Part shown: positions 1 through 41,756 of the stretch, in pieces | How positions within the stretch are numbered: position 1 is the stretch's first letter | Layout: each line of letters opens with the position of its first letter | Assembly (NCBI RefSeq): GCF_902826855.1 | Contig: NZ_CADEGK010000014.1 | Location: 1 to 41,756 of the forward strand | Reading direction: 5' to 3' | DNA from: an uncultured Phenylobacterium sp. | Lineage (GTDB): Bacteria > Pseudomonadota > Alphaproteobacteria > Caulobacterales > Caulobacteraceae | DNA: 41,756 nt | Program-made: the position numbers and the translations under genes | Notes under the pieces: model-generated | Told to the model about the DNA's origin: nothing | Databases searched by the model: none | What the model saw: the letters and a program-made list of their open reading frames with translations, nothing else

Positions 1-98
1 GCGGATTGGAGCGCTGCGGCGGGAGAGCGCTCTTGCGATGACGCTCTGACCCACCGTCCGGAACGGGGCCGACAGCCGGCGCGCCGGTGGACCGTCGT

Positions 99-116
99 AG
101 CCCGCCGCAGCGGGCT
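99..116 (-). terminator. Weak hairpin downstream of phoU
   Basis: A perfect 7-bp stem (AGCCCGC / GCGGGCT, 4-nt loop) lies 25 bp past the phoU stop. No U-run follows on the minus strand, so intrinsic termination is doubtful. It may instead protect the 3' end of the pst mRNA. The rest of positions 1-140 shows no gene. Confidence 0.3.
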
Positions 117-140
117 CAATATAGGGCGAACGCGCGTCGC

Positions 141-809
141 TTACAGCTTCGGCCGGTCGGCGAGGTCCTGGCCGGTGATCTGGTAGTGGACCAGCTCGGC
201 GATGTTGGTGGCGTGGTCGCCGATGCGTTCCAGATTCTTGGCGATGAACAGCAGATGCGTCCCGTCGCCGACCGTGCCGGGATGGTTGATCATCCCGCTG
301 ACGATGTTCTGCAGGACCGCGTCGTGGCGCTCGTCGATCTCGGTGTCCTTCAGCCAGACGGTGTAGGCCCCCTGGGCGTCGTCCTGGCGGAAGGCGCCCA
401 CCACCGCGGCCAGCCGGTCTCCAACCAGCCGCCCGAGGTCCACAATGGGTTCGACCTGATCCTGCGCGCCGGCGGTGTCCATCCGCCCGACCCGCTTGCC
501 GATGTTCTTCGCCAGGTCGCCGCAGCGCTCCAGCTGCATCGCGATCTTCATGGCCGCGATCGGGCGGCGCAGGTCGTCGGCCATGGGTTGGCGCAGGGCG
601 ATGAAGCGCACGGCGTTGCGCTCGATCTCGGCGTCCTGGATGTCGAGTGCATCGTCCGCGCGGACCACCTTGGCGGCGGCCTTGAGGTCGTGGCGGTTGA
701 AGACGTCCACGGCGGCGCGAACCTGCGCCACCGCCAGGTCGCCCATCGCCGCCACCGCGTGGGCCAGCACTTCCAGGTCCGTATCGACCGCCTTGAAGGT
801 GTGGGACAT
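141..809 (-). CDS. phoU: Phosphate signalling regulator PhoU (copy 1)
   Basis: This 222-residue protein is PhoU, the cytoplasmic adaptor that couples the PstSCAB transporter to the PhoR kinase and keeps PhoB off when phosphate is plentiful. It has the two tandem three-helix PhoU repeats. Each repeat carries a metal-binding signature, seen as ERCGDLAKNIGKR in the first half and ERIGDHATNIAEL in the second. It is the last gene of pstC-pstA-pstB-phoU, 11 bp after pstB, which is the usual order. The ATG at 809 gives a normal family length. A second, divergent phoU copy lies next to phoB at 13123-13818. This copy is the one tied to the transporter. Confidence 0.96.
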   Translation of the reverse strand: MSHTFKAVDTDLEVLAHAVAAMGDLAVAQVRAAVDVFNRHDLKAAAKVVRADDALDIQDAEIERNAVRFIALRQPMADDLRRPIAAMKIAMQLERCGDLAKNIGKRVGRMDTAGAQDQVEPIVDLGRLVGDRLAAVVGAFRQDDAQGAYTVWLKDTEIDERHDAVLQNIVSGMINHPGTVGDGTHLLFIAKNLERIGDHATNIAELVHYQITGQDLADRPKL

Positions 810-820
810 GCGGAGCGCTC

Positions 821-1630
821 CTAGCCGAACCGGCCGGTGATGTAGTCGCGGGCCCGGGCGGTGACCGGGTTGGTGAACACCTGCTCCGTCTCACCGAACT
901 CCACCAGCGTGCCCAGGTACATAAAGCCGGTGTGGTCGGAGAGGCGCGCGGCCTGGCCCATGTTGTGAGTGACGATCACCACCGTGTACTCGCTCTTGAG
1001 GTCGGCGATGGTCTCCTCCAACCTGGCGGTGGAGATGGGGTCGAGCGCCGAGGCGGGTTCGTCCAGCAGGAGAACCTCGGGCTTCACTGCGATGCCGCGC
1101 GCCACGCACAGGCGCTGCTGCTGGCCGCCGGAGAGACCCAGGCCGGACTCCTTCAGCTTGTCCTTGACCTCGTCCCACAGGGCCGCGCGGCGCAGGGCCT
1201 CTTCGACGCGGTTGGCCATGTCCGCCTTCGACAGTTTCTCGTACAGGCGAACGCCGTAGGCGACGTTGTCGAAGATAGACATCGGGAACGGTGTCGGCTT
1301 CTGGAACACCATGCCGATCCGGGCTCGCACGGCCGCCACGTTGGCCCGCGGCGACAGCACGTCCTCGCCGTCCAGCAGGATCTGGCCGGAGGCCTTCTGC
1401 CCGGGATAGAGGCTGTACATGCGGTTCATGGTCCGCAGCAGGGTGGACTTGCCGCAGCCGGACGGTCCGATCAGCGCCGTCACCGCGTTGGCGGCGAAGG
1501 AGACGTTGACGTCGAACAGGGCCTGCTTGGCGCCGTAGAAGAAGTTCAGGTCCTTGATGGCGAGCTTCACCGTGTCCGGCGCGATCTCGAGGATGGCCGT
1601 CTCAGGCGGGGATTCGAGTTGGACGTTCAT
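821..1630 (-). CDS. pstB: Phosphate ABC transporter ATP-binding protein PstB
   Basis: PstB is the ATPase of the high-affinity phosphate importer, working as a cytoplasmic homodimer under PstA and PstC. The 269-residue sequence has the Walker A motif GPSGCGKST near residue 55-63, the PstB-type signature [14 protein letters not shown], Walker [13 protein letters not shown] and the switch histidine in [10 protein letters not shown]. The length is typical of the family. Its ATG overlaps the pstA stop by 4 bp (ATGA), so translation is probably coupled. Expression should follow the Pho box upstream of pstC. Confidence 0.97.
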
Positions 1631-2484
1631 GACGATCGGGTGTTCCCCCGGAGCAGGATGCGGGCGAGCATGGTCACGACCAGCACCGTGGCCGTGATCA
1701 GGAGGGCGGCGGTCCAGGCGAGCCGGCGCCAGTCGTCGTAGGCGGTCAGGGCGAAGTTCGCGATCACCACCGGCAGGTTGGCCGTGGGCTTGGTCAGGTC
1801 AAGGCTGAGGAACTGGTTGTTGAGCGCGGTGAACAGCAGCGGCGCGGTTTCGCCGCTGATCCGAGCGAACGCCAGGAGTGCGCCGGTGAGCATCCCGCTG
1901 CGCGCCGACTTCCAGATGACCGTGAAGATGGTGCGCCAGACCGGCGCGCCCAAGGCGACACTGGCTTCCCTTAGAGCCGTCGGCTGGAGGCGCAGCACGT
2001 CCTCGGTGGTGCGGGTAATTACTGGGGCGGCGATGAGGCCCAGGGCGACCGCGCCGGCGAACCCCGAGAAGCCCTTCAGCGGCGCCACCAGGATCTCGTA
2101 CACGAACAGGCCGACCAGGATCGATGGCGCCGAGAGAAGCACGTCGTTCAGGAAGCGCACCACCTTGCCGTATCGGCTGTCGCGGGCAAACTCGGAGAGC
2201 CACGTGCCGGCGAGGAACCCCACCAGCGCGGCGCCGATCATGGCCAGGACGCACATCATCACCGAGCCCAGGATGGCGTTCAGCAGCCCGCCCTCGTTGC
2301 CAGGCGCGGGCGTCGACTTCGTGAAGACGTTGAGGTCGAGCCCACCCACGCCCTTGGTCAGCAGCGACCAGAGGATCGCGGCCAGGGCGACGAGCGCGAC
2401 GCCCGTCGCAACCCAGCAGGCGCTCAGGAATACGATCTCGCCCAGGCGTCGGGACAGGCGCGGGGCTGCGGCGGCCATACTCAT
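1627..2484 (-). CDS. pstA: Phosphate ABC transporter permease PstA
   Basis: PstA is one of the two inner-membrane permease subunits of the phosphate importer. The frame stays open far upstream through pstC, but the real start is the ATG at 2484 ([10 protein letters not shown]), which overlaps the pstC stop by 4 bp and gives 285 residues, a normal PstA size. Several hydrophobic helices are visible, the first around residues 15-40. The permease coupling loop is seen as [26 protein letters not shown] (split: [13 protein letters not shown] then [12 protein letters not shown]). It overlaps pstB by 4 bp. Confidence 0.95.
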
Positions 2485-3452
2485 AGGTTCTGCTGCCGTC
2501 CAATGAGGAGGCGGGCGAGCGCCAGCACCGTGAAGGTAATCACGAACAGCACGAGACCGAGCGAGATGAGGGCGGCGAGATGCAGCTCGCCGGTGGCCTC
2601 GGTGAACTCGTTGGCGATGGTCGAGGCGATGGTCGATCCGGGCGAGAACAGCGAGGTCGGGAAGCCGTGCGCGTTGCCGATGACGAACGTCACCGCCATG
2701 GTTTCGCCCAGGGCGCGGCCCAGCCCCAGCATGACCGCCCCGATGGCGCCGGTGCGCACGTACGGGAGGCTGACGTTGCGGATCACCTCGAAGGTGGTCG
2801 AACCCAGGCCGTAGGCGCTTTCGCGGACTGTGGCCGGGATGGTCATCAGGAGCTCGCGCATGGTCGCGGCGATGAACGGCAGGATCATGATCGCCAGGAT
2901 CACCGAGGCCGTGAAGATGCCGGCGCCGTTCGGGATGCCGGCGGTGAGCTTCTCCCAGAGGGAGCCGGGCTTGGCCGACATCATCATTGGCATCTGGACG
3001 TGCTTGGCGAACCACGGCGCGAAGACGAAGAGGCCCCACATCCCGTAGACGATGGACGGGATGCCGGCGAGCAGCTCCACCGCCGTGCCGATGGTGCGGC
3101 GCAGGATGGGCGGGCAGAGCTCCACCAGGAAGATGGCGATGCCGAACGCCAGCGGCAGGGCGAGGAGCAGCGCAAGCCCAGCGCTCACCACCGTGCCGAC
3201 GATGGCCCCCGCGGCGCCGTACACCTCCTGCACCGGATCCCATTCGGCGCTGGTGAAGAAGGCGAAGCCGAACTTCGACAGCGCCGGCCAGCCGCCGATG
3301 ACCAGCGAAATGACCAGTCCGCCGAGCGCCGTCAGCAAGAGGGTTGCAGCCGAGAAGCAGAGGATCTCGAAGGCCCGATCCCAACCGGTCCCGCGCGCGG
3401 AACGCGGCGGCGCGGCGGGGACGGCGACGGGAACATCGACAGTCACGCTCAT
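2481..3452 (-). CDS. pstC: Phosphate ABC transporter permease PstC
   Basis: PstC is the second inner-membrane permease of the phosphate importer and the first gene of this operon. The 323-residue protein has an N-terminal cytoplasmic stretch, a first helix near residues 30-58, and the permease EAA-type region around GLGSTTFEVIRNVSLPYVRTG followed by GRALGETMAVTFVIGN. An AGGACG ribosome site precedes the ATG at 3452. There is no pstS directly upstream. The two pstS genes lie at 5292 and 8525 under their own Pho boxes, so the binding protein can be regulated separately from the membrane complex. Confidence 0.96.
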   Translation of the reverse strand: MSVTVDVPVAVPAAPPRSARGTGWDRAFEILCFSAATLLLTALGGLVISLVIGGWPALSKFGFAFFTSAEWDPVQEVYGAAGAIVGTVVSAGLALLLALPLAFGIAIFLVELCPPILRRTIGTAVELLAGIPSIVYGMWGLFVFAPWFAKHVQMPMMMSAKPGSLWEKLTAGIPNGAGIFTASVILAIMILPFIAATMRELLMTIPATVRESAYGLGSTTFEVIRNVSLPYVRTGAIGAVMLGLGRALGETMAVTFVIGNAHGFPTSLFSPGSTIASTIANEFTEATGELHLAALISLGLVLFVITFTVLALARLLIGRQQNL

Positions 3453-3510
3453 CGGTCGTCCTGCCGTCTGGGTGACACCCGCGCACTCCCGTGGTGACGA
3501 TCTCGCTCTC

Positions 3511-3566
3511 GCTCTATCGGGGCCGGATGACAGTTGAGCGAAGGTTGCGTGACAGTTCGGTGACGC
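3511..3566 (-). promoter_or_regulatory. Pho box and promoter of pstCAB-phoU
   Basis: Read on the minus strand, four 11-bp units follow one another: GCGTCACCGAA, CTGTCACGCAA, CCTTCGCTCAA and CTGTCATCCGG. The last CTGTCAT (3533-3527) is followed by exactly 10 bp and then TAGAGC (3516-3511) as a probable -10. The spacing and CTGTCA(C/T) units match the PhoB site of the family. The orientation points to pstC. The outermost unit (3560-3566) also covers the putative -35 of the divergent pit promoter. Confidence 0.78.
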
Positions 3567-3588
3567 CGCGCGCGGCGCACGCTATGTA
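3560..3588 (+). promoter_or_regulatory. Possible promoter of the DUF47-pit operon
   Basis: GTGACG (3560-3565) and TATGTA (3583-3588) are separated by 17 bp and lie 40 bp before the DUF47 gene start. The -35 hexamer coincides with a Pho box unit of the divergent pst promoter. If PhoB occupies it, this promoter would be blocked during phosphate starvation, as is known for orfA-pit in Sinorhizobium meliloti. Confidence 0.4.
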
Positions 3589-3628
3589 GCCGCCGCACCC
3601 TGCTCCGCCGCCGTCGACACGAGGTCAC

Positions 3629-4273
3629 ATGCTCAGATGGTTCCAGGCCCTCATGCCCAAGGAGGGCCGGTTCTTCGACCTGTTCGAGAAGCATGCGGCG
3701 ACGCTGTGCGCCGGCGCCCGGTCCCTCGACAGCCTGCTGGAGGGTGGCGCATCGGTGCCGGACCACGGCGCGGCGGTGGCCCGGCACGAGAACGACGCCG
3801 ATGAGGTCACCCGCGAGGTGATGCTGCACGTAAGGCGCACCTTCATCACGCCCTTCGACCGGGCCGACATCATCGACCTGATCACCTCGATGGATGACGC
3901 CATCGACCAGATGCACAAGACGGCCAAGGTCACCGCCCTGTTCGAACAGCGGACCTTCCAGCCTGACATGAAGCGGCTGGGCGAGGTGATCGTGCAGACA
4001 GCGGATCTGACCGCCGAGGCGGTCCCGCTCCTGCGCTCGATGCGGTCCCACGCCGCGCGCCTGAACGAGATCACCGAGGCGGTGAAGGACCTGGAGGAAC
4101 AGTCGGACCGACTCTACGACACCGGCATCGCCGCCCTCTACAAGGAAGTCGGCAAGCACGACCCGATGGCCTACATCATCGGCGCTGAGATCTACGACCA
4201 CCTCGAGAAGGTGGTCGACCGCTTCGAGGACGTGGCCAACCGGATCAGCAGCGTGCTGATCGAACACCTCTAG
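3629..4273 (+). CDS. DUF47 / PhoU-like Pit accessory protein
   Basis: This 214-residue helical protein belongs to the DUF47 (TIGR00153) family, which is distantly related to PhoU and nearly always encoded with Pit transporters. Visible features are the N-terminal MPKEGRFFDLFEKHA, the central TPFDRADIIDLITSMDDAID and the C-terminal helix EIYDHLEKVVDRFEDVANRI, which are hallmarks of the family. It probably modulates or is needed for Pit activity in the cytoplasm. It lies 8 bp upstream of pit and diverges from pstC. An ACGAGG ribosome site supports the ATG at 3629. Confidence 0.92.
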   Translation: MLRWFQALMPKEGRFFDLFEKHAATLCAGARSLDSLLEGGASVPDHGAAVARHENDADEVTREVMLHVRRTFITPFDRADIIDLITSMDDAIDQMHKTAKVTALFEQRTFQPDMKRLGEVIVQTADLTAEAVPLLRSMRSHAARLNEITEAVKDLEEQSDRLYDTGIAALYKEVGKHDPMAYIIGAEIYDHLEKVVDRFEDVANRISSVLIEHL

Positions 4274-4281
4274 GCTGGCGG

Positions 4282-5295
4282 ATGGACTATTCCACCGCGG
4301 GCCTGCTGCTGATCTTCCTGATCGGCGTCGCGCTCGCCTTCGACTTCCTGAACGGCCTGCACGACGCAGCCAACTCCATCGCCACGATCGTCTCGACGCG
4401 GGTCCTGTCGCCGCGATGGGCGGTCATCTGGGCCGCCTTCTTCAACTTCATCGCGTTCCTGTTCTTCGGCCTCCACGTGGCCAACACAGTCGGCAAGGGC
4501 ATCATCTCGGCCGACATCGTAAGCGATGCGGTGATCTTCGGCGCGCTGGGCGGGGCGATCACCTGGAACGTGGTGACCTGGCTGGCGGGCATTCCTTCGT
4601 CGTCCTCCCACGCCCTGATCGGCGGCCTGCTGGGCGCCGGGATCGCCAAGGCGGGGTTCGAGGGCGTGATCTGGAGCGGCGTGCTGAAGACCGTCGCGGG
4701 GATCGTGGTGTCCCCGGCCCTGGGCTTCGGGCTGGCCATCGTCCTGGTGCTGATCGTCTCCTGGCTGTTCGTGAAAGCCACGCCGGCCCTGGCCGACGGC
4801 GCCTTCCGCAAGCTGCAGTTCGTGTCAGCGGCGATGTTCTCCCTCGGTCACGGCGGCAACGACGCGCAGAAGACCATGGGGGTGATCACCGTCCTGCTGT
4901 TCTCCCATGGCAAGCTCTCCGGCGAGTTCCACGTGCCCTTCTGGGTGGTGATCAGCTGCCAGGCGGCCCTGGCCCTGGGCACCCTGTTCGGGGGCTGGCG
5001 GATCGTCCACACGATGGGGTCCAGGATCACCCGGCTGTCGCCGCAGCAGGGCTTCTGCGCCGAGACAGGCGGGGCGATCACCATCTTCCTGGCCACCTAC
5101 ATCGGCGTCCCGGTCTCGACCACCCACACCATCACCGGCGCGATCGTGGGCGTAGGCGCAGCGCGGCGCGCGGCCGCGGTCCGCTGGAACGTGGCCTCGC
5201 GCATCGTCTGGGCCTGGGTGATCACCCTGCCCTCCTCCGCCCTGGTGGCGGCGGGATTCTACGGGCTGGCGCGGGTGTTGGACCGGGTGTTCTAG
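4282..5295 (+). CDS. pit: Low-affinity inorganic phosphate transporter, Pit family
   Basis: Pit proteins are inner-membrane symporters that carry metal-phosphate with protons and serve when phosphate is plentiful. The 337-residue sequence contains both inverted family repeats. The first is FDFLNGLHDAANSIATIVST near residues 15-34 and the second is SLGHGGNDAQKTMGVI near 193-208. About ten hydrophobic segments are visible. It forms an operon with the DUF47 gene. Its TAG stop overlaps the stop of convergent pstS by 4 bp (CTAG), leaving no room for a separate terminator. Confidence 0.95.
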   Translation: MDYSTAGLLLIFLIGVALAFDFLNGLHDAANSIATIVSTRVLSPRWAVIWAAFFNFIAFLFFGLHVANTVGKGIISADIVSDAVIFGALGGAITWNVVTWLAGIPSSSSHALIGGLLGAGIAKAGFEGVIWSGVLKTVAGIVVSPALGFGLAIVLVLIVSWLFVKATPALADGAFRKLQFVSAAMFSLGHGGNDAQKTMGVITVLLFSHGKLSGEFHVPFWVVISCQAALALGTLFGGWRIVHTMGSRITRLSPQQGFCAETGGAITIFLATYIGVPVSTTHTITGAIVGVGAARRAAAVRWNVASRIVWAWVITLPSSALVAAGFYGLARVLDRVF

Positions 5296-6368
5296 GACGC
5301 CGGCGGCGTGAAGACGGGCTTGCCGTCCGGACCGACGATGTCCGCCCAGCTGGCCCGCGCGCGCGCCTTCAGATCCGCCGGCAGCGGCACGTAGGCCAGT
5401 TCGCCGGCCGACGCGTCGCCGTTCGTGTAGGCCCAGTCGAAGAAGGCCAGCGCAGCCGCGCCGGCCGCGGCTTTGTCCTGCTTCTTGTGCATCAGGATGA
5501 AGGTGGCGCCGGTGATCGGCCATGCCCCCTGCCCCGGCTGATTCACCAGCAGCAGATAGAAGCCAGGGGCCTTGGACCAATCGGCCCCGGACGCCGCGGC
5601 CGCAAAGCTCGCCGCCGTCGGCGTCACGAACGCGCCGCCGGCGTTCTGCAGGCTGGCCGTGGGCATGCCGTTCTGTTTGGCGAAGGCGTATTCGACATAG
5701 CCGATGGCGCCGGGCGTCTGCTTGACGAAGGCCGAGACGCCGTCGTTGCCCTTGCCGCCCAGGCCGACGGGCCAGGAGAGCGCATCCGCGGCCCCGACAG
5801 AGGCCCACTGCGGCGCCACGGCCGCGAGATAACTGGTGAACAGGAATGTGGTCCCGGACCCATCCGACCTGTGCACCACGGTGATCGGCAGGTTGGGTAG
5901 GGCGAGGCCGGGGTTGGCCGCGGCCAGCGCGGGGTCGTTCCACTTCTTGATCTTGCCCAGGAAGATGTCGGCCAGTTGCGGGCCGGTCAGCTTGAGTTGA
6001 CCGTTCGCCACGCCCGGCAGGTTCACCACCGGCACGACGCCGCCGATCACCGTGGGGAATTGGGCGAGACCCGCCTCTTCCAGTTCGGCCGGTTTCAGCG
6101 GCTTGTCACTGGCCCCGAAGGCCACGGTCTTGGACTTGATCTGCTTGATGCCGCCGCCCGACCCGATGGCCTGGTAGTTGAGGAGGCGGCCAGTGGCGGC
6201 TTTCTGCATCTCCGCCCACTTGGCGTAGAGCGGCGCGGGGAACGTGGCGCCGGCGCCGGAAATCTCGGTCAGGGCGGCGGGCTTGGCCGCGCCGCCGGCC
6301 TTGTCGGGCTGGTTGCAGGCGGTCAGGGCGAGGCAGGCGGCGAGGCCGAGTGCGAACGTGCGGATCAT
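5292..6368 (-). CDS. pstS: Phosphate-binding protein PstS, lipoprotein form
   Basis: PstS binds phosphate in the periplasm and delivers it to PstCAB. This 358-residue copy has a lipoprotein signal peptide with lipobox LTAC (Cys at residue 18), so it should be anchored by lipid. Family motifs are SGAGATFPAPLYAKWAE, GSGGGIKQIKSK and the phosphate-contacting HRSDGSGTTFLFTSYL. It lies downstream of the serine hydrolase gene but has its own Pho box. Compared with the second PstS at 8525-9562, it has a different anchoring signal and a diverged C-terminal half. Confidence 0.96.
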   Translation of the reverse strand: MIRTFALGLAACLALTACNQPDKAGGAAKPAALTEISGAGATFPAPLYAKWAEMQKAATGRLLNYQAIGSGGGIKQIKSKTVAFGASDKPLKPAELEEAGLAQFPTVIGGVVPVVNLPGVANGQLKLTGPQLADIFLGKIKKWNDPALAAANPGLALPNLPITVVHRSDGSGTTFLFTSYLAAVAPQWASVGAADALSWPVGLGGKGNDGVSAFVKQTPGAIGYVEYAFAKQNGMPTASLQNAGGAFVTPTAASFAAAASGADWSKAPGFYLLLVNQPGQGAWPITGATFILMHKKQDKAAAGAAALAFFDWAYTNGDASAGELAYVPLPADLKARARASWADIVGPDGKPVFTPPAS

Positions 6369-6401
6369 GGGAGCTCCAGGGCCGACAGGCGATGCGCCAC
6401 A

Positions 6402-6435
6402 GCCCTACGTCACTTCCACGACAGTTCGATGACGC
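6402..6435 (-). promoter_or_regulatory. Pho box and promoter of the lipoprotein pstS
   Basis: On the minus strand GCGTCAT (6435-6429), 4 bp, CTGTCGT (6424-6418), 10 bp and then TAGGGC (6407-6402) follow in order, the same layout as at pstC. Two weaker 11-bp units continue towards the gene. The site fits entirely in the gap between the serine hydrolase stop (6448) and the pstS ATG (6368). Confidence 0.7.
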
Positions 6436-6447
6436 CGGGCCGCCCGG

Positions 6448-7590
6448 CTAGATCGTCCCCATCGCGGTCCACATGGCCATGGCCAGGCCCAGCGCGCGCA
6501 TGTCGCCCTGGGTCGTGGCCCCCATCTTGTTCATGGCGTAACCGAAGGTGGTGCGGGCATCCATGTCGATGATGATCAGCGAACCGCCGTAGCCGCCCCA
6601 GTACATGCTGCCGGGGTTCGGCAGCGGCAGCATCCCGCCGGCCAGGCCGAAGCCCAGGCCGAACCGCGCCGGGCCTCCGAGAACCAGGTCCTGGCCCTCG
6701 ACCTGCAGCTCCAGGGCCTTGCGGCAGCCGGCCTCGGACATGAAGCGCTTGCCCTTGGCGACGCCGCCGTTGGCCAGGATCATGTGCACTTCGGCCACCG
6801 AGCGCGCGTTGCCCGTGCCGCCGGCGGCCGGGATCTCGGCGCCGCGCCAGCCCCGCGTCTTGGTGGCCGAGATGTCGATGACCGGGTTCGACATGCTGCG
6901 CTGGATTTCGTTCGGGGTGTAGCCGGCTGGCGGCGGCGGGGCCGGCGGCGGCGGGATCAGCTCGGCGACGCGGTGGTCTTCCGACGCCGGGAGACCGATC
7001 CAGAAATCCGCGCCCAGAGGCTCGGCGATCTCCTCGCGGAAGACGGCGCCGATCGACTTGCCGGTGACCCGGCGAACGACCTCGCCCACCAGGTAGCCCT
7101 GGGTCAGGGCGTGATAGCCAGGCGCGGTCCCGGCCGGCCAGTACGGCGCCTGGGCCGCCAGCAGGCTGGTGGCCTTCTCCCAATCGTAGAGGTCGGCGGT
7201 GGTGACCTTCTCCCGCCAGCCGGAAAGGCCGGCCGAATGGCTCATCAGGTGGCTGACCTTGATGTCGCCCTTCCCATTGGCCGCGAACTCGGGCCAGTAC
7301 TTCGCCACCGGCGCATCGAAGTCGAGCCCGCCGCGGTCGGCCACCAGCAGCGCTGTCAGCGCACACATCGTCTTGGTGGTCGAATAGACGTTGACGATGG
7401 TGTCCCGTTCCCAGGCCTGAGTCTCGGCCGCGTCGGCGAAGCCGCCCCAGAGGTCGACGACGATTTCGCCCTCGACCGTGGCGCAGAACGAGGCGCCTAC
7501 CTCATCGGCCGAGGCCAGGTTCTCTTCGAACTGGGTGCGGACCGCCGCATAGCGGTCGTGGGTCACGCCTTGCACCGAACCGTCGGCCAT
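6448..7590 (-). CDS. Serine hydrolase, class C beta-lactamase / EstB family
   Basis: This 380-residue protein belongs to the beta-lactamase-fold serine hydrolases (PF00144), which include esterases, D-aminopeptidases and class C enzymes. The nucleophile motif is STTK in VYSTTKTMCAL. A Tyr that may be the catalytic base lies in GYHALTQGY, and the C-terminal box is seen as WGGYGG. No signal peptide is visible, so it is probably cytosolic and more likely an esterase than an antibiotic-resistance enzyme. A strong GGGAGG ribosome site decides the start at 7590. A longer in-frame start would overlap the neighbouring acetyltransferase gene. A proline-rich run (near residues 220-235) is unusual. No obvious role in phosphate physiology. 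Confidence 0.86.
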   Translation of the reverse strand: MADGSVQGVTHDRYAAVRTQFEENLASADEVGASFCATVEGEIVVDLWGGFADAAETQAWERDTIVNVYSTTKTMCALTALLVADRGGLDFDAPVAKYWPEFAANGKGDIKVSHLMSHSAGLSGWREKVTTADLYDWEKATSLLAAQAPYWPAGTAPGYHALTQGYLVGEVVRRVTGKSIGAVFREEIAEPLGADFWIGLPASEDHRVAELIPPPPAPPPPAGYTPNEIQRSMSNPVIDISATKTRGWRGAEIPAAGGTGNARSVAEVHMILANGGVAKGKRFMSEAGCRKALELQVEGQDLVLGGPARFGLGFGLAGGMLPLPNPGSMYWGGYGGSLIIIDMDARTTFGYAMNKMGATTQGDMRALGLAMAMWTAMGTI

Positions 7591-7642
7591 ATTTCGCCTC
7601 CCTGACGTTTTCACCACCGTGGCAGGCGGGCGCCAGGGAAGC

Positions 7643-8407
7643 CTAGGGGGTTCGCCCAGAAAGAATCCAGGCCGAGAGGTCGGCGACCACCTCGAAGCCC
7701 AGGCTCGCATAGAGTGGGCGGCCAGCCTCGGTGGCCGAGAGGTAGAAGCGTTGGACCCCACGGCCCCGGAAATCCTGCATCACCTGGGTGAGCAGGGACC
7801 GGCCGTGGCCCTTGCGCTGCTGCGCCGGCCAGGTGGCCATCAACGAGATCCCCGCGGTGTTCCCGATGGGCGTCACGGAGACAGCGCTCATCGGCTGATC
7901 ACCGTCCCAGGCGATGTAGGTCTCCACACCCGATGTGGCGGTGAGCCCCACGTCGATGCATCTGGCGATCGCGTCGCGCGGCGCATCGAACGCGGCGGCG
8001 GCAAGGTCGCCTGCGATGCCCACCAACTGCGTCCCGAGCGCCCGACTGACCTTCGTTGAAGGGCTTCGCAGCAAGGGCGTGTCAGCGCGCAGCACCATCA
8101 GCGGCGCCATACCCACGTAGGTCAGGCCCAACGCCGTCGCGACCGGCGCAATCGCCGGCGCCACCTGGGGACTGAGGGTAGCCAGCAAGGGCAGGCCTCG
8201 CGCCCTGGCCCGGGCGATCGACCGGACGAAGAAATCCTCGGCATCCAGGTCGGGGCCCAGCGTCAGCATGTTGAAATCCGCGAGGGGCTCGCCGGTCAGC
8301 CCCAGCACGCTGTTATGGCTCAAGTGAAGCTCCACCCCGGGCACGTCGCCCATCTGGGCGACGAGGGCGCGCCCACAAAGCCGGATCAGCGCTTCGCTTT
8401 CGTCCAT
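7643..8407 (-). CDS. GNAT-family N-acetyltransferase
   Basis: A 254-residue protein with a C-terminal GNAT fold. The acetyl-CoA-binding motif A is seen as ATWPAQQRKGHGRSLL (about residues 191-206), followed by the FYLSATEAGRPLYASLGF motif B region, where the Tyr is usual in the family. The N-terminal half (residues 1-120) resembles a degenerate second GNAT domain, so this may be a two-domain member. The substrate cannot be read from the sequence. It lies between pstS2 and the serine hydrolase, all on the minus strand, with no Pho box of its own. Confidence 0.82.
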   Translation of the reverse strand: MDESEALIRLCGRALVAQMGDVPGVELHLSHNSVLGLTGEPLADFNMLTLGPDLDAEDFFVRSIARARARGLPLLATLSPQVAPAIAPVATALGLTYVGMAPLMVLRADTPLLRSPSTKVSRALGTQLVGIAGDLAAAAFDAPRDAIARCIDVGLTATSGVETYIAWDGDQPMSAVSVTPIGNTAGISLMATWPAQQRKGHGRSLLTQVMQDFRGRGVQRFYLSATEAGRPLYASLGFEVVADLSAWILSGRTP

Positions 8408-8473
8408 GAGTTTCGTCCCCCCGCCCGGCGCGCGGTCGTTGCGTCGGGCGCGAACGCCCCGGCCCCAAACGCA

Positions 8474-8501
8474 CCATGGCCGGCGGTGAGGCCGGCCATG
8501 G
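8474..8501 (-). terminator. Strong hairpin downstream of the second pstS
   Basis: A perfect 11-bp stem (CCATGGCCGGC / GCCGGCCATGG) with a 6-nt loop lies 24 bp past the pstS2 stop. The downstream strand reads TGCGTTTGG, a poor U-run. It probably terminates or attenuates the pstS2 transcript before the acetyltransferase gene. Confidence 0.6.
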
Positions 8502-8524
8502 CGGTCGTGGTTCGATCAGCGAGC

Positions 8525-9562
8525 TTAGCGGTAGACGGGCCGCTTGTCCGGTCCGACGACCCGCATCCAGGACTTGCGCACCAGGTCCTTCACGCTCTGC
8601 GGCATGGGCAGGTAGTCCAGTTGGACGGCCTGGGCGTCGCCGTTCTTGTAGGCCCAATCGAAGAAGGCCAGGACCTCGCGGGCGCGGGCGGGGTTCTCTG
8701 GCTTCACGGGCACCAGGATGAAGGTCGCCGCCGTGATCGGCCAGGCCTCGGCGCCCGGCTGGTCGAGCAGCAGCAGGTAGAAGCCCGGCGCCTTGGCCCA
8801 GTTGGCGTTCGCCGCCGCAGCCGAGAAGTTGGCGGCGGTGGGGTTAACGAACTTGCCCGCCTTGTTCTGCAGCTGGGCGTAGGTGAGGTTGTTCTGCTTG
8901 GCGAAGGCGTACTCCACATAGCCGATCGCCCCCGGCGTCTGCTTCACATAGGCCGCGACGCCATCGTTGCCCTTGCCGCCCAGGCCGACCGGCCACTTCA
9001 CCGAGTCGTTGGCCCCGACCTCGGCCGCCCAGCGCGGGGCCTTCATGGTCAGGTAGGTCGTGAACACGAAGGTGGTGCCCGAGCCGTCCGAGCGGTGGAC
9101 CACGGTGATCGGCAGGTTCGGCAGCGCCACGCCCGGGTTGGTCTTCGCGAGCAGCGGGTCGTTCCACTTCTTGATCACGCCGCGGAAGATGTCGGCGATC
9201 TGCGGCCCGGTCAGCTTCACCTGGCCCGAGCGGATGCCCGGCAGGTTCATCACCGGCACAACGCCACCGATCACGGTGGGGAACATGGCGAAGCCGTTGG
9301 CGGCCAGGTCGTCCGGCTTCATCGGCTTGTCCGTGGCGCCGAAGTCGACGGTCCTGGCGGTGATCTGGCGGATGCCGCCGCCGGAGCCGATGGCCTGGTA
9401 GTTCAGCCGGTTGCCGGTCTGGGCGCGGTAGGTCTCGGCCCACTTTGCATAGACCGGCGCCGGGAAGGTTGCGCCGGCGCCGGAGATGTCGGCGGCCCGG
9501 GCCGCCCCGGGGCCGGCCAGGGCCGCGACCGCCAAGATCGCGGTGATGTAGCGTTTGAACAT
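8525..9562 (-). CDS. pstS: Phosphate-binding protein PstS, soluble periplasmic form
   Basis: This second PstS (345 residues) has a classical Sec signal peptide ending in an AxA site (GAARAA, about residue 23), with no lipobox cysteine, so it should be free in the periplasm. Motifs shared with copy 1 are SGAGATFPAPVYAKWAE, GSGGGIRQI and HRSDGSGTTFVFTTYL. An AGGGG ribosome site precedes the ATG. It is divergent from the phosphate porin gene and shares the 212-bp region holding two Pho boxes. Pairing a soluble binding protein with an outer-membrane phosphate porin suggests it captures phosphate entering through that pore. Confidence 0.96.
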   Translation of the reverse strand: MFKRYITAILAVAALAGPGAARAADISGAGATFPAPVYAKWAETYRAQTGNRLNYQAIGSGGGIRQITARTVDFGATDKPMKPDDLAANGFAMFPTVIGGVVPVMNLPGIRSGQVKLTGPQIADIFRGVIKKWNDPLLAKTNPGVALPNLPITVVHRSDGSGTTFVFTTYLTMKAPRWAAEVGANDSVKWPVGLGGKGNDGVAAYVKQTPGAIGYVEYAFAKQNNLTYAQLQNKAGKFVNPTAANFSAAAANANWAKAPGFYLLLLDQPGAEAWPITAATFILVPVKPENPARAREVLAFFDWAYKNGDAQAVQLDYLPMPQSVKDLVRKSWMRVVGPDKRPVYR

Positions 9563-9636
9563 GGAAATCCCCTCGTCGAGGGCGCAGGTCGCGCGCCCGT
9601 TCGGGGGCCGGTGTATTGACGTCCCACGACTCTCAC

Positions 9637-9665
9637 GTGACGTCCGTCCTTCAGTTTGATGACAG
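9637..9665 (-). promoter_or_regulatory. Pho box upstream of the soluble pstS
   Basis: Minus strand units at 11-bp spacing are CTGTCATCAAA (from 9665), CTGAAGGACGG and ACGTCAC (to 9637). The first is a near-perfect match and the others are weaker. The -10 is not clear here, unlike at the other Pho promoters. It lies 75-100 bp upstream of the ATG. Confidence 0.6.
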
Positions 9666-9670
9666 TGGCA

Positions 9671-9704
9671 TTGTCACAAATCTGTTTTCCAACCTTTGTC
9701 GTAA
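9671..9704 (+). promoter_or_regulatory. Pho box upstream of the phosphate porin
   Basis: On the plus strand TTGTCAC (9671-9677), AAAT and CTGTTTT (9682-9688) sit at 11-bp spacing and point towards the porin. Ten bp later lies TCGTAA, a weak -10. The box is back to back with the pstS2 Pho box, only 5 bp away. Confidence 0.58.
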
Positions 9705-9774
9705 GGTCGCATACGGAGCCTAGGAACCGCCTCGTCGAAGCCGCCGCTCGGGTGGCCAAAGAGGGGTTTCTCAG

Positions 9775-11367
9775 ATGGTGTTGTCACTGAAGCGCGGCGC
9801 GCCCGCGTGGCTGGGCGCAAGTCTCGCCGGCCTGCTGCTCTGCGGTGTGTCCAGCACCGCCTTGGCCGCCCCCGCCGCCGACGCCAAGCTGCAGTCGATG
9901 CAGAGTCAGCTGGACGAGTTGCGCGGTCAGCTGACCGCCCTGCGCGCGTCGGGCCAGGCGCCCGACACGCGCCTGTCGGCCATCGAGCAGCAGCTCAGCG
10001 CAATGGCCGCCCAGCTGGCGGAAATGAAGACCGAGCAGGAGACCGCGAGCGCCGGCATCGCTACCCTGCAGCAGCCTCCCGCGCCCGCCGCCGTCACCGC
10101 AAAGTTGTCGAACGGCAAGCCGTCCTTCGCCACCACGGACGGGCGCTTCACCGCCAACATCCGGGCGATCCTGATGATGGACGCGGGCAAGTACTTCCAG
10201 GACGGCAACCTGCCGGCCAGCGTGACCAACCGCGACCTCAACGAGGGGGTCAACTTCCGCCGCGCGCGGATCGGTTTCGACGGCAAGCTGTTCGGCGACT
10301 TCGACTATGCCTTCGTCTACGAATTCGGTGGCTCAGGCGCCGAAGAGGCGGGACGTCTCTACGAGGCCTCGGTGACCTACACCGCGCTGAAGCCGTTCCG
10401 GATCAAGGTCGGCGCATTCGAGCCCAACGTGGGCCTGGCGGCCGCCACCTCGACGAGCCAGATGGTGCTGCTGGAACGCCCGGCCCCGGCCGAGGCCGCC
10501 CGCAACGTCGCCGCCGGCGACTCGCGCGCCGCCTTCCAGGTGTCCGCCGCCGGTGGGTTGGGCAGCGAGAGCGGCTTGGCGGCCTCCTGGCTCGCTTCCA
10601 CCGCCTTCACCGGCAATGTCCTCGGCGGCGCCCAGCAGTTCGACGAGCAGACCGGGTGGCTCGCGCGCGCGGTGGTGGCTCCCTATTCCGGCCAGGATTG
10701 GCAGGCCCACCTCGGCGCCAACGTCCAGTACGTGATCCAGCCCAACGACGCCCTCGGCCCGGCCGGCGCGGGCGCGCGCTATCCCATCCAGATCCGCGAT
10801 CGGCCCGAACTCCGCCTGGACGGCACGCGCCTCATCGACACGGGCGGGATCGACGCCGAACACGCCACGGTCTACGGCGGCGAGGCGGCCGTCCAGGTGC
10901 GGAACTTCCTCTTGGAGGGCGAGGTCTTCCGCTACGAGATCGAGCGCCGCAACAGCCTGCTGCCCGATCCGAAGTTCCGGGGCTGGTACGTACAGGGCTC
11001 TTGGGTCCTGACCGGCGAGCCGCGCCCCTACAACCCCATGGAGGGTCGCTTCGAGGCGCCGAAGCAGGCGTACAACTTCAATCCCGCGGCCGGCACCTGG
11101 GGCGCCTTCGAACTCGCGGCCCGCTATTCCGACCTGGACCTCAACTACCGCGAGGGCGCGCCCGGTACGACGACGGCGGCGGCCCTCGGCGCGGTGCGGG
11201 GCGGCGAGCAGAAGATCTACTCGATGGGCGTCAATTGGTATCTGAACCCTGCGATGCGGCTCATGCTGAACTATCAGCACGTCAAGATCGATCGGCTGGG
11301 GGGGACTGGCCTGCAAGTGGGCCAGACCTTCGACGCCGTGGCGGCGCGCGGCCAAGTCACCTTCTAG
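9775..11367 (+). CDS. OprO/OprP-type phosphate-selective porin
   Basis: This 530-residue protein is an outer-membrane porin of the Porin_O_P family, which forms trimeric channels for phosphate or polyphosphate. It has a Sec signal peptide with cleavage after TALAA (about residue 32), then a short coiled coil (LQSMQSQLDELRGQLTAL), a linker and a beta-barrel of alternating strands. The barrel starts with FTANIRAILMMDAGKYFQDG and the RRARIGFDGKLFGDFDYAFVYEF region, typical of OprP relatives. It ends in an aromatic (VTF), the usual barrel-insertion signal. A GAGGGG ribosome site supports the ATG. The Pho box upstream and divergent pstS2 fit a phosphate-starvation role. Confidence 0.92.
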   Translation: MVLSLKRGAPAWLGASLAGLLLCGVSSTALAAPAADAKLQSMQSQLDELRGQLTALRASGQAPDTRLSAIEQQLSAMAAQLAEMKTEQETASAGIATLQQPPAPAAVTAKLSNGKPSFATTDGRFTANIRAILMMDAGKYFQDGNLPASVTNRDLNEGVNFRRARIGFDGKLFGDFDYAFVYEFGGSGAEEAGRLYEASVTYTALKPFRIKVGAFEPNVGLAAATSTSQMVLLERPAPAEAARNVAAGDSRAAFQVSAAGGLGSESGLAASWLASTAFTGNVLGGAQQFDEQTGWLARAVVAPYSGQDWQAHLGANVQYVIQPNDALGPAGAGARYPIQIRDRPELRLDGTRLIDTGGIDAEHATVYGGEAAVQVRNFLLEGEVFRYEIERRNSLLPDPKFRGWYVQGSWVLTGEPRPYNPMEGRFEAPKQAYNFNPAAGTWGAFELAARYSDLDLNYREGAPGTTTAAALGAVRGGEQKIYSMGVNWYLNPAMRLMLNYQHVKIDRLGGTGLQVGQTFDAVAARGQVTF

Positions 11368-11392
11368 TCCGTCCGCCTCCCCTCTCCGCCTT

Positions 11393-11425
11393 CGCCGCCG
11401 CGGTGCTCCGCGGCGGCGTTTTCTT
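11393..11425 (+). terminator. Intrinsic terminator of the phosphate porin gene
   Basis: A perfect 11-bp GC stem (CGCCGCCGCGG / CCGCGGCGGCG, 4-nt loop TGCT) is followed by TTTTCTT. It starts 26 bp after the porin stop. Confidence 0.9.
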
Positions 11426-11527
11426 GCCTTCAAGAGACCGTCACGGGTCGGACATCGCGGCGCGATAGGGTCCCGGCGTGCGCATCCCCTCGCGCATCTC
11501 TCCACGGCCGCCCCGAAGGCCGGATGG

Positions 11528-11563
11528 GGCCGCGACCCTCCCCCGGGGTCGCGGCCTTTTTTT
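11528..11563 (+). terminator. Second plus-strand intrinsic terminator
   Basis: An 11-bp stem (GGCCGCGACCC / GGGTCGCGGCC) with a 7-nt loop is followed by seven T. The U-run is on the plus strand, so it does not serve the converging minus-strand gene at 11576. Because the porin terminator is only 100 bp upstream, it is either a backup or the end of a short independent transcript. Confidence 0.85.
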
Positions 11564-11575
11564 CCCCGGGGATCG

Positions 11576-12367
11576 CTAGGCTGCTAGGGGAACCGGGCGC
11601 GGCGCCCGCGCCTTGCGCGCCTCCAGCCACGGTATGATCCGCATCGACCCGTCGAAGTCCTCGACGACGGCCGTGCAGCTTTCCACCCAGTCGCCGTCGT
11701 TGAGATAGACGATCCCGCCCAACTCGCGCCTCTCGGCCTTGTGGATGTGCCCGCAGATGACGCCGCAGACGCCCCGCCGCCGGGCCTCGTCGGCCATGGC
11801 GGTCTCGAACTGGTCGATGAAGGCGACGGCGTCCTTCACCTTGTGCTTCAGGAAGGCCGAGAGGCTCCAGTAGTTCAGACCCAGAATCTTGCGCGCCCGG
11901 TTGAAGTGGGTGTTGAGCGCGATCAGCGCCCGGTAGCTCCAGTCCCCCAGCAAGGCCAACCACTTGGCGTTCTGGACCACGCCGTCGAACTCGTCACCGT
12001 GGGTGACCAGGTAGCGCCGCCCGTCCGCCGCCTCGTGGATCGCGTCGCGGGCCACCACCACGCCGCCGAAGTGGACGCCGCAGAAGTCGCGGATGACCTC
12101 GTCGTGGTTGCCGGGGATGTAGACGACGCGGACGCCCTTGCGCGCCATCCGCAGGATCTTCTGCACCACATCGTTGTGCGCCTGGGGCCAGAACCAGCCG
12201 GAGCGCAGCTTCCAGCCATCGACGATGTCGCCCACCAGGTAGAGCGTCTCGCACTCCAGCTCGCGGATGAACTCCAGCAGGAGCTCCGCCTGGCAGCCGC
12301 GCGTGCCCAGGTGGATGTCGGAGATGAAGGCCGTGCGGCAGCGGACGGCAGGCGTGTTATCGGGCAT
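11576..12367 (-). CDS. Metallophosphoesterase, PlcP-like phospholipase C or LpxH-like
   Basis: A 263-residue calcineurin-like phosphoesterase. The metal-binding motifs appear in order: SDIHLG (about 15-20), VGDIVDGW (46-53), PGNHDE (85-90), THGDEFD and CGHIHKAE. Automatic annotation would name it UDP-2,3-diacylglucosamine diphosphatase (LpxH). However, the same subfamily includes PlcP of Sinorhizobium meliloti, a PhoB-induced phospholipase C that breaks down phosphatidylcholine in phosphate starvation so that phosphorus-free lipids can replace it. Its position directly after phoB, with a clear Pho box in the 69-bp gap, favours PlcP. No signal peptide is seen, so it acts in the cytoplasm or at the inner membrane. 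LpxH function cannot be excluded from sequence alone. Confidence 0.8.
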   Translation of the reverse strand: MPDNTPAVRCRTAFISDIHLGTRGCQAELLLEFIRELECETLYLVGDIVDGWKLRSGWFWPQAHNDVVQKILRMARKGVRVVYIPGNHDEVIRDFCGVHFGGVVVARDAIHEAADGRRYLVTHGDEFDGVVQNAKWLALLGDWSYRALIALNTHFNRARKILGLNYWSLSAFLKHKVKDAVAFIDQFETAMADEARRRGVCGVICGHIHKAERRELGGIVYLNDGDWVESCTAVVEDFDGSMRIIPWLEARKARAPRPVPLAA

Positions 12368-12394
12368 GGCAATCCCCCAACGGTCGTGTGACCA

Positions 12395-12428
12395 GCGCTA
12401 GGGCGAGTCCGTGACGGGGCGGTGACCG
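12395..12428 (-). promoter_or_regulatory. Pho box and promoter of the PlcP-like gene
   Basis: Minus strand CGGTCAC (12428-12422), 4 bp, CCGTCAC (12417-12411), 10 bp and TAGCGC (12400-12395) repeat the pstC layout exactly. The site lies between the phoB stop (12437) and the ATG at 12367, leaving a leader of about 20 nt with a GGGGGAT ribosome site. Confidence 0.7.
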
Positions 12429-12436
12429 CCGCCCCC

Positions 12437-13126
12437 TCAGCCGTCCTGATCCAAAGCGTAGCCCGCCGAACGCACGGTACGGATCAGGTCCGGCGCGTTC
12501 GGCAGCCGCAGGGCCTTGCGCAGGCGCCCCACGTGGACGTCGACGGTGCGGACCTCGACGTAGGTGTTGGCCCCCCAGACGGCGTCCAGCAGGCGCTCGC
12601 GGGTGAACACCCGGCCCGGCCGCTGCATCAGGAAATCCAGAAGGCGGTACTCGGTGGGGCCCAGATGGACATCTGTCCCGCCGCGGGTGACGCGGTGGCG
12701 GGCGCGGTCCAGGACCAGATCGGCGTACTCCAGCCGTTCCTCCACCAGCTCCGGGCGCGTCCGGCGCAGCAGCGCGCGGATGCGGGCGACCAGTTCGCTC
12801 ATGGCGAAGGGCTTGACCACATAGTCGTCGGCGCCGGTGTCCAGGCCGCGGACCTTGTCGGTCTCCTCGCCGCGGGCGGTCAGCATCAGCACCGGCGTGC
12901 GCCGCGTCTCCACGCCCGCGCGCAGCTGGCGGCAGACCTCGACGCCGGAGACCTTGGGCAGCATCCAGTCCAGCACGATCAAGTCCGGCGGCTCCTCGGC
13001 GACCCGCAGCAGGGCCTCCTCGCCGTCGGCGGCGCGCTCCACGCGGAAGCCCTCCTTCATCAGGTTGTAGTCGAGGAGCGTCGCCAGAGCGTCCTCGTCC
13101 TCCACCACCAGGACATAGGGGATCAC
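12437..13126 (-). CDS. phoB: Phosphate regulon response regulator PhoB
   Basis: PhoB is the transcription factor activated by PhoR under phosphate limitation. The 229-residue protein has a receiver domain (1-120) with the acidic pair ED at 10-11, phospho-acceptor Asp53 in LIVLDWMLP, the switch Thr in LMLTARGEE and Lys in YVVKPF. The linker leads to an OmpR-type winged helix (about 130-226) with GPTEYRLLDFLM and the recognition helix region RTVDVHVGRLRKAL. Length and motifs are typical. It overlaps phoU2 by 4 bp and is presumably co-transcribed with it from the Pho box at 13841-13874, giving autoregulation. Confidence 0.97.
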   Translation of the reverse strand: MIPYVLVVEDEDALATLLDYNLMKEGFRVERAADGEEALLRVAEEPPDLIVLDWMLPKVSGVEVCRQLRAGVETRRTPVLMLTARGEETDKVRGLDTGADDYVVKPFAMSELVARIRALLRRTRPELVEERLEYADLVLDRARHRVTRGGTDVHLGPTEYRLLDFLMQRPGRVFTRERLLDAVWGANTYVEVRTVDVHVGRLRKALRLPNAPDLIRTVRSAGYALDQDG

Positions 13127-13818
13127 GATAGCGAAACCTCCGCGTCGGGCAGGCTGACCTTGGGCCGCTCGCCCGTCAGTTCCTGCCCGGTCATCTGGAA
13201 GTGCAGGATCTCGGCGATATTGGTGGCGTGGTCCCCGATCCGCTCGAGGTTCTTGGCGACGAACAGCAGGTGCGCCCCGGCGGCCACCTGGTCGGGCCGG
13301 CTGGTCATCAGGGCCAGCAGCTCGCGGAACAGGCTCTCGTAGTGCTCGTCAACCTCGCCGTCGCGGCGCCACACGTCGAGCGCCGGCTCCACGTCGCCGG
13401 CGGCGTAGGCGTCCAGCACCTCGCGCAGGCGGGCGGAGACCAGGCGGCCCATGCGCTCGATCGCGCCCGTCAGCGGCAGCAGCGGCTCGCCCGCCGAGAG
13501 CACCAGGCTACGCTTGGCGATGTTGCGCGCCAGGTCGCCGCAGCGCTCCAGGTTCATGGCCAGCTTCAGGGTGGAGATGGCGCGCCGCAGCTCGGCCTCG
13601 TCGGGGCTGTGGCGAGCGATCAACGCCACGGCGCGGCGCTCCACCTCGCTCTGCATTGTGTCCAGACGCAGGTCGCGGATGATCAGCGCCTGGGCCAGCG
13701 GCACGTCGCGGCGGACCACCGCGTCGACAGCGTCCACCACCTGGGCCTCCGCCAGGCCGCCCATGCGGATCACCTCGGCGACCAGCTGGCGAAGTTCAGC
13801 CTGCAGGGAACGTGTCAC
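13123..13818 (-). CDS. phoU: Phosphate signalling regulator PhoU (copy 2)
   Basis: A second PhoU of 231 residues with both metal-binding repeat signatures, ERCGDLARNIAKR and ERIGDHATNIAEI. The start is a GTG at 13818 preceded by GAGAGGG. The ATG 13 bp upstream is out of frame with an early stop. It overlaps phoB by 4 bp, so PhoU2 and PhoB are made together. It is clearly diverged from copy 1, so it is not a recent duplication. A likely role is phosphate-dependent restraint of PhoR, but the division of labour with copy 1 cannot be read from the sequence. Confidence 0.95.
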   Translation of the reverse strand: MTRSLQAELRQLVAEVIRMGGLAEAQVVDAVDAVVRRDVPLAQALIIRDLRLDTMQSEVERRAVALIARHSPDEAELRRAISTLKLAMNLERCGDLARNIAKRSLVLSAGEPLLPLTGAIERMGRLVSARLREVLDAYAAGDVEPALDVWRRDGEVDEHYESLFRELLALMTSRPDQVAAGAHLLFVAKNLERIGDHATNIAEILHFQMTGQELTGERPKVSLPDAEVSLS

Positions 13819-13840
13819 TTAAGCCCTCTCATGGAGGTGC

Positions 13841-13874
13841 AAACTACTGCGGTATGGCGACAGTTTTGCGACGG
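13841..13874 (-). promoter_or_regulatory. Pho box and promoter of phoU2-phoB
   Basis: Minus strand CCGTCGC (13874-13868), AAAA, CTGTCGC (13863-13857), then 10 bp and TAGTTT (13846-13841). It lies just past the phoR stop and about 23 bp before the phoU2 GTG. It implies that phoB is positively autoregulated in addition to any read-through from phoR. Confidence 0.7.
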
Positions 13875-13880
13875 TCGCGG

Positions 13881-15005
13881 TCAGGAGGCCGCCACGGGCA
13901 GGTAGACGCTGAACGTGCTGCCCTCCCCCTCGGCGCTTTCCACGGCCAGCCCGCCACGGTGGCGGTTGACCACGTGCTTGACGATAGCGAGCCCCAGGCC
14001 GGTGCCGCCGCTGCGCTGGCCTTCCACTCGATAGAAGCGTTCGGAAAGCCGCGGCAGGTGCTGGCGCGCAATCCCCGGCCCGGTGTCGGTGACGCGCAGC
14101 ACCACATAGGCCTGCCCCTCCGAGGCGTCGGGGGACAGCAGCGAAAGGCCCACGCCCGTACGGCTGGGCGCGCGTGCCGCCTCCACGGTCGGCGCCGATC
14201 GCAAGGCGACCCGCACCTGGCCCCCGCGCGGGGTGTACTTCACCGCATTGTCCACCAGGTTCTGGATCACCTGCACGAGCTGGTCGCGATCGCCGATGAC
14301 CGAGCCGACGTCGTCGCCGGGGTCGATGGCGACCGTCACGCCCCGATCGGCGGTCAGCGGGCGCATGGCGTCGGAGACGTCCTGCACGGTACGCGCCAGG
14401 TCGACCTTGCCGGAGGGTGCGATGTGCTCGTTGAGCTCGATGCGGCTGAGCGAGAGCAGGTCGTCCACCAGCCGGGCCATGCGCGTGGCCTGCTGGGCCA
14501 TGATGCCGAGGAACTTCTCACGCGCCTCAGGATCGTCCTTGGCATGGGTGCGGAGGGTCTCCACGAAGCCGGCCAGCGAGGCCAGCGGCGTGCGCAGCTC
14601 GTGGCTGGCGTTGGCCAGGAAGTCGGCGCGCATCCGTTCGGTGCGCCGCGCGTCGGTCTCGTCGCGCAACACGACGACCAACTGCTTGGCGGCCCCCGGC
14701 TCGGCCTCCAACGGCCTGGCGAAGGCGCGCCAGAAGCGCGGCTGCACGCCGATCGTCTCGAAGGCCACCTCGGCGCTGGTGGAGGTCGCGAGCGCATGCT
14801 CGATGGTCTCCAGCACCTCCGGCCGCCGCAGGGCCGCCCCCAGGGGCGCGCCGGCCAGCTCAAGGCGGAAGACCTCGCGGGCGGCCTGGTTGCCGTAGGC
14901 GATCTCCGGCGGCTCGCCGTCCGCGCCGCGCACCAGGATCACCGGTTCGGGCAGCAGTTCCAGGATCATCTGGGCCGCTGCGCCTGCCCCGGCCCGCTCC
15001 GGCAT
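13881..15005 (-). CDS. phoR: Phosphate regulon sensor histidine kinase PhoR, without membrane helices
   Basis: PhoR phosphorylates or dephosphorylates PhoB according to the state of Pst/PhoU. The 374-residue protein has a PAS domain (about 12-118), the H-box FLANASHELRTPLASLAGF with His135, an N-box (QNLVDNAVKYTP), a G1 box (VTDTGPGI) and a G2 box (GTGLGLAIVKHV). The order and the run LRDETDARRTERMRADF are typical of PhoR. It lacks the N-terminal membrane helices of E. coli PhoR. Extending the frame is blocked because its ATG lies 1 bp after the ccmI stop. It must therefore be cytosolic or be held at the membrane by PhoU/Pst. Its transcription may depend on the ccm promoter. Confidence 0.93.
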   Translation of the reverse strand: MPERAGAGAAAQMILELLPEPVILVRGADGEPPEIAYGNQAAREVFRLELAGAPLGAALRRPEVLETIEHALATSTSAEVAFETIGVQPRFWRAFARPLEAEPGAAKQLVVVLRDETDARRTERMRADFLANASHELRTPLASLAGFVETLRTHAKDDPEAREKFLGIMAQQATRMARLVDDLLSLSRIELNEHIAPSGKVDLARTVQDVSDAMRPLTADRGVTVAIDPGDDVGSVIGDRDQLVQVIQNLVDNAVKYTPRGGQVRVALRSAPTVEAARAPSRTGVGLSLLSPDASEGQAYVVLRVTDTGPGIARQHLPRLSERFYRVEGQRSGGTGLGLAIVKHVVNRHRGGLAVESAEGEGSTFSVYLPVAAS

Positions 15006-15006
15006 G

Positions 15007-16194
15007 TCAGGCTCCCGGGACGCCGAGCTGACGGGCGGCCTGGCGCAGGGTCTGCTGCTCGCCGGGCGAGCCGGCGAAGGCGCGGCTGGCCTCGCGGTAC
15101 GCGGCCTGCGCCTCGCCCGTCTGGCCCAGGACCATGCGGGCTCGCATCAGCTGCTGCCAGCCGGCCAGGTCCCTGGGATTCTGCTTCAGCCTCGCGTCCA
15201 AGCCCGAGACCATGCCCTGGATCATTTGCTGGCGATCGGCCGGGCTCATGGTCTGGGCGGCGGCCATCTGCTCCTGGGTGGGACCGCGCGGGCTGGCGGC
15301 GGGCGCGGCGGCGAGCGGAGGCAGGCGCCCGGCGATGTCGATCTTCCGCTCGGCGGCCACCTTCTCCACGAAGCCGCGCACGTCGGCGGCCCACGGCGCG
15401 TCCGGCGGCGCGGACTTCAGGAGCGCGACCCAGTCGTTGATGGCGCCTTCGTGGTCGCCGGCCTGGTCGCGGGCCACGCCAAGGTAGTAGCGGGCGCGCG
15501 GGTCGGCGGGGTCGGCGGCGAGCGCCTTCCTGAACACGTCCTGCGCCACCGGCGTCACCGTGCCCTCCGACGCCAGCACCGTGGCCTCGCCCTGCGCCGA
15601 CAGATAGTCGGCGTTGGTGGGATCCAGCGCGGCGGCGCGGCCGTAGGCCACGGCGGCCTCGGCGTTGCGCCCGGTCTGCAGGTAGGACCAACCCAGCATC
15701 CGCCAGCCCTCGGCGTTGCCGGGATTCTGCTGCATCTGGGTCTCGAGCTGGGCGATCACCGAGTCTGCGTCGGCGTGCGGTGCGCCGTTCGCGCCGGGCG
15801 CGCCGGGGGCCTGCGCGGCCTTCACCCCCGGGGCGGCGGCGACGTTGGGCTTGCCGATGGCCAGGTAGAGGCCAGTGCCCGCGAGGGTGACGATCGCGAC
15901 CGTCCCCAGCGCCACATACAGCAGCGTCCGCTCGCTCAGCGGCCGCGCAGGCGTCACCGGCCGGCGGCCCTCAGCCAGCACGCGGCGCTTGAGGTCGGTC
16001 TTCAGCGCCTCGGCCTCCGGAGCTTCCAGCACGCCGGTCGCGGCCTGGGTCTCGATCTCGCCAAGCTGGGCCTTCAGCACGCCGAGGCTATCGTTGCGTT
16101 CAGCCGCGCGGGCGGCGTCGACGCGGCGGACAAGCGGGATGGCCAAGCCAACCGCCGCCAGCACCGTCATCAGGGTCAGGATCATCCAGAGCAT
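15007..16194 (-). CDS. ccmI: Cytochrome c biogenesis protein CcmI
   Basis: CcmI (CycH) chaperones apocytochrome c to the CcmF/CcmH haem lyase in the periplasm. The 395-residue protein begins with a membrane helix (about 2-22) and the family segment DAARAAERNDSLGVLKAQLGEI. A second helix follows near 95-115, then tetratricopeptide-like repeats (AEGWRMLGWSYLQTGR and PRARYYLGVARDQAGDHEGA are visible). It abuts ccmH directly and ends 1 bp before phoR. The Ala/Pro-rich linker around residues 115-140 has low complexity. Confidence 0.93.
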   Translation of the reverse strand: MLWMILTLMTVLAAVGLAIPLVRRVDAARAAERNDSLGVLKAQLGEIETQAATGVLEAPEAEALKTDLKRRVLAEGRRPVTPARPLSERTLLYVALGTVAIVTLAGTGLYLAIGKPNVAAAPGVKAAQAPGAPGANGAPHADADSVIAQLETQMQQNPGNAEGWRMLGWSYLQTGRNAEAAVAYGRAAALDPTNADYLSAQGEATVLASEGTVTPVAQDVFRKALAADPADPRARYYLGVARDQAGDHEGAINDWVALLKSAPPDAPWAADVRGFVEKVAAERKIDIAGRLPPLAAAPAASPRGPTQEQMAAAQTMSPADRQQMIQGMVSGLDARLKQNPRDLAGWQQLMRARMVLGQTGEAQAAYREASRAFAGSPGEQQTLRQAARQLGVPGA

Positions 16195-16674
16195 TCAGCC
16201 GGCCCTATCACTGCTTGAGCGGTCGGTTTCCATCAGATCGGCCAGTTCGGCCTCCTCGCCGGCGCTGAGAGGCGCCGCCTTTCCCGGCGCGCGGCCGCGC
16301 ATGTAGATCGCCGCGCCGATCCCGCCGGCCACCAGCACGACGAGCGGCCCGAACCAGAGCGCCAGGGTGTCCGGCCGAAGGGGCGGCTTCAGCTGCACGA
16401 AGCTGCCGTACCGCGCGACCAGGAACCCCTCCGCCTCCTCGTCGGTGTCGCCTGCGGCGATCCGCTCGCGCAGGATGATCCGCATGTCCTTGGCCAGTGC
16501 GGCGTCGGAGTCGTCGATCGACTGGTTCTGGCAGACCACGCACCGCATCTCCCGGGAGAGCGCGTGGGCCCGGGCCTCGAGCGCCGGGTCAGCCATCACC
16601 TCGTCCGGCTCGACGGCGTGGGCCGCCCCCGCCAGGGCGGCGGCGCTGGCCGCGATCAGCAGGAGCCGACTCAA
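16195..16674 (-). CDS. ccmH: Cytochrome c maturation thioredoxin-like protein CcmH
   Basis: CcmH (CycL) reduces or holds the CxxCH cysteines of apocytochrome c before haem attachment. The active-site motif RCVVCQNQSIDDSDA is present. The N-terminal signal (SRLLLIAASAAALAGAAHA) and one C-terminal membrane helix (WFGPLVVLVAGGIGAAIYMRG) place it in the inner membrane facing the periplasm. I chose the TTG at 16674, whose last two bases overlap the ccmG stop (TTGA). It gives 159 residues, a normal size. A longer frame exists but would run through ccmG. Confidence 0.92.
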   Translation of the reverse strand: MSRLLLIAASAAALAGAAHAVEPDEVMADPALEARAHALSREMRCVVCQNQSIDDSDAALAKDMRIILRERIAAGDTDEEAEGFLVARYGSFVQLKPPLRPDTLALWFGPLVVLVAGGIGAAIYMRGRAPGKAAPLSAGEEAELADLMETDRSSSDRAG

Positions 16675-17207
16675 GATTCCGCCCTCAGCCGTTGCAGCAG
16701 CGGGCCGATCTTCTGCTCCCAATCCTCGATGCTGATAGCGCCGATGTGGCGGTAGCGCACCTTGCCGGCCTTATCGATCACGAAGGTCTCCGGCGCGCCC
16801 GCGACGCCCAGGTCGATGCCGGTGCGGCCGCTCTGGTCACTGCCCACCCGCACGAAGGGATCCCCCCGCTCCGCCAGGAAGCCATAGCCAGCCTCACGCG
16901 TGTCCTTCCAGTCGACGCCGTGAATGATGACGCCCTCGCGCTTCAGGCGCATCAGCATCGGGTGCTCCAGCTTACAGGGCCCGCACCAGGAGGCGTAGAC
17001 GTTCACCAGCATCGGCTCGCCGCCCAGATCGGTTGCGGCGAAGCCCCTCGAATCCTCGGGGCGCAGGGGCGGCAGGATGAACGCGGGCACGGGCTTGTCG
17101 ATCAGGGCCGAGGGCAAAGCCGACGGGTCGCGTCGCAGGCCCACGAAGAACACGACCAGGACCACCACGAACAGGGCGATCGGCGCGAGAAACAGGACGC
17201 GCTTCAT
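16671..17207 (-). CDS. ccmG: Cytochrome c biogenesis thiol-disulfide protein CcmG (DsbE)
   Basis: CcmG is a membrane-anchored thioredoxin that reduces CcmH or the apocytochrome. The 178-residue protein has an N-terminal anchor (RVLFLAPIALFVVVLVVFFVG), the WCGPC active site in VNVYASWCGPCKLEHP and the CcmG-typical GVDWKDTREAGYGFL and GAPETFVID with the cis-Pro loop. The ATG at 17207 overlaps the ccmF stop by 4 bp. An upstream in-frame start is within ccmF and is rejected. Confidence 0.95.
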   Translation of the reverse strand: MKRVLFLAPIALFVVVLVVFFVGLRRDPSALPSALIDKPVPAFILPPLRPEDSRGFAATDLGGEPMLVNVYASWCGPCKLEHPMLMRLKREGVIIHGVDWKDTREAGYGFLAERGDPFVRVGSDQSGRTGIDLGVAGAPETFVIDKAGKVRYRHIGAISIEDWEQKIGPLLQRLRAES

Positions 17208-19171
17208 TCGGCGGCCATCGGCTGCGCCAGGGCCGGAGCCTTCACCGCCGCCCCCAGCCGCAGGCGCCTGTCGCTGAGAGACACCGCCCCACCGAGGGCC
17301 ATGGTGAAGCCGCCCAGCCAGATCCAGACAATCAGCGGGTGATCCCAAAGCCGAACGACCACGCCGGCCGGAGATTCCTCCCCCACGGAGACGTACAGAT
17401 TGCCCAGCGGCCGCACGTGGATGCCGGCCTCAGTCGTCTGGGTCTGGGCGGACGGGAAGAACCGCCGCTCACTGGAGAGCGTGAAGGGCGCGCCCTGGCC
17501 GGTCACCGTGAACCGGGCGCGGCGGGCCTCGTAGTTGGGTCCGTTCACATTCTCCAGCGCGGCCAGCGTCAGGGTGCGGCCGGCGAAGGCCACGGTGTCT
17601 CCCGGCCGCATCGAGACCACCTTGTCGGTCTCCCACGCCGTGACGGCGGTGATCCCGAGCACCAGGAGGCCCAGGCCGGCGTGCGCCAGGGTCAGGCCGA
17701 CGATGGCCCGCGGCGTCGTGCGGATCGCGCGCCCGAGATATGCCCGGCCCGCCCACCAGCGACGCCCCAGAATCGCACCCGCCCCGGCCACCAGCCAGGC
17801 CGCCAGCGCCAGGCCGCCGGCGGCGATCACGCCCTTGAACCCGCCCAGCACGAGGCTCACCAGAAGCACGACGGCCGCGAGCGCCAGGGGTACGCGGACG
17901 CGGCGCAGGGCCTGGCGAAGGCTGTCGCGCTTCCAGTTCACCATCGGACCCAGCACCACCAGCACCAGGAGCGGCGCGGCGATGGGCACGAAGGTGCGGG
18001 CGTAGAACGGCGGCCCAACCGAAATCTTGTCGCCGGCCATCAGTTCGATGAACACCGGCTGAAACGTTCCCCAGAAGACGACCGCGCACAGCACGCTGAG
18101 GAACAGGTTGTTCAGAATGATACCGCCCTCACGCGAGACCGGCGTGAAGAAGGCGCCCGGCCGCAGAGCCTGGGCCCGCCAGGCGTAGAGCGCGAGGGAA
18201 AGGCCGGTGGTCGCCCCGATGATCGCCAGGATGTACACCCCGCGTTCCGGGTCGACGGCGAAGGCGTGCACGCTGGTCAGGATGCCGGAGCGCACCAGGA
18301 AGGTGCCCACCAGGCTCAGGGAGAAGGTGAGGATCGCCAGCAGGATCGTCCAGCTGACCAGGGCGCCGCGACGCTCCAGCACCAGGGCCGAGTGCAGGAG
18401 CGCGGTCCCCAGAATCCAGGGCATCAGGGAGGCATTTTCCACCGGGTCCCAGAACCACCAGCCGCCCCAGCCCAGCTCGTAGTAGGCCCAGGCGCTGCCC
18501 AGGGTGATGCCCAGCGTCAGCGGCACCCACGCCGCCAGCACCCACGGCCGCACCCAGCGCGCCCAGGCCGCGTCCACGCGGCCTTCGATCAGCGCCGCGA
18601 CGGCGAAGCAGAACGCCATCGAGAAGCCCACGTAGCCCAGGTAGAGCATCGGCGGGTGCATCACGAGGCCCGGGTCCTGCAGCAGCGGATTGAGCTCCCG
18701 CCCCTCGAGCGGCGCAGGTGAAAGGCGCAGGAACGGGTTGGAGGTGAACAGCAGGAAGCTCAGGAACGCCGCCCCGATTATGCCCTGGATGCCCAGGACA
18801 CGGGCCTGGAGCGTCTCTCGCAGCGCGCCGCCAAACGTGGCCACCGCGCCTCCGAAGATCACCAGGATGAGAACCCACAGAAGCAGCGAGCCCTCGTGGT
18901 TGCCCCAGGTGGCGGCGAAGCGATAGGGCGTCGGCTGGGCGGTGTGGGCGTGATTGGCCACCAGGGCGACCGAGAAATCACAGGTGACGAAGGCGTAGGC
19001 GAGGCACCCGAACGCCAGGATCACGAATCCCGCCTGCAGCCGCGCCGCCGCCCGGCCGAGGGCCATGAGCGTGCCATCACCCCGCCACGCACCCCAAAGC
19101 GGGGCTGTGGACTGGACGAGCGCGAGAAGCAGGGCGAGAATCAGTGCGAACTGACCGACTTCCGCCGACAT
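17204..19171 (-). CDS. ccmF: Haem lyase subunit CcmF
   Basis: CcmF is the large inner-membrane protein that transfers haem from CcmE to apocytochromes, together with CcmH and CcmI. The 655-residue sequence has many membrane helices and the tryptophan-rich haem-handling motif WGGWWFWDPVENASLMPW. Periplasmic histidines are seen in NHEGSLLLW. It is the first gene of the minus-strand run ccmF-ccmG-ccmH-ccmI-phoR. A GAGGGGAG ribosome site is 10 bp before the ATG. The ccmABCDE genes are not in this window. Its closeness to 25 haem-binding motifs in Regions 3 and 5 makes functional sense. Confidence 0.96.
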   Translation of the reverse strand: MSAEVGQFALILALLLALVQSTAPLWGAWRGDGTLMALGRAAARLQAGFVILAFGCLAYAFVTCDFSVALVANHAHTAQPTPYRFAATWGNHEGSLLLWVLILVIFGGAVATFGGALRETLQARVLGIQGIIGAAFLSFLLFTSNPFLRLSPAPLEGRELNPLLQDPGLVMHPPMLYLGYVGFSMAFCFAVAALIEGRVDAAWARWVRPWVLAAWVPLTLGITLGSAWAYYELGWGGWWFWDPVENASLMPWILGTALLHSALVLERRGALVSWTILLAILTFSLSLVGTFLVRSGILTSVHAFAVDPERGVYILAIIGATTGLSLALYAWRAQALRPGAFFTPVSREGGIILNNLFLSVLCAVVFWGTFQPVFIELMAGDKISVGPPFYARTFVPIAAPLLVLVVLGPMVNWKRDSLRQALRRVRVPLALAAVVLLVSLVLGGFKGVIAAGGLALAAWLVAGAGAILGRRWWAGRAYLGRAIRTTPRAIVGLTLAHAGLGLLVLGITAVTAWETDKVVSMRPGDTVAFAGRTLTLAALENVNGPNYEARRARFTVTGQGAPFTLSSERRFFPSAQTQTTEAGIHVRPLGNLYVSVGEESPAGVVVRLWDHPLIVWIWLGGFTMALGGAVSLSDRRLRLGAAVKAPALAQPMAAE

Positions 19172-19304
19172 GGACTTTGTGCTCCCCTCTGACCGGTGGC
19201 GCGTGGTACCGCGTTCGGCGAAGATCGGAAATGCTAGTGTGCCAGGACCGGGCGTGAATGGGTAACCGCTGCGGCCAATTGGCCAGGGCGCTGGGGGCGT
19301 TGGG
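19172..19304. other. Divergent promoter region between ccmF and the redox module
   Basis: No gene is seen here. The region must hold promoters for both directions, but no convincing -35/-10 pair could be assigned. A perfect 12-bp palindrome, GGCCAATTGGCC, lies at 19273-19284, about 20 bp upstream of the plus-strand gene, and could be an operator. It matches neither the FNR nor the CRP consensus. Confidence 0.4.
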
Positions 19305-21755
19305 ATGTCGGAGCTCTACAAGGTCGCGATCATTGGATCCGGGCCCGCCGGGCTGAGCGCGGCGGCGCACGCGGCGAAGAAGGGCCTGAGCCACATCCTG
19401 CTGGAGAAGACCGACCACCTCTCCGACACCATCTACCGCTACCAGAAGGGCAAGCACGTGATGGCGACGCCCGTCATCCTGGTGCTGCGGGCCGACGCGG
19501 ATTTCGACGCGGGCAAGCGCGAGAAGGTCCTCGATCAGTGGAACCAGGACATCGCCGCGGCCGGCGTGAACGTCAAATTCCACGCCGACGTGAAGGCGAT
19601 CACCGGCGAGAAGGGCAACTTCACCATCGAGCTGACCAAGGGCGACCCGGTCCGCGCCGAGACCATCGTCCTGGCCGTCGGCACCCAGGGCAACCCGAAC
19701 CGGATGCGCTGCGACGGCGCCAACCTACCCCACGTGCAGTACCAGCTGGACGACCCGGGCGAGTACACCGACGAACATATCTTCGTCATCGGCGGCGGTG
19801 ACGCCGGCATCGAGAATGCGCTCGGCCTGGCCGCCGACCCCGCGCAGAACAACACGGTCACCCTCGTCAACCGCGGAGCCGACTTCCCGACCGCGAAGAA
19901 GCCCAACGTCGACAACCTGTTCGCCGCCCGCGACGCCGGGCGCATGACCATCCTGACCGAGTGCAACACCAGTCTGGTGGAGCCGGGCTGGATCACGGTC
20001 GACACGCCGCAGGGGTCGTCGCGCTATAAGTGCGACCGGATCATCGCGCGGATGGGCGCCGCCCCGCCTCGGGCCTTCGTGGAAGCGGCCGGCATCGAGT
20101 TCTCCGGCCCTGACCGCACGGCCTTCCCGACCCTGTCGCCGACCTTCGAGACTACGAAGGCGGGCATCTATGTGATCGGGGCGCTGGCCGGCTACCCGCT
20201 GATCAAGCACTGCATGAACCAGGGCTACGATGTCATCGAGTTCATCACCGGCAACACCCAGCTGGAAGCCGCCGACGAACCGCTCCTGAAGGACAAGCTG
20301 AAGCACCTGCCCGGCAACCGCAGCGTCGCCGACTGGCTGGAATTCCTGCGCAGCCGCGTGGAAATCCTGAACGGCCTCTCGCCCCTGCAGATGCGGGAGT
20401 TCCTGCTCGACTCCGAGGTAAGGGCCTACAAGGCCAACGAGCCGATCTTCATCCGCAACGACACCGGCTCCTCGGTGTTCGGCATCGCGGAAGGCGCGGT
20501 CAAGGTCGAGGTCGACCCGACCAACCCGAACATCACGGTCCCGATCGGCCAGAGCTCGATCTTCGGCGAGGTGGGCCTGATCTCCGGCCGCAAGCGCGGG
20601 TCGACGATCCGTGCGTCGGAACCGACGATCTGCGTCGAAATCCCCCGCATGGCGGCGCTGAAGCTGATGAGCCAGGTGCCGGCCGCCCGCGAGGCCGTGC
20701 AGCGGATCACCACCGAGCGCCAGGTGCTGCAGATCTTCAAGTCAGGCCTGACCCCCGCCGACATCACCGACGTGCTGGCCGGCGCCGAGGTGATCGACGT
20801 GAAGCCCGGCGAGGCGATCATCAACGAGGGCGATATCTCGGACGACCTCTACATCATCCGCTCCGGCTCGATGATCGTGGAGAAGAACCTGGGCGGAAAG
20901 CCCGTGTTCATGTCGTACGTTCCGGCCGGCTCCTATGTCGGCGAAATGGCGATGATGGAGCGTACGCCGCGCTCGACGACCGTGAAGGCGGCGATCCGCT
21001 CCACTGTCGTTAAATTGCCCGCCGAGCCGTTCCGGGCGCTGCTGGGCCGCAAGCCCGAGCTCGCCAAGCGCATGCAGACCGAAATGCGGGCGCGCCAGGA
21101 GATCAACGCGTTCATCGAGAGCCAGAAGGAGGAGTTCGGCGGCGCGGTCGACATGTACTCCTCGGTCGCCAACTTCCTGATCAAACAGGGGATCGGCGAG
21201 GCCACCGACGTGCTGCTGATCGACGAGAGTCTGTGTGTCGGCTGCGACAACTGCGAGAAGGCCTGCGCAGACAGCCACGACGGCCTCAGCCGTCTGAACC
21301 GCGAGGCCGGCACCACCTTCGCCAACATCCACGTGCCGACCTCGTGCCGCCACTGCGAGCAACCGCATTGCATGGCCGACTGTCCGCCCAACGCCATTCG
21401 GCGGGGCCCCGACGGCGAGGTGTTCATCAATGAGACCTGCATCGGCTGCGGCAACTGCCAGCGGGCCTGTCCCTACGGTGTGATCCAGATGGACAAGCCG
21501 CCGCCGAAGAAGCCCAGCCTGGTGGAATGGATGCTGTTCGGCCGTGGACCGGGACCGGGCCAGCCGGACAACGAATGGCGCAAGAAGGCGGCCAAGGCCG
21601 GTGGCGCCGAATCGCCGAAGCTGGCGATCAAGTGCGACATGTGTTCAGGCAAGGCCGGGGGCCCCGCCTGCGTGCGGGCGTGCCCGACGGGGGCGGCGAT
21701 CCGGGTGACACCCGACGCCTTCCTCTCGGTGGCCAGGATTGAGAGGACCGCGTAG
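19305..21755 (+). CDS. FAD/NAD(P) oxidoreductase - double cNMP-binding - four-cluster ferredoxin fusion
   Basis: An 816-residue cytosolic protein in three parts. Residues 1-330 are a thioredoxin-reductase-like flavoprotein with the FAD motif GSGPAG (11-16) and NAD(P) motif GGGDAG (163-168). The CxxC redox pair of true thioredoxin reductases is absent. Residues 360-590 hold two cyclic-nucleotide-binding domains, with phosphate-binding cassettes FGEVGLISGRKRGST (420-434) and GEMAMMERTPRSTT (546-559). Residues 640-795 have sixteen cysteines in the NrfC/DmsB pattern: CxxCxxCxxxC from 644, CxxCx4CxxxC from 681, CxxCxxCxxxC from 712, and CxxCx8CxxxC from 777. This implies four [4Fe-4S] clusters. 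Inferred role: moving electrons between NAD(P)H and the membrane protein encoded 3 bp downstream, under cyclic-nucleotide control. Confidence 0.88.
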   Translation: MSELYKVAIIGSGPAGLSAAAHAAKKGLSHILLEKTDHLSDTIYRYQKGKHVMATPVILVLRADADFDAGKREKVLDQWNQDIAAAGVNVKFHADVKAITGEKGNFTIELTKGDPVRAETIVLAVGTQGNPNRMRCDGANLPHVQYQLDDPGEYTDEHIFVIGGGDAGIENALGLAADPAQNNTVTLVNRGADFPTAKKPNVDNLFAARDAGRMTILTECNTSLVEPGWITVDTPQGSSRYKCDRIIARMGAAPPRAFVEAAGIEFSGPDRTAFPTLSPTFETTKAGIYVIGALAGYPLIKHCMNQGYDVIEFITGNTQLEAADEPLLKDKLKHLPGNRSVADWLEFLRSRVEILNGLSPLQMREFLLDSEVRAYKANEPIFIRNDTGSSVFGIAEGAVKVEVDPTNPNITVPIGQSSIFGEVGLISGRKRGSTIRASEPTICVEIPRMAALKLMSQVPAAREAVQRITTERQVLQIFKSGLTPADITDVLAGAEVIDVKPGEAIINEGDISDDLYIIRSGSMIVEKNLGGKPVFMSYVPAGSYVGEMAMMERTPRSTTVKAAIRSTVVKLPAEPFRALLGRKPELAKRMQTEMRARQEINAFIESQKEEFGGAVDMYSSVANFLIKQGIGEATDVLLIDESLCVGCDNCEKACADSHDGLSRLNREAGTTFANIHVPTSCRHCEQPHCMADCPPNAIRRGPDGEVFINETCIGCGNCQRACPYGVIQMDKPPPKKPSLVEWMLFGRGPGPGQPDNEWRKKAAKAGGAESPKLAIKCDMCSGKAGGPACVRACPTGAAIRVTPDAFLSVARIERTA

Positions 21756-21758
21756 GTC

Positions 21759-22637
21759 GTGACACACGCCGGGGGGCATACGGAACGAGTGAAGCAGCGG
21801 ACCCACGAGGGGTTCCTGCGGCATAAGCATTTCATGTTCGCGCAGATCGCCACCGCGCTCTGCGTGGTCGCGGTCGGCGTCTATTTCTTCACCGCAGCGA
21901 GCCTCGACGAGCCGCCCAGCGGCGGCAGCTGGATCGGCTACATACTGGGCACGATCAGCGCCGGGCTGATCGTCTGGCTGGCCTGCCTCGGCATCCGCAA
22001 GCGGGTGATCACCTCCGGCCACTACTCGCTGAAGGCGTGGGTTTCCGCGCATGTCTATCTCGGCCTGTCGCTGACGGTGCTGGCCACCCTGCACACCGGC
22101 TTCCAGTTCGGCTGGAATATCCACACCCTGGCCTACGTGCTGATGATGCTGGTCATCGTCTCGGGGGCCCTGGGCATCTGGGCCTACGCCACCCTGCCGC
22201 AGCGCCTGCATGGCAACCGGGGCGAGACCACGCGCAAGCAGATGCTGGAGAGCATCGAGAGCCTGGACCGCCAGATGCACGACGTGGCCCAGCCCCTGGA
22301 CCGGGCCGGCGCCGAGCTGGCGCGGATGTCCATCGAGGACACGGAATTGGGCGGCGGCTTCTGGACGCGGCTCACCAACGGCTATGGAAACTGCGCGAAC
22401 AGGCGGGCCGCGGCGAGGCTGCGCGCCCTGCCCCCGGCATCGAACCCGGCGCAAGCGGAAGCCCTGACCAAGCTGGAGCAGCTCATGCAGCAGAAGGCCG
22501 AGGTCCTGGCCCTGGCGCGGCGGCAGATGCAGATCACCGCCTTCCTGGAGGGGTGGCTGTTCGTGCACATCCCGGCCACCTTCGCCCTTCTGGCGGCGCT
22601 CACGGCGCACATCGCCAGCGTCTTTGCGTACTGGTGA
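21759..22637 (+). CDS. Five-helix membrane protein with a diheme cytochrome b pattern
   Basis: A 292-residue integral membrane protein with helices near residues 26-46, 57-78, 94-112, 122-143 and 265-290. His98 and His112 lie 14 residues apart in helix 3. His270 and His284 lie 14 apart in helix 5. That is the arrangement that holds two stacked b haems in cytochrome b-type proteins. His122 is a further candidate. A charged helical domain (about 155-260) sits between helices 4 and 5. The GTG at 21759 follows the previous stop by 3 bp. A GTG at 21789 (KQRTHEGF) is an alternative start. It is placed between a ferredoxin-type donor and a periplasmic decaheme protein, so it is the natural transmembrane electron carrier. 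The family name is not known to me. Confidence 0.8.
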   Translation: MTHAGGHTERVKQRTHEGFLRHKHFMFAQIATALCVVAVGVYFFTAASLDEPPSGGSWIGYILGTISAGLIVWLACLGIRKRVITSGHYSLKAWVSAHVYLGLSLTVLATLHTGFQFGWNIHTLAYVLMMLVIVSGALGIWAYATLPQRLHGNRGETTRKQMLESIESLDRQMHDVAQPLDRAGAELARMSIEDTELGGGFWTRLTNGYGNCANRRAAARLRALPPASNPAQAEALTKLEQLMQQKAEVLALARRQMQITAFLEGWLFVHIPATFALLAALTAHIASVFAYW

Positions 22638-22641
22638 GCCG

Positions 22642-24516
22642 GTGGCCCAAGAATTCCATCTCAAACTGATCACCGAGCGCGCCGGCGGCGGCGATCCCAT
22701 CGTCCGCGAGCGGCAGCTGCCCGGACCGGAGCTCAGCATCGGCCGCGCGGCCGACAGCGGCATCGTCCTCACCGACCTGACGATCGATCCGCAGCACGCC
22801 AAGATGCGCTTCTCCGGCCCGGGCCGGATCACGCTGGAATCCGTCAGCGGGCGTCCATTCCTGGTCGGCGGCCGTCCGGTGCAACGGGCCGACATCGACG
22901 TGGCCAGCCGCCCGCAGGTGGAGTTCGCGAGCTATCGGCTCGCCTTCGAGCCTGGCCCGGACGGCGGCGCCGTCGTCACCGTCACCCACGCCGAGCACGA
23001 GAGCCACGCTACGCCGAAGGTCTTCTCGCTGCAGTCGAAGGTGTTCGGCCGGCGCAAGATGGCCTGGGTGTTCGGCTCCGGCATCTTCGTGATCTGCCTG
23101 CTCATCCCGCTGCTGTTCGCCGGATTGCTGTCTCAGTCGAAGATCCATCCGGACCAGCAGTGGTCCACCGGACCCCTGTCGAAGTCGCATGCCTTCCTCG
23201 AGACCGACTGCAAGTCGTGTCACGCCAAGTCGTTCGTCGCCGTGCGCGACGAGTCCTGCAAGTCCTGCCACCAGGCCAGCCACGACCCTGCGGCCCAGGC
23301 CAAGGTCCTCGCCAAGGCCCGGGACGGGGGCAGCCCCTATCGCCCCACCCTGATCTTCGATCACGCCGATCCGAAGAAGCTGAGCCAGTCCGCCCCCCTG
23401 CCCGATGGGTTCGGCGCGAAGGTCACCACGATCGTTCAGCGGACGCTGGGCCATCCGACCGACCGCTGCGCCAGCTGCCACATCGAGCACACCAAGGTCA
23501 CTCCCCCGGCAAAGGGCGGGGACCCGAAGGCGCCGCTGGCCGACAAGCCCAAGATGGTCGTGGTCAACGACTGCGAGAGCTGCCACTCGAAACTGAAGAC
23601 GCGGCTGGGCAAGACCGAGCTGATCGATACGCCGGACTGGAACCGCCACCCGGCCTTCCGCCCGCTGATCATGACCTCGGCCGAGGGCGTGAAGCCGACG
23701 TTCCAGCGGATGGCTCTGACCGGGGCGCCGCAGGAGCGGAACGGCCTGATCTTCCCGCACCGCATGCACCTCGATCCGCTGGGTGGGGTCGCCAAGCAGG
23801 CCATCGGCCTTGGCGCGGCGCGCGGCTATGGCGCCGCCCTGGAGTGCGAGTCCTGCCACCGTCCCGACGCGACCGGTCGCAGCTTCCAACCCATCCAGAT
23901 GGAGAAGGACTGCGGCAGCTGCCACAGCCTGGCCTACGCGCGCGTCGGCAGCGAGTTGCGCCTCTATCCACATGGCGAGGTCGAGAAGACCATGATGATC
24001 GCCGGCGGCGGGAGCATGGGCGGTTCGAACCGTGTCCGGCCCGGCACCGCGCGGCCCACGCCCCTGCCAGGGACCGCCCCGCCGTCGGCGGTGAGCGGCT
24101 CGCCGTTCCGCCCGGGCGGCGCCTGCTTCGACTGCCACACCATCACCTGGACGCCCGAGGGACGGCCCAGCGTGCAGGCGGTGAAACTCACCACCAGCTA
24201 CATGCCACGCGGCGCCTTCGACCACGCGACGCCCGAGCACGGCGGTCCGGGGCAGTCCAAGGCCGGCGGTTACAAATGCGCCGACTGTCACAAGGCGGCG
24301 GTCTCCGACCGGACCTCCGATGTCCTGGTGCCCGACATCGCCAAGTGCAACGCCTGCCACGGCCAGCCGAAGACCAAGACGGCCGCGGCCAGCGACGGCG
24401 AGTGCGCGACCTGCCACAGCTTCCACGCGCCCGGGAAGGCGACGCCCAAGCCCGGTCATCCGCCGCTGGAGACGTTGCGCTGGAGCCAGATAACCGCCGG
24501 GAAGGCCCCGGGGTAA
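22642..24516 (+). CDS. FHA domain - membrane helix - decaheme cytochrome c
   Basis: A 624-residue protein. Residues 5-105 form a forkhead-associated domain, with SIGRAADSGIVLTDLTIDPQHAKM carrying the conserved Gly-Arg and His. The usual Ser of the phosphothreonine pocket (SxxH) is replaced by Asp-Pro. One membrane helix spans about 141-163. After it come ten CxxCH haem sites, with first cysteines at 190, 206, 276, 311, 402, 424, 495, 546, 569 and 588. The FHA part should be cytoplasmic and the haem part periplasmic. I chose GTG 22642, 4 bp after the previous stop. An upstream TTG would overlap that gene. It should receive or donate electrons in the periplasm. Fusion of FHA to a multihaem cytochrome is rare and its purpose is unknown. 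Confidence 0.87.
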   Translation: MAQEFHLKLITERAGGGDPIVRERQLPGPELSIGRAADSGIVLTDLTIDPQHAKMRFSGPGRITLESVSGRPFLVGGRPVQRADIDVASRPQVEFASYRLAFEPGPDGGAVVTVTHAEHESHATPKVFSLQSKVFGRRKMAWVFGSGIFVICLLIPLLFAGLLSQSKIHPDQQWSTGPLSKSHAFLETDCKSCHAKSFVAVRDESCKSCHQASHDPAAQAKVLAKARDGGSPYRPTLIFDHADPKKLSQSAPLPDGFGAKVTTIVQRTLGHPTDRCASCHIEHTKVTPPAKGGDPKAPLADKPKMVVVNDCESCHSKLKTRLGKTELIDTPDWNRHPAFRPLIMTSAEGVKPTFQRMALTGAPQERNGLIFPHRMHLDPLGGVAKQAIGLGAARGYGAALECESCHRPDATGRSFQPIQMEKDCGSCHSLAYARVGSELRLYPHGEVEKTMMIAGGGSMGGSNRVRPGTARPTPLPGTAPPSAVSGSPFRPGGACFDCHTITWTPEGRPSVQAVKLTTSYMPRGAFDHATPEHGGPGQSKAGGYKCADCHKAAVSDRTSDVLVPDIAKCNACHGQPKTKTAAASDGECATCHSFHAPGKATPKPGHPPLETLRWSQITAGKAPG

Positions 24517-24531
24517 AACCCCTCTACCGCT

Positions 24532-24662
24532 CGTCATGGCCGGGCGTGTCCGGGCCATCCAGAAGCGCAGTTCGTCCGCCGGACATGGAAGCGGCCGCCC
24601 CGCTTGCGCGATGACGGCCGCCTCGGCGTCTATGGATGGCCGGGACAAGCCCGGCCATGACG
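24532..24662. repeat. Two inverted copies of a palindromic intergenic repeat
   Basis: Copies at 24532-24561 (TCATGGCCGGGCGTGTCCGG core) and 24631-24662 (ATGGCCGGGACAAGCCCGGCC core) are in opposite orientation and flank about 70 bp. Each can form a GGCCGGG/CCCGGCC hairpin. Elements like this are common between alphaproteobacterial genes. Here they fill the gap between the converging decaheme and gdhA genes and may terminate both transcripts. Confidence 0.75.
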
Positions 24663-24675
24663 TTTCTGGTTGTGG

Positions 24676-26034
<1,359 letters not shown>

Positions 26035-26211
26035 GACTGCCCCCTGATAACCGGCGCGCGTTCGCACCTGCGGCTTTTCCAGCCCAACCTAACTACGAAA
26101 TGTAACCGGACTTAAGCGCATTTCCGGCGGCAAAGCTCAAGCTCGGTCATTCGGCCCTTGATGAGCCGGTGGAATTTGCGACAACTCGTTGGTTGGATGG
26201 GGGCTGATGAA
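26035..26211. other. Divergent intergenic region between gdhA and the acetolactate synthase gene
   Basis: No gene is visible. The region is less GC-rich around 26070-26130, which is where promoters for both directions would be expected. I could not assign reliable -35/-10 pairs or a known operator. Confidence 0.4.
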
Positions 26212-27858
26212 ATGACCAAGGCGTCTGATTTGTTCGTGCAATGCCTGGAAGACGAGGGCGTACTGCACGTCTTCGGGGTTCCCGGCGAAGAGAACCTGGA
26301 CTTCCTGGACAGCCTCAGCCGGTCGAAGAAAATCCAGCTGGTCCTGACCCGCCACGAGCAGGCCGCGGGCTTCATGGCCGCAACCTATGGGCGGCACACC
26401 GGCAAGGCCGGCGTTTGCGTGGCCACCCTGGGTCCGGGCGCGACCAACTTCGTCACCGCGGCGGCCTATGCGCAGTTGGGCGGCATGCCGATGATGATGC
26501 TGACCGGCCAGAAGCCGATCAAGAAGTCCAAGCAGGGCCGATTCCAGATCCTCGACGTCGTCTCCATGATGGGGCCGCTCACCAAGTTCACCCACCAGCT
26601 GGCCTCGGCCGACAACATCCCCTCCAGGGTCCGGGAGGCCTTCCGCCTGGCGCAGGAGGAAAAGCCCGGCGCCGTGCACATCGAGTTCCCGGAGGACATC
26701 GCCGACGAGCACACCGAATCGAAGCCGATGCCCAAGAGCAACGCGCGGCGTCCGGTGGCCGACGAGAAGTCGATCCGCGCCGCGGCCAAGCGGATCGAGC
26801 AGGCCAAGTCCCCAATCCTGGTGATCGGCGCCGGCGCCAACCGCACCATGACCAGCCGGATGCTCTCGCAGTTCATCGAGAAGACCGGCATTCCCTTCGT
26901 GTCCACCCAGCTCGGCAAGGGGGTGGTCGACGAGACGAGCGACAAGTTCGTCGGATGCGCGGCGCTCTCCGCCGGTGACTTCGTCCATGCCGCCATCCGC
27001 GCGGCCGACCTGATCATCAACGTCGGTCACGACGTGATCGAAAAGCCGCCGTTCTTCATGGAGGTGGGCGGCACGGAAGTGATCCACATCAGCTTCCGCT
27101 CGGCCGAGGTCGATCCCGTCTACTTCCCGCAGTACGAAGTGATCGGCGATATCGGCAACGCCATCTGGCAGATCAAGGAAGACATCCTTCCCCAGGCGAG
27201 CTGGGACTTCTCCAAGATGCACGCGGCCCGCGACGCCGAGGTCGCCCACGCCAAGGCGTCGGAAGGCGACATGCGCTTCCCGATCTATCCGCAGTACGCC
27301 GTGGCGCAGATCCGCAAGGCCATGCCCGACAACGGCATCATCTGCCTGGACAACGGGGTCTATAAGATCTGGTTCGCGCGCAATTATCCCGCGCGGATGC
27401 CCAACACCGTCCTCCTCGACAACGCACTCGCCACCATGGGCGCGGGCCTCCCGTCGGCGATGGCGTCGAACATGGTCTACCCCGACCGCAAGGTGCTCGC
27501 GATCTGCGGCGATGGCGGCTTCATGATGAACAGCCAGGAGATGGAGACCGCCGTCCGCCTGAAGCTGAACATCACGGTCCTGATCCTCAACGACAACAGC
27601 TACGGCATGATCCGCTGGAAGCAGGCCAACATGGGCTTCAAGGACTGGGGACTCACCTACGACAACCCGGATTTCGTGAAGTACGCCGAGAGCTACGGAG
27701 CCAAGGGCCACCGCGTCGAAAGCGCCGAGCACCTGCCGAAGCTTCTGAAGGAGTGCCTCGACACACCCGGTGTTCATCTGATCGACTGCCCCATCGACTA
27801 CTCGGACAACGATCTGATCCTGAACAAGCAGATCAAGGAACTGAGCGCGGCGCTCTAG
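26212..27858 (+). CDS. Acetolactate synthase, catabolic (AlsS-like) type
   Basis: A 548-residue thiamine-diphosphate enzyme that most likely condenses two pyruvates to 2-acetolactate. The catalytic Glu is in LTRHEQAAGFMAATYGR and the ThDP/Mg motif is GDGGFMMNSQEMETAVRLKLN (given in part). The RFDDR motif of FAD-dependent anabolic synthases is replaced by VGHDVIEKPP, as in catabolic AlsS enzymes, and no regulatory small subunit gene follows. The ATG at 26212 (MTKASDLF) is preferred; two in-frame ATGs upstream add up to 18 residues. It precedes an aldehyde dehydrogenase gene by 26 bp, so the pair may act in one pathway. Acetolactate decarboxylase is not encoded nearby, so acetoin formation is not assured. 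Confidence 0.86.
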   Translation: MTKASDLFVQCLEDEGVLHVFGVPGEENLDFLDSLSRSKKIQLVLTRHEQAAGFMAATYGRHTGKAGVCVATLGPGATNFVTAAAYAQLGGMPMMMLTGQKPIKKSKQGRFQILDVVSMMGPLTKFTHQLASADNIPSRVREAFRLAQEEKPGAVHIEFPEDIADEHTESKPMPKSNARRPVADEKSIRAAAKRIEQAKSPILVIGAGANRTMTSRMLSQFIEKTGIPFVSTQLGKGVVDETSDKFVGCAALSAGDFVHAAIRAADLIINVGHDVIEKPPFFMEVGGTEVIHISFRSAEVDPVYFPQYEVIGDIGNAIWQIKEDILPQASWDFSKMHAARDAEVAHAKASEGDMRFPIYPQYAVAQIRKAMPDNGIICLDNGVYKIWFARNYPARMPNTVLLDNALATMGAGLPSAMASNMVYPDRKVLAICGDGGFMMNSQEMETAVRLKLNITVLILNDNSYGMIRWKQANMGFKDWGLTYDNPDFVKYAESYGAKGHRVESAEHLPKLLKECLDTPGVHLIDCPIDYSDNDLILNKQIKELSAAL

Positions 27859-27884
27859 AGCGGCGGCCCGGCAAGGACACGGAC

Positions 27885-29318
27885 ATGGCCGCCCTGAAGG
27901 ACTCCTACCCGCTCTACCTGGCCAACGAGGCCCAGACCCCGAACCTCGATCTGGAGGTCACGGACAAGTACACCGGCAAGGTGGCGACCCGCGTAGCCCT
28001 GGCCAACGCGGCGATCATCGACGCCGGCATCGCCGCCACCGTCGAGGCGGCCGAGCCTATGGCCCGTATGCCAGCTTACGCGCGCCAGGATGTGCTGGCC
28101 CACTGCGTGAAGCGCTTCCAGGAGCGGTACGACGAGTTGGCCTATGCGCTCTGCGTGGAGGCCGGCAAGCCTATCCGCGACGCCCGCGGCGAGGTCACCC
28201 GCCTGATCGACACCTTCCGCATCGCCGCAGAGGAATCGGTCCGGATGACGGGCGAGGTCCAGCCCCTGGATATCTCGCCGCGCGCCAAGGGCTATCAGGG
28301 CATGTGGAAGCGGGTGCCGATCGGCCCCTGCTCGTTCATCAGCCCCTTCAATTTCCCGCTGAACCTCGCCGCCCATAAGATCGCCCCGGCGATCGCCGTC
28401 GGCTGTCCCTTCGTGATGAAGCCGGCCTCGCGCACGCCGCTGGGCGCGATCATCATGGGCGAGATCCTGGCCGAGACCGACCTGCCGAAGGGCGCGTTCT
28501 CGATCCTGCCGGCGCAGCGCGACGGCGCGGACCTGTTCACCACCGACGAGCGTCTGAAGCTGCTCAGCTTCACCGGCTCGCCCGGCGTCGGCTGGGACCT
28601 GAAGGCCAAGGCCGGCAAGAAGAAGGTGGTCCTCGAGCTGGGTGGCAACGCCGCCGTGATCGTCGATGCCGACACCGACCTCGACGACGCCGTCGAGCGG
28701 ATCATCTTCGGCGCCTTCTACCAGTCGGGCCAGTCCTGCATCGGCGTGCAGCGGATCATCATCCACGCGTCGATCTACGACGAACTTCGCGACCGGCTGG
28801 TGGCCAAGACCAAGACCCTGGTCACCGGCGATCCGCACGATGAAGCCACGTTTGTCGGGCCCATGATCGACGTCAAGGAGGCCGCCCGCCTCGACAGCTG
28901 GATCCAGGCTGCGGTCGCCGACGGCGCCAAGCTGCTGGTGGGCGGCAAGCGCGAGGGCGCGATGCTGGAGGCCACGCTGCTGGAAGGCGTGGGGCGCAAG
29001 GCCGCCCTCTATGCCGAGGAGGCCTTCGGCCCGGTGGCGATCCTGTCGAAGTTCACCGACTTCAACGACGCCCTGGCCGAGGTGAACGACTCGAAGTTCG
29101 GCCTCCAGACCGGTATCTTCACCCGCGACCTCTACAAGATGCTCGACGCCTGGGACCACCTCGATGTCGGCGGCGTCGTCATCGGCGACGTCCCGAGCTA
29201 TCGTGTCGACAACATGCCCTATGGCGGGGTCAAGGATTCCGGCCTTGGCCGAGAGGGCGTCCGGTTCGCCATGGAAGACATGACCGAAATTCGCAACCTA
29301 GTCATCCGACGCCGGTGA
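27885..29318 (+). CDS. NAD(P)-dependent aldehyde dehydrogenase
   Basis: A 477-residue member of the aldehyde dehydrogenase superfamily. It shows the oxyanion Asn in FISPFNFPLNLAAHK, the general base Glu in VVLELGGNAAVIVD, the nucleophilic Cys in YQSGQSCIGVQRI and the C-terminal EEAFGPVAIL. The sequence of the coenzyme region resembles enzymes for non-phosphorylated or phosphorylated small aldehydes (lactaldehyde/glyceraldehyde-3-phosphate type), but the substrate cannot be fixed. The start at 27885 (MAALKDSY) has an AAGGA ribosome site. An upstream start would overlap the synthase gene. The two genes are probably one operon. Confidence 0.92.
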   Translation: MAALKDSYPLYLANEAQTPNLDLEVTDKYTGKVATRVALANAAIIDAGIAATVEAAEPMARMPAYARQDVLAHCVKRFQERYDELAYALCVEAGKPIRDARGEVTRLIDTFRIAAEESVRMTGEVQPLDISPRAKGYQGMWKRVPIGPCSFISPFNFPLNLAAHKIAPAIAVGCPFVMKPASRTPLGAIIMGEILAETDLPKGAFSILPAQRDGADLFTTDERLKLLSFTGSPGVGWDLKAKAGKKKVVLELGGNAAVIVDADTDLDDAVERIIFGAFYQSGQSCIGVQRIIIHASIYDELRDRLVAKTKTLVTGDPHDEATFVGPMIDVKEAARLDSWIQAAVADGAKLLVGGKREGAMLEATLLEGVGRKAALYAEEAFGPVAILSKFTDFNDALAEVNDSKFGLQTGIFTRDLYKMLDAWDHLDVGGVVIGDVPSYRVDNMPYGGVKDSGLGREGVRFAMEDMTEIRNLVIRRR

Positions 29319-29373
29319 GCTTTCGTATAAACCTTTGGGATAGTGCGCGCTGCTGCTTGGGGAGGCGGCTTTT

Positions 29374-30207
29374 TTGCTAACGATCGCTCAGATCACCGAC
29401 CTCCACGTGACGACGGAGAAGGACCCGCTGAACCAGCGGCGTAACGAAACCCGTCTGCGCCAGGTGCTGAACACGATCCATGGCCTGCGCCCCCGCCCCG
29501 TCGCCATCATCGCCTCCGGCGACCTGATCGACCGCGGCGAGAAGGAAGAGTACGACGAGCTCAAGCGAGTGATGGCCAAGTGCGAAATCCCGGTGCTCTA
29601 CGCGCTAGGAAACCACGATGGCCGGGACACCTTCCTCGAAGTCTTCCCTGAGTACCGCGACAAGCTCGATGAGCACGGGTTCCTGCAGTACGTCGTCGAC
29701 TATCCGGGCGTGCGGCTGGTGATCTGCGATACGCTCGAGGGGCCGAACGAGGGCGAGTACGACGAACCCCGCGCGGCGTGGCTGGCCAAGACGCTGGACG
29801 AGGCGCCGGACACTCCCACCTGCGTCGTCCTGCATCACCCACCGATCCCGAGCGGCATCCGCTGGATGGACCCAGACCCAAGCTCACCCTGGATTTCGCG
29901 CCTGCATCAGGTGCTGACCGGCCGCGAGCAGGTGAAGATGATACTGTGCGGCCACATCCACCGGGCGTTCTCCGGCATCTTCGCGGGCCATGCGCTGCTG
30001 GCCGCACCCGCCACCTCGATCCAACTCACCCTCGACCTCACCGAGGTCGACATGCACACGCCGGACGGCCGCGAGATCCTCGTTGAGGAACCGCCCGGCT
30101 TCGCTCTGCTGATGGCCCAGGACGGTGACCTGACCAGCCACATCTGCCTGGCAGGCTCCTACAAGCCGGCGGTCACCTACAACTTCCCGTTCCGAAAGCA
30201 AGCCTGA
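29374..30207 (+). CDS. CpdA-like 3',5'-cyclic nucleotide phosphodiesterase
   Basis: A 277-residue calcineurin-like phosphoesterase resembling CpdA, which hydrolyses cAMP. Metal ligands appear as TDLH (8-11), SGDLIDRG (about 48-55), GNHD (about 81-84), LHHPP and CGHIHRAF. The start is a TTG at 29374 with GGGGAGG 8 bp upstream. No nearby ATG gives the complete first metal motif. It is followed 3 bp later by an adenylate cyclase gene, so synthesis and breakdown of cAMP are probably encoded together. Substrate specificity is inferred from this pairing and from family resemblance. General class III phosphodiesterases can act on other phosphoesters. Confidence 0.83.
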   Translation: MLTIAQITDLHVTTEKDPLNQRRNETRLRQVLNTIHGLRPRPVAIIASGDLIDRGEKEEYDELKRVMAKCEIPVLYALGNHDGRDTFLEVFPEYRDKLDEHGFLQYVVDYPGVRLVICDTLEGPNEGEYDEPRAAWLAKTLDEAPDTPTCVVLHHPPIPSGIRWMDPDPSSPWISRLHQVLTGREQVKMILCGHIHRAFSGIFAGHALLAAPATSIQLTLDLTEVDMHTPDGREILVEEPPGFALLMAQDGDLTSHICLAGSYKPAVTYNFPFRKQA

Positions 30208-30210
30208 GCC

Positions 30211-32100
30211 ATGCCGGGGACGCGGCGGGGGATAATGGGCGCTGTTGCCGGCGGCCTCGCGCGCCTGCGGGCGGTCGGCGGCAAGACCTGGGCGGACGCG
30301 ATCGTCGTCGCCGGCGTGGCCCTGGCGTCCATGGCCGCGGCGCTCGCCCTCAACCAGACCACCCCGATCCGCTTCGTGGAGAACCTGACCTACGACCTGC
30401 GCCTGTCGGCCGGCGCGCCGGCGGCCAAGCCGGACTTCGTGATCATCAAGATCGACGACGCGGCGACAAACGCCATGGCCGAGGCCTCGCCGTGCCACTG
30501 CCTGGCGCCAATCAACAAGGCCTGGCTGGGCGACCTGATCGCCACGCTGGATGCGCGCGGCGCGAAGGTGATCGTCGTCGACTACCTGCTCGACACCTGG
30601 GAGCCCGGCCCGTCCGGAGGCCAGCTCGACAGTCCGGAGTTCGCGGACTTCGAGAAGCGGATCGCCGGCGTCAAGGCGCCCATCGTGGTGGCCGTCGATC
30701 CGAACCGGACACCCGGCGTCGACTATCCGGTCTCCAAGAAGCTGCGCTATTCCGATGCGCGCGCGTTGACTCACTCCGACTACGACGACGTCATCCGCAA
30801 GTACGACGCGAAGCCGGGGAAGTTCTATTCTCTGGCTGGCGAAGCCCAGTTGGCCGCCACCGGCAAGGCGCCGCCACCCGGCACCTTCGCGATCCGCTAC
30901 CGCCAGCCCGACAAGGACGCCCAGGCGGAGAACGCCGGCTCGATCAGCCCCGCCTTCTCCGCCGCGTTCGCCGAATTCGCGCCGGCCGACAAGCTGAAGG
31001 ACAAGATCGCGTTTATCGGCAGCAATACCCGCGCCGCGACGGTTGATTCCGACACGCCCAAGGAGGACATGCACTCAACCCCGCTGCGCTTCCAACCGGG
31101 CCATCAGCAGGGCACGCCCGGCGTGGAAGTGCATGTACACGCGCTGTCGCAGATGCTGGATGGCGACCGGGTAAAGACGCCCGGCTGGCTGTGGGACGCG
31201 GTCGTCGTGCTGGCGGCCGCGCTAGGCGGCGCGATGATGGGCCGCTCGACGCAGAAGTGGTGGATGTCGATCGGCATCCTGTTCCTCTTCCTGGCCGGCG
31301 GCGCGGTGGTCTCCTATCTTGCCTACGAGCGCTTCGCCCTGATGCTGCCGATGGCGGCTCCGGCCATCGCCTTCGCGTTCGGCTTCTTCGTCCTCTCGCG
31401 GCTGGCGGCGGCTGACCTCCAGAACCAGCGGGCGTTCTATTCCTCCACGCTCGAGCGCTACCTGGCCCCACAGGTGATCGACCGCATGGTCGACGGGCGC
31501 GAGGAGGTGAAGATCGGCGCCGAAGAGCGCGAGATCACGGTGATGATCTCGGACCTGGAGAACTTTTCCAACCTGGTGGCCAGCCTCGACCTGGAGACCT
31601 TCGAAGGGGTCATCAACGAGTATTTCGACGGAATCATCGACCTCCTGTGGAAGCATGAGGCGATGATCGACAAGATGACCGGCGACGGCATCATCGCCAT
31701 CTTCGGCGCGCCGGTGCCCTCCGAGGACCACGCCGACCGCGCCCTCGCCTGCTGCCGCGAGATCGACACCTACGCCCTGGAAATCCGCCAGAAGATGATC
31801 GCCCGCGGAATCAACTTCGGCTACACGCGCATGGGCGTCTCATCGGGCATCGGCCTGGTCGGCAACTTCGGCGGCGAGCGGCGCTTCAACTACACGGCCT
31901 ATGGCGAGGTGGTGGTGATCGCCGCGCGCCTCGAAGCCGCCAACAAGACCTTCGGCACGCGCATACTGTTCTCCGGCGATACGCTGAAGCTCGCCAAGCG
32001 CCACGTCCCCATCGAGGCGGTCGGCGAGATCGACCTGAAGGGCGTCCCGGTGCCGATCCCAGCCTACACCACGCCGGTGGAACCGCCCGTCGAGGCGTAG
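30211..32100 (+). CDS. CHASE2-domain class III adenylate cyclase
   Basis: A 629-residue inner-membrane receptor cyclase. The order is a helix near 29-47, a periplasmic CHASE2 sensor (about 50-315), three helices (about 326-395) and a class III cyclase domain (about 430-610). Both metal aspartates are present, in MISDLENFS and KMTGDGIIAIFG, with the substrate Lys next to the second. The purine-selecting Thr lies in NYTAYG, as in class IIIb cyclases. In the following segment, GEVVVIAARLE, the transition-state Asn usually found in GDxVNxAAR is Val, while the Arg is kept. Activity may therefore be altered. CHASE2 ligands are unknown. It pairs with the CpdA-like gene, and its product could act on the cNMP domains encoded at 19305-21755. 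Confidence 0.9.
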   Translation: MPGTRRGIMGAVAGGLARLRAVGGKTWADAIVVAGVALASMAAALALNQTTPIRFVENLTYDLRLSAGAPAAKPDFVIIKIDDAATNAMAEASPCHCLAPINKAWLGDLIATLDARGAKVIVVDYLLDTWEPGPSGGQLDSPEFADFEKRIAGVKAPIVVAVDPNRTPGVDYPVSKKLRYSDARALTHSDYDDVIRKYDAKPGKFYSLAGEAQLAATGKAPPPGTFAIRYRQPDKDAQAENAGSISPAFSAAFAEFAPADKLKDKIAFIGSNTRAATVDSDTPKEDMHSTPLRFQPGHQQGTPGVEVHVHALSQMLDGDRVKTPGWLWDAVVVLAAALGGAMMGRSTQKWWMSIGILFLFLAGGAVVSYLAYERFALMLPMAAPAIAFAFGFFVLSRLAAADLQNQRAFYSSTLERYLAPQVIDRMVDGREEVKIGAEEREITVMISDLENFSNLVASLDLETFEGVINEYFDGIIDLLWKHEAMIDKMTGDGIIAIFGAPVPSEDHADRALACCREIDTYALEIRQKMIARGINFGYTRMGVSSGIGLVGNFGGERRFNYTAYGEVVVIAARLEAANKTFGTRILFSGDTLKLAKRHVPIEAVGEIDLKGVPVPIPAYTTPVEPPVEA

Positions 32101-32152
32101 CGCGGGAGCGCCGAGCGCGCCTAAGCCGCTGTCATCCTGAACCGCGAGCGCA

Positions 32153-32271
32153 CGCAAATGGGCGCGAACGCGTCCTGCCTGCGGACGCTCGGCTCGCGTC
32201 GAACACCGACCTCTCGACAGGGAGAAGGCAGGGACCTGCGGTCCGCCTCGGCGCGTTCGCGTCCATTTGCG
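32153..32271. repeat. 20-bp inverted repeat in an intergenic gap
   Basis: CGCAAATGGGCGCGAACGCG (32153-32172) is matched by its reverse complement at 32252-32271 with one mismatch. The arms are separated by 79 bp, which itself contains smaller complementary stretches. It lies in the 275-bp gap between the converging cyclase and decaheme genes. No coding potential was seen in this gap. Confidence 0.75.
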
Positions 32272-32330
32272 TTCGTTCGCAGTTGAATCAATACGGCGCT
32301 GACGCGCCGACGCCGTGAACGCTGACGCGA

Positions 32331-32350
32331 CCGCCCATGCGCCTGGGCGG
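32331..32350 (-). terminator. Hairpin after the decaheme-LVIVD gene
   Basis: A 7-bp stem (CCGCCCA / TGGGCGG, 6-nt loop) lies 25 bp past the stop of the four-gene operon. No U-run follows on the minus strand, so intrinsic termination is uncertain. Confidence 0.35.
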
Positions 32351-32375
32351 TAACTCTCTCCTCGACGGCGAGGAC

Positions 32376-35300
32376 CTACCGCCCCGCCATCGACCTGGGC
32401 AGGATCTTCGGGCCCAGCCAGGCCTGCATGTCCGGGGCATCGGTCACGCGGTAGGGGCGGCCCCAGGCGTCGGTGAAGAAGCGGGCCATCTCGTCGCGGC
32501 TGAGGGGGCGTGAGCCCAGGCGGCCGAAGATGGCGATCTGGCCGCCGGTCTCGTCCACCGCCCGGTCGCGGTCCAGGCCCTTGGAGAGCGCCACGGCCGG
32601 CGACGGGGTCTTCACCCAGCCGATCAGCTCCGGCTTGGGGGCCGGCGAGAAGCCGTAGAAGTTGGGCTGGCTAACCGGGCTGGTCAGTTGCAGCACCTTC
32701 AGACCGTTCCTGCCGTCGGCGACGTAGGCGAACAGCGAGGCGTTGGTCGAGCCCACGATGACATCCTCGGCGTCGTTGAGCTGCCCACCGGCGTCGAACT
32801 TCTGGTAGATGCGCGGCCGCTCCGGGTTCTTCACGTCGACGATGACGAGGCCGTCCTTCTTGGCCGCCACGTAGGCATAGGTGCGGGCCACGTAGACGCG
32901 GCGCGCGTCGACCAGCGGGATCGTGGCGCCCTCGACCAACCGCGGCTGGGCCAGGTTGGTGACGTCCAGGACCTCCAGGCCGCGGGCGGTAGTGACCCAC
33001 AGGTAGCGGAACTGCAGGGCCGAGCCGCGCACATCGGCGAGCGGGACGGTGGCGGCGAGCGCCGGGGCGAGCGGGTTCTTCAGGTCCACCACCACCAGGC
33101 CGGCGTCCGCGGCGATGTAGGCGTAATGCCCGCCCAGGGTGATATGGCGCGCGCCCTTCAGCACCCCGCCGGGGTTCCAGGTCACCGCGCGCTTGAGGTT
33201 GTTGTTGCGCGGGTCACCGTCGGCCAGGGTATTCACGTTGACCAGGATCAGGCCTTCCTCGCTGTCGGTGATCACCGCGTACGAGTAGATCGCCAGGAAC
33301 TCCTGCTCCTGATTGGCCTGCAGAAGGCTCTGCTCGCCGTCCTTCAGGGGCATGCCCTGGGCGTTCAGCCGCTGCATGTGTTCGTTGCGCAACGGCGCGA
33401 TCGACTGGTTGGTCGGCAGCGCCATGCAGGTGGCGTTCTTGGTGGCCACGCGGGTGTCGTTGCGCAGCGCCGAGAACGGCGCGGTGATGACCGGCTGCGA
33501 GATCGACTTGTTGGCGATGCTTGCCACGTCGTAGGCGCGGAAGCCGCCCTTCCCGCTCGCCACGTACATGTACTCGCCACGCAGCTGCAGGCAGCGCGAT
33601 GCGCCATCGGTCTTATGGACGACGTTGCGGATATACTCCGCGGAGTCCTCCTCGCCGCCCTTCAAGCCGTCCACGAACGGCTTGCCGCGCACCCAGGTCT
33701 TCAGCTCCCGGCCGTTCTCCTCGTGGGCCTTGTAGTAGTCGGGATAGGCATACTTGTGCAGGTAGGAGCCGAACACCGCCTGCGGTTCGCCCCACTCGGA
33801 GACGCGGACCGCCTCGATAGCGCTTTCCAGGCCGACCCAGGCGTTCTGGCCCACGAAGTTGACGTAGTTGGTCCCCAGCAGCAGCAGCTGCGCCATGATG
33901 GCGTTGTTGTCGTTGTCGGCGGAGACGTGGCAGTCCGAGCAGGTCTTGGTTTCAGTTGTGCGCACCGTATGCGGGAAGTGCGGAGCGAACGCCTGGCTGG
34001 AGAAGCCCGAGGCGGCGATCGGCGGCTGCTGCACGTAGATCCGCTCGCGGTTCACGTTCGTCGAGGACAGCACCAGGGCTGACGACGAGCGGATGGGCGC
34101 GATGGTCCAGCCCTTGGTGGTCTGGTGCTTGCCCAGCTGGAACATGTCGTCGCGGGCCACCTGCGGATTGTAGGTGGCGTAGTTCCGCGTCTCCTCGCCC
34201 TCGAACTTGTGGCTCTTGGTCTTCCAGTTGGCCTCGATCGGCAGATGGCAACCGGCGCACGCCGTGGTCCACGAGGTGTGGCAGGCGAAGCATTCCATGT
34301 TGTCTTCGGTGTGGGCGCGGTCGCTGGCCGGCACACCGGGACCCCAGGTCATCGGCTTGCCGTTCTGGCTGATCTTCGACACCAGCTTGGCGCGCGCGGA
34401 CTTGGCGTTGAAGTCGGGGTGCGTTGGATCGACCGTGTCCTTGGTCAGGTGGATGCGCCACTCCAGGTTCGGGTCGAGCAGCGAGCGCTGGACCAGCACC
34501 TGGCGGCCCTCACGCTCCACCCACTCGAAGCGGCGCTGACCATCGGGGTTGCGCAGCAGGGTGAGGTCGTTGCCCTTGGGACTGGCCGCGGGACCGGACG
34601 TGCGCAGCGTCGGATAGGCCGAGGTGGTGCCGTGGCAGTCGCGGCAGCGGATCTCCACCGCGTTGGCGACTTCACCCATGATCAGGCCAGAGCCGTGGCT
34701 GTCCTGGGCGAAGTGGCAGTCGGCGCACTGCATGCCCTTCTCGGCGTGGATGTCCATCATATGGACCGCCTTGCCGTCGTTCAGCTTGGGATCCTCACCG
34801 AGCGGGTCGGGGCCCGGCTTGTCGGTCTTCGGATAGAGCTCCTTCGGCCATTTGGCCGGACCCTGGGCGGTGACGATGTCGCCCTTGCGGTCGAGCAGGT
34901 TGCCTTCGCGGTCACGCTTGAAGATGCCGCGGAAGTTCCAGCCGTGGCCATGGTAGTCGGCGAACTGGGTGTCGTTCAGCTTGGAGTTCAGGTCGAACAC
35001 ATTGCGCAGGAAGTCCAGGTCGGCCCAGTTACCCTTGGGCGCCGCGCCCTCGGGGTTGCGATCCAGGACGTGGCGCACCTCCTCCGTGGTCGGGTACTTC
35101 TGCTTCTCGGGCCACATGAACGGAGCGTCGGCTTCGTAGTCCCACATCGTGTAGCCGAGGTAGGTGTTCACGAACATGTTCGGCTGGTGCATGTGGCAGT
35201 TCATGCACTGGGCGGTCGGGATGGCGCGCGTGAACGCGTGCTTGATCGGGTGGCCTGACTCTTCCTTGTTGATGGTCGGGTCGTCGGTGAAGCTTTTGCC

Positions 35301-36380
35301 GTCACGGCCGTACTTGGCCCAGGTCAGGCTGGCGTGCACCTGGCGGTTGTTCGCATAGACCACGTGGCAGGATGCGCACCCGGAAGAGCGGTAATCGCCG
35401 GGCTGGTCGTTGGTGCCCAGGAACCAGGTGAAGGGGTCGTTCAGGCGGGTCTTGTGGATGTTGAGCAGCGGGATCGCCACGCGCAGCCCGGTGCCGGGCC
35501 CGCGGTTCGACTGCTTCAGGTCGGGCCGGCCAGGCTCTTCCAGGCGCTGGATCTGGCCCAGGGAATTCGGCAGCCCCACCTCGGCGAACTGGGTGTTGAT
35601 GTTGCGGCCGCCACGCTCGAACACGCGGAAGATGTCGCCGGGCGGCGTCACCTGCCAGGTCGGCGCGGGATAGAGGATCGGCAGGGCGCCGCGCTTGGCC
35701 TGGGCCGCCGTCACCTGCCCGGGCGGATCGCCCGGGGACTTGACCGTCGCGGGTTCGCCATGGGCCGTGTAGGCCTCGCCCAGGACGTAGTTCTTGAAGG
35801 GCAGAATGCCGTTGTTGTACGAGGCGCCGCCGAAGAACATGGCCCCGGTGGCCATCAGCGACCGCTCGGCCTTTTCGATCAGCTCCATGTGACAGGCGCC
35901 GCAGGCCTTGCGGGCCACACGATAGTCCGAGGGGTTCACGAACCGGACGAACTCCGGGCTCTCCTTGTTGAAGAGCGTGTAGCTCTGCTTCGGGTTCGCT
36001 GAGCTCGGGAAGTGCCAGGTCTTCGGATACTTGGGCAGCACATGGCCCTTGTCGCGGATTTCGGCGTACGGCTTCGACTTCGGGTCCAGGCCGGCGGGCG
36101 CGATCGCCGTGGCGTCGCCGCCGTGGCAGCTCACGCAGCCCAGCTTTACCGCGTTGGACAGGTGCATCGTCTTGGCGTCGGAGGCCGTGTGGCAGGAGAC
36201 GCAACCCACGCTGTCGGCGTCCACTTCCGCGTCGGTCATGCCGAGTTTCGCGGCCGGCGCGGAAACATAGTGGCGCTTTACCGGCTTCTCGCTCTCGGAC
36301 GCGCTCAGCGTGACAGGCACGAGCAAGGCCAGCGCCGCCAGCGCCCCCATCCTCAGCCTTTTTCCCCACGCTTTCAACAT
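32376..36380 (-). CDS. Decaheme cytochrome c fused to an LVIVD beta-propeller
   Basis: A 1334-residue exported protein. The Sec signal (about 1-28, MGALAALALLVPVTLSASES) is followed by ten CxxCH sites with first cysteines near 60, 82, 160, 335, 392, 552, 579, 697, 708 and 814. From about 930 to 1280 come LVIVD-type repeats, seen as GLILVNVNTLADG, GLVVVDLKNPLAP, GLEVLDVTNLAQP, GLVIVDVKNPERP and GLKVLQLTSP, which usually fold as a beta-propeller. Long haem-free segments separate the sites, so this is not a compact octaheme enzyme. It lies 7 bp after the beta-barrel gene and ends the operon. A TAGGGGC ribosome site precedes the ATG. Role inferred: large electron-transfer or terminal redox protein, periplasmic or surface-exposed. 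The substrate is unknown. Confidence 0.9.
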   Translation of the reverse strand: MLKAWGKRLRMGALAALALLVPVTLSASESEKPVKRHYVSAPAAKLGMTDAEVDADSVGCVSCHTASDAKTMHLSNAVKLGCVSCHGGDATAIAPAGLDPKSKPYAEIRDKGHVLPKYPKTWHFPSSANPKQSYTLFNKESPEFVRFVNPSDYRVARKACGACHMELIEKAERSLMATGAMFFGGASYNNGILPFKNYVLGEAYTAHGEPATVKSPGDPPGQVTAAQAKRGALPILYPAPTWQVTPPGDIFRVFERGGRNINTQFAEVGLPNSLGQIQRLEEPGRPDLKQSNRGPGTGLRVAIPLLNIHKTRLNDPFTWFLGTNDQPGDYRSSGCASCHVVYANNRQVHASLTWAKYGRDGKSFTDDPTINKEESGHPIKHAFTRAIPTAQCMNCHMHQPNMFVNTYLGYTMWDYEADAPFMWPEKQKYPTTEEVRHVLDRNPEGAAPKGNWADLDFLRNVFDLNSKLNDTQFADYHGHGWNFRGIFKRDREGNLLDRKGDIVTAQGPAKWPKELYPKTDKPGPDPLGEDPKLNDGKAVHMMDIHAEKGMQCADCHFAQDSHGSGLIMGEVANAVEIRCRDCHGTTSAYPTLRTSGPAASPKGNDLTLLRNPDGQRRFEWVEREGRQVLVQRSLLDPNLEWRIHLTKDTVDPTHPDFNAKSARAKLVSKISQNGKPMTWGPGVPASDRAHTEDNMECFACHTSWTTACAGCHLPIEANWKTKSHKFEGEETRNYATYNPQVARDDMFQLGKHQTTKGWTIAPIRSSSALVLSSTNVNRERIYVQQPPIAASGFSSQAFAPHFPHTVRTTETKTCSDCHVSADNDNNAIMAQLLLLGTNYVNFVGQNAWVGLESAIEAVRVSEWGEPQAVFGSYLHKYAYPDYYKAHEENGRELKTWVRGKPFVDGLKGGEEDSAEYIRNVVHKTDGASRCLQLRGEYMYVASGKGGFRAYDVASIANKSISQPVITAPFSALRNDTRVATKNATCMALPTNQSIAPLRNEHMQRLNAQGMPLKDGEQSLLQANQEQEFLAIYSYAVITDSEEGLILVNVNTLADGDPRNNNLKRAVTWNPGGVLKGARHITLGGHYAYIAADAGLVVVDLKNPLAPALAATVPLADVRGSALQFRYLWVTTARGLEVLDVTNLAQPRLVEGATIPLVDARRVYVARTYAYVAAKKDGLVIVDVKNPERPRIYQKFDAGGQLNDAEDVIVGSTNASLFAYVADGRNGLKVLQLTSPVSQPNFYGFSPAPKPELIGWVKTPSPAVALSKGLDRDRAVDETGGQIAIFGRLGSRPLSRDEMARFFTDAWGRPYRVTDAPDMQAWLGPKILPRSMAGR

Positions 36381-36387
36381 CTTGCCC

Positions 36388-38325
36388 CTAATACGTGAAT
36401 ATGATGTTGGCCAATACCGAGTAGTAGCGCTTGTTGCGCTCTGCGTTCGCGAAGAGGTCCTTGAAGCCCTTCCCCGGATCGAATGCCGCGCCTGACAGGC
36501 GCACCACGATGTTCTGCGTCATGAACGGCCGCCAGATCGCCGACACCGAGGCGTCCCAGCCAAGCGACTTGGGAATCGACCCCTCCTGGCGTAGCGCCTG
36601 CACGGTGGCGGTGTTGGCGAAACCGAAGTGGTTGAGATTGGTCGTGATGCGAAGCTCCGGCGTCACATCGAAGTCCGCGCCGGCCCCGAAGATGACCGTG
36701 CCGGGATTGTTGAAGTTCGACTGACCTTCGTCCTTGGAGGAGCGCAGGCTGTTCAACAGGCCGTTGCGGCCATTGACCCCGATCACGCGGCCACCGCCGG
36801 CGAACGGGATCGTCTGGCGGATCCAGTAACTGGTGTCGGAGCCCACGAACTGCGGGTTCTCCTGGATCGCGTCGAACCCTCGCTCGGTGTTGTCGTAGGG
36901 GTTCTTGTCGCCGGACGCGTAGAGGCCGTTGAGGCGCACCCGGACCCAGCTGAAATCGATCGAGGGCTCGACGGCCACGAAGTAGCTGCGGATCTTCGCC
37001 TTGCGGTCGGTGAAGATCGAATTCCGGTCCTGGCCGTAGGCGTAGTAGGCCGACGCCGTCAGATTGACGCGCCCCCAGTGGCCGTCGGCATTGTAGCCGA
37101 GGTAGGTCACCTCGTAGTTGCGGCCCTTCAGGTTGCCGATCAGCGCCGGGCGCACCGGGAACCCGTTGTGGTCGATCTGGATGTCGTCGCCCTCGTGGTT
37201 GCGATTGTGCACCACGGTCAGTTGCGACGTCAGGCCCGGGATCGGCAGGTCCTGGCGGAACACGTTGGCGATGAAGACATAGTCCTCGCGCAGCTTCTGG
37301 CCGACGTCGTTGAGGCCGGAGTTGGTGTCCTTCTCGATCCGCCGGAAGACCGCCAGGTTGTACTGGAAGCGGTTGTTGTCGCGGTTACCGAACAGGCGGA
37401 CGCCCAGTTGGTTGTCCTGGAACAGGAAGCCGCGGAAGTCGGTGTTGAACGGCTGGATGCCAACCCGGATCGAATCGAAGTCGTAGCGCTCGCCGATGTT
37501 GCGCAGGTGGTAGTCGAGGAAGGCTTCCTGCAGGCCGATGAAGGCGTCGTTGCGGTGCGACGGCTTGGAGGGCTTGACGTTGAGCACCCGGCGTTCGGGC
37601 ACGTCGACGTAGTTGTACTGGCCGGCCACAGCGACGCGGAACTCGTACTCCGGCGGCTTGTAGGCCGTGGAACCCTTCACCAGCGACGCCGCGGCGATGA
37701 AGGTCTGGGCGAACACCAGACTGGTGTCCTTGCCGAACACGTCGAGGCTACCGGCCCGCTCGGTCGTCTGCACCCCCACGGGGATGGGGAAACTCCGCGG
37801 CTCGAAAACCGTGTCGGAGATCAGGCTGACGTTCAGGAACCAGTCTTCAGTGCCCTTGATGGGCAGGTCGCCCTTGAGGAAGTTCTGGTTGTACGGATCA
37901 ATCAGCCGCGGCCGTGACACGCCGAGCGCGCCCGCAAGGCGCCAGCGGTCCGGCACCGGGATCTCGTCTTTCGGGAACGCCTCGGGCGGCGGCGCGCGCA
38001 CGGCCCCCGGGTTCTCCTGCCGGATCGGAGCGGGGAACTCCTCGACGCGACCGGGCCGCCGGCGGCCGTCCAGCGGCGCGGCGTCCTGCGGCGGCGCATC
38101 GGCCGGCGAGGCGGTGACCTCGGGACCTGGCTGTTCCTGCGCCGAGGCGTCGCGGGCCGCCAAGGCTACCGACGCCGTCTGCATCGGTCCGCATGCGCGG
38201 TCCAGGATGTCGTCGATGGTCAGCGGGCGTGCGACGGCCACGGGGCCTTGCGCCGGCGCGGCCTTGGCCTGCTGTCCGGCGAGGGCGGCGATGGCGCCGA
38301 GTGCGAGGAAAGGAGCCCTGCGCAT
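36388..38325 (-). CDS. Outer-membrane beta-barrel protein of the cytochrome operon
   Basis: A 645-residue exported protein. A signal peptide (about 1-21, FLALGAIAALAGQQAKA) is followed by a Pro/Ala-rich segment to about residue 120. Amphipathic strands then run to the end, with segments such as YEFRVAVAGQYNYVDV and NLTASAYYAYGQD. The last residue is Tyr (NIIFTY), the usual barrel-insertion signal. The frame is open far upstream through the neighbouring gene, but the ATG at 38325, 2 bp past that gene's stop, gives the signal peptide. No haem motif is present. It has one N-terminal Cys rather than the CxxC seen in MtrB/PioB porins, so it is not a plain member of that family. It may be the pore of a porin-cytochrome complex. 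Confidence 0.82.
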   Translation of the reverse strand: MRRAPFLALGAIAALAGQQAKAAPAQGPVAVARPLTIDDILDRACGPMQTASVALAARDASAQEQPGPEVTASPADAPPQDAAPLDGRRRPGRVEEFPAPIRQENPGAVRAPPPEAFPKDEIPVPDRWRLAGALGVSRPRLIDPYNQNFLKGDLPIKGTEDWFLNVSLISDTVFEPRSFPIPVGVQTTERAGSLDVFGKDTSLVFAQTFIAAASLVKGSTAYKPPEYEFRVAVAGQYNYVDVPERRVLNVKPSKPSHRNDAFIGLQEAFLDYHLRNIGERYDFDSIRVGIQPFNTDFRGFLFQDNQLGVRLFGNRDNNRFQYNLAVFRRIEKDTNSGLNDVGQKLREDYVFIANVFRQDLPIPGLTSQLTVVHNRNHEGDDIQIDHNGFPVRPALIGNLKGRNYEVTYLGYNADGHWGRVNLTASAYYAYGQDRNSIFTDRKAKIRSYFVAVEPSIDFSWVRVRLNGLYASGDKNPYDNTERGFDAIQENPQFVGSDTSYWIRQTIPFAGGGRVIGVNGRNGLLNSLRSSKDEGQSNFNNPGTVIFGAGADFDVTPELRITTNLNHFGFANTATVQALRQEGSIPKSLGWDASVSAIWRPFMTQNIVVRLSGAAFDPGKGFKDLFANAERNKRYYSVLANIIFTY

Positions 38326-38327
38326 GC

Positions 38328-40277
38328 CTATTTGCCCTGACACACGTTCTGATCCTGGTTGTCCAGGAACGGCGCGAACGGGCAGCCCACATAGCGCAGA
38401 CGCGTGTTCGTTGGCCCGACGAGGAGCTGGTCGGCGCGCATGGCCGCCGGCGCATTGCCGATCCCGCCGGCCTTGAGACCGCCGTTGTGGGCGCCCAGGA
38501 ACGAGATCATGTCGTCCTGGTCGATGCCGTCGCCGGATACGCCGACGGCGCCGACCAACATGTTTCCGCGGAATAGCGGCACCGACCCGGAGAAGATCTG
38601 CAGACCGTTCTGCAGGCGGTTCTGGCCCGGCGCGACCTGCGGCAGGTTGGTGCAGACACCCGGGGTGTCGGTGGCCGTCGCCCCGGAGATGAAGCCCAGG
38701 TGCGCACCGAGATTGTTGATGATCAGCGCCGACTGCAGCCCCGTCGACAGCGGGCTCCACAGGGTGATCGGCCGCGAGAATGGCCCGTTCGGCCGCCCAA
38801 CCTCGCCGTCCGGGAAATAGGGCCGCGCCAGGTTGCCGATCGACTTGGCGCCGAAGGCGGTCTTGCCGGTCAGGAAGACGGGATCGGGAATGAAGTCCCG
38901 CGCCCGCTGCACGAACAAGCGTACGTCGGCATCCGGGTTCGCCAGCAACTCGGCGCCGGCCGTGGGCGCCGACAGCAGGGCCACCGTACGCGCCTTCTGG
39001 GCGGAGACGTCGATGCCGAAGATCGGCGCATCGGGAGCCCGAACCAGGCCCAGGATCTGGCCGCGGCTGTCCACCACGGTGATCGAAACCTGGGCGCGGC
39101 TGTCCAGCGGCCGGCGGATCTGGCCGCGCGCGCGGCTCATGATCGTGAAGGCTTCTTCGAGCACCGCACGCACCTCGGCGGCGGTGAGCGGGGCGATACC
39201 GTCGGCGCCGTCGGTGCCCGCGCGGATCGGGAAGCGGTTCTGGCCCGAGCCGTCGGAGAGGACCATCGAGCTCGGGATCGAGAACTCGGCGCTGGTGGCG
39301 AGGCGCAGGCCAGAGGCCTCCGTGCCGTAGACGACGCCCGGCAGGGCGCCGCCCCCGGCGTAGTAGCCGGTGACGGCCGTGAACGCGCCGGCGCCCCCCG
39401 GCAGGCTCGCGAAGGTCGGCGCGCTGGCCGGCGTGGTCCGGAGCGTCGCGGCGGTCACGTCGGTGTAGCGCAGCGTCGTGCCGTCCACCGTGATCCGGTT
39501 GGCCTGCTGTTCGCGAGGGGCTTCGAAGCCGATGGTCCCGGCGATGGCGATCGCCTCTTCGGCGTCGTCCTCGACGTCCAGGATGTTGGTGTCGAACCCG
39601 TAGTCGTTGTCGCCGACGACGCCGATGCCGCCCACCAGCACGCCGTTCTTGTAGAGCGGGAAGCCGCCGGGGTCCGCCGACAGGCCGAGCGGCGAGCGGC
39701 GCGGCCCGACCGAGGCGTTGGCCACCCGCGTGACGACGTCCGAGCACGGCAGCTGCGAGAACTGGACCCCGAACAGCGGGCCCGCCTCCAGCCCGACCGT
39801 CGTCGGCGCGGGCGGGAAGTGCTCCTGGACGATCTGACTGGCCGTGCGGGTCGAGAAGGCATTGCCGCCCGAAGAAGACAGGTAAGCCCCGGTGATCGCC
39901 TTGGCGATAGCCGCGCCAGCTGCCGGCACGGGCAGGCCCTGCGCGTCCGTGTTGACGCCCGTGGGCCCGCGTCGGGTCACCGTCGTCGCCCGCGCCCCGG
40001 CCATGGAATAGACGGCCAACACGTTGCCGGGCCGGTCGGTCACGGCGATCACAACCGGCAGGTTGCGCGCCCTCGCTTCGGCCACGGCCTGGGCGATCAC
40101 CTGCTCCACGTCGGCGACGCTGAGCGCCTGCGCGCCCGGCAGGGTATACGCCCCCTGGGGCGGGGGCGGCGCGGGCGGAGGGGCGGTGGGAACGCTGCTG
40201 TTCGTCCCGCCTCCGCCGCCGCAGGAGACCAGCGCCAAAGCGGCCACGAACACGGCCAGACGCGACGCCGACATCAT
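38328..40277 (-). CDS. Lipoprotein with two HbpS/GlcG-type haem-binding domains
   Basis: A 649-residue lipoprotein with lipobox LVSC (Cys about residue 19), then a Gly and Pro-rich linker. Two copies of the GlcG/HbpS fold (PF03928) are seen. One starts at LSVADVEQVIAQAVAEARA (about 53) with VVIAVTDRPGNVLAVYSM. The other starts at LTAAEVRAVLEEAF (about 355) with VSITVVDSRGQILGLVRAP. Family members such as HbpS bind haem or iron at the cell surface. It overlaps the pentaheme gene by 4 bp (ATGA) and is followed 2 bp later by the barrel gene. It probably sits on the outer membrane with the cytochromes, but its exact role is unknown. Confidence 0.82.
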   Translation of the reverse strand: MMSASRLAVFVAALALVSCGGGGGTNSSVPTAPPPAPPPPQGAYTLPGAQALSVADVEQVIAQAVAEARARNLPVVIAVTDRPGNVLAVYSMAGARATTVTRRGPTGVNTDAQGLPVPAAGAAIAKAITGAYLSSSGGNAFSTRTASQIVQEHFPPAPTTVGLEAGPLFGVQFSQLPCSDVVTRVANASVGPRRSPLGLSADPGGFPLYKNGVLVGGIGVVGDNDYGFDTNILDVEDDAEEAIAIAGTIGFEAPREQQANRITVDGTTLRYTDVTAATLRTTPASAPTFASLPGGAGAFTAVTGYYAGGGALPGVVYGTEASGLRLATSAEFSIPSSMVLSDGSGQNRFPIRAGTDGADGIAPLTAAEVRAVLEEAFTIMSRARGQIRRPLDSRAQVSITVVDSRGQILGLVRAPDAPIFGIDVSAQKARTVALLSAPTAGAELLANPDADVRLFVQRARDFIPDPVFLTGKTAFGAKSIGNLARPYFPDGEVGRPNGPFSRPITLWSPLSTGLQSALIINNLGAHLGFISGATATDTPGVCTNLPQVAPGQNRLQNGLQIFSGSVPLFRGNMLVGAVGVSGDGIDQDDMISFLGAHNGGLKAGGIGNAPAAMRADQLLVGPTNTRLRYVGCPFAPFLDNQDQNVCQGK

Positions 40278-41668
40278 CTGAGCGACCTCGCAGCCTGGGC
40301 GACCTGGGCGAGAGAAGTACGGAAGGCGCCTGGCCGATAGGCGTTGGGATCCCGCACCTGGGCGTACGCGGCCGTGAGAGTGGGCCGGATCCGGGCCACC
40401 GCCCCACGGTCGGCCTGACCAGAGCTGACCAGGGCGTTCAGCAGCGTGTCGGCGGCCATCACGGCCTGGGCGCTGCCGGCATAGTCAGTATAGCGCTTGC
40501 TGATCTCGCCGGTCAGCACGGCGTCCAGGATCGCCAAGGTCTCCCGGCGGCTAAAGTCATGCCTTGCGAAAGCGTCGGAGAGCGCCCGGGCGGACGCCGC
40601 CAACCGGCCTGCGGCCCGCATCGATTCGTTCCGATCCCGCGCCATGGCGACGTGGAAGGCCCGAGAGTCGGCCTCGAAGCGCGCCGCCAGGCTCGGGGAC
40701 ACCGCCTGCGCCGCCGCCGCCAGCATGATCATGTTCTCGTCATTGAACGGTGGTTGGCCCGCAGGGATCGGCCGGCCGGGGTTGGCTTCCCACGTCGGGC
40801 GCGCCTTTGGGTCGTCCTGGATCTCGCGATGGCAGCTATGGCAGTCGAAGAAGTAGAGCTCGGGGAACGCCCCCTGCCCCCGGCCGCCCGGTTCCGAATA
40901 GAGGGTCAGCGCCCGGTCGACCGCCATCGCCTGGCCCACGGCCCAGGTGCGCACGCCGCCAGCGTAGCCCTTGCGCTTCACGTAGTCGGCGTCGACGTCC
41001 CAGTGCTGCAGCAGGCTGGAGAAAAGGTCGAGCTCGAAACTGACCCGCGGATGGCCGGCGGCCATGATCCGGTGAGTGACGAACTGGCCAGGCTTGGAGC
41101 TGCCGAAGTGGCAGTCGAGGCAGACGTTCGCGCGCACCTTCGGATTCTCGAGCGCGCGCATGCCGTTCGCGACATTGTTCGCGTGGGTCCCGCTCACGGT
41201 CCGGTGGCTGGCCAGCCACCCCGAGGAGCCGCCATGGCAAGCCTCGCAGCCGACGCCGTCTTCCACGCGGAATTTGGCGCCCCGGAGGTTTGCCGGCGCC
41301 GGATCGGCATGGCAGCCGAGGCATTCCTTTGCGTCTTCCGCCGGGCCGATGCCCATCTTGCGCGCGATAGCTTGGGCGCGGGGCTGGGTCAGCACCCGCC
41401 AGGCCCGGCTGTGCACGCCGGCCGGGCTTGAAGGGTCCTGCCAGGTAATCAACTCGTTCTGCCGCACGACGACGCCGGAATCGACTTGGCGACTGTGGCA
41501 GCTGGAGTCCGCGCAGGACGCCACGCCCTCGTGGACTCCACGCGAGACGACCGGCCGTTCCGCCTGCGCGAACGCCGTGCGGCCGGCCAACACCCCGACC
41601 GCGCACACTGCCACTGCCACGGTTGCGCAAAGCGCTCCGATGACCCGCGACGTCCGTGCTGCCCCCAT
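40274..41668 (-). CDS. Periplasmic pentaheme cytochrome c (cytochrome c554-like)
   Basis: A 464-residue exported protein and first gene of the operon. The N-terminal hydrophobic segment (about 9-34) is a signal peptide or anchor. Five haem sites are visible: an unusual CX4CH (CADSSCH, 52-58) and four CxxCH with first cysteines near 116, 141, 183 and 276. The EGVASCADSSCHS start and VGCEACHGG segment resemble the cytochrome c554 family. Residues 290-464 are helical and haem-free. The ATG at 41668 has GGGGGAG 7 bp upstream and is preferred over the GTG at 41674. It is likely a periplasmic electron carrier between an inner-membrane donor and the outer-membrane components encoded downstream. Confidence 0.86.
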   Translation of the reverse strand: MGAARTSRVIGALCATVAVAVCAVGVLAGRTAFAQAERPVVSRGVHEGVASCADSSCHSRQVDSGVVVRQNELITWQDPSSPAGVHSRAWRVLTQPRAQAIARKMGIGPAEDAKECLGCHADPAPANLRGAKFRVEDGVGCEACHGGSSGWLASHRTVSGTHANNVANGMRALENPKVRANVCLDCHFGSSKPGQFVTHRIMAAGHPRVSFELDLFSSLLQHWDVDADYVKRKGYAGGVRTWAVGQAMAVDRALTLYSEPGGRGQGAFPELYFFDCHSCHREIQDDPKARPTWEANPGRPIPAGQPPFNDENMIMLAAAAQAVSPSLAARFEADSRAFHVAMARDRNESMRAAGRLAASARALSDAFARHDFSRRETLAILDAVLTGEISKRYTDYAGSAQAVMAADTLLNALVSSGQADRGAVARIRPTLTAAYAQVRDPNAYRPGAFRTSLAQVAQAARSLR

Positions 41669-41756
41669 GCTCACTCCCCCGGCGCACCTACTGCAGTTCT
41701 AGCGGGCTCGCTCCGGCTTAGGTAGCCCCGAAATACCACGTGATCCGACCAAATCA
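41669..41756 (-). promoter_or_regulatory. Upstream region of the four-gene cytochrome operon
   Basis: The window ends 88 bp upstream of the pentaheme ATG, so the promoter may be only partly included. A CACGTG palindrome sits near 41740. No reliable -35/-10 pair could be assigned. Confidence 0.3.

What the first reader, a model, noticed from the sequence alone, without database searches (positions are those of the whole stretch)
19305..24516. Undescribed three-gene transmembrane redox module under possible cyclic-nucleotide control
Three adjacent genes (gaps of 3 and 4 bp) encode an NAD(P)/FAD-cNMP-cNMP-four [4Fe-4S] protein, a diheme b-type membrane protein and an FHA-anchored periplasmic decaheme cytochrome. 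Together they form a complete wire from NAD(P)H to the periplasm. Motifs are read directly. The wiring is inference from domain knowledge of NrfC/DmsB ferredoxins and cytochrome b. I know of no characterised system with this composition.
Basis: partly seen in the sequence, partly recalled or inferred. Interest (0 to 1): 0.93.

Follow-up and report, generated by a model that had tools for sequence, protein, structure and literature searches.

The report
Cyclic-nucleotide-linked electron export line in bacteria
This stretch encodes a conserved but uncharacterised set of proteins that looks like a wire carrying electrons from the cell's fuel (NADPH) across the inner membrane and perhaps on to the outside, with built-in domains and neighbouring enzymes suggesting that a signalling nucleotide such as cAMP switches it on and off.

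Summary
Three adjacent genes encode (1) a YpdA-like NAD(P)H/FAD protein with two cyclic-nucleotide-binding (CNB) domains and 16 cluster cysteines, (2) a membrane protein with two His pairs 14 residues apart, probably b-type, and (3) an FHA-TM-decahaem cytochrome. Among the 80 best GTDB loci, genes 1 and 3 flank gene 2 wherever the locus is long enough to show it. Genes 1 and 2 are fused in two related genomes. All 16 cysteines and both CNB arginines are invariant in 96 orthologues.

A calcineurin-type phosphodiesterase is in 73 of 76 testable loci. A CHASE2 class III cyclase adjoins it in the window's close relatives. A second block (decahaem LVIVD cytochrome, outer-membrane-type barrel, HbpS-like protein) tracks the triplet: 20 of 289 alphaproteobacterial genomes have the barrel, all among the 27 with a strong gene 2.

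Best reading: a NADPH-to-periplasm, possibly to-outer-surface, electron exporter gated by a cyclic nucleotide. Direction, ligand and outer-membrane crossing are inferred. Against: the window cyclase lacks the catalytic Asn, the phosphodiesterase scores best as 2',3'-specific, and the gene 2 model has no significant structural match.

The parts
19305..21755 (+). Gene 1: cytoplasmic NAD(P)H/FAD (YpdA-like) - CNB - CNB - four [4Fe-4S] protein, 816 aa
   Evidence: Pfam/NCBIfam; residue conservation in 96 orthologues
20562..20606 (+). Phosphate-binding cassette of CNB1 (residues 420-434, FGEVGLISGRKRGST)
   Evidence: G421, E422, L425, R431 in 96 of 96
20796..21047 (+). CNB2 (residues 498-581)
   Evidence: Pfam PF00027; G546 96/96, E547 95/96, R556 96/96
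21216..21695 (+). NrfC/DmsB-type ferredoxin domain, 16 Cys (residues 638-797)
   Evidence: 16 of 16 Cys in 96 of 96
21759..22637 (+). Gene 2: probably b-type membrane protein, invariant H98/H112 and H270/H284 (also H122)
   Evidence: alignments A2, A6; model helices 91-113 and 230-291; Pfam by member
22642..24516 (+). Gene 3: N-terminal FHA, one TM helix, periplasmic decahaem domain (alternative TTG start 22624)
29374..30207 (+). Calcineurin-like phosphodiesterase (SpdA/CpdA/Rv0805/GpdQ relatives)
   Evidence: same strand as gene 3 in 73 of 73
30211..32100 (+). CHASE2 + class III nucleotide cyclase, 3 bp after the phosphodiesterase; catalytic Asn replaced by Val
32376..36380 (-). Decahaem cytochrome with LVIVD repeats and a signal-like N-terminus, 1334 aa
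   Evidence: 10 CXXCH in 25 of 25 complete orthologues
36388..38325 (-). Outer-membrane-type beta-barrel, about 18 long strands in a low-confidence model, 645 aa
   Evidence: model and Foldseek; co-occurrence
38328..40277 (-). HbpS-like protein, no CXXCH; lipobox LVSC in the window copy
   Evidence: lipobox pattern in only 3 of 13 rows
40274..41674 (-). Cytochrome c554-like tetrahaem protein (peripheral member)
   Evidence: relatives near the triplet in L141-L143
15007..19171 (-). Divergent cytochrome c maturation genes: CcmI-type TPR and CcmF by Pfam; DsbE/CcmH-like by eye
   Evidence: CcmI-type match upstream in 58 of 64 and CcmF in 17 of 64 loci with full upstream flank

Best explanation
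The triplet is the inner-membrane part of a conserved electron-export line. NAD(P)H (the NADPH preference is inferred) reduces FAD in gene 1. Electrons pass through four [4Fe-4S] clusters to two haems b stacked across the membrane in gene 2, then to the ten haems of gene 3. Its FHA domain docks it on the cytoplasmic side and its haem domain lies in the periplasm. In most alphaproteobacterial carriers sampled (20 of 27), electrons could then reach a second decahaem cytochrome, an outer-membrane barrel and an HbpS-like protein, and so an acceptor at or beyond the outer membrane. Moving electrons outwards drains NADPH and membrane potential, so the pathway needs a valve. The tandem CNB domains between the flavin and the ferredoxin parts are proposed as that valve, set by a local cyclase and phosphodiesterase. 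Shown: gene content, motif conservation, synteny, one fusion, co-occurrence. Inferred: haem loading, electron order and direction, ligand, gating, the outer-membrane crossing.
For: Adjacency of genes 1-3 in 74/74 and 76/76 testable loci of the 80 kept. Gene 1-gene 2 fusion in one ORF in G481 and G372. Invariant cofactor and CNB residues in 96 orthologues. Barrel present in exactly the 9 of 60 relatives that carry the triplet, and in 20 of 289 class genomes, all among the 27 with gene 2 at E up to 1e-50 (Fisher values, not corrected for kinship). Genes 1-3 + HbpS + barrel + second decahaem cytochrome on one strand in order in 10 of 20 distant loci. Phosphodiesterase in 73 of 76 loci, same strand as gene 3 in 73 of 73, starting within 300 bp of its stop in 54 of 73. 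Triplet-cyclase-phosphodiesterase contiguous in L086.
Against: The window-type cyclase has Val for the catalytic Asn in 10 of 18 rows examined. The phosphodiesterase's best NCBIfam model is the 2',3'-cNMP enzyme SpdA, below cut-off. Three of 76 near loci and 17 of 20 distant loci (L127-L143) show no phosphodiesterase above 100 bits. Foldseek found no significant match for the gene 2 model. The barrel model is weak overall (pLDDT 55), and its best match AlgE has TM 0.42/0.60, rmsd 9 A. Seven of 27 gene-2 carriers in the class, and 3 of 4 genomes tested outside it, have no barrel. The second block is often not close: of 70 near loci with full downstream flank, the second decahaem was seen in 28, the barrel in 20, HbpS in 14. 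In G055 and G539 the barrel lies far from the triplet. The lipobox is in 3 of 13 HbpS rows. No biochemical data.
Confidence: 0.58

Rival explanations
1. Same wire run inwards: the cytochromes take electrons from an outside donor (Fe(II), Mn(II), a cathode) and gene 1 makes NAD(P)H.
For: PMC10734462 (passages seen) notes evidence that Mto/Mtr conduits can be reversible, and lists a ten-haem 'Forkhead-associated protein' cluster in 27 of 87 iron-oxidising Gallionellaceae genomes.
Against: The named carriers among the 80 kept are mostly Sphingomonadales and Caulobacterales, which I recall as aerobic heterotrophs. I saw no energy source for the uphill step to NAD(P)+ in the cluster.
Confidence: 0.15
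2. Periplasmic or outer-membrane reductase for a specific substrate (e.g. a metalloid oxyanion, ferric iron or haem), not a general conduit; the second decahaem cytochrome is the terminal enzyme.
For: The second decahaem protein weakly resembles ExtM of selenite/tellurite operons (77 bits, cut-off 800) and the neighbour is HbpS-like.
Against: No CXXCK haem motif in 25 orthologues; other catalytic haem signatures were not looked for. The ExtM match is local and far below cut-off.
Confidence: 0.17
3. The CNB domains are structural or bind no cyclic nucleotide; the phosphodiesterase and cyclase are neighbours with another job.
For: Window cyclase lacks the catalytic Asn. Phosphodiesterase not found in 17 of 20 distant loci. 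G050 and G058 carry the phosphodiesterase and a cyclase about 1.4 kb apart on opposite strands without full-length gene 1.
Against: Glu and Arg of both phosphate-binding cassettes are 95-96 of 96. Cyclases with the Asn (VNLASR) exist in other loci, one contiguous with the triplet and phosphodiesterase in L086.
Confidence: 0.3

Closest known systems
Mtr/Mto and other porin-cytochrome conduits
   Same: Inner-membrane electron donor, periplasmic decahaem cytochrome, outer-membrane-type barrel and a second multihaem cytochrome encoded together in many carriers
   Different: No MtrA/DmsE or MtrC/OmcA family match above cut-off and no MtrB-type Pfam match. The barrel model has about 18 strands and matches AlgE best. 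The input is NAD(P)H through a soluble flavo-Fe-S arm, not quinol (inferred); CNB and FHA domains added
NADPH oxidase / ferric reductase (NOX/FRE)
   Same: Cytoplasmic NAD(P)H-FAD domain feeding two haems b held by two His pairs about 14 residues apart (NOX spacing recalled), with outward electron flow
   Different: Flavin domain is YpdA/TrxR-like, not FNR-like. Four Fe-S clusters and two CNBs intervene. Electrons would go to decahaem c, not O2
YpdA/Bdr bacillithiol disulfide reductase
   Same: Sequence family of the FAD/NADPH domain
   Different: Bdr active-site Cys (recalled) is Ala in 83 and Cys in 1 of 96. 131.8 bits against a 339.9 cut-off
ExtM (selenite/tellurite reduction operon)
   Same: Multihaem stretch similar to the second decahaem protein
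   Different: 77 bits against an 800 cut-off, best stretch only about 55 residues
'Forkhead-associated protein', 10 haem motifs, Gallionellaceae cluster 403 (PMC10734462 Table 1)
   Same: Name and motif count point to the same domain pair (FHA + ten haems) as gene 3; sequences not compared here
   Different: Only a table row under 'Other' in the passages seen; no partner genes or function given there

Membership tests
Mtr/Mto porin-cytochrome complex | MtrA/DmsE-family decahaem (TIGR03508) and MtrC/OmcA family (TIGR03507) | tested here: not met
   Only sub-cut-off hits for the two - strand cytochromes, 16-18 bits against 192-209; none for gene 3
Mtr/Mto porin-cytochrome complex | MtrB-type wide barrel | tested here: not met
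   No Pfam hit in the window protein; of 26 members only 1 hits a relevant family, Alginate_exp. Foldseek best is AlgE. Model is low confidence
NOX/ferric reductase | PF01794 transmembrane domain with two His pairs | tested here: inconclusive
   8 of 50 gene-2 members hit PF01794 at E up to 0.1, 39 of 50 hit PF01292. His pairs invariant in 50. No significant Foldseek match
YpdA/Bdr | Active-site Cys in the GGGPCG motif (motif recalled) | tested here: not met
   GSGPAG in the window; A 83, G 8, S 4, C 1 of 96
Cyclic-nucleotide effector (CNB) | Phosphate-binding cassette with G-E and R (roles recalled) | tested here: met
   Both domains, 95-96 of 96
Cyclic-nucleotide effector (CNB) | Binds cAMP or cGMP | not testable with these tools
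   Needs a binding assay
FHA phosphothreonine reader | GR and the Ser of the binding loop (motif recalled) | tested here: inconclusive
   G40, R41 96/96, but the Ser position is D/E/N/S/T mixed, S only 10 of 96
Class III nucleotide cyclase | PF00211 domain above cut-off | tested here: met
   44.9 bits, cut-off 21.9
Class III nucleotide cyclase | Complete catalytic set including the transition-state Asn (roles recalled) | tested here: not met
   Window: DKMTGD present, Asn replaced by Val (YTAYGEVVVIAAR). VNLASR in L067, L072, L078, L086, L101
3',5'-cAMP phosphodiesterase CpdA | NCBIfam NF008359 cut-off 225 bits | tested here: not met
   100.8 bits; SpdA model 131 against 400

The most novel reading that the evidence does not exclude
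A second-messenger-gated electron line. A cyclic nucleotide made and destroyed by cluster-encoded enzymes binds tandem CNB domains inside the dehydrogenase itself and opens or shuts electron flow from NADPH through two membranes, in a large set of alphaproteobacteria that I recall as aerobes not known for extracellular electron transfer.
Probability: 0.35. Interest if true: 0.92.

Novelty: new variant of a known kind. Interest (0 to 1): 0.82.

Why it matters
In an even sample of the class, 27 of 289 genomes have a strong gene 2. If the reading is right, a sizeable group of soil and water bacteria has a NADPH-driven electron exporter that the papers I could search do not name. It would also be, as far as I know, the first electron-transport chain gated directly by a cyclic nucleotide rather than through transcription. 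The claim is testable in culturable, non-pathogenic species with standard haem stains, binding assays and NADPH assays.

Tried and rejected
Rejected: thiol-disulfide reductase, because the Bdr Cys is absent in 95 of 96. Chance adjacency. A phage or mainly plasmid-borne module: no confirmed hit in one viral scan, and 12 of 72,556 plasmid records hold at least 80% of gene 1, all Sphingobium. A simple CRP/FNR promoter site: none by exact pattern in 19172-19305. CXXCK haems: none in 25 second-decahaem and 96 gene-3 rows.

Led nowhere: Foldseek of the gene 2 model. Profile search of PDB sequences: none for the barrel; for gene 2 seven rows at E 0.057-0.72, mostly ATP synthase b, taken as noise. Alignment A4 of fused and separate proteins looked misaligned from its summary and was not used. 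PMC4999443 and PMC9226611 were checked by passages only and look unrelated. Paper searches showed no description of the system; several listed only the top 15 of many (15 of 415, 15 of 296), the rest were not seen, and the library holds only open-licence PMC papers. TAL-effector rows have no passing stretch and were ignored.

Rows dropped: clustering used ORFs of 90 aa or more, with conservation-based choice among overlaps. Orthologue counts come from 102 sequences (window, L019, L044-L143); kept are rows of at least 90 bits complete within the locus: 96 gene 1, 96 gene 3, 78 phosphodiesterase, 18 cyclase, 25 second decahaem, 13 HbpS. The 20 distant loci (L124-L143, from 19 genomes) were chosen by me among hits, not drawn at random. 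A five-motif regex matched 58 of 78 phosphodiesterases; the 20 misses were not followed up. First-pass regexes for the CNB cassettes matched 89 and 87 of 96; the column counts replaced them.

Full report
WHAT IS THERE. Gene 1 is a YpdA-like pyridine-nucleotide/FAD domain (PDB relatives 7a7b, named Bdr, and 7a76, named thioredoxin reductase), two CNB domains and a ferredoxin region like HydN, DmsB, NrfC and HycB. Gene 2 is membrane-bound. Gene 3 has FHA, one strong TM segment (residues 145-174, preceded by RRK, so FHA inside by the positive-inside rule) and ten CXXCH. Outside the ten haem motifs, nine further His are conserved in 91-96 of 96 gene-3 orthologues, as expected for bis-His haems.

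CONSERVATION. In 60 related genomes, full-length gene 1 occurs in 9 including the window's. Genes 2 and 3 follow it in all 8 of the others. In those, gene 1 precedes gene 2 in 74 of 74 loci with more than 2 kb upstream, and gene 3 follows in 76 of 76 with more than 1.8 kb downstream. In the other direction, of 10 gene-1 places found in 299 phylum genomes at E up to 1e-60, 9 have gene 2 next door; the exception is a second copy in G347 (L043/L138). One class locus (L026) has a weak c554-like match, not gene 1, directly upstream of gene 2. In G481 and G372 (same genus, so probably one event) genes 1 and 2 are one ORF, which suggests physical contact.

MOTIFS. Over 96 orthologues: FAD glycines 96/96; 16 Fe-S cysteines 96/96; CNB1 G/E/R 96/96 each; CNB2 G 96, E 95, R 96; R190 (candidate NADPH contact, inferred) 93. 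Gene 2: H98, H112, H122, H270 and H284 invariant in 50 members. The two pairs are each 14 apart, on model helices 91-113 and 230-291. That spacing is the one I recall for cytochrome b and NOX. Against: Foldseek gave no significant match and Pfam support is weak.

A LARGER SYSTEM. The window continues with a calcineurin-type phosphodiesterase, a CHASE2-cyclase 3 bp later, then on the other strand a decahaem LVIVD cytochrome, a barrel, an HbpS-like protein and a tetrahaem c554. In 10 of 20 distant loci, HbpS-barrel-decahaem follow the triplet on its own strand (L127-L135, L143); in L136 HbpS and barrel follow and the contig ends just after the barrel. Among 70 near loci with full downstream flank, the second decahaem was seen in 28, the barrel in 20, HbpS in 14 and c554 in 2, so the blocks are often apart. 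The window barrel has no Pfam match. Its model has 18 long strands and matches AlgE best (E 3e-14, TM 0.42/0.60, rmsd 9 A), followed by other porins; mean pLDDT is 55. I read it as an outer-membrane barrel, not as proof of an AlgE relative or of a cytochrome-holding pore. Its distribution is telling: 9 of 60 relatives, exactly the 9 with the triplet; 20 of 289 class genomes, all within the 27 having gene 2 at E up to 1e-50. The 14 further genomes with weaker gene-2 matches (41 in all at E up to 0.001) are not among the 20. Seven strong gene-2 genomes lack the barrel, as do G347, G372 and G481 outside the class, while G482, G539 and G582 have it. So in these samples the barrel never occurs without the triplet's gene 2, but not the reverse. 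Fisher values 7e-11 and 3e-25 ignore kinship.

CYCLIC NUCLEOTIDE LINK. The phosphodiesterase is within the locus in 73 of 76 (absent in L056, L087, L096), on gene 3's strand in 73 of 73, and 54 of these start within 300 bp of gene 3's stop. Among 60 relatives it occurs in 8 of the 9 triplet genomes (not G039) plus G050 and G058, at E up to 1e-25. It was not found above 100 bits in distant loci L127-L143. A cyclase match above 150 bits lies somewhere in 16 of the 70 loci with full downstream flank. Of the 16 phosphodiesterase-cyclase pairs measured, 15 lie within 142 bp on the same strand, all among L044-L059, the loci nearest the window; the sixteenth (L077) is 10 kb off and opposite. The order triplet-cyclase-phosphodiesterase is contiguous in L086, cyclase-phosphodiesterase recurs 3.8-6 kb past gene 3 in the Brevundimonas loci L067 and L072, and in G055 the order is cyclase-phosphodiesterase-triplet. 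The window genome has 7 class III cyclase hits, so chance presence of one within 10 kb is a few percent (my estimate). Caveats: the window-type cyclase has Val at the catalytic Asn (10 of 18 rows), whereas L067, L072, L078, L086 and L101 have Asn; three rows could not be read this way or lack the Lys motif. The phosphodiesterase scores best with SpdA, which PMC4222275 (title, search listing only)',3'-specific.

MECHANISM. Electrons moving from NADPH inside to haem c outside go downhill in potential and along the membrane field. Such a path would drain both NADPH and proton-motive force, which gives a reason for an allosteric valve. This is inference from general bioenergetics. NOX is the nearest functional analogue for the inner part and Mtr-type conduits for the outer part. 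It does not meet the Mtr tests above, and the NOX test is inconclusive. Divergent ccm genes beside it (CcmI-type match in 58 of 64 loci) fit a need for c-haem attachment.

NOVELTY. No description was seen in ten searches of open PMC papers, several of which listed only their top rows. The closest print trace is one row in Table 1 of PMC10734462: 'Forkhead-associated protein', 10 motifs, 27 of 87 Gallionellaceae (passages seen). I rate the system a new variant of a known kind (transmembrane/extracellular electron conduits), with the gating idea as the bold part.

Noticed in passing
L019 (NZ_CP020539.1, plasmid pMSHV, Sphingobium herbicidovorans): The triplet, phosphodiesterase, second decahaem, barrel and HbpS gene lie together on a 959 kb plasmid that PLSDB types as conjugative; 12 Sphingobium plasmid records carry gene 1.
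   Followed up: partly
G050 and G058 (C2 in each): Phosphodiesterase with a cyclase about 1.4 kb away on the opposite strand and no full-length gene 1, suggesting these two can act apart from the redox genes.
   Followed up: no
L138 (G347 C17): A second full-length gene-1 copy with no gene 2 or 3 found beside it.
   Followed up: no
window 24676-29318: Glutamate dehydrogenase-like, acetolactate-synthase-like and aldehyde-dehydrogenase-like genes (named by eye) sit between gene 3 and the phosphodiesterase in the window and its nearest loci; they look like an insertion into the cluster.
   Followed up: partly
L127, L132, L133, L134 (cluster 12): A small protein of about 150 aa with a signal-like start, unknown, recurs between gene 3 and the HbpS gene.
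   Followed up: no
L141-L143: Tetrahaem c554-like genes near the triplet; in L141 and L142 (G119, G111) with no barrel found in the locus or, at E up to 1e-20, the genome: possibly an alternative electron acceptor set.
   Followed up: no
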